The translations under genes and the position numbers were made by a program. A DNA stretch of 64,000 nucleotides from Tachypleus tridentatus. Lineage: Eukaryota; Arthropoda; Merostomata; Xiphosura; Limulidae. The notes under the pieces were generated by a model. The model was not told the DNA's origin. It saw nothing but the letters and a program-made list of their open reading frames with translations, and ran no database searches. Positions 1 to 64,000 of the stretch are shown here, piece by piece (within the stretch, counting starts at the first letter, position 1; each line of letters starts with the position of its first letter). Where the stretch lies: assembly GCF_004210375.1 (NCBI RefSeq), contig NC_134834.1, forward strand, positions 15,175,857 to 15,239,856, read 5' to 3'.

Positions 1-148
1 CGGCACAACGGGTATGCTCGCCTTTTCAGCTGGAGCGTTATAATGTGACGGTTAGTCCCAGCAATTTTTGGTGAAAAGAGTAGCCCAAGAGTTGGAGAGG
101 GGTGGTGATGACTAGCTGTCTTTCCTTTAATATTACATTGTCACCCAA
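1..148 (+). mobile_element. Type-1 tRNA SINE, truncated at window edge
   Basis: The body part only is present, from ATGCTCGCC...CAGC to GATGACTAGCTG. It meets another copy in opposite orientation at 149. Confidence 0.75.
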
Positions 149-361
149 GGGCTATCTGCGCTAGCCGTCCATAATTTAGCAGTGTAAAACCACTTACCGC
201 CAACCTTTGGGCCACTCTTTTACCAACATATAGTGGGATTGACCGTAACCTTACAACGCGCTCGCGTCTGGAAGGGCAATCATGTTTGATGTGTCGAGTA
301 TTCCAACCCGCGACCCTAGTTTACGAGTCGAGTGCCTTAACCATCTGGCCATGCCAGGCCA
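149..361 (-). mobile_element. Type-1 tRNA SINE
   Basis: The tail-side GCTATCTGCGCTAGCCGTCC runs to the head TGGCCATGCCAGGCC, with a diverged body. Confidence 0.8.
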
Positions 362-1028
362 GTTAGTATTATTCAAAGAGATGTTGATTTTTTAATCAAC
401 TATTTTTAATAACTAACATTTAAAGTATGTGTACGTATTTATGACGTAATTTATTTGTACTTTACCAACAAACTTGTTACGTCTCGTAAGCAACTTTTTT
501 TATTATTTTGATCCTTTAACGAGAGCCGTATCTATGCAGCACCTTACGCCACTGTACGGGACGAAACTGCAGCCATTTTGAATCACTGTTCTCCGCCGAA
601 AGATTATGTAATAATCTCCAACCGGTGTGTGTAGGTGTGCAACCCGCGTCGGTCATGGTCACTCTAGAAACAAACCCGTAGCTGTAGGCCTCGTTTTCAC
701 CACCCGTAATTAGAAAACTGGAAGTTTATGCGTGATGACCTGACCTACAAAGGAACGTGCCTTGTAAGTACCGTTATACTGGTTTCTATGGTTATTATTT
801 TGTATTGATGCCTTTATCAGTACACATAAAGCACAAACCGAGCGTTAATCAACACTACAGTGTGTGGGGGGGCGACATTTTCTAATAATTGTGGACATTT
901 TCGGTTTACAAAAATATGTCAAATGGACATGAACAAAAACAAAAACAAAAAAATAATATCGGAGTGTAATTTAACTGTTTTCTATTGTAATATGCAGAGG
1001 GCGTTATTAAGGAGCTCATTAACAAAAT
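362..1028. other. No feature seen
   Basis: Ordinary AT-rich intergenic DNA; the 860-1069 reading frame runs into a SINE head and is not a gene. Confidence 0.6.
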
Positions 1029-1305
1029 GGCCCGACATGGCCAGGTGGGTTAAGGCGTTCTACTCGTAACCCGAAGGTCGTGGGTTCGAATCCCTGTCAC
1101 ACAAAACATGCTCGCCTTCTCAGCCGTGGAGGCGTTATAATGTGCGGTCAATCCCATTATTCGTTGGTAAAAGATCAGCCCAAGAATTAGCGGTGGGTGG
1201 TAATGACTAGCTGCCTTCCCTCTTAGTCTTACTCTGCTAAATTAGGGATGGCTAGCGCAGATAGCTCTCGAGTAGCTCTGCTCGAAATTTAAAAACAAAC
1301 AAACA
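1029..1305 (+). mobile_element. Type-1 tRNA SINE, full length
   Basis: Reference copy for this family. The tRNA-like head GACATGGCCAGGTGGGTTAAG holds an A box and GGGTTCGAATCCC a B box, followed by a body (GTAGCCCAAGAGTTGGCGGT type) and a tail ending GCGCAGATAGCCCTCGAG...CGAAATT(CAAA)n. RNA polymerase III promoters of this kind drive SINE transcription. Confidence 0.9.
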
Positions 1306-1954
1306 TTAACAGAAAACGGTGCTTTTGAAACATCATAAGCCAATCCTCTTTTTGTGCTGAGAGAGGAATGTATTAGAGCCTCTGGTTCATACAAGATAAA
1401 AACCATTGAAAGAAGCAAATCATTCTTTGTTCCTGTTCAACTTGTTTTATAAAAAAATAATTTATGACCTTAAACTAAATATTGATTATTACGTATTAAC
1501 ACTTAATAACGTATCATAATTGTCTATTTTCAACTATAAATTCCCATAAAACTGATTTTTACTCGTAATATCTCGTAGCAAGCGAGATCTGTAACGAAAT
1601 GTGCCTTTTTCCCAGTTGTTGACAATTTTTACGGAAGAGAAAGACTTAAGGACAAGAAAGCAGGGGCCCGCACTCACCCAGGAGCCCCCCCCCCCGAATA
1701 TATAACGGTTTTATCGCTTACATATACAATATTACTTTGAAAATGGTGTCGTCTTATTCTTGGTGATTTAAACCTATTGTGACGTCACGTTAATAAACTG
1801 TCAATATGATTGGACGTTATGATTCTTACTCGAGTCACGTGAGTTTTTACAGACTTTTTCTCTTTCAATTGCGTTTACGATCTGTTAAGAATGTAGGGAA
1901 GTTTACAGTAAAAAAATTATAAACAATTTTTTTTAGCTTGTTATGATTTTGGTT

Positions 1955-2012
1955 GAGTTTCATGCGAAGCTACTTGAGCTCTATCTACGCTAGCCATCCC
2001 TAATAGTAGAAT
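1955..2012 (-). mobile_element. Type-1 SINE tail fragment
   Basis: TTTCATGCGAAGCTACTTGAG followed by CGCTAGCCATCCCTAAT matches the SINE tail only. Confidence 0.5.
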
Positions 2013-2469
2013 TTTACAGCCACTCTTATTTCGCATCCACTGCTTCAAAGCTTTTTTTTTTTTTTACGTTAAGGAGACGCGAACTATAAAAACTCAGATT
2101 GGGCCAAACTTGGCTTTTACAGACTCTGATAATAAGTTGTCAAACAATGATTTTTATGGCGGAACATGTCACATATTTTATGATAGACCAAATATTCTGT
2201 CCAAACTTGTAGTATGTTCCACCATTAATAAAGCTCTTCCTTATGCTTATAAACCGTTGATTGTCTACCTATAATTATATTAGGAAAATGCTCTTCATTA
2301 CTTGAGTTCAAACGAACACACTCTAATTAGTAAGATGTGTATGTGGAAACATACAGTAGGATGGTAGAGTTTTTTTACATTAGTGTTAGTCTTATCACCA
2401 CGTTGGAAAACAAGGTCACACCCTAGTTTGCGTAGCATTACCTGAAACCGAATAGATTTGTAAATAGTT

Positions 2470-3095
2470 TGAAGGCCATGACTTTTCTTTGTTGGTGATA
2501 TTATTCCTCGTTTGTTCACATAATGTTTTAGGCTTAGCCTGTTGTCGTGACTTTTCTTTGTTGGTGGTGTTACTCCTCGTTTGTTTACATAACGTTTTAG
2601 GCTTAGGCTGTTGTCGTGAATTTTCCTTTATTGGTGGTATTATTTCTCGTTTGTTTATATAACGTTTTAGGCTTAGCCTGCTGTCGTGAATTTTCCTTTA
2701 TTGGTGGTATTATTCCTCGTTTGTTCTCATAACGTTTTAGGCTTAGCCTGTTGGTCGTGACTTTTCTTTTATTGGGGGTATTATTCTTCGTATGTTTTCA
2801 TAATGTTTTAGGCTTAGCCTGTTGGTTGTGACTTTTCTTTTATTGGTGGTATTATTCTTCGTATGTTTTCATAATGTTTTAGGCTTAGCTTGTTGGTTGT
2901 GACTTTTCTTTTATTGGTGGTATTACTCCTCGTTTGTTCTCATGGCGTTTTAGGCTTAGCCTGTTGGTCGTGACTTCTCTTTTATTCTTCGTATATTATC
3001 ATAGTGTTTTAGGCTTAGCGTACTAGTCGTAACTTTTCCTTTATTGGTGGTATTATTATTCGTTTATTATCACAGTGTTTTAGGCTTAGCTTGCC
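2470..3095. repeat. Minisatellite, ~62-bp unit, 9 copies
   Basis: Each unit contains GTCGTGACTTTTCTTTATTGG, a TATTATTCCTCGTTTGTT block and TTTTAGGCTTAGCC. Copies differ by substitutions and small indels; no reading frame is kept. Confidence 0.9.
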
Positions 3096-3433
3096 ATCTT
3101 GTTTTGATCTTTGATGAATCAATCATCAAAAACGTGTTTTTTAAGTTTGGAATGAAACAGATAAGAATGTATTGTTACGAACTTCCTCCATTGTAAGACA
3201 GGTTAGTTTATCTTAAATTTAAACCGGAATTAATCGTCTTTTAAAACATTTATACCAACGAAAGAAATACAATCTCAGAAGAATGTTTGTTTTCTTACGG
3301 TGTAGTCATTCGATCAGTTACAAAATTATGTCCCATAATGTGTACACGCTGAAAATGTTGTTTACGTGTAAGTTCTTTTGACAACTTTCCAGATACGAAA
3401 GAAGAAGACAAACAGATAAATGTTCTGTTGTTT

Positions 3434-3699
3434 GTTTTGAATTTCGCGCAAAGCTACACAAGGGCTATCTGCGCTAGCCGTCCCTAACTTAGCCGTGTAA
3501 GACCAGAGGAAACGCAGCTAGTCGTCAACACCCACGGCCAACTCTTGGACTACTCTTTTACCAACGAATAGTGGGATTGCCTTCACATTATAACTCCCCC
3601 CATGGCTGAAAGGGCGAGCCTATTTGGTGCGACGGGGATTCGAATCTGTGACCCTCAGATTACGGGTCGAACGCCTTAACCCACCCGGCCATGGCGGGC
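3434..3699 (-). mobile_element. Type-1 tRNA SINE
   Basis: Full length in antisense, from the TTTGAATTTCGCGCAAAGC tail to the GGCCATGGCGGGC head. Confidence 0.88.
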
Positions 3700-4587
3700 T
3701 GTGTTCTGTTGAAACAGGTCCTCCAAAAATAAACAATTTAATTATGATTAAAATTCGTGTTTCTTTTTTAAATAAAATTCATTATAATAAATATTACATT
3801 TTTATATTTAAACAAAAGGAATTGAAATAAACACGTTCATATTTGTGTTTCGAATAAATAGTTTCTAAAGTTTTGTTCACAAATTCAGTGTTTTATTGAT
3901 GTATGAGGATCGTGTTAACCAGTGCAAAAACTTGAATGTCTGAGTCATACGTTTTGAAGGTGGTGTGTCATAAAGTTATGTTATTAACAACTGTATGAAC
4001 ATGGATAACTAATTAAAGTATTCGAACGTAGTCTGAGTATTCATAGTATAAACACTGCCTGAGATGGTTATTAGTTTTAAAATAACCTTTAGAAATAAAG
4101 CAAGTCTAAGCAGCCAACATGTTACAAAACCACGTGGTATGATTTCTGTAGTGACCGTAAGTATGCTAAACACATTAGGTAACAAGCTTAAATCTCAATC
4201 ACGTGTCACAAAAACCACGTGGTACGATGTCTCTAGGATACTATAGATATCAGATAACCAGCTTGAATCTAAGTCACATGTCGCATAACCACATGGAATG
4301 ACGTCTCTAACGGCTATAACGATATGGTAGGGGTTTTCTTTACCTTTCTTGTTGATATACGTTCAGTGTGTAGGTTAGGGGTAGTAGAAGGGGTGAGGAT
4401 AAAAGAAATATTACATTCAGGGTTTTGTTGGTCTGTGTGTGTGTGATGGGGCAAGAACGGCAGAGAGTGAGTTACCGATAATGTACGATCTCTTGCGAAA
4501 TTGAATTAAGAGAAATATGTTAGAGAAGTGTATGCAGTTTATTTAATAAAGTAGATTAAAGTAAACATATCCATCTTTGTTTATTGA
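3700..4587. other. No gene seen; weak ~90-bp repetition
   Basis: At about 4105-4300 the pattern ATGTTACAAAACCACGTGG / GTCACAAAAACCACGTGG / GTCGCATAACCACATGG occurs three times, a small degenerate tandem repeat. Confidence 0.45.
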
Positions 4588-4858
4588 CCCCGGCATGGCC
4601 AGATGGTTTGGGCACTCGACTCGTAATCCAAGGGTCGCGGGTTCGAATCCTCGTCGTACCAAACATGCTTGTCCTTTCAGCCGTGCGAACGTAATAACGT
4701 GACGGTCAATCCCACTATTGGTAAAAGAGTAGCCCAAGAGTTGGGGGTAGGTGGTGATGACTAGCTGCCTTCCCTCTAGACTTACACTGCTAAATTAGGG
4801 ACGGCTAGTGCAGATAGCCCTCGTGTAGCTTTGCGCGAAATTCAAAACAAATCAAACC
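4588..4858 (+). mobile_element. Type-1 tRNA SINE
   Basis: Full length with head, both boxes, body and (CAAAA)n tail; a short deletion is in the CACTATTCGTTGG block. Confidence 0.88.
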
Positions 4859-5079
4859 AATCCTTGTTTATTGAACAGGCAATTAAAAATAAAGCTGGTT
4901 TATTAATGGTGTGATGAAACTAATTTATTTTTGTTAACGTAAAATAGAAGATACCTTGTATTTGTTAATGAAGAATCAGAAACAAAAACCAAAACCTATT
5001 GTCTTTATTTGATCAAAAGTCCAATGCTACAACAGGGATAGCTTATATAACGCCATCAGTTCAATAATCGTCTTTTGAG

Positions 5080-5207
5080 TACTCTAACCCTAATGGTACA
5101 GCGGTATGTATGCGGACGTACAACGCTAGAAACCGGGTTTCGATACCAGTCGGTGGGAGAGCACAGATAGCTCATTGTGTAGCTTCGTACTTAGCCTAAA
5201 CAAAAAT
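5080..5207 (+). mobile_element. Type-2 tRNA SINE
   Basis: Short family: head with A box TGGTACAGCGGTA, B box GGGTTTCGATACC, then tail CACAGATAGCTCATTGTGTAG. The tail resembles the type-1 tail. Confidence 0.75.
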
Positions 5208-5912
5208 TTTTGGTACTTTAGGTAGTCACCAGGTTGTACTGTTGGAGATTTAGAAGCTCCTAGTTTAGTACGACATAGTTAACATTTGCTCTTCTAGGGT
5301 TTCCGATCAGGATAACAGTTAGTTCCCTCTACTTACCCCCCTCTCTCTTTATAACATTTGCTGTTATAATCAGAGAATTCTGGCAAGACTAGAACAGTGA
5401 CTGTGAAAGGCTTTGTTTCCTCTGTTTTACGTTTTCCTTCCAAGACCATTATGATATACCCGAAAATGAGAAAATTTGTCTCTTCGGTACGTAATACCCA
5501 ATTAGTGAAATTGTATTTGTTAAGTTCACTCCCCCCCTAACCCGTGTAGAATCTTACTGATTATTGAAATATATAGTGAGATACCATTGTCGGTGAGCGG
5601 TTAAAATTCCTGCTTGCCCAAGGCGATTGTTTGTTTACTGTTGGTGAATTACAAAGACGTGGAACGTGCTCAGACTTGGTTCACTTGTTTAATTGACAAT
5701 TTGGCCTAGATTCACGCTGTGCAAGATTATTCATATATAGTTGAGGAAAATGGAAGAAAAAACTTGCACACCAAAGTTATCACAGTTACACTTTGCCTTA
5801 AAACAAAATCGAGTTAAATACATTCTCCCAGATTAATATTCGCGCATTGTTATTGTAATCAACAAATAATTCGTATTATGTAAAATGTATTTATTTTTTG
5901 TTAGTTAAAATT

Positions 5913-6330
5913 AGGCCAGCACGCCCGGGTTGTTAAGGCACTCGACTCGTAATCTGAGGGTCGCGGGTTCGAATCCCCGTCACACAAAACATGCTCGCCT
6001 TTTCAGCCGTGGGGGCGTTATAATGGAACGATCCATCTCACTATTCGTTGGTAAAAGATAGTCCACGGCGCTAAACATGCTCGCCCTCCCAGCCGTGGGG
6101 GTCTATAATGTGACGGTCAATCCCACTATTCGTTGGTAAAAAAGTAGCCCAAGAGTTGGCGGTGGGTGGTGATGACTAGCTGCCTTCCCTCTAGTCTTAC
6201 ACTGCTAAATTAGGGACGGCTAGCAGAGATTGCCCTCGAGTAGCTTTGTGCGAAATTCCAAAACAAACAAACAAAAGACGGCTAGCGCAGATAGCCATCG
6301 TGTAGCTTTGCGCGAAATTAAAAAAAAAAC
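5913..6330 (+). mobile_element. Type-1 SINE with internal duplications
   Basis: The head is followed by the ACATGCTCGCC...TTCGTTGGTAAAA segment twice (about 5990-6056 and 6076-6141). The tail is also present twice (6218-6272 and 6277-6330), making a composite 418-bp unit. Confidence 0.85.
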
Positions 6331-6647
6331 GAATCAAAATCAACGTTATACTTGCAATGTATAAAATACTATTAATATCATAATACTTGAGACAAGGTTA
6401 CCTTGAAAAGTCCATGGAATATATATTGTCTCCATTGCTCTGTGAAACGGATAATAGCCTTCATGTGTTTGCTGTTTGGTGAAAATATAGATTATCTTGT
6501 AGCTATTTACAACTCTGTGAAAGTCTTTAGCTTAAAAGAAGACTTAATGTCTCGTAAATTATTTTTTAGTGTACACATTTGTATTGTTGTTTAGCTACGA
6601 GTTTGGAAACGGCACATAAGGCATGTCATAGTGTCTAGAACCTTCTT

Positions 6648-6785
6648 AAAGATGAGAAACCCACTTGAAGTACAAATGTATCTCAGAACGGCTGGCATGG
6701 GTATTAACACCTTTACTTATAAAGCAGAAGACAACGTTTTTGCCTTCCTACGTTATCTCCGGGTTAACAAAAGGAACCTTCTTTA
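6648..6785 (-). mobile_element. Second Penelope-type terminal family, degenerate
   Basis: GAGAAACCCACTTGAAGTA, then CAGAACGGCTGGCATGGGTA, then a decayed AACGTTT...GGTTAACAAAAG block match the copy at 43890-44015 and the arms at 60858-61005. In antisense the block is a worn hammerhead-like core. Confidence 0.45.
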
Positions 6786-7446
6786 AAGATTAGGAAACTG
6801 TGTGATTAGATAAAACGCACGATAGTCTAGATAATATGACAACTGATTACTGTTTTAGTCAGTCAAGCCGGTGAATAATTGTTTACTGAGTAAGGAAATT
6901 CGTTATTTATTTTGACTCTTATATTTAACGCAGTCGGTTAGTTCAGTTTTATGAATACAGGGTTCGTGTTTTAAAACAGTAAGACATATCAAAAGTATCG
7001 AACGAACTCGAAGATTTGGCGAGTAAGTAAAACTGTCACGTCTAGCATTTACTGTGACTTTAGGCCTAGCAGTAAAACTTGTAGATCGTGTAGTTGAAGA
7101 AATAAAACGCTTTATTCAGTGGAGCAGACTTTGCGTGTTGTTTTTTTTTCATCGAATAATCGAAAAAGAAACCTTAATTTCTTTAACCGTTGTATTTGGC
7201 TGGCTCACGTGACTGAACAGTATCACACTCGTCTTCATGACACCATGGTTACTTAAGTAGGTCTTGATTATTGGGAAAGTTTGCCTTGTTTCGTAGTCTT
7301 TAAGCTAACCTTGACGTCATGCATATTTCAATAACACAGAACTTGTGTGATTTTCGACCATCTTCGCGGTGTTTAAACTTTCACTACCTCACGCGCTCAA
7401 TGCAATAATTGTGGGAACTCGTTGTCTGTTCAGATCAGTCTAGTCC

Positions 7447-7557
7447 CCCGCATGATCAGGTACCTGGTTAGGGTGTAATCTGAGAGCCGTGGGCTCGAAT
7501 CCCCGTAACATCAAACATGCTCGCCCTTTTATCCGTGAAATTCATAACAAACAAACA
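7447..7557 (+). mobile_element. Type-1 SINE with body deleted
   Basis: The head and B box GGGCTCGAATCCCCG run to GCTCGCCCTTTTATCCGTG, then jump to AAATTCATAACAAACAAAC; the whole body is missing. Confidence 0.75.
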
Positions 7558-7689
7558 TATTGTTGCGTAGGTCTTCTCAAATAATTTCGAGTGACTATTT
7601 TGGAATAATTATTTAAGGCGTAATACAAAGGTTACCTCTCACTGTTGACTTAGCAACACGGAATTATTAAACTAAAAAAGTATGCTTTG

Positions 7690-8139
7690 CAGGGGCGTAG
7701 ATTTTTTACGCCCGATGGGGGGGGGGATGATTTTTGCAACCACGTATGTGGACTGTTCAATTTTCAAATTGGTAATCTCTGATTACGTGACCTGAAAGCT
7801 GTAAACATGCAGTCACAGAGTAATCTTGTTACCACAATACTTGCATGTATACTTAGGCCTACTGACTGATACGAACTATCGCTTAGATCGAGAAGCACGT
7901 CTATATTAAAGATGTACATTTCGGCAACTGAAAAAGCCTACATCTAGGCCTAATTATGTAATTCGATTGGTAAGAACACGAGAATCACAAGAACAAACAC
8001 ACAATTTGTAGGCCTGTGATGCAATAAAACAATTCAACAGACCAAACTGTAGGGGAGGGGATGATTGTATGCACCATACCCCCACCTAAAATGAAGGGGG
8101 GATGTATCTCACCCATCCCCCCCAGGATCTACGCCCCTG
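7690..8139. mobile_element. Non-autonomous hAT-type DNA transposon (450 bp)
   Basis: The ends are perfect 13-bp inverted repeats CAGGGGCGTAGAT. The flanking 8 bp are ATGCTTTG (7682-7689) and ATGGTTTG (8140-8147), a target duplication with one mismatch, as expected for hAT elements. Both ends carry G-rich subterminal tracts. There is no coding capacity. Confidence 0.75.
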
Positions 8140-8144
8140 ATGGT

Positions 8145-8396
8145 TTGTTTGTTTGTTTGTTTGAATTTCGCGCAAAGTTACACAAAGGCTACCTGCGTTA
8201 GCCGTCCCTAATTTAGCAGTGTAAGACTAGAATGAAGGCAAATACTTTGCACCACCCACCGCTAAATCTTGGGCTACTCTTTTACCAACGAATAGTGGGA
8301 TTGACCGTAACATTATAACGCCCACACGGCGGAAAAGGCAAGCATGTCTGATGTGACGGGTATTCGAACGCCTTAACCCACCTGGCCCTGCCGAGT
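8145..8396 (-). mobile_element. Type-1 tRNA SINE
   Basis: Antisense copy whose (TTTG)n tail abuts the hAT element ending at 8139. The B-box region is partly deleted. Confidence 0.85.
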
Positions 8397-9323
8397 CAAA
8401 ATAGAGATTGAAATGGATAAGAAACTTGATATTATGTTTGATACAAAATAATAAATACATTATTCATTGTTCCAACCATAATACACGACTGATTCCAATT
8501 TGCATATTAAAATTCGTTCACTACTCGAAATAAGTCGTTTGCTCAAACGAGTTTGTAAATTCTGTTTGAAATATTTTGACATTAAATATGTAATGAGTTT
8601 TGCCTAACTGTATCAGACCGTTTAGTAGCGACGTTCTAAAATTAAAAACGTGTGTCATTAACGTATTTACATCACGTACTCGACGCTTTAACCAGCGTTT
8701 TTTTTCGTTACTTCCAGAAAACTGGCTGGTCTACTTTCTTTTTCCACCCATTTATTTCTTTCATTCACTTATTCCACCTTTAACCGTTTACATTCAGCAT
8801 ACCCAGAATTGCTCTGGCATATTGCTACGTCACTGCCTCTTCTTAGTGGCACTAATCCGTTCTTATAACTTAAGTTCTGGTGTCAGTTAAACACCCCCCC
8901 CCCTTCCTGGAAGAGAGTTGTGTCAAAGGGAACACAGAACATGTTGTCTGTTTGTTTATTATTCACTTTAGTTTAAAATTTTGAATAATCCAACTAAAAT
9001 AATAAGAAATGTCAAATGAACACTTCGTTTTCTCCTTTGGTTTTCGTTATTATAGACCACGGAGGACCTGGTTCGCTTCTACCCCTTCCTCCTGTCAGTG
9101 ATATTAATTTGTTTACTTTAGGATGTTGATGGTGAAGTTACATATGAATCAGAGTAAGTGATATCCCACTTTACTAAAAATGTGCATTTTGTGTATTAGT
9201 TCTTTATTTTAGAATAATTGTCACAGGAATAAGACACTTTCTTAGATAATAAAATATCAGTGGGTTTTATAGTCGAGGTCACCTTATGAGAGTTTTATTC
9301 CTAAAATTAACGGGAGAGAGATG
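8397..9323. other. No feature seen
   Basis: The 8600-8890 frame has no recognisable protein character, and no splice-supported exon was found. Confidence 0.5.
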
Positions 9324-9578
9324 TTTGAATTTCGCGTAAAGCTACACGAGAGCTATCTGTGCTAGCCGTCCCTAATTTAGCAGTGTAACACTAAATTAGC
9401 TAGTCATCACCGCCCACCGACAACTCTTGGGCTACTCTTTTACCAACGATTAGTGGGATTGACTGTCACATTATAACGCCCCACGGCTGAGAAGGCGAGC
9501 ATGTTTGGTGTGACGGGGATTCGAACCCACGACCCTCAGATTACGAGTCGAGTGCCTTAACCACCAGGCCATGCCTTA
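9324..9578 (-). mobile_element. Type-1 tRNA SINE
   Basis: Antisense copy, nearly full length, with a small loss in the AGGGAAGGCAGC block. Confidence 0.88.
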
Positions 9579-10046
9579 GGACTACTTTCGTCATGTATGT
9601 AGTAGCGATCAAGTTCATATAATAAATCATTTTTTGCCATTTTTTTCTGAAAGTAATTTAGAGATTAATCCAAGAGTCTATTGCTTATGGTTTGAATTTT
9701 GTCGAAGTATTGTGAGGGAGTTCGTATGCTGTAGTAACAATCGAGTTTTGTATTAGCTGTAATTTGTTTGTGTTTTCAGGTGCTACGTTTAATCATGCTG
9801 GGCTTGTGTATTCTATGACTGATCTTATTAAGTCTTGTTTCGTCATCATGTTTGAATTTTATGCGAAGTGACATCTAGCGGCAATAGCCTAAACAACTTT
9901 AAAAATTAGGAAACATTTTTTTTCTTTCGAAAATTTTTAACTCGTACTTTTTACTATTGGTTTGATTTAAATGTTCACTTTGTAATATGTTTTTGTTCCA
10001 TTTTTTGGCTTTAGTTAAAGAATGAATATTGATAACTTAAGAAAGC

Positions 10047-10321
10047 ATGTTTGTTTGTTTTGAATTTCGCGCAAAGCTACTCGAGGGCTATATTCAATAG
10101 CTGTCCCTAGTTTAGCAGTGTAACACTAGACAGAAGGCAGCTAGTCATCATCACCCACCGCCAACTCTTGGGCTACTCTTTTACCAACGAATAGTGGGAT
10201 TGACCGTTACATTATGATGCTTCCACGACTGAAAGTGCGAGCATGTTTGGTGTGACGGGAATTCGAACCCGCCACCCTCGGATTAGGAGTTGAGTGCCTT
10301 AACCACATGGCCGTGTCGGGC
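10047..10321 (-). mobile_element. Type-1 tRNA SINE
   Basis: Antisense, full length, (GTTT)n tail side at 10048. Confidence 0.88.
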
Positions 10322-10511
10322 TTTTGAATGCGTGAAAGAAGTAAAAGATTTGGCATTAACATGGCTGGGTGAGTGGGTGGGTTTGGCGTTTCATGGCGCA
10401 AAGCAGCTAGGCTATCTGCGCCAACATGGATGGAATCAAGTGAACTGTAATTATCGAAACGAAATCCGTTTCGGATTTCAACGAAATAACACGAAGCATA
10501 TTTCACAGACT

Positions 10512-10525
10512 TTCACACACACACG

Positions 10526-10552
<27 letters not shown>
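10512..10552. repeat. (CA)n/(TA)n microsatellite
   Basis: ACACACACAC followed by a pure TA run. Confidence 0.85.
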
Positions 10553-10556
<4 letters not shown>

Positions 10557-10697
10557 ATTCAACTGAAAAAACACTTTAGGGCGATATTAAAGATTTATTT
10601 TTCGACGCCTCCAAATTACCATAAAACTAATTAACTTAGAGAAAAGTATTTATGTAAAAACAGCTCGTTTGGGTTGAGAAATTTTTTACGTAGAGGA

Positions 10698-10739
10698 GCG
10701 AACAACGTTTCGACCTTCTTCGGTCATCGTCAGGTTCAC
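10698..10739 (-). ncRNA. Hammerhead-ribozyme-like motif (Penelope terminal region)
   Basis: On the - strand: stem I GTGAAC, core CTGACGA, one extra U, stem II GACC-(GAAGAA)-GGTC with four pairs, GAAA, minimal palindromic stem III CGTT region, then GTTCGC closing stem I (6 pairs including one wobble). Penelope-like elements are known to carry hammerheads with tiny stem III. The extra nucleotide after CUGANGA has a precedent in a viroid hammerhead. Activity is not shown. Confidence 0.6.
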
Positions 10740-11308
10740 AAAGAAAGAGGTAACTGACCGGAAGCTGACCACGTGTTTGAAAGGGGTTGTGTAACTGAGT
10801 GTCGAAATGTAGAGGGCGGTATTAGATGTTTGATTATATTTATTAATATAGGTGTGAAGGCGTTCCTTTATATTGGTTTATTTTTGGTTTAAGTTGTTGT
10901 ATAAGTAAGGCTTCTTTAATTTTGCGTTTGTTTATGTTTGTTTCTTTATTTAGTATTTGAGTGTTTTCTATGGTTATGTTGTGTTTATTTGACTTTCAGT
11001 GTTCGAAAACGTATGAAGGTGATTTTTTATGTTTTTTAAATTTTTTCCATTTTTCTACTTGTTTCTATATTATTCCAATATAGAAGTCGTGGCAGTGTAT
11101 TTTATAAATAATGTTGGTGTGGTGTTTGTCAGTGTAGGTTTTACATAGTATAGACCTCAGTTTTGTGCCTGGTTTTTGAATAAATTTGGTATTAACTGGA
11201 ATGTTAAAAAATATTAATTATATATTCAAACATCTAAGCACGCCCTCTACATTTCGACACTCAGTTACACAATCCCTTTCAAACATGTGGTCAGTTACCT
11301 CTTTCTTT

Positions 11309-11350
11309 GTGAACCTGACGATGAATGAAGAAGGTCGAAACGTTGTTCGC
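11309..11350 (+). ncRNA. Hammerhead-ribozyme-like motif, inverted copy
   Basis: It has the same layout as the motif at 10698-10739 on the opposite strand: GTGAAC, CTGACGA, GAAA, CGTT and GTTCGC are intact. Stem II is damaged (GAAT opposite GGTC), so this copy is probably weak or inactive. The predicted cleavage site is after T11344. Confidence 0.5.
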
Positions 11351-11744
11351 TCCTCTATTTTCTCAACCCAAACGAGCCGTTTTTACATAAATATTTTTCT
11401 CTACAAGTGGGTTTTCTCGACATCACTGATAATTAACTTAGAATTAATAGTTTCTCTCTGTAAGTCACTACCATGGTCCTTACTGGAACGTCGTTTGTTG
11501 GTGTGCTTTCCTTCTCAACCCGCGATAAAACTAACAGCACGTGCACGCATGGCGCTTGGACTTTAACGCCCCACTTTCTAAACATTATTAACGCATTTAT
11601 CACACGCGAGGTACACATACGGTGATCCGTTCGTACTTTGTTGTAATCAGGATATTAACAACTGATGTGTTCGGAGAGAAACGAAGTTTCACAATAGATC
11701 AGGGCAACGGTAGATAACGTTATACACAAGAGGATTTTGTTTTT

Positions 11745-11940
11745 TGTTTAGTTTTTAATTTCGCACAAAGCTACTCGAGGGGCTATTTGCGCTAGCCGTC
11801 CCTAACTTAGCAGTGTGAGACTAGAGGAAATGCAGCTAGTCGTCAACACCCACCGCCAACTCTTGGGGTACTCTTTTACCAACGAATAGTGGGATTAACC
11901 GTCACATCATAACGCCCTTATGGCTGAAAGGGCTTTAGCG
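11745..11940 (-). mobile_element. Type-1 SINE without tRNA head
   Basis: Antisense tail and body are present; the element stops in GGCTGAAAGGGC with no tRNA-like head. Confidence 0.8.
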
Positions 11941-11944
11941 TTAT

Positions 11945-12890
11945 AAGCCTTAAAGACTTGTACTCTGCAACTGGGGAAAGAGGTATCCATTTTGGAACCC
12001 GCAGAAATAATTAAAACGGTGTATATTTCTTGTAATAGATATAACTATTATGATTCAAATATACTAAAATAAGATAAACATGAAATAAACATTGGAATAA
12101 ACATGAAACGGTACGAACCAATCCATCGTATCGACCATTGAACTGATTCTTCACATAAGGATTGATTTGTTGGATTCAGAATCCAGCAAAACTACGTTAA
12201 CTAAGTCAATATCTGATTTATAATATCGTAATGTTTGGTCATCAAACTCACTAACGCAGATCCTACAAGTTAACGACACTAAAATTAATAATAAACAAAA
12301 CGTTTCTTCTGTTACAACCAGAGGAATATTCTAGATTTCAGTGTTTACAAGTATAGCAGCTTCTTTGGAAATCAATATTTGGAGGGGATAGCCCCATTAC
12401 TAAACCAGTGTGTTTAACAACCAACAATAGGGGGGTGGGGAGCCTGCGATGGACTAACCTATGACTCAGGAAGAACAGGTCACCATTCTCATCTTCTTGC
12501 GCCACTTGAAACCGGAGTTTCAACACTTGTCTTGTTTGTCCCGTAAAGACATCGAAACATTTTAACTGTAACGGCGCACTACTGGGCTAGAGAATTTATA
12601 AAGTGTGTGCCAGGTTTATAAAACAATAGTAAAGAAGTCCAGGATTATGCGTGTGTTCTCGTAAACCAACAATCGAATTGTCCGAAATTAGACCAATGTG
12701 AAATTTTGACCAACAAAAGCATTTAAACGTGGAAATAGTTCTTTCTCTTGGTAATATGGTGTAAAAAAAAGAGAGAGACAGAAACACAGCCATTTAGTGT
12801 AATTTAAGTTTAAAAAAAATTAAAATTATGTTAGTAAGAATTTCAAGTGTAAAAACTTTGGAGTAATGTTTTGGAATTTGGAGCTGATAT
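11945..12890. other. No feature seen
   Basis: Short frames only; no repeat or gene signature recognised. Confidence 0.5.
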
Positions 12891-12894
12891 TAGT

Positions 12895-13146
12895 CATGGT
12901 CAGATGGGTTAAGGAGTTCTATTCGTAATCTGAGGGTCGCGGGTTCGAATCCCGGTCCCACCAAACATGCTTGCCCTTTCAGCCGTGGGTGCGTTATAAC
13001 GTTACGGTCAATCCCAATATTCGTTGGTAAAAGAGTAGCCCAAGATTTGGCGGTGGGTGGTGATGACTAACTGCCTTCACTCTAGTCTTGCACTGCTAAA
13101 TTCCCTCGTGTAACTTTGTGCGAAATTCAAACAAACAAAACAAACA
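12895..13146 (+). mobile_element. Type-1 tRNA SINE
   Basis: Head CATGGTCAGATGGGTTAAGG, B box, body, and a short deletion just before the tail. Confidence 0.88.
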
Positions 13147-13394
13147 ATCTTTTACAGCAAAATATTTTGTATTTTTTTTATATTTTGTGTTATACGTTTC
13201 TGGACGTTTTTCTCGGTAAGTTTTTAATTTTAAGAATGTTTGGAAAACGAATATGTTGAAAAATATGTTTTATTTCTTTATTATTTTATCAGCTCTACAA
13301 TAATATTTACCAAGAATTGTACTTTCTTACGTTGAAAAAAAAACACCTTAATATTATCGAAGTGGACATTAGTTTTCCCAGTTTATACCATCGA

Positions 13395-13525
13395 GCAACC
13401 GTCTTCCAGTGGACAAACGAAAAATTTATAAACTTACAAAGCTGCAATCCTGGGTTCGATTCCCCTCGGTAGATTAAGTGCAGATTGTATGGCCTGGCTC
13501 TATAAAAACAACATTAAACAAATAA
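13395..13525 (+). mobile_element. Degenerate type-2-like SINE
   Basis: CTTCCAGTGGACAAACG, then CTTACAAAGCTGCAATCCTGG and GGTTCGATTCCCCTCGG, resemble the type-2 head. Confidence 0.45.
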
Positions 13526-14047
13526 CCGTTTCATATGTTTTATTCAGTTGTAACATGCCATATATGAACGTTTTTTTATCACTATGAAAACAACAATATC
13601 AGACAAATAACAAATAAGTGTTATTTGGTTGTAACATGCAATATATGAACGATCCCTTCTTTACGATATAAAACCTTCTGAACTACATTCTAAAGAGCAG
13701 ATCTCAAGTTAGTTGGAACTCCTGGATTCGTTAACACTGATAGAAGTGAATTTCACTTTAACTTAGTGACTGGATAACGTTTTAAAACGTGTCAAGTTAT
13801 ATATCTATATACTTTTTAAACTTTGGGATAATTAGAAATTGCTCAACATTCAGTTCAATATTATACAAAGGATTGTTTACCCTGTAATAAACCTAAAACG
13901 CTAACAACAATACCAAGAACCTATGGTGTTTTCACGATATGATTAAGACTACAGCGACAAACAGGACAAGGTCAGTACCTAGGGAGGGTCACAGAAATAA
14001 CGACACCTACCGAAGAAAAAAAGTATCATTCTTTAAGGTATAATTGA

Positions 14048-14146
14048 CCAATGGGGTTACGTAATGGGGGGAAAATCCCGTTTTAATTGGTTGAATGTGT
14101 ACAGAGTAGGAGTGTTATAGGAGATCGGGAAAGAAAGATATATAAG
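14048..14146 (+). promoter_or_regulatory. Candidate nocturnin core promoter
   Basis: Ordered elements upstream of the first coding exon are CCAAT at 14048-14052, the palindrome TTACGTAA (D-box/PAR-bZIP type) at 14057-14064, GGGAAAATCCC (Rel/Dorsal kappa-B type) at 14069-14079, and TATATAAG at 14139-14146. A start site near 14170-14180 would follow, where ATAACGTCAG contains a CRE half-site. The implied 5' UTR is about 370-380 nt. This is inferred from motifs only. Confidence 0.55.
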
Positions 14147-14549
14147 GAGATATCTTGCCTTTGTTGTTTAATAACGTCAGATATTGCGTGTCGTTAAGTT
14201 GATGAACACCACTTTCAAATTCGCCTTATGTAGTTGCAGCGAAAGGTTGCATTTCTAGCCAACATTCGAATCGATATTGCTGAAATTTACTTATTCGAGA
14301 ACTGTCAGTCCGACGTTTTTGTCCTTTTCTTTTTCGTTTTGACCTTTACTTTTTCCACCCGACGTTTTGGAAGAAAAGCCAGACCACACGACAGCAGACA
14401 CTGTTTCTTCTTGCGAGGTAACGTTGCCCAGACTTTCCGTGCACTCTTGCGACCGGTTCTCTTCTTAGAAGTCGTGGGATTTGACCGAATTACTGTGGGA
14501 AGAGAATAGCATTTCATCTCCAGACATCTTGAAAGCTGTCAGTAAAACC

Positions 14550-14614
14550 ATGGCAGATCTTCAGCACAACGTGAAGATGCCTCCTCCAAAGTCTCTCTTG
14601 ATGTACCTGGTCAG
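14550..14614 (+). CDS. NOCT: Nocturnin coding exon 1
   Basis: This exon encodes 21 residues plus two bases of codon 22, starting MADLQHNVK and ending MYLV. It ends TCAG|gtaagc, a strong donor. Its phase fits the acceptor at 18271-18272, restoring Arg22. It is supported only by the splice signal, the phase and the candidate promoter upstream, because nocturnin N-termini are not conserved. Confidence 0.72.
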
Positions 14615-17600
14615 GTAAGCCGGTTTTGTTTTTTGTTTGTTTTTTACCCCTTGTACTCATAACGATTGATGTGACGTAATCTACAAATGGGTTAGGTTAC
14701 TCACGGTCTCATAAGATCCGTTTTATAACGAGGTGAAATGGATCTGGGGCACCGTTAGAGGCGTGGCTCTACGTGAGAGATAGTTTGACATCTGTTACGT
14801 AGAACTGTCACCGATTTAGTTAATACATCACGAAGACCGCGTTGATTATGTGCCAACAATGTTATACTGACACGAATACTTAAATTAACAGCATTTATGT
14901 CGCTTGTTATAATGAATAGAGTATTCAAAGCATCCCTTTGAAAGAAGAACTGACATCTCGCGTGATCAAAATTTGGCGTTATGCCAACTTCTTTAATACG
15001 TCACTGTGACGTAAGATAAGGGATGAGTCTTGGATTATAGTATGCTGGAGACAACTTTTTCGTATATGTCGTATTATCACAGAAAGTACGGTTACGCATT
15101 ATGATTGTATACAGCACTAAGTTAGTGTTAGCTAAACAATATCTTAAATTTAACCACACTTTCATGTCGTTAGCTTTCAACTGTGAAAGTGTTTGTATTT
15201 TTACTATTTAAAGCTTCAGCCATGATATTTCGGGCTCTTGCAAACAAGCCCTAAACTGGGCTTTCCACATATATTACTGTTATCTACATAAAACTCCAGT
15301 ACATTTTATCATATAACTATTACTCTTAATTATTGAATAGTGTAAACCCTTTGATTAAGTTACAACACAAACTATTAGGGCCACGAAGGGATCGAAACCC
15401 ATTCCGAACATATTCGTTTTTTCAACCGTGGGGGGGGGGCGTCATAATGGGACACACAACTACATACATTCGTTAGTAAAGATAATCCGTCATTCTCTAT
15501 ACTCTTATCACATCTAATTTTACGGACGGCTAGCGCAGATAGCCTTTACTCCGTTGAAACTGAGCTAGGATAGTAATAAAAACAATTCCTTTAAAATTGG
15601 GTACAAATAATATTGTAATACGTCACCGTCATATCTACCTTCCAGTTGGGAGAGTGTCCGAAAGGGGTACCGGAACTCTTCTCGTTAACCTCCAATTTAA
15701 GTAGCCAGACAAATCAAATATGGAGGTTTATTACTAGGGTTACGTAGTTAAGCTAAAAGAATGTTAAAGCTGTTAATTTCCAAGTTACCATGAGACCCGT
15801 TCGCGAGCCACACAGTTTATGGATACCTGACGTAATGTAATCTCGGTGCCAGGAAAACTGTGTAGGTTTAGATCAAAATTAACGATAAAAATACGAAACC
15901 CTATAATCTGAGCGCTTCCGCAAGATGGGCCTTTCTTTATCAGGATCCAACTGAGAAAGAGTTGTACTTTTTGAGTCGAGACTTTGGTACTGTTGCGAAT
16001 TTCTGAAGTCTGCGAAAAATAACAAACGAAACGGAATGTGATAAAGAGGCTGATAAACATAACAGTTTGTGACGATGAGGGTCCATCTGTGAAAGTTCGT
16101 CAGTCTTAAAACTAGATTAATTAGTACCTCAAATCGACGATAGAGGAGTTTCAGATGAGATGTTTTATATAAAAAAAAAGTCTTTTAAAGTTCGACTACA
16201 GCTTGTCATATATTAAAAACAAAAAAGATGTATTTGGGGGTCCATAACCTCACACAACGTGTCCACCACAGGGATGGTACTGGAAATGTATTTTTAGAGT
16301 TACCAGCAGGGGAAGGGGCAGAAATTGGTTTCACTGTTGTTCTGAAATTGTTGTACGCTACGCAACGTAAAGGTTGTTCATGAACACGAACCGTTTCCGG
16401 TGCGCAATGTGCTATCGACATTCGTGTCCATCTCTGTTGTTCCGTTAACTAGGTTATTGTAATTTAAGACTGCACACTTCATTTTCGACGTGTTTATCTT
16501 TACGATTGTTACACTCCATTGGACTTGCCGACTACATTATTTAATCTGAATATTTAGAGTTTTAATTCTTTACTTTAATTTCAGTTGTATTTAACTATTA
16601 AAACAGTAACGTATAAAGCGAAGTTTGTTTGTTTATTGTTGTCATAACCAATCTCGTACAACTTTTCATTTCCTTTGAAAATAAGCCACCGATTTGATTT
16701 TGTTTTCAATTATGTAAACAGTATGTTTATACACAATGGTTCAGTTAATTGTAATAAAGGATGCAGCAGTAACATTCATATGAAACAATAATAAGAGATA
16801 ACGGTGACTAAACAACAACAGTTTTCATTGGTTGGTTTAATACGAAGAGATAACAGTGACTAAACAACAACAGTTTTCATTGGTTGGTTTAATACGAAGA
16901 GATAACGGTGACTAAACAACAACGGTTTTCATTGGTTGGTTTAATACGAAGAGATAACAGTGACTAAACAACAACAGTTTTCATTGGTTGGTTTAATACG
17001 AAGAGATAACAGTGACTGAACAACATCAGTTTTCATTGGTTGGTTTAATACGAAGAGATAACAGTGACTGAACAACATCAGTTTTCATTGGTTGGTTTAA
17101 TAAGTAACAATTTATATCGAAACATTCTTTGCTCTCTTTCAGAGCCGAACAATAATTTAAAGTTAAAACCTCAAGTTTAAAATAAACTTTTTATAAAGTT
17201 TAAGATCAAGGCTTAGTGTTGAATATTATCATTTTAGTGTACGTTATAAAATAAAATGTAATTAACGTTTGGAAACTGTAAGGCAAAGAAATATAAAAAT
17301 CAAATATCATTACCAGTCCCTGTTGTCCTAATTAAAACTTGTAACAGATAAGTTATGTTGGCATAACATCCAAACGCTTGGTGTATACCCCATCTTTCAC
17401 ACAAGACCCAGACGCCGATGTCTCAAATTAGCTTGCAGCTAAGAATCAGTTAAGCCTTAAAAGTTGAGTGCTTTAACCCACAACGTTCGAACACCCACTG
17501 CCTTTGGCAGTCTGACGCGAGTTGTGGGAAGGCAGTTACCATTAATATTTAGATAAAGCCTTAGGGTAGAAACAAATCACCCTAAGTTTCTAGACTACAA

Positions 17601-20600
17601 AACTCTCTCAACTTTCATCCTTTTACGAGATATATAAAAATGCAAAAAAATTCTCATTGCAGAAATATATGGCCTTCCACCTACAAGAGTACCAACCTCC
17701 GCCATTTTATTTAACAATTGCAAAGTGATATTAAACAGAACTAATATCTTTACCTTAAGAGCTTCAAGCACCGCCCATTCATATCCCTTACTCTTGAAAA
17801 TTTGTTGCGTGAGATGAAATAAGCCCACTGACTTGAAGTTGGTCTTTCCGTCTCTGTAAACTGAACAAAATAGCTATCTTAGTGACTTACGTCAAGAATA
17901 ACCAGGAAAGACCTCTCTGTTCTCATGGTTTCCGTAATCGACAATTTACTTCTGAAAATAATTTCAATATATGCTAGTCCCTTATGACCACTATTTGCAA
18001 TCCTTTTGTGAATATTTGAACAATAATAATTATTTAATGACCACAGATATTATACATTATGAGTTTTAATTATGATAATGAGGACCGCTGACTGAAAAGT
18101 TAATTTTGAATCTCTTCGTAATGTTTTTGGTTTATATTAATTTCATCTTTTATTGTTTTGTAGTGCTGTTTAAGAGCGCCACCTATTTACAGTTAATGTA
18201 TTTAATGGCCTAAGAATTACCGCTTTATTTATGCACGTGTGTTGCTGCTAATGGTGGTGTATACGTTTGCAGGATGGGCAGTTTTACTTCTGGGCAAAAG
18301 TTCCTGAACGAAGATACAGAAGACAATGATTTGGATGTTCCAGAACATTCAAGTCGGGAACAACTTTTAAACAGGTGCAATGAGGAGCTGGCCCACCTCC
18401 CTCCGTTAATTAAACGTTCATTTCGGGCCTCACACAGTCTTCCAGGTTCCTCTCAGGAAGCGGGGACAGAAGATATCCCATCTTGTGAACCAGAAGCCAT
18501 TCGCGTCATGCAATGGAACATACTCTCTCAATGTAAGCTACCGTCTTTAAGACTAGTATTAGTACGAATACATTTTTCTTGTTTTTTTAAACATCTTAAA
18601 AGGTATGGCTAGATCTACCCGAGGACTACAGAGGACTAACTCGCCTAAGACTGGGAGACTTGTAATCTAAATAGCGACGCCATGTCTGTAAAGCTTGATT
18701 GTGTATTGATAGGTTGTAAGTCTCCAAAATAAATCGGGTTTAAACAAGAGGGCATGCTAAAAAGTTGCAAAACTTAATTCTTTTAAGCAACACTAGAATA
18801 AATTAATTTATTAGACCTTGGTCGGGGTCAAATACAACTATCAAAAGGGTTTGACCTCCTGAGTCCAAAACTGTAATTAGATCTCGAATCTGTCAAGAGA
18901 TAACGGATCTATAAGATGAAAGTTTCTTTGTTTGTTTTTGAATTTCGCACAGTTACACGAGGGCTATCTGTGCTAGCCGTCCCTAATTTAGCAGTGTAAG
19001 ACTAGAGGGAAGGCAGCTAGTCATCACCACCCACCGCCAACTCTTGGGCTACTCTTTTACCAACGCGACTCTCAGATTACGAGTCGAACGGGCCATGAAA
19101 GTCTGTACTTAAAACAACTTAGAACCGTTCTTTGAGCTAATATGCCGCGGCAAAAAAAAAAAATACGTGCATTATGCTTATTAGCAGTTCATACTTGTTC
19201 TAATTAATCAACAATTTATTTTAGCATTAAAAAATTACTCTTGGACAGTTTTTAATTAATTTTTTTTAAAATAAATATCTTAAAAGTAAGCCGTATACAC
19301 CACTAGCCCCAAATATAGTAAGCATAAGTGTAAGTAAATATAGTGTGCTAAGCCAATCTTGCGAGATAAATCATTAAAATACATACAGGAAACCTCAAAC
19401 TAATTAACTTCCTAGGGGCCCCCCGACATGGCCAGGTGGGTTAAGGCACTAGACTGGTAATCCGAGGGTCGCGGGTTCGAATCACCGTCACACCAAACAT
19501 TCGCGCCCTTTCAGCCGTGGGGTCGTTATAATGTTTACGGTCAATCCCACTATGCATTGGTAAAAGAGTAGCTCAAGAGTTGGGGGTAGGTGGTGATGAC
19601 TAGCTGCCTTCCCTCTAGTCTTACACTACTAAATGAGGGACGGCTAGCACAGATAGCCCTCGTGTAGCTTTGCGCGAAATCCAAAAAACAAACTACCTTG
19701 GTCCTCCCTCTGAGAAATAAATTGAAGTTGTAAAATTTATCTTTTTAATGTAATTTATATAATTGTCTGGTTAGTTTACCTCTCCTACTCTTCAGTAAAT
19801 TCAATTTTAGCTATTTCAGAATTCGAAACAAGCTCGTTTTTTTTTGTCTACTCAAAGAAATTAAATCGGGGGTTAAAAATCATATCAATGTGGACACACT
19901 ACCAGAAATGGTTCATCGATTTCTAGAAACCCACGCAACTCGATGTCTTGCTTTATTTGTAATCAAAATGGTACTCGCTTTAACAATCAATTTGATCCAA
20001 CCTCAGCACTGTGGCTTAGCTCTGAAATGCCCGCTAGTACAACGTCTACGGATTTACAACCCTAAAATCAGGGGTTTGTTCCACTCGATGGGCTCAGCAG
20101 ATAGCCCTATGTGGCTTTGCTGTAAGAAAAGTAAAGCATAACTCTGAAGTGTTGTTTCTTATTCAGAAATTCATAATAAAGTCAGAAACCGGAAAAAAAA
20201 AATCGATCACTGGAGCACGTAAAGAAACAATCGAAATTTCTCCAAATAATAATAATAAACTGGCGTGTATACATTTTGTATAAGGTCTTCTAATCCGTGT
20301 ACTCGCTCGAGATTTCAATGCAATATAAAGTTTGTGATAAATAGTCTTGTTTACCTAGAAATTAATTATTATGCACGTTTGTTACGTAACATTTGGTTAT
20401 CGGTTTTATGATTCAAACGAACCCCAACTAAAATGTGATGCTATCACATGTGATTATTACGTTACTGCGTTGCTTTTAGTCCAAGGATTCCGCAAGTGAA
20501 ATGGGGAATATGGATCACTCAAGGTGAAGAAACTCAACTTTCCATTGTCGTTAACCATGAACCCGATCGAGGGATGGGGTACCTGTGGGAAACGGGTTTA

Positions 20601-21831
20601 CTAAGTCTGTCCGGTGAGGACCAACGAGTTTTTAAAGTTCTGAATTTTTTTTTGAATAATGTTATACTTGAATTCCCTTTCGTGGAAACTCTTATTGTAG
20701 TTTTGTTATTGATTTTATCCGTTCTAGCAACTTAAAATTAGATCCCGGTTACTTTAATAGTATGATGACAATGATCGAACACAGAGGGCAGCACTATAAA
20801 GACTCAATAAATATTTATGTTTTCAAACTATATTTTGTATTAATATTTTAAGGAATTCTAACAAGATAAAATGCTAATAGAAATGAGCAACTTCCTTTTC
20901 GCTAAAAATTAGGTTTCAAATTTTGATTATATTTAGACGGATCAATGAATGCATAAAACCCCTTACCATTTAATTAACATAAATCTTTGACCATGGCTTT
21001 CATTGTTCGTTTTGTTTAGCCCTCGGACAGAAACACGACAATTTTGTGGCTTGTCCAGAGGAAGCCTTGAATTGGAGAACACGACGCTGGAGGATGTTGG
21101 AAGAGATCCTCCTTTATAAAGCGGATATCTTGTGCTTCCAGGAGGTGGATCATTTTAATTTTCTCAAAAAGACACTTGGAGCTTTAGGTTTCACCGGAAC
21201 ATTTTTTCCCAAACCAGACTCCCCTTGCTACTATATTAAAGGAAACAATGGCCCTGACGGCTGTGCCATTTTCTATAACACCAATAAGTTTGATTTACTC
21301 AGAACTGAGACCCGGGTGTTGGAGGTTTGTACTTGTCAGTCCAATCAGGTGGTCATCCTCTGCACCTTTCGTCGGAAGATGGATAGTCGCGAGTTTTGCG
21401 TAGCGACTACACATCTGAAGGCCCGCCAGGGGGCGCTACTTGCGACCTTGAGGAACGAGCAGGGAAAAGATCTTTTGGAATTGGTAAAGGGACACTATGA
21501 CCGTAGACCAGTAATAATTACTGGTGATTTTAATGCTGAATCCACAGAACCAGTGTGGAGAACCATGACCACGTGCCTTAAGCCAAGACTGGATAGTGCC
21601 TATGCGCACTACAGCAATCGCTATGAAGAACCTCCTTACACCACCTGGAAGATCCGGGAAGAAGGGGAGTTCTGCCACACCTTAGATTACATCTTCTTTG
21701 ATAAGGACTCTCTGGAACTGGATTCTTTACTGGATCTCCCTCGAGAAGAAGACATCGGCGAAGACCGCGTACCTTCCTTTAGGTATCCTTCCGACCACTT
21801 CTCTCTAGTCTGCGACTTTTGCTTCAAGTGA
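14550..21831 (+). CDS. NOCT: Nocturnin, three coding exons (14550-14614, 18273-18532, 21020-21831)
   Basis: Nocturnin is an EEP-fold (endonuclease/exonuclease/phosphatase) metal-dependent phosphatase of the CCR4 family. Animal members remove the 2'-phosphate of NADP(H) and are rhythmically expressed; Drosophila curled is the insect orthologue. Joining the three exons (65+260+812 nt) gives 378 residues and a stop with consistent phases. Visible motifs: RVMQWNIL with Asn104, QEVDH with metal-ligand Glu150, FFPKP about 171-175, NNGPDG 184-189, THLKAR 239-244, GDFNAE with Asp278 and Asn280, TTWKIR with Arg321, HTLDY with Asp331, and terminal SDH with His368. These match human E195, D324, N326, R367, D377 and H414, so the enzyme looks intact. 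The region before residue 95 is poorly conserved and acidic. The start is the first ATG of exon 1; Met23 at the start of exon 2 is an alternative. Introns carry SINEs and a 52-bp minisatellite. Identity is very secure; the first exon is less so. Confidence 0.95.
15378..15565 (+). mobile_element. Old type-1 SINE in nocturnin intron 1
   Basis: Diverged B box GATCGAAACCCATTCCG, then a TTCAACCGTGGGGG block and tail TACGGACGGCTAGCGCAGAT. Confidence 0.65.
16793..17103. repeat. Minisatellite, 52-bp unit, 6 copies (nocturnin intron 1)
   Basis: The unit reads AGAGATAACAGTGACTAAAC, then AACAACAGTTTTCATTGGTT, then GGTTTAATACGA. Copies are almost identical, so expansion is recent. Confidence 0.93.
18273..18532 (+). 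CDS. NOCT: Nocturnin coding exon 2
   Basis: The acceptor is tacgtttgcag and the donor is CAAT|gtaagc. It encodes residues 22-108 plus one base of codon 109, including an acidic linker, an LPPLIKRSF segment and the start of the EEP domain (RVMQWNIL). Its first full codon is ATG in the context MGSFTSGQ. Confidence 0.93.
18930..19096 (-). mobile_element. Type-1 SINE, internally deleted (nocturnin intron 2)
   Basis: Antisense tail and body to ACCAACG, then directly CTCAGATTACGAGTCGAACG; the middle is lost. Confidence 0.85.
19419..19692 (+). mobile_element. Type-1 tRNA SINE (nocturnin intron 2)
   Basis: Full length, intact A and B boxes, tail CGCGAAATCCAAAAAACAAAC. Confidence 0.9.
20028..20137 (+). 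mobile_element. Type-2 SINE variant (nocturnin intron 2)
   Basis: CCGCTAGTACAACG, CAGGGGTTTGTTCCACTCG, then CAGCAGATAGCCCTATGTGG; closely related to 23437-23545. Confidence 0.7.
21020..21831 (+). CDS. NOCT: Nocturnin coding exon 3 (catalytic domain)
   Basis: The acceptor is ttttgtttag. The first codon is completed as Ser109, giving SLGQKHDNFVACPEEAL. The exon runs to TGA at 21829-21831 and carries nearly the whole EEP domain with the Glu150, Asp278, Asn280, Asp331 and His368 positions. Confidence 0.96.
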
Positions 21832-22426
21832 TAGTTTAAGTGATAGACAAGCGGCTGTATATATAAGTCACATTACGCCAAGACAGGTAAAGTGGAATTC
21901 GTGTCCAACTTGGGAGGAGGGGAGAATATATCCTTGTAGTGGAACTCGGGTTGCTACAAGCGTCAGCTCTGTGTGTTTGTGTCCACTGAACACCGAACTG
22001 TACTTTCGTTAGTTCCTAAGGGAAACCAAGCAAGAAAAACTATTTTAACCACATCAGTGTTACAGTGTATGGGAACAGGTATCATCATGATTATTTGTTT
22101 TACATGTGTGTATAATTTTACTATTTTATTCCACGACATGATAAAACAAGTGCAATTTGACGTGTGAATTTAAATTCACAAACGTGTTTTTTACTTGAGT
22201 GTGTGTGTGTGTACTCATCTGATGCACTGAAAACTTGACCACGTTGTTAAATGTTAATCAGTAATTACTGTTTTATCGAAAGTACACGATAAATTGGTCA
22301 AATCTGACATTAGAATTACTCTGTACATTTGTTTACATTTCACAGACTTATTTAAACGTTTCTTCACTATCGTTTAAACCACATGAAGCTATTCCTCGAT
22401 GGGGATTGGTTTTCGTTTCAAACTTG

Positions 22427-22438
22427 AGTCACGTGACT
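22427..22438. promoter_or_regulatory. Palindromic E-box in the nocturnin 3' region
   Basis: AGTCACGTGACT is a 12-bp perfect palindrome with the canonical CACGTG core bound by bHLH factors such as CLOCK/CYCLE or MITF/TFEB types. It falls inside the inferred 3' UTR, so a regulatory role is uncertain. Confidence 0.35.
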
Positions 22439-22635
22439 TGAGTACAGCGTGTTTTGAACGCCATCTGCAAGGATGCTAGGAATTCAAATGAACTAAGTAA
22501 CAGCAACCTTTGTCCACTTTAAGGTTTACGTTCGTGTGTGGAAACATTTCTTTTTTATAGCATTTCTATGAATTGTTAAGTTTTTTTTATGTTTTTTATT
22601 TAAGTTCTTGTTTGTTTTCTTGAATGATTTGATAA

Positions 22636-22641
22636 AATAAA
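22636..22641 (+). promoter_or_regulatory. Candidate nocturnin polyadenylation signal
   Basis: AATAAA lies about 805 nt after the nocturnin stop and is followed within about 45 nt by GT-rich sequence. A second AATAAA is at 22792-22797. Which one is used cannot be told from sequence. Confidence 0.45.
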
Positions 22642-22659
22642 ACCAATTGCAGAAACAAC

Positions 22660-23080
22660 TTTCGCGTGCACGTCGTCTCGAGTTTCATTCTCACGTGGAC
22701 AATTGCACGACCTCATATTAAAAACTGTCACAACATCTGATCACTTGGAATGTAAACATTTTCTCTTTGTAGGTGTGTGTGTTCCATTTTAAATAAAACT
22801 TGAAAGTTTGAAGAGGTTTAGCTTTTGTGGGTTTTTTTCTAGAACTCCATTATTTGTTCGGTAATTCGGATGCTCCTTTGAGTTACAATTTTTAAACATG
22901 TTTCGTTGCTAAAGAGCTGTGTGAAGAAATAGTTTAATCGAAACTGTTATTTTAACATTGTGACAAACAAGTAATCAATAATAGAAAAAAAATATTAGGG
23001 TTAACTTAGATCGTCTTATTTTTAAGTCCGTTATTAAGTACTCAACCTGGTATCACGCGAAAGACCTCGTCGGCGGTATT
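22660..23080. other. Nocturnin downstream spacer
   Basis: Contains the second AATAAA (22792-22797); otherwise nothing seen. Confidence 0.5.
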
Positions 23081-23081
23081 C

Positions 23082-23355
23082 TGTTTGTTTGTTTTTGAAA
23101 TTCGCACAAAGCTACTCCAGGGCTATCTGTGCTAGCCGTCCCTAATTTAGCAGTGTAAGACTAGAGGGAAGGCAGCTAGTCATCACCACCCACCGCCAAC
23201 TCTTGGGCTACTATTTTAGCAACGAAAAGTGGGATTGATCGTAACATAACGCCTCCACGGCTGAAAGGGCGAGCATGTTTGGTGCGACCGAGATGCGAAC
23301 CCACGGCCCTCAGATTACGAGTCACTCGCCTTAACTTCTTGGCCATGCCGGGCCC
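23082..23355 (-). mobile_element. Type-1 tRNA SINE
   Basis: Antisense, full length from (GTTT)n to GGCCATGCCGGGCC. Confidence 0.9.
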
Positions 23356-23436
23356 GGTATTTTATCATTTTGCATGTTTTCGTATATTATTTTATGAAAA
23401 TAATTTCTAAGTCCGGTCGTTTTAACAATAAATTAG

Positions 23437-23545
23437 TTGGGCCCCCGCTATTACAACGCAAAAATCAGGGGTTCGATTTCCCTCGGTGGGCTCAGCAGAT
23501 AGCCCGATGTGGCTTTGCTATAAGAAAACACACACACACACACAA
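23437..23545 (+). mobile_element. Type-2 SINE variant with (CA)n tail
   Basis: CCCGCTATTACAACGC, CAGGGGTTCGATTTCCCTCGG, GCAGATAGCCCGATGTGG, then a CA microsatellite as tail. Confidence 0.75.
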
Positions 23546-24263
23546 ATTAGTTCGTTTTTTAACGTTTATACAAGCTTGTGCCTTGTTGTGACTTCTAGGT
23601 CTAAGTTTACGACTGAAATACCTTACCAGTGGTACTTCGAATGACATAAAAATAAACTTACAATTTCATGGCAAATCGATCGTGTAAGTGGACACAAGTA
23701 ATATCGTCTAACAGTAGTTGAAATACTTCACTAGAACTAAATTGAAGAACCTGCATGCATTCCACCGACTGAAATCAATTATTCGGTATTTCATTGATTC
23801 ACCAATAGCTTAACTACGTAACTGGCTGAGTAACTTGTATTTATACCTGATGCATACCCTCTGGATATTCATCGAAGTTACCACATTGATATGATTTAGG
23901 AACGTCTAGATATTCTAGGCTTATTTCTATGAACGTTTCGGTCTTAACATCGTGAGCTCTCTAATCAACGTTTAAGTTAAAACATTGAAAATATAGCTTA
24001 CAACACTGAAGCATTTATAAAAACAATGTCGAGCATTTATCCAGGAAATATTTAGAACGAAACGAATATAACCTTACGAGTTGTACAAAGCGGAGGGGGG
24101 TAGATTATAGTTTTGTGGGTGGCTAATTAAGTGAGAAATTACGTAAGGCTTGGTGAAAACACAAGGTGACCTATAGTGTGGATTGTACGTGTAAACACCA
24201 TAAATCATCGTGTTACGTTATTTATATACAGTTTACTAGTGATTAAAGGAAGCGTTTTGTCAG

Positions 24264-24450
24264 GGTTAATTACACGATTTCGAATCCCCATACTTCCAAA
24301 CATCCTCGCCCCTTCAGCCGACGGAGCGTGACGATCAATCCTACTATTCGTCAGTTAAAGGTATATTCTAAGAGTTGGCGGTGGGTGCCTTACCTGTAAT
24401 ATTTCATTGGTAAATTAAGGACAATTAGCACGAAATTCAACCCAATCAAC
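24264..24450 (+). mobile_element. Old type-1 SINE
   Basis: TTTCGAATCCCCATACTTCC, then ATTCTAAGAGTTGGCGGTGG and AGCACGAAATTCAACCC; many deletions. Confidence 0.65.
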
Positions 24451-24804
24451 TTATAAGTTTCTTAACTGAGAAGAAAATGTAAGATATTATATAAATTTAT
24501 GACGTCATAAACTTAAACTGTCTGAAGTCACTTGTGACTGCTTACAACTTACAACTGAGAAAAAAATTATTGAATGTATATAATTTTCTGTGGACAAATC
24601 TGTAAGAACCTTATAAGAAAAACACACATGGAGAATTCTTAAAATACCTGTATAAAGGTGAAGGAAAACCTTAAAGGAAGCGATTTATTAGTAAAACTGA
24701 AAGATATGATTTTAGTCCTAACTACAGCCTGTGAGGTTTAACAAGGCTTTTCAAACATAATCATGAGTCGTAACTGTTTTAATCACATATATATATATAT
24801 TATA

Positions 24805-25052
24805 TGCGTTCGACTCGTAATCGGAGGGTCGCAAGTTCGATTTTCCTTCGCATCAAACATGCTCGCCCTTTCAGTCGTGGGGGCGTTATAATGTGACGGT
24901 TAATCCCACTATTCGTAAGTAAAAGAGTAGCCCAAGAGTTGGCTGTGGGTGGTGATGACTAGCTGCCTTCTCTCTAGTCTTACACTGATAAATTAGGGAC
25001 GGCTAGCGCAGATAGTCTTCGAGTAGCTATGCGCGAAATAAAAAAACAAACA
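24805..25052 (+). mobile_element. Type-1 tRNA SINE, 5' truncated
   Basis: It starts at GCGTTCGACTCGTAATC, just after a TA repeat, and continues to the tail. Confidence 0.88.
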
Positions 25053-25089
25053 TTGTACTCTGATTATCCAGTGGTAGATCCTCTGCCCC

Positions 25090-25165
25090 CTAATGGCTCA
25101 CAAGGGAAGTCTGAATGCTTATAGCACTACAAATCGGTTTCCACCCTATTGTGTATCTTTGTCAT
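25090..25165 (+). mobile_element. Possible type-2 SINE fragment
   Basis: CCCCTAATGGCTCACAAGG, then TTATAGCACTACAAATCGG and CCCTATTGTGTATCTTTG; weak match. Confidence 0.4.
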
Positions 25166-25969
25166 TAACAAGAAACCAATAATAAGTTTTAACGACAGCT
25201 GTTGAAATTTGTTGTTTTTTAATTGAATAGCAATAAAACGTGCGCGTTTATATTTTATTTAACTTTCATTTGAAGCTGTGCCCCAGTAAAGGCGCTTTTT
25301 AAACTTCATTTAATAATAAAAACTTAGTAAGACTGTAAACAAAGTTTAAGAAATACGGACTGTATTTAAATAATTTTTTAAAAAAGCACCAAGCAAATAA
25401 ACATTTAAAAAACAATGAGTTAATAGCTTTTCATTACAACCGGTAGATGGCAATACCTATCTGCTTAACAGCTATTGCACATCACAATTATCATGTAACT
25501 ATTTTTGGGTAGCGTATACTATCGTAAAAAATGTAACAACCTGACTAAACTATCTCATCTAAACTTTGGTAAACTAGCAGGTTCAGTGCTATAGGTCAAC
25601 GATCTGGCATTTAGTCCGATATGAAATATTTTTCTTCTTTTCTTTCTCTCTGAATGTGTCTGTGGTTTTGTTTAAACTTCATAGATGTTTACTTGTCTAA
25701 ACTCAGTTTAAAATTAATTATATATATATATATATTGAACATCATTAAATACATTTAATATCCCTAAAATTTTACACTTTCACAATTGTTGTTTTCTTAG
25801 TGTAAAACAAAAAAGGGGCTGTCTGCATTCTGTCCACTGTGGACTGGTGAGAAGGTAGGGATCTAAAAGTGCGCATGTGCCACATAAAATTATTTATATG
25901 ACGTCAGCGTTAAGAAGTATTCATTTTACCTTCCACTGTTGAATTAGTGATTGTTTCTGATAGGAGATC

Positions 25970-26247
25970 GGCCCGACATGGCCAGGTGGGTTAAGGAGTT
26001 CGATTCGTAATCTGAGGGTCGCGCGTTCAAATCCCGATCGTACCAAACATGCTCGCCCTTTCAGCCGTGAGGGCGTTATAATGTTTCGGTCAGTCCCACT
26101 ATTCGTTGGTGAAAGAGTAGCCCAAGAGTTGGCTGTGGGTGGTGATGACTAGCTGCCTTCCCTCTAGTCTTACACTGCAAAATTAGGGACGGCTAGTACA
26201 GATAGCCCTCGAGTAGCTTTGTACGAAATTCCAAAACAAACAAACAA
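25970..26247 (+). mobile_element. Type-1 tRNA SINE
   Basis: Full length with head GGCCCGACATGGCCAGGTGG; the B box is slightly altered (GCGTTCAAATCCC). Confidence 0.9.
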
Positions 26248-26646
26248 GTAGGAAAAGTTATTCATAATTTATCACCAATTTATTCATCATCAGTTGACAG
26301 ACATGTGACACGTTTCATTTTTTTTGTGTACAAAATGTGCTTGTGTATTTTATCAAAAGCTTTCAACTTGTAGAAAAACACAGTAAATTTCTAATTGTTG
26401 TTCTTATCCAATACGTCACATTTAATTCATATAAATTATGTTTATTTCGTATTGCAGTTTTGTTATATATATTTATAAGTTTTTCTGTTTTATACGAAGA
26501 AAAAAACGAATATAAGTAGCAGGACAACAGACAATTAAAATAAGCAATACACTTGGGAATTTTCACACAAATTTAAATGTCTTACTATCTCAACTATTGT
26601 GTCACAGATTGTATCCTTTGTGTCAGTTTCTTTCAACACAAGGGTC

Positions 26647-26915
26647 AGGTGTGGCCTAGCGGTTATTGTGTCAAGATTGTGAATCTGGTAAATCCATTGT
26701 TGTAAACACGCGCTCCGCATTACGTGGTCGAAGATGTGACATAAGAGTGACAATCAAATAGCATTATTCAGTCACACAAGAGTTGGCTACAGAGTTAGCG
26801 GTGGGTGCTGTTGACCAGCTGTTTTTCTTTTAGCTAATCACTTCAAAGTTACGGAAGCTGTTTTAAGGTAAACCTTTGTGTAACTTGATGAAAGAATTAT
26901 AAAACAACAACAGAC
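26647..26915 (+). mobile_element. Type-3 SINE (different tRNA head, shared body)
   Basis: Head GTGTGGCCTAGCGGTTATTG differs from types 1 and 2. Body pieces GAGTTAGCGGTGGGTG and GACCAGCTG match the type-1 body. Degenerate. Confidence 0.5.
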
Positions 26916-26919
26916 AATT

Positions 26920-28925
26920 TTTGAACAGCATCGGATGATAATTACTTACAACATGTTGGATCTGTTATACAAGTTGTTAATAATTTCGTTAAAAGAATAA
27001 GCTGTGATTAATCGCTTGGAGAACCAAGCCAAAAGAAAATAAACGAATAGGCAAAAAATATACAAAGTATTTTATCTATATTTATTTCTCAAATATCACG
27101 TTTTGAGATGGCGCTTTTCGTCAGATGATATATTAGGCTTAGATCTTCTCTTGTTCAGAATCTTAAAATACCCTGTGTTGAATTACAAAATTCTCTGGAA
27201 ATTAAATATTATTACAAGTCATAAATAAAAGGAGAAAAATAACAAAATACAACCTAAAAAATAAAAAAAGAAGAAATTCTACAAGATGTAGTCGATGCTA
27301 ATTAATTACACACTACAATTAGAAATCTCATTAAATATTAGCATAGATCTCCTATTTTCCTCCAAACAAACCACAGAAGTGTTTGTTCTAAGCCAAGGTC
27401 TTTTATCCTTGATAAAATATGAATAAGGATAGTTTTTTTGAATTTCCAATATGCTTTTCCTTTTTTTTACATAAAATGTATTTCACCAATAACGTAAACA
27501 AGCACTTTGTTTTACCTTAGGAAGTCATTTGGTTTTAATAATGAGGGAAAGTACCGAACGTAACAGCGAGTAAAACGTGCTGCTGACGTCACTGTGTGCG
27601 TGTGCACTCCCGCTTTTTAGTAAATTAAGAAGTATAACGGGTTTACTGTTTTATATTTATTTTCGTTTGTTTTAGTTTAATGTACGTAACTTATATTGTT
27701 AAAAGTATAATGCTCAAGTACCACCTGTTTTATAAATTTGTGGAAGATTCTCGAGAGTAAGAATCAACAACGTACAACGTGTGTAATACTAGTGATCGAC
27801 AGTATTGTTGCCAAGTGAACTTTCGAGATCGTCTCTTCCAGTAAGTTTGTAAATCGACGCGCTGAGAGACAGTAAAATATTGTTTGGTCGTTTCAGTCAC
27901 TACACTATAAACCTCAAAAGCTATAACTGTGATAAACGCTTAGTAATTCATGAGCTACAGATAATTTACCAGAAACGTTTACAGGTTTCAAACACTACAA
28001 ACTTCAGTGAATTAACTTCGGATGTTAATATTTTTACAAGAAATTGTCTTCGTGAAACAAAATTAAGGAGGGGTGAGAACAAAGCTAGCTAACATTTCTG
28101 TAAAGTGAAGCATATCTGTGTATCAACATAAAATTAATTCGCTCTCTGTAAACCGACTACAAAGTTTTCAGTTCCGGACCGACCACAAAGCTTAATATTG
28201 ATTGTAAGTTTGTAAAACCTTTGCACATAAATTACAATTAATTCGCTCTACGTGAACCGTCGATAAAATACTCAGTTCTAGACGAGATAGAAGACTCGGC
28301 TATCTTTGTACGTTTACACAACTTTTGTATATAAATCTTTATTTGTAATAACCATTATTATAAGTTTTATCGTTGTTTGAATATTAAAATATATTTATGT
28401 TAAGAATGAAACCTGTGTATATCAATTTTGTTGGTAAATATCATAAAGTTGATACGTATCAACATTCAATTAGCTTTCAAATTAAAATTAAAATTTCTGG
28501 CTATTTTAAATCGTAATACGTAACGTACGTAACATAATAAATCGAAGACTCGTCCAAGATAAATTAAAATACCTAATAGACGGCACTGACAATTGTTACA
28601 ATCCTACATGAAAGTTTCACTGGAAGAACAATAAAACAATATTTCATGTTAGATTAGGGTTTTAGTCCTGAATGATTGGTTAACACTAGTGTCACGTGTT
28701 AAACATGGTCTAATCTTATTGGAGGATAGTGCATGCTTGAGAAAAAAGTGTGTCAAATATTTCACGTTCTCTAGAATAAACATTTGTTTTTAACAAATAA
28801 ATAAATAACGTTATTGTTAGGAGAATAAGCTCATTTGTAACAGTGGAACTATTGTGAGTGACTTAGTAAAGTACGTTAACGAAACGTTATAACACACAAG
28901 GCAACAAACGGTTTTGAAAGTATTT
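26920..28925. other. Intergenic, no gene recognised
   Basis: Near-repeats occur at about 28125-28320 (AATTAATTCGCTCT with CTGTAAACCG / ACGTGAACCG), two diverged copies. The 27880-28092 frame is not recognised. Confidence 0.45.
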
Positions 28926-28929
28926 AGTT

Positions 28930-29191
28930 GTTGTTTCTTTTTTAATTTCGCGCAAAGCTACGCAAGGGCTATCTACGCTAACTGTTTCTAATGCAACAGT
29001 CTAACACTAGAAGGAAAGCAGTTAGCCATTACCACCCACCGCCAACTCTTGGCCTACTCTTTTACGAACAAAGAGTGGGATTGTGACCGTCATATTATAA
29101 CACCCCCACGGCTGAAAGGGCGAGCATGACTGGAGATTCGAACCTACGACTCTCAGAATACCCTAACCACCTGGACATACCATTGTAGTAT
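28930..29191 (-). mobile_element. Type-1 tRNA SINE
   Basis: Antisense, diverged, with a deletion near the B box. Confidence 0.85.
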
Positions 29192-30085
29192 TGTATGCTG
29201 AAACTTTTCATAGGATAACTCAACAACAGCGGATATTGTGCTTCAATGAAATAGTGATATTAAATCAATATTTAAAAAATACAACTGGAAGCTGAGAGAG
29301 ATCATTAGCTAGCGTGACGTTCGGTATCTTCAGTTTTTCTCGTCACGTGATTCAAAGATTAGGTATATTTATCCACCTTCTTCACGGTGAAGAAACGACA
29401 GGAGAAGAGAATCTCTCTCTCAAATATTCAAAGTTTATTGGATATTTTAAAAGAGACAACAAACTTTGATTTCTATAAGAGTCTATTACAATCTTTTGTG
29501 TTGTTTAATCCAAACATTAGAAGATTTGACGCTGAATGACAAATACAAATGTTTAAATAACCTAGCGGTATTTTACTGTAGTCGTTTTAAATGTAACTTA
29601 CAAGAATATTGTCCGAAATGTAACTAATGGCAAAAATAAATTGACTGATATGCTATGTTATCACAGAATCGGGGATTGATAGTACAACTTTCAAAGCGCC
29701 ATCTTTCGACAGTCAGTTTCTGTGAAATTTTTTAAATTATTTTATGAAATCCTAATTCACGCAATTTTCCTTCGATCTAATCAGATTCAAGTTCTTGTTT
29801 GTTTGATTCAGAGGTTACGTTTCGGCGTCGTTTTTCTGTTAAACAACGTTTCTAGAGTGTAAGGAAAAGCTAACGCTTTCTTTACAGTTGCTATGGTAAC
29901 CATACTAGACAAATAAAGACCCTGTTTTCTTAAATTTATTTATTTTGTTAAGAAAAAAACTCATTTAAATGTGAAGCAAGCAGTTTGTCTAAAAGCTCGC
30001 GTCACGTATCTTAATAGTATTCATTAACATGACTCATTATTGTTTGTTTTTCGTTTGCTTATAGTTCAGTTATTACCAGAGCTCT
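29192..30085. other. Intergenic, nothing recognised
   Basis: AT-rich; no exon or repeat signature was found before the 36-bp array. Confidence 0.5.
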
Positions 30086-30127
30086 AAATGTTATGTTTTC
30101 TGCCAGAAGAATACGGAAAGACAAAAA

Positions 30128-31027
30128 GAACGCTAAGCCTCACTTCCTTGATAGGGTCTTTAAAAACGCTAAGCCTCACTTTCTTGATAAGGTCTTTAAG
30201 AACGCTAAGCCTCACTTCCTTGATAGGGTCTTTAAAAACGCTAAGCCTCACTTTCTTGATAGGGTCTTTAAAAACGCTAAGCCTCACTTTCTTGATAAGG
30301 TCTTTAAGAACGCTAAGCCTCACTTTCTTGATAAGATCTTTAAGAACGCTAAGCCTCACTTTCTTGATAAGGTCTTTAAGAACGCTAAGCCTCACTTTCT
30401 TGATAAGGTCTTTAAGAACGCTAAGCCTCACTTCCTTGATAGGGTCTTTAAAAACGCTAAGCCTCACTTTCTTGATAGGGTCTTTAAAAACGCTAAGCCT
30501 CACTTTCTTGATAAGGTCTTTAAGAACGCTAAGCCTCACTTTCTTGATAAGATCTTTAAGAACGCTAAGCCTCACTTTCTTGATAAGGTCTTTAAGAACG
30601 CTAAGCCTCACTTTCTTGATAAGGTCTTTAAGAACGCTAAGCCTCACTTCCTTGATAGGGTATTTAAGAACGCTAAGCCTCACTTTCTTGATAAGGTCTT
30701 TAAGAACGCTAAGCCTCACTTCCTTGATAGGGTCTTTAAGAACGCTAAGCCTCACTTTCTTGATAGGGTCTTTAAGAACGCTAAGCCTCACTTTCTTGAT
30801 AGGGTCTTTAAAAACGCTAAGCCTCACTTTCTTGATAAGATCTTTAAGAACGCTAAGCCTCACTTTCTTGATAAGGTCTTTAAGAACGCTAAGCCTCACT
30901 TTCTTGATAGGGTCTTTAAAAACGCTAAGCCTCACTTTCTTGATAAGATCTTTAAGAACGCTAAGCCTCACTTTCTTGATAAGGTCTTTAAGAACGCTAA
31001 GCCTCACTTCCTTGATAGGGTCTTTAC
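30128..31027. repeat. Minisatellite, 36-bp unit, 25 copies
   Basis: The unit reads AACGCTAAGCCTCACTTTC, then TTGATAAGGTCTTTAAG. The period is 12 codons and three frames stay open: NAKPHFLDKVFK and TLSLTFLIRSLR on +, and DLIKKVRLSVLK on -. One + frame extends to 31316. There is no splice context or homology to suggest a gene. It lies just beyond the 3' end of the membrane-protein gene. Confidence 0.95.
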
Positions 31028-31185
31028 ACTTCTTGTCCTCATTATTAAACTGCAAACAAAGAATAGAAAGTTAATAACGACTCTTATTTCTTTATTTTCA
31101 TTGAACAACAGTTATTTCAATGCAATTATTTCCTCAACTGGTTTCTTGATCTGCTATTGGCCTATACAACGTACCTCCCTGTTTT

Positions 31186-31191
31186 TTTATT
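31186..31191 (-). promoter_or_regulatory. Possible polyadenylation signal of the membrane-protein gene
   Basis: An AATAAA on the - strand lies about 585 nt after the stop codon at 31776. It is chosen only by position; other TTTATT matches lie further along. Confidence 0.3.
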
Positions 31192-31587
31192 GTGCAAGAC
31201 TCTTAAACAATGACTATACATATTTGATACACGCAAACAGCTTTTCTGATTGCATGTATATAATTATATATATATTTCAAAATACTTTTAATTCTAAGAT
31301 ACTGTACTCACTGTAAAGGTAGCCAATCACAAAACAGGAAACTGGATATCTTACGCGGCGCTATAAGAAAGCTCACACTCCAACAACACTGGGACTATAG
31401 GGTTTCTAGTTTTCTGATCTACTTTAGATTCATTATTTTCGTTTGTGGTATCCCCAAAAATGTTTGTTTCATCATTCTCGCACTCTTACTTTATCTCTAA
31501 ACTTCATTTTTTAAAACTACTTTTAATGGTTGCTCACGATAAAAGTTAAGGTTAGATAACATTTAAAGATATTTTTGATAGTGCCTT

Positions 31588-31614
31588 ATATAATATATAT
31601 ATATATATATATAT
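31588..31614. repeat. (TA)n microsatellite
   Basis: Pure TA run about 160 bp downstream of the membrane-protein stop codon. Confidence 0.8.
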
Positions 31615-31775
31615 TGCTGTATAAGTGTTATAAATCGTTTTTCTCTTTTATACGTTTTCAGGGGGCTAGCAGGTTTTGTTCACGCACATGTGGTTAGTAC
31701 TACAAAGTGGACGGACTTTAGGGTTCTTCTAAACAAATCCGACATGACTCCGATGAAGTATATTTCAAGCAAACT

Positions 31776-32063
31776 TTACAAAGGGTAACTGACTGATAGA
31801 GCGGTATCAGGATGGAAGAGGTATGAATTGGAAACGTCAATTGGTAAACATGGGTTAACAGGCTTCACCGGCTGATCCTCTTCTGAGACATAACTGGTTT
31901 TACTGTACAGATTGACCTTGGAGGTTGAGTCTTCTCTACACGAATCCTCTGGACGAAGATTGCTGGAAGCTGTCGCCACCTGGTGGTCTTTCACTGTGGT
32001 CACGAGTACTTTTGAAGGGTCTTCTTGTTGAAAGAGGTTTTGGGGTCGTAAACTCGGGGTCGT
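31776..32063 (-). CDS. Membrane-protein gene exon 7 (C-terminal tail)
   Basis: The acceptor is tttgtttacgcag. The exon encodes a 95-residue hydrophilic tail starting TTPSLRPQNLFQQEDPSKVL and ending TALSVSYPL before TAA. It is Ser/Pro/Asp-rich and contains tyrosines (for example LYSKTSYVSEED) that could act as sorting or phosphorylation motifs. No domain is recognised. Confidence 0.75.
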   Translation of the reverse strand, partial: TTPSLRPQNLFQQEDPSKVLVTTVKDHQVATASSNLRPEDSCREDSTSKVNLYSKTSYVSEEDQPVKPVNPCLPIDVSNSYLFHPDTALSVSYPL

Positions 32064-35000
32064 CTGCGTAAACAAAAATAATTTGTACATATGTGTGTTT
32101 GATATGTAATTACAGTCGAAAGTTTTGTGTGAAAAAGATTCTAGGAAATAATGAATAAAACAGAGAGCGAAGAGAATAAAATAATTATTCGATCAAACGA
32201 AACGTTCTTATCGAAGGATTTATTCCATTGATGACTCTATTATTTCAAGTGTGATATTAATTCTACTACTTAGAGAAACCGAAATGTATCTGCTGGAAAA
32301 GAAAACAATAAATTAACGAACGTCTGTGTGGAACGCCATATTTAAAAAGCCACTTTAATTCATAAGGTTTGGTTTAGCCTTACAAGAAAAGTTGGCTAGC
32401 CAACAGATTTCATAGCCAGATCTTGGGCAACTTTAATGGGAGATGACCATCATTTTTATAACGCACCCATAACGTGAAACATGGCTACTGGATCCACAGT
32501 CCAGGACCCTAACCACTGGAACACACGCCTAGCCCTAAATTTCAAAGAAAACACAACTAAGATTTTATCCACGTTCATCAATTAGTGTCTCTGTTTGACC
32601 GTCGTCTGTCTATCATACAGTCTTGGGGAAAATTGTTATATATTTCGTAAAAATGAGATCGCTGTTATTGAGATGGAATACAAATATACTCAGTTCTGTG
32701 AAACTGAGAAATGCATGCTATATGAAACATGTAGAGATAAATCCTATGGATATGATGAACAATTTACTAGAATAACAAACAAGATGTTCGTCCATCTGTA
32801 GAAAGACGAGTAATTCAGTATTTCACATTTCACAACAAAACCTTATCAAAATATGAAATTAAATTATTATAATTAGCATCTGCAGTTTTATGAACGTTCA
32901 TCAATAATCGCCGCAAGGCGACGTGGCATGCTGTGGATGAGGTTATTGATGTAATCTACCATGATTTCACCCAAACTTGTTCACTAGAAGGCGCTGCAAC
33001 TCAGCTACAGTAGCTGGTTTGGTGTCGCGGTTAGCAACGTTTTGGCTCAGTTCTGTTCACCAGTTCCCATCCTGAATAAAACGTTATTGCCAAATCTTGC
33101 CGCAGCATATGACAGAAATATCTCTCCAAGTGAGAGATGCCACTGACATTTTCCAGGAGGATATGAAGAGTAGTTTTTTTATTATGATGAATGGCTGCCC
33201 AAGCATGTACTGCGCTACCTCCTGTGGGAAAGGAAATCTTTTGTTATGTGTCTTACAGGCAAATGATGAACACGAGTCCTACCATCAGTTTTAACAACCG
33301 TAAATAGGACTCATTTGAAACGATGACATGTTGCTAATGTCCTAACTGTAAGCTGACATACTTTCTTGACCAGCTAACACAATGACGGCGATGAATTCTG
33401 GTTAATATCGGTTTGCAGATAGCTCTTCTTGCAAAATAACCTTGTCTGGTCAGTCTTCTTGTCAATGTTCTTCTGGATAACCTGGAGTGAATGTCTTTAT
33501 GCCAATCTTGTCTTAAGATGTTATAAGACGTCTTTCGACGTTGACCTGTTAACCTAATCAAAACACGGTCATCTCTGGTGTTAGTTTTTCGGCGTCTCTC
33601 AGTAGATATTCCTGGAAGTAACCCATTGATGACTTAGAGTTCTGAATACTGTACTCTATTGGTGCCTACCGTTCTGGCAATGTGTATTTGCTTCATACAA
33701 TTTCTGGACAGTCGAACAACTTGATGCCCTATAACTGGTGGCACATAACAAGGCACGATTCTATACCAAGTACAGAGACATTATCTAAGCGAGGCGATGT
33801 TACATTTCCAAAAAAGGTTGTACTAAATATACACTGTTTTCTACAAAAGAGGTGTGTGTTCTTTGATGAACAAATATTCAATAAACTTATACAGACCAGA
33901 ATAACAACCCTTACGTATTTGTCCAATCGTACGCTGCCTTCTCTGTGGGCCTGGCATGGCCTAGCGCGTTAAGGCGTGCGACTCGTAATCTGAGGGTCGC
34001 GGGTTCGCGCCCGAGTCGCGCCAAACATGCTCGCCTTTTCAGCCGTGGGGGCGTTATAATGTGACGGTCATTCCCACTTTTCGTTGGTAAAAGAGTAGCC
34101 CAAAAGTTGGCAGTGGGTGGTGATGACTAACTGCCTTCCATCTAGTCTTACACTGCTAAATTAGGGACGGCTAGCGCAGATAGCCCTCGAGTAGCTTTGT
34201 GCGAAATACAAAAACAAACAAAGCCTTCTCTGTTACTACTCGGACTTTTACTCAATAACTACTCCATGTATGTAGACAATAAAATCAATAAGCGACCATT
34301 ATTAGCCAAGATTGTATCTCACAAGAAAACAGTAGAACTTCGTGTCTTCATTAGTAGTAATCGAACAGATAAATTAGTGTTAACTTCATTTAAACTTATC
34401 TACTGGTGCGTTAATACAGACAGTGGAAAGACTTAAAAGAGTCGCGTGGATGGTGGAAGCACGTGGAATATGAATGAGTTTTTTTTTTTAATGTTATTTT
34501 GACATAATTTTTCGTAAGATGTTTTGCTTGAAGTAAGAAGAATGGTTCTGAATTTTGGATTGGCGTAAAAAAAAAGCTGACGTTAAGCCTTAAAATTCAA
34601 AAATTGAAATTGAAAAAAAAAAGAGTAAATTAAAATAAAAAAATAAATCAGATTACACGCGCTGAAACTGACATTTATCTACGATGTCCTTCAATAGAAA
34701 CATAACAATAAACGCTCGACTAATAGGTCCAATAATTAACGTTAATTAGCTGCCTGCAAAGCTGTGAGCTAATGGAATAAATTCTTTTACAGCAATTTAC
34801 TAAAATCCTTCTTAATTGTCGGTTTTAAAAAATCTATAAGCAGGTAAAATTTTGAAGTTTCGAGTTCTGTGCGACAGCATAATATGACTTTCGCTACCAC
34901 GCGAATAAAATATTTATTGTCTGTTTTTGATTTGAGAACTTCGTCGCAAAGCTATACAATAGCTATGTTCTAATATACGTTTTTTTTATTTTTAACTCAT

Positions 35001-38000
35001 AAACTAGAAGAAAAGCAGTTAGTTAGTCATACCTACAGCAAAATGTTGGACTACTTTTGTCTAACTGAAAAGTACGATTTCACCGCCATTTTTATGTGAC
35101 AAACATGATTTTAAAATACGGAGTTTTTAACTGGTGGCGCAAATAGTCTTCGAGTAGCTTTTTTGGAAAATTCTAAAGAAAAACCGGAAAACATTAACCA
35201 GTGGGCCAACGTAAAACATTAAAATAATATTGGCAGCTTACGGATACTTACATACATTCTTAAATGTTTTTAAATTCCGGGAAATAAACATACATACCGA
35301 CTGTTGATTTTACTGTAACCTAATGTATTTTGTTTTTATAACTTGTTGATTCAAGGTTTTAATTTACTTTATAGTAATTTCTTGTTCAATTTATAGACCA
35401 TGTGATGTTTTGTATATCTGCACTAACTGACTCTATTAGCTAGGATTATAAGACAGGTTCTCTGTTCGTTGGAATTATAAGACAGGTTTTGTGTTAGTTA
35501 GGATTATAAGAGAGCTTCTCTCTTAGTTAGGATTATAAAACACGTTCTCTGTTAGGATTATAAGAGAGCTGCTCTCTTAGTTAGGATTATAAAACAGGTT
35601 CTTTGTTAGTTAGGATTATGAGATAGCTTCGCTCTTAGTTAAAATTATAAGACTGATTCTCTGTTAGTTAGCATTATAAGACAAGTTCTCTGTTAGTTAG
35701 GATTATAAGAGAGCTTCTCTCTTAGTTAGGATTATAAAACAGGTTCTATGTTAGTTAGGATTGTAAGTTAGGATTATAAGAGAGCTTCTCTCTTAGTTAG
35801 GATTATAAAACAAGTTCTATGTTAGTTAGGATTATAAGACAGGTTCTTTGATAGTTAGGATTATAAGACAGGTTCTCTGTTAGTTAGGATTATAAGATAG
35901 GTTTTTTTTTGTTCGTATTATAAGACAGGTTCTATGTTAATTAGGATTATAAGAGAGGTTCTCTGTTAATCAGGATTATAAGACAGGTGTTTCGTTAGTT
36001 AGGATTATGAGATAGCTTCTCTCTTAGTTAAAACTATAAGACTGGTTTTTTGTTAGTTAGAATTATAAGATAGCTTCTCTGTTAGCTTGGAATAAAAAAT
36101 GCTTCTCTGTTAGCTTGGAATAAAATGCTTCTTTGAAAGCCAGAAATGAAATATTGCTGGTTTGTGAATCAGGATTAAAAGATTAACTTATTATTGATTA
36201 AACGTTAAAAATGTAGATTCTTCGTGAGCCACAACTAAAAAAAAAAACACTGTATGCATTTTGCAAATATTTATCTTACATTAAAATGTCACATGTTACA
36301 ATAACTTTTATTTTATTTATTCCACCGTTTTAAGTGTTTTCTGATTCAAAACTTGTGGCAAAAGTTCGTCAGGATAAAAGAGGTTTGTCAAAACTTTTCA
36401 CAGGACATAAAAATGTTTTCTTTCACTTTGAAATACCGAAATGATCGTAATAAACAACACGCGCACATTAAAAAGTAGTTAAGAAAAATACACAAACAAT
36501 GACTCACCCGAACAACTGTTTCTTGTCGTCCTCTACCGGCTAAATATTCTTGATACTGAGACACGACACACAAAAGACAGTACACCTGCAATGAAAATTG
36601 TTTTCAACAGAATAAAACGCATTTATATTCTTCTATAAATCTATAATAGAAACATATGACATAAAAGTGTTATAATGATATAGATAATAAATTGCAATTA
36701 TAATCGCATAATGGGATTGTTTTTAATCTATAAAAGTAGAGTCACATTTTCCTAAACTTTAACCCACGTAAAGATTTTACGTATAAATAATTACTTTAAA
36801 ATATTTAATATCTCATATTAACGATTTGTAAATTACACGTGAAGAATGTTGATACTTATTTTAATGTGATATTAAGTTATGAACTTCATGATATTTTATA
36901 GAAAAATTGTTTTGAATTAAGCACAAAGCTACACAATGGGCTATCTGTGCTCTTCCCACTACGGGTATCGAAATTCGATTTTTAGCGTTGTAAGTCCACA
37001 GACATACCGCTGAGCCACTAGGGGGGGTATAGAAAAGATACTCGTATAATTTTTTTTGTATTTTTTATGATTAAAATTCATCGCCCTGTAACTCATTTGT
37101 TTCTCTAGTTTTATAAAAGATGTGGTATGTGTTTCTAGTACATTCATAAAATTCCATATTTCTTTCGGATCCCGAAAGATCTATATGTATATTTTATAAA
37201 ATAAACCTTAGCGCCTCTGACTAGCAGACCTGTTTTTTACTAGACGAGTTAGTAAAGTTGCTGTCCTGATTGCCATTAATTGTATATTAAAAAAGTAATT
37301 AAAAAACAGGATTTTGCAACTGATTCTAAACAGTTAACGTACCTGAAAAGCTTGAAAGTTAAATAACAAACGTAATGTTAAACTCGATTCACGACGTGAC
37401 CCAATCAAACGTCTCCATTAAAAATTTGCTTTTGTAAATGAGCCTTTAGTTGTTTTTGTTGCATGCCAGCAAAGTTATGCAGTGAAGCCACATTTACAGG
37501 GTCAGTCTTTGAAGTTGTGCATTCTTGTTATTAACAAACAATCTCAGTTTTGGAACAGATAAAAAAAAACTTTTATTTAAATTTACGAATAACCAATGTC
37601 TTCTAGTGGTTCAGTAGTAACGTTTAGAGATCGTCACGCTAAATTTGGGGTTCGTTTCCTGCAGTGGGCATAGCACGTATGTCCCACTGTGTATGTTTGT
37701 TTATTTTTTGAATTTCGCGCAAAGTTACACGAGGGCTATCTGCGCTAACCGTCCCTAATTTAGTAGTGTAAGATTAGAGGGCAGAAAGCTAGTCATCGAC
37801 ACCCACCGCCAACTCTTGGGCTACTCTTTTACCAACGAATAGTGGGATTCACCGTAACATTATAATGTCCCTACGGCTAAAAAGGCGAGCATATTTGGAG
37901 TGACGAGGATTCGAACCCGCGACCCTCGGTTTACGAGTCGACTGCCATGCCGGGCCCTACCGTGTAGCTTTGCGTTTGGTATAGAAGGAGCAAAGAAAGA

Positions 38001-41000
38001 CATATTTACTCACATTTAAAGCACAGATTAAAAGATCCACTGAAACATACACCACTAACAGAAGATGGAATTTCTGTAAGGAATATAACCAAAATAAATA
38101 AAAGTTTCTGTTTACTAAATATTTTATATATAATCTTCATTTTTTAAATATTAGAGTGACATAATATAAATTATTTTTTTCCAAAAGTGGGGGAAAAAAT
38201 AGTAATTGCTGAAACAAATATTACGAATTGTCTAGATGAAAATTCTCTGTATATAATCATTTATCTGTGTTTGTGTTTGGGAACTTGCTTTATATCTCTG
38301 CAAAATAGTTTCTTTAAATATTTTTAGGAGATAAATGTCCATGTTATATAGTTATTAATTGTTTATGATATAGCTTAAAGTGTCTGTGTGTTTTCGTAAT
38401 ATTGCTCTGCTTACGGTATAAATAACTTGAAAAGAGTAACAAATGTGAAAAGAACAGCCCTGAAATTACATGAAAAAAGCAAAAATAAATGTTTACTAAT
38501 GTTAACTTGGATCTATTTACAGAATATTAACATGAATTTACTTACAAAATTGTAACATGGATTTACTTAGGTAATATCACAGAATATTTTCGAAATACTG
38601 ACGTGGGTCAGAATACTATAGAATGTTAACACGTGTATATTTATAATACAAGACAGACGTCAACCATGGGTCTATTTAAATAGGTCTAATTAGAGAATGT
38701 CACGTGGGCCTGTTCATATGGTATTCTTGAATGTTAACATGGGTCTACTCACAGAATATTCCACAATGTTAACATGGGTTTACTCACAGCGTCACAAAAG
38801 AGGTACAAAGATAAAGTCATGTGAGTTAGTGTCGTCACTGGTGTGCACAGTATCCATGGTAACAGGAACATTCTACTATCCTGAAAACCAAAAACATCAA
38901 AATCAGTAAACTAGCAAATATATTCGGTATTATTGTATTTTATATAATGTTTATCTTAGTAATCCAGAGAAACAGCTACGAACCTATTCTGTACTGATAT
39001 ATTATTACAATGTGTATGTTACTAATCCAGAGAAACAGCTACGAACTTATTCTGTACTGATATATTATTACAATGTGTATCATAGTAATTCAAAGAAACA
39101 GCTACGAACCTATTCTGCACTGATATATTATTACAATGTGTATCTTAGTAATTCAGATAAACAGCTACGAACCTATTCTGTACTGATATATTATTACAAT
39201 GTGTATCTTAGTAATCCAGAGAAACAGCTACGAACCTATTCTGTACTGATATATTATCACAATGTGTATCTTAGTAATCCACAGAAACAGCTACGAACCT
39301 ATTCTGTACTGATATATTATCACAATGTGTATCTTAATAATTCAGAGAAACAGCTACGAACCTATTCTGTACTGATATATTATTACAATGTGTATCATAG
39401 TAATTCAAAGAAACAGCTACGAACCTATTCTGCACTGATATATTATTACAATGTGTATCTTAGTAATTCAGATAAACAGCTACGAACCTATTCTGTACTG
39501 ATATATTATTACAATGTGTATCTTAGTAATTCAGATAAACAGCTACGAACCTATTCTGTACTGATATATTATTACAATGTGTATCTTAGTAATCCAGAGA
39601 AACAGCTACGAACCTATTCTGTACTGATATATTATTACAATGTGTATCTTAGTAATTCAGAGAAACAGCTACGAACCTATTCTGTACTGATATATTATCA
39701 CAATGTGTATCTTAGTAATCCACAGAAACAGCTACGAACCTATTCTGTACTGATATATTATCACAATGTGTATCTTAATAATTCAGAGAAACAGCTACGA
39801 ACCTATTCTGTACTGATATATTATAACAATATGTATGTTAGTAATCCACAGAAACAGCTACGAACCTATTCTGTACTGATATATTATCACAATGTGTATC
39901 TTAGTAATCCACAGAAACAGCTACGAACCTATTCTGTACTGATATATTATAACAATATGTATGTTATTAACCAAAATAAACGGGTTAGGAAAATTCTAGT
40001 GCTTATTAGAGAAAGCTATTATTCTCGCTGTAGCAGGTTGCAGCAAGACGTTATTGTTACAAATGAATCATAAAATGAGAAACCTTTTCAACTGCAAACA
40101 AAACATTTTCTCTGATTATTGTGCAAACGTTCTCTCACGCGCTATTACATAGGAGTGTGAGTTAATGTAATACCTCATATGTTTCGGTTAAGGAAGTAGC
40201 CAGCTACCTTCCTGTGGATTTAGAAAAGTAAAATTAGAAAAGGAAAAAGACAGTGGAAAAATAATGGCGGAACAAGTAAGGAGAAATTGGTAAAAGGAAG
40301 TTTCACAGTAAGAGAAAACCATTTCCTGGGAATAAAGAATCCGAAACGTTATTTGAAACGGAAGACAAATACGAGAAAGTCCGAGAGAAATAGTAGATGG
40401 ATTTATAGGAAAAGTAGAAACAGAGATAAATGAGAGAAAATTAGATGACAAACGATGACCAGGAAAAGTATTTAATTAATTACTAAACGTGACGGAAAAA
40501 AAAAATAAACTCAATTACACAGCGATTGGCTGTAACAAGAGAAGATAAACTCATTACACTGTGATTGGCTGTAACAATAGAAGATAAACTCACCTGCACT
40601 GTGATTGGCTGTAACAAGAGAAGATAAACTCACCTGCACTGTGATTGGCTGTAACAATAGAAGATAAACTCACCTGCACTGTGATTGGCTGTAACAGAAG
40701 TTTTGTCAGTACTGATTCCCTAACTTTTTATGTCATTCATTATTATTGTCACGCTTTACAAAATTAGGGAACAGATTGTAGTACAAACAAGAGCTCCTCC
40801 AACAAAACAAGAAAATTAAGGGTCATATGGCAGATATAGTTGAAAATTGAGTTTATTAACCAATACCCTAGCAACGATTCACTGGTTAATGGAGTTTCGA
40901 CAATAATGTCAATCACTATGAAAATTAGATACTCACCACACATAATCCAACCAAGAGTAAAACCGAGGAAGGCACACAAAGTCCTGAACATACAAGTAGC

Positions 41001-44000
41001 AAGAGATTCAGTCCAAGTAACACTGAAACAATGTAAATAATGTGAACATTAACCAGTTAAATAATAAAAATAGTATAAACTTTTAATACTAAACAATGTA
41101 ACTAATGTAAACATACAGTAGTTAAATAATAAAAATAGTATCAACTTTTAATACTAAACAATGTAAATAATGTAAACATACAGTAGTTAAATAATAAAAA
41201 TAGTATAAACTTTTAATACTAAACAATGTAAATAATGTAAACATACACTAGTTAAATAATAAAAATAGTATAAACTTTTAATACTAAACAATGTAAATAA
41301 TGTAAACATACAGTAGTTAAATAATAAAAATAGTATCAACTTTTAATACTAAACAATGTAAATAATGTAAACATACAGTAGTTAAATAATAAAAATAGTA
41401 TAAACTTTTAATACTAAACAATGTAAATAATGTAAACATACACTAGTTAAATAATAAAAATAGTATAAACTTTTAATACTAAACAATGTAAATAATGTAA
41501 ACATACAGTAGTTAAATAAAAAAAAATAGTATAAACTTTTAATACTAAACAATATAAATAATGTGAATATACAGTAGTTAAATAATAAAAATAGTATAAA
41601 CTTTTAATACTAAACAATATAAATAATGTAAACATACAGTAGTTAAATAATAAAAATAGTATAAACTTTTAATACTAAACAATGTAAATAATGTAAACAT
41701 ACAGTAGTTAAATAAAAAAAATAGTATAAACTTTTAATACTAAACAATGTAAATAATGTAAACATACAGTAGTTAAATAAAAAAAATAGTATAAACTTTT
41801 AATACTAAACAATATAAATAATGTGAATATACACTAGTTAAATAATAAAAATAGTATCAACTTTTAATACTAAACAATGTAACTAATGTAAACATACAGT
41901 AGTTAAATAATAAAAATAGTATAAACTTTTAATACTAAACAATGAAAATAATGTAAACATACAGTAGTTAAATAATAAAAATAGTATAAACTTTTAATAC
42001 TAAACAATGTAACTAATGTAAACATACAGTAGTTAAATAATAAAAATAGTATAAACTTTTAATACTAAACAATGTAACTAATGTAAACATACAGTACTTA
42101 AATAATAAAAATAGTATCAACTTTTAATACCAAAAAATGTAAATAATGTAAACATACAGTAGTTAAATAATAAAAATAGTATAAACTTTTAATACTAAAC
42201 AATGTAAATAATGTAAACATACAGTAGTTAAATAATAAAAATAGTATCAACTTTTAATACCAAAAAATGTAAATAATGTAAACATACAGTACTTAAATAA
42301 TAAAAATAGTATCAACTTTTAATACCAAAAAATGTAAATAATGTAAACATACAGTAGTTAAATAATAAAAATAGTATAAACTTTTAATACTAAACAATGT
42401 AAATAATGTAAACATACACTAGTTAAATAATAAAAATAGTATAAACTTTTAATACTAAACAATGTAAATAATGTAAACATACAGTAGTTAAATAATAAAA
42501 ATAGTATAAACTTTTAATACTAAACAATGTAACTAATGTAAACATACACTAGTTAAATAACAAAAATAGTATAAACTTTTAATACTAAACAATGTAAATA
42601 ATGTAAACATACAGTAGTTAAATAATAAAAATAGTATAAACTTTTAATACTAAACAATGTAACTAATGTAAACATACAGTAGTTAAATAATAAAAATAGT
42701 ATCAACTTTTAATACTAAACAATGTAAATAATGTAAACATACAGTAGTTAAATAATAAAAATAGTATAAACTTTTAATACTAAACAATGTAACTAATGTA
42801 AACATACAGTAGTTAAATAATAAAAATAGTATCAACTTTTAATACTAAACAATGTAAATAATGTAAACATACAGTAGTTAAATAAAAAAAATAGTATAAA
42901 CTTTTAATACTAAACAATATAAATAATGTGAATATACACTAGTTAAATAATAAAAATAGTATAAACTTTTAATACTAAACAATATAAATAATGTAAACAT
43001 ACAGTAGTTAAATAATAAAAATAGTATAAACTTTTAATACTAAACAATGTAACTAATGTAAACATACAATAGTTAAATAATAAAAATAGTATAAACTTTT
43101 AATACTAAACAATGTAAATAATGTAAACATACAGAAGTTAAATAATAAAAATAGTATAAACTTTTAATACTAAACAATATAAATAATGTAAACATACAGA
43201 AGTTAAATAATAAAAATAGTATAAACTTTTAATACTAAACAATGTAACTAATGTAAACATACAGTAGTTAAATAATAAAAATAGTATAAACTTTTAATAC
43301 TAAACAATATAAATAATGTAAACATACAGAAGTTAAATAATAAAAATAGTATAAACTTTTAATACTAAACAATGTAACTAATGTAAACATACAGTAGTTA
43401 AATAATAAAAATAGTATAAACTTTTAATACTAAACAATGTATTTCGTTTTTTTTTTCCGTGTTTTCCATGACCATCTTCGTGGTTTCTCTTTGTTTTAAC
43501 AAAAGGCTACACAATGGGGTATCTGCCCTCTGTGCTTCGCGGGGAATCGAATACTGGATTTTAGAGTTGTATCCTATAAACGTCGTTCGTTTTGGAAACT
43601 GATTTAAAGTTCTGTTTGACTAATCAAAAATGATGTTCACTAAACATCAATATGGTCATTAAAAGTTAAATTTAAGTCAAACGGTAAATTCATTCTTCCC
43701 ACTTACCTCCTAGTGGCACTCTACGGACTTACAACACTAGAAACAGGGCTTCGATATCCGTGGTGGTCAGAGCCAGATAGTCCATTGTGTAGCTTTTTCC
43801 TTAACTACAAACAAAAAGAATCCTTCCCCTTTAAATGCAGAGAAATCATTTTATTCTTAAATTACAACAAAATCACTCTTAATGCCATGTTCGTGATGAC
43901 GAGAAACCCACTTGAAGTAAAAATGTATCTCAGGACGGCTGGTACGGGTATTAACACTTACTAATCAAGCAGAGAGAAATATTTCGACTTTTTTAGGTCA

Positions 44001-47000
44001 TGTTCAGGTTAACCTGAGATATATTTTTAACATCGTATGTACATTTTTGCCAGATTTTTAACACCTGTGAAATATCTTGTATGCGTTAAAGTTAAAACAA
44101 AAAATGAGGTCTGTAACAGACCTGTAACACAGTAACAGTTGATATTTATACTTAAAAGAAACGCCATAACTTACGTTTTAGTGTGAAAGAATAATAAACT
44201 CTCATTGGCTGTACAAGTCTGTGCTCACCTGTGTCGTCTATGACTGTTATCACGTGAAAAATAGCGAGAGTTATGGCAGCTGTATAAAGACCCTGTAAAC
44301 AAAAACAATGTTAAAATATTAGCCTATTGGATACGAGTTTAGCTCTCTGGTTAGGTATGTTTTAAGGTATTGCGTTCAATTTTGCGTGTCTTGGGAACTG
44401 AATTGAACCTTTCAAAACGGTTGAGAGGTGAGCTACTAAGATAACATCTGGGATGAAAGGTCATATAAAGACAAGTTAGGGTCAAAAGTGTTTTGTCTTC
44501 AAAAACAAGAAGAGTTGGGAAAGATTTGATTGTGTTATCGTAGAATACTAAAGTGATAGTGGTAGGAAACGTTTCCAGCTGAAACAGTTTTATTTGTATA
44601 GGAAGATGTTTGGCCTTTGGAATTGGTTGCACTCAGTTATGGGGGTTGCAGTTAGTTTAAAGGATTTTAAAGGAGAGCTCGATAGACATTTGAATTATAA
44701 GGGCTGACTTCAAGCTACTGGATGAACACACTAGATAGAGCAACAAGCGATAGAAACAAGAAGAAATGATAAACTAACGATAGTGGAATACGTATAGACT
44801 AAGACAAGGGTTCCCAGACCTGCGAAGCTTCACATTCGAAAGAAAAGAACTTTCTGGTGCTTTAATAATAAATACACTAAAAATAGAAACAATCGGTCAC
44901 TAACACCAGATAAAGTTTACTTCAAGCTTTCAGAATATAAATCTATAATAATATCAATATGTAAAGACAAATTTTTACTTCTACTTAGTTGTTCAAACAT
45001 TTCCACTTGTAAAATTTATATCAGTAAAAGTAGAGTGTGCTTATTTATTTATTAGTGGCTCGGATGGGCTTGTTTTTGTTCACAAAGTAGATCAATATTT
45101 GGAGTTATGGTCGTTACTTCTAAGCGCAAATCATCTTTAATATTAAGCCTGTTTCTAAATTTTGTCTTTGTAGCTGTATACAGTGAAAATGTTTATTCAC
45201 AAAGATATGTTGTTGGAAAACACATCCAGTTTTTCAAAACTCTGTTACGTATTTCAGGATATTCCATGGTCATTACTCTGTTACTTATTTCAGGATATTC
45301 CATGGTCATTACTCTGTTACGTATTTCAGGATATTCCATGGTCAAAACTCTGTTACGTATTTCAGGATATTCCATGGTCATTACTCTGTTACTTATTTCA
45401 GGATATTCCATGGTCATTACTCTGTTACTTATTTCAGGATATTCCATGGTCATTACTCTGTTACGTATTTCAGGATATTCCATGGTCAAAACTCTGTTAC
45501 GTATTTCAGGATATTCCATGGTCATTACTCTGTTACGTATTTCAGGATATTCCATGGTCATTACTCTGTTACTTATTTCAGGATATTCCATGGTCATTAC
45601 TCTGTTACGTATTTCAGGATATTCCATGGTCAAAACTCTGTTACGTATTTCAGGATATTCCATGGTCATTACTCTGTTACGTATTTCAGGATATTCCATG
45701 GTCATTACTCTGTTACTTATTTCAGGATATTCCATGGTCATTACTCTGTTACGTATTTCAGGATATTCCATGGTCAAAACTCTGTTACGTATTTCAGGAT
45801 ATTCCATGGTCATTACTCTGTTACGTATTTCAGGATATTCCATGGTCATTACTCTGTTACTTATTTCAGGATATTCAATGGTCATTACTCTGTTACGTAT
45901 TTCAGGATATTCCATGGTCATTACTCTGTTACTTATTTCAGGATATTCCATGGTCATTACTCTGTTACTTATTTCAGGATATTCCATGGTCATTACTCTG
46001 TTACGTATTTCAGGATATTCCATGGTCATTACTCTGTTACTTATTTCAGGATATTCCATGGTCATTACTCTGTTACTTATTTCAGGATATTCCATGGTCA
46101 TTACTCTGTTACGTATTTCAGGATATTCCATGGTCATTACTCTGTTACTTATTTCAGGATATTCCATGGTCATTACTCTGTTACGTATTTCAGGATATTC
46201 CATGATCATTACTCTGTTACTTATTTCAGGATATTCCATGGTCATTACTCTGTTACGTATTTCAGGATATTCCATGGTCATTACTCTGTTACTTATTTCA
46301 GGATATTCCATGGTCATTACTCTGTTACGTATTTCAGGATATTAAATGGTCAAAACTCTGTTACGTATTTCAGGATATTCCATGGTCATTACTCTGTTAC
46401 GTATTTCAGGATATTCCATGGTCATTACTCTGTTACGTATTTCAGGATATTCCATGGTCATTACTCTGTTACTTATTTCAGGATATTCAATGGTCATTAC
46501 TCTGTTACTTATTTCAGGATATTCCATGGTCATTACTCTGTTACTTATTTCAGGATATTCCATGGTCATTACTCTGTTACGTATTTCAGGATATTCCATG
46601 GTCATTACTCTGTTACTTATTTCAGGATATTCCATGGTCATTACTCTGTTACTTATTTCAGGATATTCCATGGTCATTACTCTGTTACTTATTTCAGGAT
46701 ATTCCATGGTCATTACTCTGTTACGTATTTCAGGATATTCCATGGTCATTACTCTGTTACTTATTTCAGGATATTCCATGGTCATTACTCTGTTACTTAT
46801 TTCAGGATATTCCATGGTCATTACTCTGTTACGTATTTCAGGATATTCCATGGTCATTACTCTGTTACGTATTTCAGGATATTCCATGGTCATTACTCTG
46901 TTACTTATTTCAGGATATTCCATGGTCATTACTCTGTTACGTATTTCAGGATATTCCATGGTCAAAACTCTGTTACGTATTTCAGGATATTCCATGGTCA

Positions 47001-50000
47001 TTACTCTGTTACGTATTTCAGGATATTCCATGGTCATTACTCTGTTACTTATTTCAGGATATTCCATGGTCATTACTCTGTTACGTATTTCAGGATATTC
47101 CATGGTCAAAACTCTGTTACGTATTTCAGGATATTCCATGGTCATTACTCTGTTACGTATTTCAGGATATTCCATGGTCATTACTCTGTTACTTATTTCA
47201 GGATATTCAATGGTCATTACTCTGTTACGTATTTCAGGATATTCCATGGTCATTACTCTGTTACTTATTTCAGGATATTCCATGGTCATTACTCTGTTAC
47301 TTATTTCAGGATATTCCATGGTCATTACTCTGTTACGTATTTCAGGATATTCCATGGTCATTACTCTGTTACTTATTTCAGGATATTCCATGGTCATTAC
47401 TCTGTTACGTATTTCAGGATATTCCATGGTCATTACTCTGGTCATTACGTATTTCAGGATATTCCATGGTCATTTCTGTTACTCTGTGTTACGTATTTCA
47501 GGATATTCCATGGTCATTACTCTGTTACTTATTTCAGGATATTCCATGGTCATTACTCTGTTACGTATTTCAGGATATTCCATGGTCAAAACTCTGTTAC
47601 GTATTTCAGGATATTCCATGGTCATTACTCTGTTACGTATTTCAGGATATTCCATGGTCATTACTCTGTTACTTATTTCAGGATATTCCATGGTCATTAC
47701 TCTGTTACGTATTTCAGGATATTCCATGGTCATTACTCTGTTACTTATTTCAGGATATTCCATGGTCATTACTCTGTTACTTATTTCAGGATATTCCATG
47801 GTCATTACTCTGTTACGTATTTCAGGATATTCCATGGTCATTACTCTGTTACTTATTTCAGGATATTCCATGGTCATTACTCTGTTACTTATTTCAGGAT
47901 ATTCCATGGTCATTACTCTGTTACGTATTTCAGGATATTTCATGGTCATTACTCTGTTACTTATTTCAGGATATTCCATGGTCATTACTCTGTTACGTAT
48001 TTCAGGATATTCCATGGTCATTACTCTGTTACGTATTTCAGGATATTCCATGGTCATTACTCTGTTACGTATTTCAGGATATTCCATGGTCATTCCTCTG
48101 TTACTTATTTCGGGATATTCCATGGTCATTACTCTGTTACGTATTTCAGGATATTCCATGGTCAAAACTCTGTTACGTATTTCAGGATATTCCATGGTCA
48201 TTACTCTGTTACGTATTTCAAGATATTCCATGGTCATTACTCTGTTACTTATTTCAGGATATTCCATGGTCATTACTCTGTTACTTATTTCAGGATATTC
48301 CATGGTCATTACTCTGTTACGTATTTCAGGATATTCCATGGTCATTTGAATCCAAAATTGTGTAATTTCTTTTTGCTGAAATTTTGTTTTTAGAGTAATG
48401 AGTTGAAATTTCTATTAGGCTGTTCTTTCTTTTTCAAAGACAATTGTTGGTATTTGTAGAGTCAACAAAGGGATTTTGAATCCAAAGTAAGTTTTCTAAA
48501 TGAGGAAGGAAGTACTCCCCAATAGTTGCACACAAATCAGATACATGCTGCAAGACTGAAATGTTTACATTTTCGCTTAAAGAAATTTCACATTTAAAAA
48601 AATCACTGAGATTTTCCAAGCGATCAAGTTCTTCCATCAGTGTACATTCACCACAAAGTTTTAGCTTATATTCTGAGCTTTGAAGTACGCTACCCCGGTA
48701 CCCTGCATTGTAGCATTCACTTCATTCCAGGTCGTCATGACCAGGTGGGTTAAGGTGTTCGACTCGTAATCTGAGAGTCGCGGGTTCGAATCCTCGTAGC
48801 ACCAAACATGCTCGCCCTTTCAGGCGTGGGAACGTTATAACGTGACGATCAATCCCACTATTCGTTGGTAAAAGAGTAGCCCAAGAGTTGGCGGTGGGTG
48901 GTGATGACTAGCTGCCTTTCCTCTTGTCTTACACTGTTAAATATGGGACGGCTAGCGCATGTAGACCTCGTGTAGCTTTGCGCGAAATTCAAAAGCAAAA
49001 GCACATCTGTAAGGTTGTGGGTTCTGGTTTTGTTTCAGAGTGATGCAGCAAATATAACCTTCAGCTGTTTAATCTTTGAGCTCCGTTTTCAGCGTTTCAA
49101 ATCCATTTCTTACGTCATCATATTTTTTTTAAATTTCCAATTCTTCTTTTTTCTCTTTTCATAAGTTACTAACAAGTGACGTCACACAAATCATCAAGAC
49201 GGAGATCTGGTGATTTTGTTTGCATTGCTTCTCATCTCCATCTGAAAGCTAATCTACTGATGTATTCGTTGTCAATATTAAAGTAATGAGGCACTCTCTG
49301 TTCAAAACGTAGGACCTTCAGTTATCGAGTCCATTAAAACTAATGAATATTCATATTTTGTTTTAAGTACACGTAGGCGGAAGATTACTAACGAATTTAA
49401 TTAAGTGAAACATCACATTAGATAATAAATAATTGAAACGTAACGCCAGCTGGCATCGAAGTCAGTAGGAAGTTTCTGAATTAATTGTATACGTACACAA
49501 AGAAACATATGTGTGTGTTCAGTGTACCATTTTCAGAAAGTTACTGTAGTCTCGTGCGGGCTAGTAATAATGGTTGTTTGGTCTTATTTTATCAAAATTT
49601 TACTGTGAAAAACAGCACTCGCCGCTTACCCAAAATGGACGACGCTATAAAGGATATCTGCTGTTGTGTGACTGGGTTGTCAAGTCGAAGGTAATCCTTG
49701 TGATAACGGATAACACTTAAGAGGTGCTACAGGGTTATCATATCGAAGATAACATGATGTAACACAAATTTTGTTCCTGGATAGTGTGTGTTATTTTTTA
49801 ATTACTTATGTTGTAAAAGTACAGAAAATAACCATTATTCCCTTCAAACTTTGCTTTTGTGACCTGGATAACGAAATTTAGAGATTAACCTATTTTTTAT
49901 GTAAAAACGGACAAATTTGCACATTTTCATTTACATAAGGTCTGAATAAAACAACATATGAATCAAGATTTACATGTATTTATACTAAAGTTATACAAAA

Positions 50001-53000
50001 ATGTTTAGAAGTGAGTAGTTTTTCGAGATTTGTGACTGTAATGTAAATCACTTTCACGTATCAGTCCCTAAATATAGTCTCCCATCATGTTTTCGTTATA
50101 CGCTCCTTGATAGCGGCGTTCAAAGTCTAGTATATCTTAGTGGAATCGCCCGCCTTGTTCCTATGAGTATGCTTCCACGCCCTCCTTGAATTTATCAAGA
50201 TGAGCGTCTAGGATATGATCTTTCAGGGACATCCTGCATCCCATTTTGCCGTAGTTCTTCACCAGAGCCTCAACCAGTTCCACATAATTTTCAGCCTTGT
50301 GATTACCTAAGAAGCTCCGAAGCTTTTTTTCCTTCCTGTTGAGCTTCTTGGGGAATTCTGTGCACTCCAGGATCTTCTTTATTTGTGGTCCAACGAAGAC
50401 ACCAGCTTTGAATTTTTTCTCAGGCAGCTTAGGGAAAAAAGTCTCAAAGGTACTTGAAGGCTGCAGACTCCTTATCAAGAGCTGTGACAAATTGTTTCAT
50501 AAGTCCCAGTTTTATGTGCAATGGTGAGAACAACACCTTCTGGAGGCCCATTAGTGGCTCACACTTGAAATTATGCCTCCACCACAGGGAACGCGGTCCG
50601 TTGTGGCCAGTGCTTCCTGTTGTAGTGTGTTGCGGTGTACCTGCTGTCCCAAAGACAAAGATAACAGGGAAACTTGGTAAAGCCTCCGTGAGACCCATCA
50701 GGAATGCCACCATTTTGAAGTCTCTGATAACCTCCCAGTCATATTCATCATACTTCAAGACTTCTAGCAAGGTCTTGACGCTGTTGTATTCCTCTTTGAG
50801 GTGCACCGAATGAGCCAGAGGAAGAGACAGGTACTTATTCCTGTTATGGAGCAGCACAGCTTTGAGTCTTCTGGATGAGCTATCATTGTAGAGTCGCCAC
50901 TTGTTCGGGTTACAGGCAATTCCAATTGCCTCGCACAGACCGGATACATTGTGGCAGGAGCAGAGTCCATCTTGATGGGTGAAGAAGCTTGAAAAATGTC
51001 GGTGATGCTTCCTCTGACTTGTACACTTTCATTCTTGAAAAGTCTTGTAAGTTTTACAACATTCTAGAAAGTTCTTGAACATTCTCGTAAGTTCTACAAC
51101 ATTCTAGAAAGTTCTTGAAAATTCTAGTAAGTTCTACAACATTCTAGAAAGTTTTTGAAAATTCTTGTAAGTTCGAGAAAATTCTCTATCAGCTACTCAG
51201 CACTGAATCTACCTGGAATGTTCTGGAAAATTGGTAAATTTGAAAATTTTATTACCCAGATCACAAAAACAAAGTTTTAAGAGAAAAATAGGTCTTTTCC
51301 ATTTACTTCAGGCATAAGCAACTGGGAAATAACACTTTCTGTCCAGGAACAAGAAAATGTATTTTTTTTTTTTTTACAAAGTGTTATTAACTTTTACAAC
51401 CTGACACGTAAAACTGAAAATCAGACACCGTACGTAGAATCTTCGACCAACCGAACACCACGATACTTCCAAATTTAAATTTGGCGTTTTGCCAAATGTC
51501 TCTTTTGTAAAGGACCTTGAAGTTAGGGCTTTTGAAACGGTCGCGAGATCGAAATCTCGCCGAACATGTTCTTCTTTTCGATTCTGTCCCCCCTCCAGTG
51601 GCTCAGAGTATGACTGCAGACTTAAAACGCTAGAAACCGAGTTTCAATACCAGTGGTGGGCAGAGAACAAGTGGCCTATTGTGTAACTTTAGGCTTAATT
51701 TTCAACAAACAAATAAATATTTCTAACTCCTTCATTTCTTTTAAAATGTTTTCTTGTTACGCCGCTTGTTCTTCCAAATACGGTTAATAGTGTCCAGAAT
51801 TGTTTTTCAAAAACTGGATAGACTACAGGCTTAGCATTAAAGGTCAGGAAAGAAAGCACTTATTTTAATTAATAAAGACAGATTCCTTACAAAATGTCTC
51901 TCACTGGTACATCGGCAAGTCTAAGGATTTACAACGCTAAAACCAGCAGTTAGATTCCCTTCAATAGACACAGCAGATAGCCTGATATGATTTAGTTATA
52001 AGAAAAACGCATTCTCATGTTACAGCAAATAAAGCAGAGGCAAAACAAGATATAGGCAATCTGACGACGAAAGACATTTTACAACAAATATAGAAAAGAT
52101 AAAACAAGAAGTAATTGTCGTTAAGACTGAACAGACTCAGACATGGCTTTTAATAGTTTCAATAGTAACTGTACATTATATGACAGCTTTTGCTTAAACT
52201 ATCAGGTCGTTGTTCGAAAATAATTGTCTATAATTAAGAACGATCCTAAGACTTAAGCAGAACTCTACCCAATTCAGAACCGCTAACTGTTAGAAAATAA
52301 GGCAGATATAACCTACAGTTAACCGAATAGCGGTGTGATTAACTTTCTCATTTATAAAATGCTCACATCCGGAGAACATTTTCAGTGCATGTGGAACCTA
52401 GGACTTTTCTACTTTGCACGCAACCACAAGATCACCCTGTAAACCCCACTGTAAACTTTAATTTTTGACCTTAATATCTAGATCTTCTGATGATTTTACT
52501 GAATAAAGATACATAATACAAGAGACGGGAATTAAATTATTGAATACACGTTTTAAGAATGTAATATTGATTTTGATTAAAAAACAGTTTGTAGAAAATA
52601 TTCCTGAAACAACTTATTTGGAGTGAGATGTAATACAATAGATATTTTAAAAAGTCACTATTACGTTTATCATTAGCGTTAAAACAGCTCGTATAAAAAT
52701 GTGGTTCAGAATTCTAGACACATACACGTACCGTTTATTTCGTGACACTAGTGATTATAGGTAGTAATTCACTAACATGTCATCAAATCATCAAAAATAA
52801 TTGTACAAAATAAATAACCTAAAATTCTTAAACAACCTATAAGTGGCTTTGAAATGGAGAGCTGAGGATATTTGTCAATACAGGAACGAAGTCTGTATAT
52901 AAAAACAATTGTAATTAGACCTAATATGTATATAACAACAATTGTAGTTAGGCCTAATATTTATATAACAACAATTATAGCTAGGCCTAATATGTATATA

Positions 53001-56000
53001 ACAACAATTGTAGTTAGGCCTAATATTTATATAACAACAATTATAGCTAGGCCTAATATGTATATAACAACAATTATAGTTAGGCTTAGTATATATAACA
53101 ACAATTGTAGTTAGGCCTAATATCTACAAGGTGGCCCGTAAGTCCCTACCCATCCATATATTGTGTTTAAACAATGTTACAATACTAATGATGAGTTGAA
53201 GGCTATGTTGAGGAAAATGTCTCACAGAACATGGCGTCGCATAATATTATGCAGAGAGAATGAGGGACAGTACACAGATACACTGGATATAGAAGATATA
53301 TGGATGGGAGTTACGGGCCACCATATATATAACAACAATTATAGCTAGGCCTATTATGTATATAACAACAAATATAGTTTGGCTTAGTATATATATATAT
53401 ATATAACAACAATTGTTGTTAGGCTTAACACTGTTTTATGAAAAGTATTTACATAGGTATAATAGATCCAGTAGCTAACATACATAATGCTCCATTTTCT
53501 TGTTGAAACAAAAAAAAAACACAGCTGCACTACATCAAATAAAATCTGGGTTTCTAATTTAAATTTTCAGTTAAATTTTTTAAGGTACTCTTCCAAATGA
53601 ATTTTCGGAATATTCTTTAAATATTTACAAATCCTCCTGTTTGAAAACCGACAAAGAATTCAACCCTTTCTCGTCAACAATGTTCAATTATATGATGAAA
53701 AAACTCCATGAGCATTTATTTTGTTAGACGAAATAAAGTATTAATCTGATCAATATAAGAACTGTCTTTACTTTCCATCAACTTTTCAAGAATGACTTTA
53801 ATATATGTCTGATAGAATTAAAAACAAATCTGGGAAGGCCAAATAATGAAAATTAATTAATTATTAAACGAACATTTAAATTTAGTTTAGGAATATTATG
53901 TACTCAACATTATTAGATTTTTTTTTCCACATAGTTGTTACGAACTGGCTTCAACCTACTCTGAGCTCAGAAAGTGTAAACTTTTGTAGAAAAATGAGCA
54001 GGCCCGGCATGGCCAGGTGGATTAAGACGTTCGACTCGTAATCTGAGGGTCGCGGGTTCGAATCCCCGTCGCATCAAACATGCTCGCCCTTTCAGCTGTG
54101 GGGGCGTTATAATGTTACGGTCAATCCCACTATTCGTTGGTAAAAGAGTAGCCGAAGAGCCGGCGGTGGGTGGTGATGAATAGCTGCCTTTCCTCTGGTC
54201 TTACACTGCTAAATTATGGACGGCTAGCGCAGATAGGCCTCGAGTAGCTTGCGCGAAATTCAAAACAAGCTAACAAATACATCATATGGTGACGAAACGA
54301 CACGTAAACATCACGTGTGTACATTACATGACGGGAGAACTGTGTAAATTGTACATAGTATCCACAACCGGTGTAATTATACACATATGATTTGAGATAC
54401 GCATGACACAATATAACAACCATGTTTATATGATGTGGGAGTTTGTTTTCTGAAGAAGAAAGGTCCGCCTTTCGCTCGGGTTATGGGGTTTTTATTTTAG
54501 TTCTGCGTGTGTGTGTGTTTTCTTACAACAAAGCCACATCGGGCTATCTGCTGAGTCTACCGAAAGGAATCGAATCCCTGATTTTAGTACTTTATTTCTA
54601 TCAAGATTTCGTGAACCTACATGTTTTTTTAACACCGTGAATGTATATCAAAGTGATATTGTGAGTATATCTTTGTTATATAATACCAAAGCTAATTATA
54701 CCTGACCTTATACGATGTATATTTTCACATTGCATAGCAACTACATATATCAAGCATGATATCATATAATATTCGCAGAAGAACGGGAGGTATCAGAACT
54801 ACATTTTGAAATTGCTTGGCGTTTATTAAGCAGTTTGATTACACCTAATAGTGATCACGTTTGTAATAGTGACACAGAAATATATCATAACGATATATTC
54901 ACATCGGAAATTCATAATTTCGAAAACAGGAATATCTCTTCAACTTAATGCCATTGTAAAAAAAAATAATATGGATCAGTTTGGAGCGCCAGACTATCAA
55001 GAAAGAGAGACCTGCAACAAGTTGTGGCCTAGCCGAAGAAAACAACACAATCAAGAACTGTCCGAAAATGAGGTCAACATTGTATGGGTTCACCAAACTC
55101 AGGTCATTTCTCCCGTTCAGTCGTAGTATGTCTCAAACAATTGGAGAAAAATAAACAAACGGGTAGTCACGCTGCTCCACATGAGAGCATATCAGTCAAT
55201 TCGCCAAACAAGTCACCTATACATTTCTGTGTGACCAGACGGTCCAAAAGACCACTAGGGAAGCGTTATCCTCGTAAACGGGATGGATCATGGAAAATTA
55301 TCAGGAAAAAGTTTGTTTTTTATAACAGTTTTTTTTTACAACACCCTCTGATAGACATGCCTGACCACCACGTTGTGGTCATCTGTTTACCTCACAGTCT
55401 CTTTTACTTGTATTGTTCTTTTTTTCAAGAAACCTCTTCCTTATTCAACTATATTTACGATTCGAAAACTCAATTATTTCGTCTTCTGTTCATACGTAGG
55501 TTTTGGTTAATCACATTTGTGCCAAAAACATACGCTGTTTTGTGTTGCCATATTTCTGTATTATTCTTCGTATTACATAGTTGTGGTAACGTCACTTTGT
55601 TCATAGGAAATCCATTATCTAACAGCTTCACGCAGTAATTTCCAGGATATCCAACATAACTTGGGGTAGGTCAAGAATATTTTATTGGTGTGTATTGTCA
55701 CAGATAACTCGATTTTATTAAAGAATCTGCGCCGTGGTGAATAAACTAGCGAAAACAGTTCGCGGGAACTCTCGCCTTTCATAGAAATATTTATGTCTCA
55801 GTTTTCCTCGTCTAGATCATAACTTTATCGCTTGATCTTATGACCAATTTCCTCACTGATTATGTTCAAAGACAGTAATTTTCTACTTACAATAAACTCT
55901 TATGTTAGTTTGTTTTTGAACTTCGCGCAAAGCTACTCGAGGGCTATCTGTGCTAGCCGTCCCTAATTTAGCAATGTAAGACGAGAGGGAAGGCAGCTAG

Positions 56001-57895
56001 TCATCACCACCCACCGCCAACTCTTGGGCTACTCTTTTACCAACGAATAGTGGGATTTACCGTCACATTATAACGCCTCCACGGCTGAAAGGGCGAGCAT
56101 GTTTGGCGCGACGGGGATGCGAACCCGCGACCCTCAGATTACGAGTCGCACGCCTTAACACGCTTGGCCATGCCAGGCCTGCTTATGTTAGTACCAAACC
56201 AGATTTTTCACAGTGACATCACTTCAAGAAACAAAAGAACATAAGATGATTATATGTGCGACACGCGCTCACCATTGTATCACAGAAAACCAAATCCACT
56301 GACTTGTTAGACCGAAAAAAAAGTTACTTTTAAAGATGTTAAAACTTCTTTCAAATAATCTATACACACACACATTTTTGGAGTATTTCTTACAACTTAC
56401 ACACAGACACGATGTATATTACATTATAAAAAAAACATATAAAACAGCAATATGCAACATGACATCTTGGACATTCAGTTACTAATCTGTATTTAGGATT
56501 AGTGGACCTACATTATAAAAAACAAAAACATATATATGGACATTCACCAAGTGGACCTACATTATAAAAAACATATATATGCCACCAAGGTACATAGGAC
56601 ATTCAGCTACGAATCTTTATTTAGGGTTAGTGGACCTACATTATAAAAAACATATATATACCACCAAGGTACATAGGACATTCAGCTACGAATCTTTATT
56701 TAGGGTTAGTGGACCTACATAATAAAATCTATATAAATACGACATTTTCATAATATTTAAAACACTTAGTATAATTATCTGTCTATTTCTTACTCATTTT
56801 ACCATTTCTTACATTTACGTCATACTGTGATACACTGTATCACAGTGTGCTAATGTAGAGTTTTCAGCTAACAGTTGTTTATGTAAAAAATACACATATT
56901 AATATAAGCTAACAATAACAGTATGTTGTTGACAATAATATAAGTTTAGTTTAATGCAACTTATGGTGTGTCGCCTCATTGGCCAGTTTTTTCTAGGTAG
57001 AGTTAATAGTACAATAAAGTAAAGTTAAGCGTTTTATTTTTTATTAAAGAAAATAATAAACAATTACTACAACACATATATGTGTATCCGTGTATTACGT
57101 CACTTCAGATAACTCACTTTTCACTCAAGAGAGAGGTGAGGAACAAATTATTTATTAAAGAAGAGTTGGGGAGAAACGCTATCGCAAACGGTGAAGTAAA
57201 ACATTAAAGTTTATAAAATATCTTCTGTTTAGAAACTGTAAAATGTGTTATTTTACACACAGTAACTTAAATTACTCCAGCCTGATAAAGCAGCCATTTT
57301 CTACCCAAGTATCGTAAGCTCCATCTAGTTTCTTAAACCAACAAAATTACTAATTTAAACAAAATAAATGATGGCACGTGAAAAGGTTATGACGTTCGAT
57401 CCTAGTTAAGTACTACTGGTGAACAAGTTGTGTTTATACAAACATTATAAACGTTAAAGTTTACAACTAAGTATTACTGTGGAACAAGTTATGTTTATAC
57501 AAACATTATAAACGTTAAAATTTACAACTAAGTATTACTGAGGAATAAGTTATGTTTATACAAACATTATAAACGTTAAAGTTTAGAACTAAGTATTACT
57601 GGGGAACAAATTATGTTTTTATAAACATTATAAACGTTAAAGCTTAGAACTAAGTATGACTGGTGAACAAATTATGTTTTTATAAACATTATAAACGTCA
57701 AAGTTTAGAACTAAGTATGACTGGTGAACAAGTTATATTTTTATAAACATTATAAACGTTACAGTTTAGTAACTAAATGTATACGAGGGAAGAACAAGTC
57801 ACCTTTTCATGTTTACTTACCAAACTGTATATTCCAGCTGCAAAACTACCAGTTCTCAACGAGTGACCACAGCAACATGAAGTAACGATAGCCAT
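31776..57895 (-). CDS. Four-helix small membrane protein, seven exons (LAPTM4/DUF4728-like)
   Basis: Coding exons on the - strand are 57895-57821, 44292-44229, 40983-40937, 38880-38788, 38073-38014, 36585-36508 and 32063-31776 (75, 64, 47, 93, 60, 78 and 288 nt; total 705 = 234 residues plus stop). Every junction is GT-AG, and all phases agree (0, 1, 0, 0, 0, 0). Residues 1-16 form a Cys-rich cytosolic start (SCCCGHSLRTG). Four hydrophobic segments follow at about 17-43, 47-62, 66-91 and 95-122, then SQYQEYLAGRGRQE. A 95-residue polar tail, rich in Ser, Pro and Asp, ends the protein. The CCC-x-LRTG start, the four helices and a Tyr-rich segment after helix 4 resemble lysosomal LAPTM4 and insect DUF4728 proteins. 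That assignment is inference and the function is unknown. An in-frame TAA at 57908-57910 precedes the ATG. Introns are filled with minisatellites and transposon debris. Confidence 0.8.
32380..32537 (-). mobile_element. Type-3 SINE
   Basis: In antisense the head reads CCAGTGGTTAGGGTCCTGG then ACTGTGGATCCAG. The body GCGTTATAAAAATGATGGTC followed by TTGCCCAAG is a diverged form of the type-1 body. Confidence 0.6.
32880..33725 (-). pseudogene. Tc1/mariner transposase fossil
   Basis: The - strand reads, with stops and frame breaks, MKQIHIARTVGTNR, SRRTLTRRLTRQGYF, HRRHCVSWSRKY, SAVHAWAAIHHNKKTTLHIL, NVSGISHLERYFCHML and INNLIHSMPRRLAAIIDER. These are the ordered blocks of Tc1-like transposases, from HTH region to C-terminus. 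The catalytic DDE region is mutated. It lies in the intron before the last exon... of the membrane-protein gene (exons 6 and 7). Confidence 0.8.
33949..34221 (+). mobile_element. Type-1 tRNA SINE
   Basis: Full length; head CTGGCATGGCCTAGCGCG. The B box is altered to GGGTTCGCGCCCG. Confidence 0.9.
34925..35100 (-). mobile_element. Very old type-1 SINE
   Basis: TCGTCGCAAAGCTATACAATAG, then GCAGTTAGTTAGTCAT and GGACTACTTTTGTCTAAC keep the antisense order but are heavily mutated. Confidence 0.5.
35433..36125. repeat. Minisatellite, 29-bp unit, ~23 copies
   Basis: The unit reads TTAGGATTATAAGACAGG, then TTCTCTGTTAG, with many variants (AGAGAGCTTCTCTC forms). It is in the intron before membrane-protein exon 7. 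Confidence 0.9.
36508..36585 (-). CDS. Membrane-protein gene exon 6
   Basis: The acceptor is ttttcattgcag and the donor is TCGG|gtgagt; length is 78 nt, phase 0. It encodes VYCLLCVVSQYQEY then LAGRGRQETVVR, the end of helix 4 and the cytosolic turn. Confidence 0.8.
36908..37024 (-). mobile_element. Type-2 SINE
   Basis: Antisense copy: AAAGCTACACAATGGGCTATC, then CCACTACGGGTATCGAAATTC and GCTGAGCCACTAGG. Confidence 0.75.
37598..37980 (+). mobile_element. Type-2 SINE split by a type-1 SINE
   Basis: The left part 37598-37696 runs from TCTTCTAGTGGTTCAGTAG to CCCACTGTGTAT. The right part resumes at 37958 with ACCGTGTAGCTTTGCG. The insert is the antisense type-1 SINE at 37697-37957, and ACTGTGTA/ACCGTGTA may be its target duplication. 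Confidence 0.65.
37697..37957 (-). mobile_element. Type-1 tRNA SINE nested in a type-2 SINE
   Basis: Antisense copy, tail side first; its head has lost part of the A-box region. It ends about 57 bp from membrane-protein exon 5. Confidence 0.88.
38014..38073 (-). CDS. Membrane-protein gene exon 5
   Basis: The acceptor is atattccttacag and the donor is AAAT|gtgagt; length is 60 nt, phase 0. It encodes KFHLLLVVYVSVDLLICALN, most of helix 4. Confidence 0.75.
38788..38880 (-). CDS. Membrane-protein gene exon 4
   Basis: The acceptor is tggttttcag and the donor is GCT|gtgagt; length is 93 nt, phase 0. It encodes DSRMFLLPWILCTPV then TTLTHMTLSLYLFCDA, helix 3. Confidence 0.75.
38948..39975. repeat. 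Minisatellite, 63-bp unit, 16 copies
   Basis: The unit, 21 codons, reads in + as KQLRTYSVLIYY then YNVYLSNPE, open from 39012 to 40073. Variant units recur in the same order (HSNSKK, LSNSDK, NPEK, NPQK, LNNSEK), showing a higher-order duplication of five to seven units. It is in the intron between membrane-protein exons 3 and 4. Confidence 0.93.
40505..40698 (-). repeat. 40-bp tandem repeat with microexon-like units, 5 copies
   Basis: In the sense of the membrane-protein gene (-), each unit reads TCTTGTTACAG, CCAATCACAGTGCAG, GTGAGTTTATCT. That is a good acceptor, 15 nt (Pro-Ile-Thr-Val-Gln), then a consensus donor. Three units (15-mers at 40688-40674, 40648-40634 and 40608-40594) are intact; two lack the donor. 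It starts about 250 nt after exon 3, in a phase-0 intron. Confidence 0.85.
40937..40983 (-). CDS. Membrane-protein gene exon 3
   Basis: The acceptor is cttgtatgttcag and the donor is TGTG|gtgagt; length is 47 nt. Read in the phase set by exon 2 it gives GLCVPSSVLLLVGLCV, a clean hydrophobic helix. The other frames are less consistent. Confidence 0.72.
41031..43440. repeat. AT-rich satellite-like array, 65-bp unit, ~37 copies
   Basis: The unit reads AATGTAAATAATGTAAACAT, ACAGTAGTTAAATAATAAAA, ATAGTATAAACTTTTAATAC, TAAAC. It is about 2.4 kb long, very uniform, full of stops in all frames, and fills most of the intron between membrane-protein exons 2 and 3. Confidence 0.96.
43492..43590 (-). 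mobile_element. Type-2 SINE
   Basis: Antisense: AAGGCTACACAATGGGGTATC, then GCGGGGAATCGAATACTGG and TAGAGTTGTATCC; starts close to the end of the 65-bp array. Confidence 0.65.
43700..43815 (+). mobile_element. Type-2 SINE
   Basis: CCTCCTAGTGGCACTCTACG, GGGCTTCGATATCCGTGG, then CAGATAGTCCATTGTGTAGC. Confidence 0.75.
43890..44015 (-). mobile_element. Second Penelope-type terminal family, degenerate
   Basis: It shares GACGAGAAACCCACTTGAAGT, the ACGGCTGG/GGGTATTAACAC block and TTTCGAC...GGTCAT...CAGGTTAAC with the other copies of this family. It lies 400 nt from membrane-protein exon 2, inside the following intron. Confidence 0.45.
44229..44292 (-). CDS. Membrane-protein gene exon 2
   Basis: The acceptor is ttttgtttacag and the donor is ACAG|gtgagc. 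It encodes GLYTAAITLAIFHVI then TVIDDT, completing helix 1, and leaves one base for a Gly codon shared with exon 3. Confidence 0.75.
44440..44710 (+). mobile_element. LINE reverse-transcriptase C-terminal fragment
   Basis: The + strand reads KSWERFDCVIVEY then, after breaks, GVAVSLKDFKGELDRHLN, resembling the WNxLP...SVxxFKxRLDRxL end of CR1/Jockey-type reverse transcriptases. It is decayed and short. Confidence 0.4.
45236..48344. repeat. Minisatellite, 36-bp unit, ~86 copies
   Basis: The unit reads TTACTCTGTTACGTATTTC, then AGGATATTCCATGGTCA. It stays open for long stretches in three frames: LLRISGYSMVIT and CYVFQDIPWSLL on +, MTMEYPEIRNRV on -. Two variable positions (ACGTA/ACTTA and CATTAC/CAAAAC) recur in a four-unit pattern. 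Irregular joins occur at about 46343 and 47440-47490. It lies in intron 1 of the membrane-protein gene. The variants change amino acids, which argues against a protein role. Confidence 0.97.
48361..48727 (-). pseudogene. hAT/ZBED-type transposase fragment
   Basis: The - strand reads WNEVNATMQGTG, a break, then MEELDRLENLSDFF, VNISVLQHVSDLCATIGEYF and LENLLWIQNPFVDST. This order (LNELNxxLQG, then SFL..LENL...PF) is seen in hAT-derived ZBED proteins. A SINE abuts its 5' side at 48728. Confidence 0.5.
48728..49000 (+). mobile_element. Type-1 tRNA SINE
   Basis: Full length; head GTCATGACCAGGTGGGTTAAGG, intact B box. Confidence 0.9.
49001..50004. other. Intron 1 spacer
   Basis: No gene or repeat recognised between the SINE and the pseudogene; may hold further hAT debris next to 48727. 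Confidence 0.4.
50005..50990 (-). pseudogene. Broken copy of a widespread invertebrate transposon-like gene
   Basis: Reading the - strand from about 50990 to a TAA at 50005-50007 gives pieces of one protein in several frames: VIRDFKMVAFLMGL, SPLHIKLGLMKQFVTALDK, AGVFVGPQIKKILECTEF, GCRMSLKDHILDAHLDKFK, then DILDFERRYQG and NENMMGDYI. I recognise this as an uncharacterised family found in many copies in arthropod and other animal genomes, probably carried by a mobile element; I cannot name its function. It is broken: there are frame changes near 50470 and 50800-50860, an internal deletion after LNRKEK, and two in-frame stops replacing probable Gln and Trp codons near 50139 and 50067. It sits in intron 1 of the membrane-protein gene, with a heat-shock-element cluster just upstream of its 5' end. 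Confidence 0.7.
51030..51228. promoter_or_regulatory. Tandem heat-shock-element cluster
   Basis: A roughly 40-bp unit repeated about four times contains alternating TTC and GAA triplets at 5-bp spacing, the binding pattern of trimeric heat-shock factor. Runs of five units are at 51062-51084 and 51102-51124; 51142-51164 has one defect; three units are at 51172-51184. Because the repeat length is a multiple of five, all stay in one register. A separate GAAnnTTCnnGAA is at 51216-51228. Confidence 0.7.
51590..51705 (+). mobile_element. Type-2 SINE
   Basis: CCCTCCAGTGGCTCAGAG, GAGTTTCAATACCAGTGG, then GCCTATTGTGTAACTTTAGG and an AAACAAAT tail. Confidence 0.78.
51900..52010 (+). mobile_element. 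Degenerate type-2 SINE
   Basis: GGATTTACAACGCTAAAACC, TTAGATTCCCTTCAATAG, then CAGCAGATAGCCTGATATG. Confidence 0.6.
52906..53435. repeat. 30-bp AT-rich minisatellite split by a transposon
   Basis: The unit reads AGTTAGGCCTAATATGTAT, then ATAACAACAATTGT. About seven units lie before 53127 and about three or four after 53325, with the TIR element between them. Confidence 0.85.
53127..53325. mobile_element. Small mariner/Tc1-type element inside a minisatellite
   Basis: The inverted ends GGTGGCCCGTAAGTCCC (from 53130) and the complement of GGGAGTTACGGGCCACC (to 53322) lie 3 nt inside flanking TA dinucleotides (53125-53126 and 53326-53327). Internally, a + strand reading gives LKAMLRKMSHRTWRRIILC, possibly a transposase C-terminal remnant. 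It splits a 30-bp tandem repeat. Confidence 0.6.
54002..54275 (+). mobile_element. Type-1 tRNA SINE
   Basis: Full length with head GGCCCGGCATGGCCAGGTGG and a perfect B box; one of the best-preserved copies. Confidence 0.92.
54280..55898. other. Intron 1 spacer with unrecognised frames
   Basis: The + frame 55084-55638 begins after a TTCTCCCGTTCAG acceptor-like site and includes a basic stretch (VTRRSKRPLGKRYPRKRDG), then low-complexity hydrophobic sequence. It is unrecognised and probably not coding. Confidence 0.35.
54515..54590 (-). mobile_element. Type-2 SINE variant fragment
   Basis: CTTACAACAAAGCCACATCGG, GCTATCTGCTGAGTCTACCG, then GAATCGAATCCCTGATTTTAG in antisense; related to 23437-23545. 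Confidence 0.65.
55910..56181 (-). mobile_element. Type-1 tRNA SINE with perfect target duplication
   Basis: Antisense full-length copy. CTTATGTTAGT flanks it exactly at 55899-55909 and 56182-56192 (11 bp), showing target-primed insertion that is recent or unmutated. Confidence 0.92.
56497..56728. repeat. Tandem repeat, ~75-bp unit, about 3 copies
   Basis: Each unit has GTGGACCTACATTATAAAAA, CATATATAT and GGACATTCAGCTACGAATC; the first unit is shortened. Confidence 0.8.
57405..57775. repeat. Minisatellite, ~60-bp unit, 6 copies
   Basis: The unit contains AACTAAGTATTACTGG, GAACAAGTTATGTTTAT and ACAAACATTATAAACGTTAA. It ends about 45 bp from the donor of membrane-protein exon 1, inside intron 1. 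Confidence 0.9.
57821..57895 (-). CDS. Membrane-protein gene exon 1 (start)
   Basis: It encodes 25 residues, MAIVTSCCCGHSLRTG then SFAAGIYSL, ending TTTG|gtaagt in phase 0. ATG at 57895-57893 is in context gctATGG, with an in-frame stop just upstream. The Cys-Cys-Cys/Arg-Thr-Gly pattern followed by a helix is typical of LAPTM/DUF4728 N-termini. Confidence 0.75.
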
Positions 57896-58049
57896 AGCGT
57901 GAGTAAATTATCCTTTTAAAAGCTGGGTGAACATTGTCATCTCTCTGTCACTCGCCTCAATGACTTTCGAGTTAACTTCTGTAAACAACTCAGCTGATAA
58001 AAGGTCTTTGTTGCAGTAGACGCTTGAAACTATCTCGTGTCATCACTGG

Positions 58050-58078
58050 TTGATCACGAACGATACTCTCGTGATCAA
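58050..58078. promoter_or_regulatory. 10-bp inverted repeat upstream of the membrane-protein gene
   Basis: TTGATCACGA and its exact complement TCGTGATCAA flank a 9-nt spacer, about 155-185 nt upstream of the start codon at 57895. It could be a dimer-binding site in the promoter or a hairpin in the 5' UTR. No factor is assigned. Confidence 0.35.
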
Positions 58079-58479
58079 ATACTGTTACTTCACCGAAACT
58101 AAATAACGGATGAAAAATTTATAACTGGTAAAGTCTTCCTGCAGGTGGCTCTGCTATCTCAGAACGTGAAACAGTTCATAACATGCGCTGACCTAATAAT
58201 ATTCACCCCCACTTACTCTGACGTATTAATCATAAAATAAATTGCAAAAGAATAATAGATATTACTTATACTAATGATTTGTCATAGAGTAGCGTGTACC
58301 TGGTAAACACAAGGTAGGAACGTACTTGCCAAATACAATATGGCACTTAAACTGATAAGGAAAACAGCTTTATTTATTTTCTCTTTATACGTAGAGAAAC
58401 AAGAATAGCGATCGAAGTGATCAAACTTGAGGTACTTCCGTTTCGTTTTGATCTAAAATCGCGTGAAAGAGTACCTGGC

Positions 58480-58630
58480 GCCCTCTACATTCTTACACTC
58501 AATTACACAACCGCCTTCAAACATGTGATCAGCTTTCTTTGTGAACCTGACGATGGCCAAAGAAAGTCGAAACGTTGTTCGCTCTTCTACATGGTGTTTT
58601 CTCTACCCATACCAGCCGTTTTTACATATA
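58480..58630 (+). mobile_element. Solo Penelope-type terminal region with hammerhead-like core
   Basis: It is closely similar to the arms at 10658-10818 and 11244-11395, from CGCCCTCTACATT to the AGCCGTTTTTACATA segment. The hammerhead-like core spans 58541-58582 (GTGAAC, CTGACGA, stem II GGCC opposite AGTC, GAAA, CGTT, GTTCGC). No reverse-transcriptase sequence is attached. Confidence 0.6.
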
Positions 58631-59040
58631 TACCTGAGCTACAGCTGTCATGAGACAGTTTGAAGAATTCATGTTTTGAATCAGGTATCGTGTTTAATGG
58701 AAATGAGTTTATTGTTCACGTTAATTATGCGTATTGCATAACAAAAACACCTTAATGACTTATGTCACTTGTACACGTAATAATACGTTGTTTATAGTCA
58801 AGTGGCTTCTAATAAGACACTTCTGTATTTACATGACTTAATCGGTTGATTACAATTAAGCCCAAAGGTACACAACATTAACTGTTGGAGAAACAAGATT
58901 ACCCGAAATATACCTGTTGCACATCAATTTCACCTGATACTATATTAATACATCTCTGTTTATCATTTCATGTCTGTTTCTAAACTATTTAGCATTTTAT
59001 TTGAGACAAATCTTTGTTGTGCATTGTTTTATTCATAAAA

Positions 59041-59575
59041 AGTATTCCATTTACAAACAAAAGCTATCCCTGAGTATATTCCATTTACAAACAAGAGCTG
59101 TCCCTGAGTATATTCCATTTACAAACAAGAGCTGTCCCTAAGTATATTCCATTTACAAACAAGAGCTGTCCCTGAGTATATTCCATTTACAAACAAGAGC
59201 TGTCCCTAAGTATATTTCGTTTAAAAACAAGAGCTGTCCCTGGGTATATTCCATTTACAAACAAGAGCTGTCCCTAAGTATATTCCATTTACAAACAAGA
59301 GCTGTCCCTGAGTATATTCCATTTACAAACAAGAGCTGTCCCTAAGTATATTTCGTTTAAAAACAAGAGCTGTCCCTGGGTATATTTCATTTAAAAACAA
59401 GACCTGTCCCTGGGTATATTCCATTTACAAACAAGAGTTATCTCTGAGTATATTCCATTTACAAACAAGAGCTGTTCCTGAGTATATTCCATTTACAAAC
59501 AAGAGCTGTCCCTGGATATACAAACAAGAGCTGTCCCTGGGTATACAAACAAGAGCTGTCCCTGGGTATACAGTA
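59041..59575. repeat. Minisatellite, 34-bp unit, ~16 copies
   Basis: The unit reads GTATATTCCATTTACAAAC, then AAGAGCTGTCCCTGA; the last units are shortened. Confidence 0.92.
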
Positions 59576-59579
59576 TTCC

Positions 59580-60857
59580 AACTTGCAGCGCTTATTTCAA
59601 ACATTACGGAACAACAATCGCTAATTTGAGGTCAACAACAAGTGACCTTATCTCAATGTTGTAATTGTGTTCTCCGCCAAGGCTGATTTTTGTTTTTTAT
59701 CAAAGGCATGATAAAAGTAGTTTTATTAGTCTGAAAAATTCCACAAAAATATTAGTTTAAGTTTTATCCCCTTTTACGAGACCCATTAGAGTTTGAAGTT
59801 AACTATATTCTGTAAATTTCGTTCAAAGTATGTTCGAAGAAGATGAGATGACTCATAAAACAAAATCACCAAACTGTGTAAACGTAATAAAACTAAATAC
59901 CAATTGAGACTAGCACAGGATTTCCTTAATCTTTCATAGGGGTGCTTAATGTTTACTGTCACTCGGCCCGTACCGATATACTACAGTGTGATTAATATAG
60001 GTTATGACTTTACTGTTGTGTACTCTCATCGTGTCCCTAGATGAGGGTTAATAATCGTATGCTTGATCCCTTCTAGCCTCGATCACAGAGGCTTTACAGT
60101 TACCACACCATTCTGTACGTCAGTCTGCATCTGGTGAAGGCCGATTATTTCAACACAATCGGAATTGTAGGTAATTAACACCCAATAAGAATTAAGTAGA
60201 TACTGTTCGTCTAACACACAACTTTAACTCTTAAATTAAAAATGTTTTTCAGTCTTGTTACCTATGTAGCTGTGTCAATTCTGGTACTGAAGATATAAAT
60301 TTGTGAATGTTAACTAACATTAACTGATATCGTTATTACTAAAATCTAGTTTTTGTAATTAGTGAAATGACCACATTGTGGAAAATTTGAAAGTAAATCG
60401 TACCTACTTTACGATAAGAAAAGTGTTTTTAGTAGGTAAACTGAAGTAAACTTTAGATATTTATTGAAACAATTGACATGAAAAGTCGCATCTTATAAAA
60501 GTTCGAATAACCTTTACTAGTTATGTTATCTCTTGTTAAATAAAAATAAATAGTTTAAATAGGAATAAAAAGTTTGGAAGCATAACCTAAAATTAGTCAT
60601 GTGCCAGTCCCTGTAAAACTTCATTTTTGACAATACACGTCTGTACTGCGGTGAAAACAGACAATAGGGGCATCTCTAATCTTTCGATGTAGCAACTATA
60701 TGATAACAAAGTAACTTTGTTTCAGATCAGACGTCAACATTTCCAAAAAAAAAACCCACAACATATTTTTTCTAATTGTTTTTTTTCCTTTTGCATCGTT
60801 CTAATAACATACCTCGAGTAATATTAAGTTAAAAGACGAAAAATGCTCCACTAGTTA
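59580..60857. other. Intergenic, nothing recognised
   Basis: No exon, SINE or tandem repeat was seen. Confidence 0.45.
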
Positions 60858-61005
60858 ATGTATTCTAAAGACGGCTGGTAAGGGTATTACAACTTTAATT
60901 AAAAAAAGAAGAGAACAAGAGAAGAGGACCTAAGTAACGTTGTTCTGTGCTTTATTTTAATTAAAGTTTCAATACCCGAACAAGCCGTCTTGAGAATACA
61001 TTTTT
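60858..61005. mobile_element. Palindromic terminal segment of the second Penelope-type family
   Basis: Two arms of about 47 bp (60858-60905 and 60957-61004) are inverted copies containing AAGACGGCTGG/GGGTATT and CTTTAATTAAAA. They flank about 50 bp holding GACCTAAG and AACGTTGTTCT, pieces of a hammerhead-like core. Confidence 0.45.
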
Positions 61006-61089
61006 GGAAGCTCTTGATTATTGTAGAACATTCACAGTGAAAATTGAAAGTATGTTTGACTATGTTTTATATGTGACTGATTTATTTTG

Positions 61090-61432
61090 TTTAGAATCAA
61101 GTACAACGCTACCCAATGGGCTATCTGTGCTCTGCCCACCACAGGTATCAAAACCCGGATTTTAGCGTTATAAGCTTTCAGACTTGCCACTGACCCATGG
61201 GAGGGTGGGCGCATACCTCAAGAACAAAGAAAGTCAAGGTTTAATTTTGGTGAGTTTGTTTACTGAGACCATGTGCTACCATCCCTAATTTCGACTACAA
61301 GGAAGTAAATTGACTGGTAACACCCGCCGCCAGCTGACAAATAGCGGAACTGGCCGTAATATTATAGCATAGCACGGCTGAAAAAGTGACATGTTCAATA
61401 CACTTGGCAAGGCACGGCCAGGTGGGTTAAGG
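61090..61432 (-). repeat. Left arm of a long inverted duplication
   Basis: It contains, in order, an antisense type-2 SINE (61090-61205), a unique segment (GAACAAAGAAAGTCAAGG), an old antisense type-1 body (61270-61395) and the first bases of the next SINE head. The same block is inverted at 62384-62718 with shared private mutations such as AGCATAGCACGGCT. Confidence 0.85.
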
Positions 61433-61675
61433 CGTTCGACTCGTAAACTGAGAGTCGGGGTTCGAATCCCCGTCGCATCAAACATGCTCGCCCTTTCAGC
61501 TGTGGGGGCGTTATAATGGTATGTTTAATCCCACTATTCGTTGGTAAAAGTGTAGTCCAAGAGTTGATGGGTGATGATGACTAGTTGCCTTCCCACTAGT
61601 CTTATACTGATAACTTAGGGACGGCTAGCGCAGATAGCCTTCGTGTAGGCTTACGCGATTTTTGAAACAAACAAA
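61410..61675 (+). mobile_element. Type-1 tRNA SINE
   Basis: Full-length copy starting at the inner edge of the left arm; its head sequence is shared with the right arm for about 20 bp. Confidence 0.88.
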
Positions 61676-62002
61676 AACAATCCAACCGACCAAATGAACA
61701 GCGATGGCTATTGTACGTAACCCTAAAAGTCCTGCTTGTTATTATCAGTAAATGTAATTAATATTAATGACAAAATTCTTACTTATTTCGTGCACCTGTT
61801 TTCTCGACGTCTCTGTATCCCACACTTGCATTCTCTCTCTCTCTCTGTATGTGTGTGAATAACAGAATAATTCCCAAGAAGAGATGACGAATCAGATATA
61901 TAACGAACGGTTGTCTAGAAAATAATCGAATATTAAGCTGCTGTTTTATTACTTAAAGCGTTGGACCTTATTCAGACTATTCGATTTCGACTAGTATGGA
62001 TT

Positions 62003-62273
62003 GGTTTGTTTTGAATTTCGCGCAAACCTGCACGACGGCTATCTGCACTAGCCGTCTCTAAGTTAGCAGTATAAGACTAGAGGGAAGGCAGCTAGTCATC
62101 ACCACCCACCGCCAACTCTTCGGCTACTCTTTTACCAACGAATAGCGGGATTAACCGTGCATTATAACGCCCCCACGGCTGTAAGGGCGAGCATGTTTGG
62201 TGTGACGGGGATTCGAACCCGCGACCCTCAGGTTACGAATCGTGTGCTCTAGTTACCTGGCCATGCCGAGCCT
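62003..62273 (-). mobile_element. Type-1 tRNA SINE
   Basis: Antisense, full length, inside the inverted duplication. Confidence 0.9.
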
Positions 62274-62383
62274 TACGATTTACGTATCTTCATGAAATTT
62301 GACAAGCTACAGTAAACATTATAAGCCTTTTGTAAAGAAGAATAAGAATGTCTAACCAAGTATTTTTATTAAAAATTAATGTT

Positions 62384-62718
62384 CCCCACCTGGCTATGCT
62401 GGGCCAAGTGTATTGAACATGTCACTTTTTAAGCCGTGCTATGCTATAATGTTACGACCAGTTCCGCTATTTGTCAGCTGGCGGCGGGTGTTACCAGTCG
62501 GTTTACTTCCTTGTAGTCGAAATTAGGAATGGTAGCACATGGTCTCAGTAAAGAAACTCACCAAAATTAAACCTTGACTTTCTTTGTTCTTAAGGTATGC
62601 GTCCACCCTCCCGTGGGTCAGTGGCAAGGCTGTAAGCTTATAACGCTAAAATCCGGGTTTTGATACCAGTGATGGACACGACACAGTTAGCACGTTGTGT
62701 AACCTAGTGCTTAACAAC
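62384..62718 (+). repeat. Right arm of the long inverted duplication
   Basis: It runs from CCACCTGGCTATGCTGGGCC through the old type-1 body (62400-62530) and CTTGACTTTCTTTGTTC to a + type-2 SINE (62603-62718, with GGGTTTTGATACC). It mirrors 61090-61432. Confidence 0.85.
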
Positions 62719-63057
62719 AAGTAGACACCGATTGCTGAGCTCTGACCTAGTCTACTAGTTTACAATTAAGGATGACCAACGTGGATAGCCCTTGAGAAGC
62801 TTCGGGCGAATATCGGAAAAACAAAACAAACGCAAAAAATATGAACAAACTGTGATTTTTTTCAGCAACCGCAACAAAAAAGCGAGATGACTAAAACGTA
62901 ACCCAAGAGAATCAGACTGGTAAGGAAATATTCTGAAAGAAACAAAGGTTTTGGTTTTAGTTTTCATGGGTAGCCCTTCCACATTATAACTAACAAAATC
63001 CTCGATTACTACATGAATTTTCCCCCTGACTCCACGAGCTTCATCGTGCCAGCTCGT

Positions 63058-63486
63058 TAAAACAAATGTTAAAACAGATGTTAAAACACAAATGTTAAAA
63101 CAAATGTTAAAACACAAATGTTAAAACACAAATGTTAAAACAGATGTTAAAACACAAATGTTAAAACAGATGTTAAAACAGATGTTAAAACACAAATGTT
63201 AAAACAGATGTTAAAAACACAAATGTTAAAACAGATGTTAAAACACAAATGTTAAAACAGATGTTAAAACACAAATGTTAAAACAGATGTTAAAAAACAA
63301 ATGTTAAAACAGATGTTAAAACACAAATGTTAAAACAGATGTTAAAACACAAATGTTAAAACAGATGTTAAAACACAAATGTTAAAACAGATGTTAAAAC
63401 ACAAATGTTAAAACAGATGTTAAAAACAAATGTTAAAACAGATGTTAAAACACAAATGTTAAAACAGACGTTAAAAACAAATGTTA
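63058..63486. repeat. Minisatellite, 12-14-bp half-units (26-bp dimer), ~16 copies
   Basis: ATGTTAAAACAG alternates with ATGTTAAAACACAA. No stop-free frame of interest. Confidence 0.93.
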
Positions 63487-63561
63487 ATTTCAAACCGTCA
63501 CTTTTCATCAGTTTTCTGAACTCAGTTATTATTATTTAAAGAAATGAAGAAGAAGAAGAAA

Positions 63562-64000
63562 GTTGGGCCTGACATGGCCTGGTGGTTAGGGTCTAGTATG
63601 GTCTGGTGGAAAGTTGGTCTGGTGGTTAGGGTCTAGTATGGCCTGGTGGTTAGGGTCTAGTATGGCCTGGTGGTTAGGGTCTAGTATGGTCTGGTGGTTA
63701 GGGTCTTTTATGATCTGGTGGTTAGAGCCTGGTATGGTCTTGTGGTTAGGGTCTGGTATGGCCTGGTGGTTAGAGCCTGGTATAACCTGGTTGTTAGAGC
63801 CTGGTTTGGTCTGGTGCTTACGGTCTGCTATGGTCTGGTAGTTAGAGCTTAGCATAGCCTGGCGGCTATGGCCTAACTTGGCCTGGTAGTTAGTACCTAG
63901 CATGGCCTGGTAGCTATGGTCTGGCATGATCTGGTTGTTCGGGCCTAGCATGGTCTTGTGGTTAGGGCATTACATGGCCTGTTGGTTTGCATGCGAGTTC
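63562..64000. repeat. 24-bp array resembling a SINE A box, ~18 copies, runs off the window
   Basis: The unit reads GCCTGGTGGTTAGGGTCTAGTATG (quoted in two parts: GCCTGGTGGTTA, GGGTCTAGTATG). The first unit, GGGCCTGACATGGCCTGG, matches a SINE head. Confidence 0.9.

Follow-up and report, generated by a model that had tools for sequence, protein, structure and literature searches.

A dense ladder of heat-shock elements (HSEs) lies in the Tachypleus tridentatus window, i.e., the whole 64,000-nucleotide stretch of NC_134834.1 analysed here. We assign a probability of roughly 0.8 to the reading that this array is the upstream activating part of a heat-shock promoter belonging to a family of terminal inverted repeat (TIR) DNA transposons, a family whose sequence is present in thousands of copies in the genome. 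The copy in the window is a broken relic, in which the HSE sites are kept and the rest of the promoter is lost.

The array occupies positions 51032-51185 (minus strand), where TRF reports 3.8 copies of a 40-bp unit with 90% matches and sub-periods of 10 and 20 bp, and a slot count finds TTC or GAA every 5 bp. Its 31 alternating slots, at strict 5-bp register, hold 21 perfect triplets, slightly above the 18 claimed by the original prediction, which had described tandemly amplified HSEs with 5-bp spacing. Along the 10-bp ladder TTC is perfect in 13 of 16 units and GAA in 8 of 16, with perfect five-part chains at 51062 and 51102 and a three-part chain at 51172. The additional perfect three-part element that had been predicted at 51216 is present as well; a chain scan places it at 51216-51228 (minus strand), on the inner edge of the right TIR, where it reads GAATGTTCTGGAA with all units perfect (TTCCAGAACATTC in gene sense). 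As an HSE ladder the window array is far above chance: the best 31-slot (155-bp) score elsewhere within the 64-kb window is 6, with one further three-part chain at 18338, and 20 first-order Markov simulations of the window gave best 31-slot scores of 4-6 and chains never longer than three. A 40-bp repeat, however, amplifies its content whatever that content is, so the triplet count alone overstates the significance.

The composition of the ladder is consistent with an HSF target. At least three inverted nGAAn units at 5-bp spacing, which mark such a target, occur both in the array and in the family consensus. A T follows the TTC slot in 15 of the 16 units of the window array, a feature shared with the Drosophila HSF consensus, AGAAN NTTCT AGAAN, as given in PMC3315474. 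The same source reports that HSEs with a 5-bp gap are bound by the HSFs of five species including Drosophila, although not by C. elegans HSF, and a ladder with some imperfect slots is thus still a plausible HSF target.

The array belongs to a 1,631-bp DNA transposon copy at 49753-51383, with its gene on the minus strand, delimited by its TIRs and by comparison with 20 other copies. Self-alignment identified TIR cores at 49771-49896 and 51227-51352, which are inverted, ungapped over 126 bp and 72% identical (E 2e-22), and the family comparison extends them to a left TIR at 49753-49896 (plus strand) and a right TIR at 51227-51383 (minus strand); the array lies a short way inside the right TIR core. 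Comparison of flanks with the 20 other copies fixes the family ends as CACTATGTAAC...GTTACATAGTG, from which the window copy differs by two mismatches at each end, and in 18 of the 21 copies, window included, both ends lie within two mismatches of these sequences. The family target site is TWA (TAA or TTA), 3 bp long. Of the 18 copies whose ends are clear (the other three being excluded, and the pairs L017/L018 and L011/L012 being non-independent since they share flanks), 10 have identical 3-bp flanks, vs. 3 of 162 at offset control positions. The flanks of the window copy are unequal, with TAA on the left (49750-49752) and TTA on the right (51384-51386). Host flanks are nearly equal between L011 and L012 (~0.5 Mb apart) and between L017 and L018 (~0.09 Mb apart), which are probably segmental duplications rather than separate insertions.

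From its TIRs and TWA duplications, the element is a TIR DNA transposon of the cut-and-paste type. Helitrons, by comparison, are rolling-circle elements without TIRs or target duplication that insert at AT and have TC and CTRR ends, and Helitron membership was rejected on the presence of TIRs and 3-bp target duplications. The ends, CACTA...TAGTG, and the 3-bp target duplication resemble those of the CACTA/EnSpm (CMC) superfamily, of which both are traits; in contrast to that superfamily, the gene of this element has no Pfam match, although it may still be an En/Spm-type homologue. PIF/Harbinger elements, too, favour TWA targets. We file the family provisionally among the TIR DNA transposons, as one with ends of CACTA type and without assignment to a superfamily.

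The promoter of the family is best seen in copies that are less damaged than that of the window. Across the 21 copies read, the order in gene sense, where kept, is the right TIR, TTCCAGAACATTCCAG, the HSE array, AGAACTTTCCATAGTA, an (AT)n TATA stretch, CACTTCAGTTTAGTTCTAG, a short leader and GAGATGGCATCAAGAAGC, which includes the start codon. Another 20 promoters were sampled from 100 listed junction matches (rows 1, 6, ... 51, then 55, 60, ... 95), all of them exact and on contigs C1 and C2. HSEs stand upstream of TATA in 20/20 of these junction-sampled copies, mostly with the start codon to follow. A recognisable initiator (at most three mismatches) is found in 19/20, the start-codon stretch (at most three mismatches) in 17/20, and the 13-base family form of the three-part HSE (at most one mismatch) in 17/20; L049 has sequence other than TIR above its three-part HSE. 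The consensus of the 20 has 14 of 18 slots perfect, followed by TATATATA, TCAGTT 30 bp on, and ATG, and among the 19 copies whose initiator can be recognised, 14 have it 29-34 bp from TATA. The core promoter thus lies at the right distance from the HSEs in the family, whereas TATA, initiator and ATG are all lost in the window copy. Taken together, the HSE array, TATA and initiator make the family promoter look like a complete heat-shock promoter, as far as sequence can indicate.

The HSE density of these promoters is distinct from that of their surroundings, with best 18-slot scores of 9-15 in the 21 elements and 7-14 in the 20 junction-sampled promoters, vs. a maximum of 5 among 40 host flanks. 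In 19 copies the upper anchor could be placed, with five mismatches or fewer in 20 bases (4-5 in four of these copies), and the arrays measure 47 (six copies), 57, 66, 67 (three), 77 (three), 87 (four) and 117 bp. In 18 of the 19 the lengths differ by multiples of 10 bp, and slippage in 10-bp units keeps the spacing and register for HSF. The window array is longer than any of these 19. The 20 promoter copies diverge from their consensus by a mean of 7.0% (2.3-17.6%); since matches with an exact junction headed the list, the true divergence is probably higher. Conservation among copies does not differ between triplet columns and spacer columns (0.947 vs. 0.932, p = 0.38), which gives no sign of post-insertion selection on the triplets, as would be expected if the insertions are dead.

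The abundance of the family was assessed by searching the genome assembly (2.17 Gb, 205 contigs). With up to two mismatches, a 25-base pattern spanning the HSE-TATA junction (last HSE, linker and TATA) was found at 2,762 places, compared with 4 for the reversed pattern, and the 22-base start-codon sequence at 2,772 places, compared with 0 for its control. The two signals also occur together: on contig C1, 18 of 88 listed exact start-codon matches have an exact HSE-TATA match 90-109 bp upstream, i.e., 20% vs. the 16% expected with the junction in every copy and 7% of sites decayed, and in the reverse view 18 of 57 listed junction matches have the start codon, 32% vs. 20% expected. A query with the array gave 1,044 first-look candidates, of which 40 were scored, window included, all at E 2e-51 or better. 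In 20/20 array-selected copies (the 20 highest-scoring of the 39 other scored places), the left part, array and right part occur in the same order with the ends inverted, and in L024 the outermost left bases are without match.

Copies were thus selected mainly by array likeness (20) or by an exact HSE-TATA junction (20), and only five by the gene, from a gene query with 4,231 candidates, of which 40 were scored. These five bear on the concern, raised in the original prediction as a refuting case, that other family copies might lack the array. Array, TATA and ATG are all present in three of the five (L070, L072 and L073, L070 being without the initiator stretch and L072 having a decayed last HSE), while L071 keeps a partial array and L069 has lost the array and kept the three-part HSE. 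The array losses in L069 and L071 are internal deletions that also took the 5′ end of the gene.

The array had been placed immediately 5′ of a transposon-like gene remnant, and this is right, the gene being on the minus strand. The remnant consists of a first open piece at 50444-51028 (minus strand, 194 aa, N-terminally truncated), defined from ORFs and copy comparison and present in part or whole in other copies, and a second open piece at 50161-50496 (minus strand, 111 aa), defined from ORFs, beyond which stop-interrupted coding continues to about 50013. The gene is broken in all six copies read for coding. Pfam gave no match above cut-off for the two window gene pieces or for eight pieces from other copies; weak matches to interferon, DeaD, nicotinic receptor, double zinc ribbon, RAG1 and GRAS, like a DUF2009 match at E 0.002, were dismissed as chance, those from Pfam all falling under the curated cut-offs. 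A single-sequence fold of one gene piece was uninformative (mean pLDDT 31), and viral contigs, scanned twice for related genes, gave 9 and 16 pattern matches, none confirmed. The gene is probably the transposase of the element, a label that follows from its place inside the TIRs because Pfam gives it no family.

How the window copy came to lose its promoter is apparent from two longer ones, L027 and L028. Both follow the window to 51021, contain ~0.9 kb extra and resume matching at the array, which puts an internal-deletion junction at 51022-51031 (minus strand; gene-sense reading), and in L009 and L015 the extra stretch holds the N-terminal coding part, MASRSCKHS.... In the window copy the array runs directly into mid-gene, the deletion having taken the TATA box and initiator together with the leader, the start codon and the N-terminal part of the coding sequence; several other copies are also deleted, with varying breakpoints. 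The proposal of a heat-inducible mobile element finds good support in the promoter anatomy of the family (a TIR element with the array upstream of the gene) and fails for the window copy, the promoter of which is deleted. With TATA, initiator, start codon and N-terminus gone, this copy can no longer work as a heat-inducible element, and its role would be at most that of a putative HSF-binding site.

The heat-shock genes of the host provide a reference within the same genome. The HSF DNA-binding domain has five matches in the genome, four of which are exon pieces with HSF1-type helices, e.g., KYFKHNNMASFIRQLN; the best-scoring match, L037, is more divergent. An hsp70 tandem cluster is found on contig C8, arranged near 132.8 and 133.8 Mb as two tandem blocks with ~8.8-kb spacing, and the three hsp70 promoters examined are nearly identical to one another. 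All three (L066-L068) have TTCGAGAAACTTCGAGAA 13 bp before TATAAATA, together with a distal GAATTTTCCCGAA. They share with the transposon promoter an HSE chain followed by TATA, plus a distal three-part HSE, and by this layout the host heat-shock genes rely on the same type of promoter as the transposon. The two differ in density: the hsp70 promoters contain chains of four and three perfect units with a best 18-slot score of 5, vs. 7-14 in the transposon promoters and 14 in their consensus, and the hsp70 88-bp density score is no higher than that of the best host flank. The transposon promoter is thus HSE-denser than the host hsp70 promoters examined.

From this arrangement of sites we infer HSF binding, heat induction and past stress-coupled mobility, and it is probable that heat stress once switched the element on. 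In the proposed mechanism, the ancestral HSF-binding block would have comprised the three-part HSE and an array of alternating nTTCnnGAAn units, situated ~8 bp upstream of TATA. When the host is stressed by heat or damaged proteins, HSF trimers would occupy the array and activate the gene, with transcription starting ~30 bp past TATA at the TCAGTT initiator and producing the gene of the element, probably its transposase; mobility would thereby be tied to host stress. The array could lengthen or shorten in 10-bp steps without loss of the HSF register. In the window copy, a dead derivative, the array grew to 3.8 forty-bp units and the core promoter and N-terminus were deleted.

Many plant CACTA elements have subterminal transposase-binding sites that are needed for transposition, and the array could likewise be such a block, required in cis, with its HSE likeness incidental. 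It does lie just inside one TIR, is repeated and phased at 10 bp, and the element ends are CACTA-like. However, short derivatives of 476-482 bp retain both end regions without array or gene (2-3 of 18 slots) in 7/7 cases sampled, these seven being the best left-end matches, and the left-end query (window 49753-50010) returned 3,075 first-look candidates in the genome, of which the 40 scored are 95-100% identical. Mobility therefore seems not to need the array, which goes with the 5′ end of the gene instead; of the arguments against a transposase-binding role, this is the strongest. In addition, the family array is on the 5′ side of the gene, adjoining TATA and initiator, and HSF would suit both the spacing of its TTC/GAA triplets and the T that follows TTC. 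The idea that mobility requires the array as a transposase-binding block was rejected on the seven sampled array-less derivatives, and we consider the incidental-likeness reading as a whole quite unlikely. The derivatives themselves (L030-L036) represent a numerous 476-482-bp MITE of the same element, in which the left 354 bp is joined to the right TIR; the seven sampled are 96-97% identical to the left end of the window copy, and in L035 the outermost right bases match poorly.

A minisatellite without function might also account for the array, if a 10-bp or 40-bp unit that happened to contain TTCnnGAA was amplified in a minisatellite-rich genome. The 42 tandem-repeat rows in the window, the lack of triplet conservation above that of the spacers and the excess length of the window array over the 19 measured copies (47-117 bp) are all compatible with this. 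Yet the short-array family consensus already has 14 of 18 perfect slots and a separate three-part HSE, the spacing from the block to TATA, initiator and ATG is that of a promoter, more than 2,700 occurrences each were counted for the junction and the start codon, and the hsp70 promoters of the genome are laid out similarly; chance amplification is accordingly quite unlikely as well. Still harder to credit is the view that the window array now serves a host membrane-protein gene as a heat-responsive enhancer within its intron. The HSE triplets do persist in the window copy, and HSEs in C. elegans Helitrons are described in PMC6927752 as conferring a heat response on neighbouring genes. The window copy, though, is one of thousands and has its core promoter deleted, and six-frame translation shows 51353-64000 to be free of Pfam domains and 31100-45100 to contain a Tc3 transposase domain only. 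The original prediction had located the array in intron 1 of a membrane-protein gene, and no Pfam-recognisable membrane protein was found in the stretches scanned; nor was support found for the proposed intronic enhancer.

The reading of the array as part of the element's own heat-shock promoter can be compared with other heat-shock-linked mobile elements, a further example of which is ONSEN of Arabidopsis. The closest likeness is to the Caenorhabditis Helitrons Helitron1_CE and Helitron7_CB, for which PMC6927752 reports clustered HSEs in the promoter that drives the element's Rep-Helicase, with 14 HSEs in one C. elegans copy and 85 upstream of a C. briggsae one, binding of these HSEs by HSF-1, and heat induction of the Rep-Helicase genes. 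As here, HSE clusters, consistent with tandem overlapping HSEs, stand before the mobility gene and are spread over the genome by the element (PMC6927752); unlike them, the present family is a TIR element with a 3-bp target duplication, in a different animal. By analogy, the family may work like HSE-bearing Helitrons without being one. DIRS-1 of Dictyostelium is likewise a mobile element with a heat-shock promoter, located in its inverted terminal repeats (Zuker et al. 1984, as cited in PMC2685390), and DIRS1-like elements are tyrosine-recombinase retrotransposons according to PMC3266345, whereas the present HSE array borders one TIR of a DNA transposon on its inner side. In titles and abstract openings from the open-access literature searched, no animal TIR DNA transposon with an HSE-array promoter was found.

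If the promoter reading is correct, a cut-and-paste transposon has independently put its own gene under the host heat-shock factor, the same trick as in C. elegans Helitrons and Dictyostelium DIRS-1. It is doubtful, though conceivable, that the more than 2,700 seeded HSE-plus-TATA promoters continue to act in present-day animals as a network under HSF control; if they did, a heat shock would set off transcription from hundreds to thousands of scattered sites, and nearby genes would be rewired or HSF soaked up. With its ~2,700 HSE-TATA junctions, this genome would offer a direct test, outside nematode models, of whether transposons rewire or buffer the heat-shock response.

Other parts of the window were characterized by Pfam scans at E 0.01, which yielded no domain in six frames of 51353-64000, only the Tc3-type domain in six frames of 31100-45100, and no domain in the three plus frames of 21840-30120; exons that lack a Pfam domain would escape these frame scans. 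Membership of the array in the intron of a host gene was rejected on the lack of Pfam support in these stretches. The Tc3-type transposase helix-turn-helix domain (33337-33633, minus strand, E 9.7e-10) belongs to an unrelated element. The only cellular domain in the six ORFs scanned is an endonuclease/exonuclease/phosphatase domain in the ORF at 20983-21831 (plus strand, E 1.2e-17), which we take to be probably a nocturnin-like exon. Large minisatellites of up to 86 copies lie at 45239-48346, 41018-43441, 30126-31026 and 38946-39970, with units of 36, 65, 36 and 63 bp, respectively; long open frames in the three that start at 30126, 38946 and 45239 are spurious products of the repeats.
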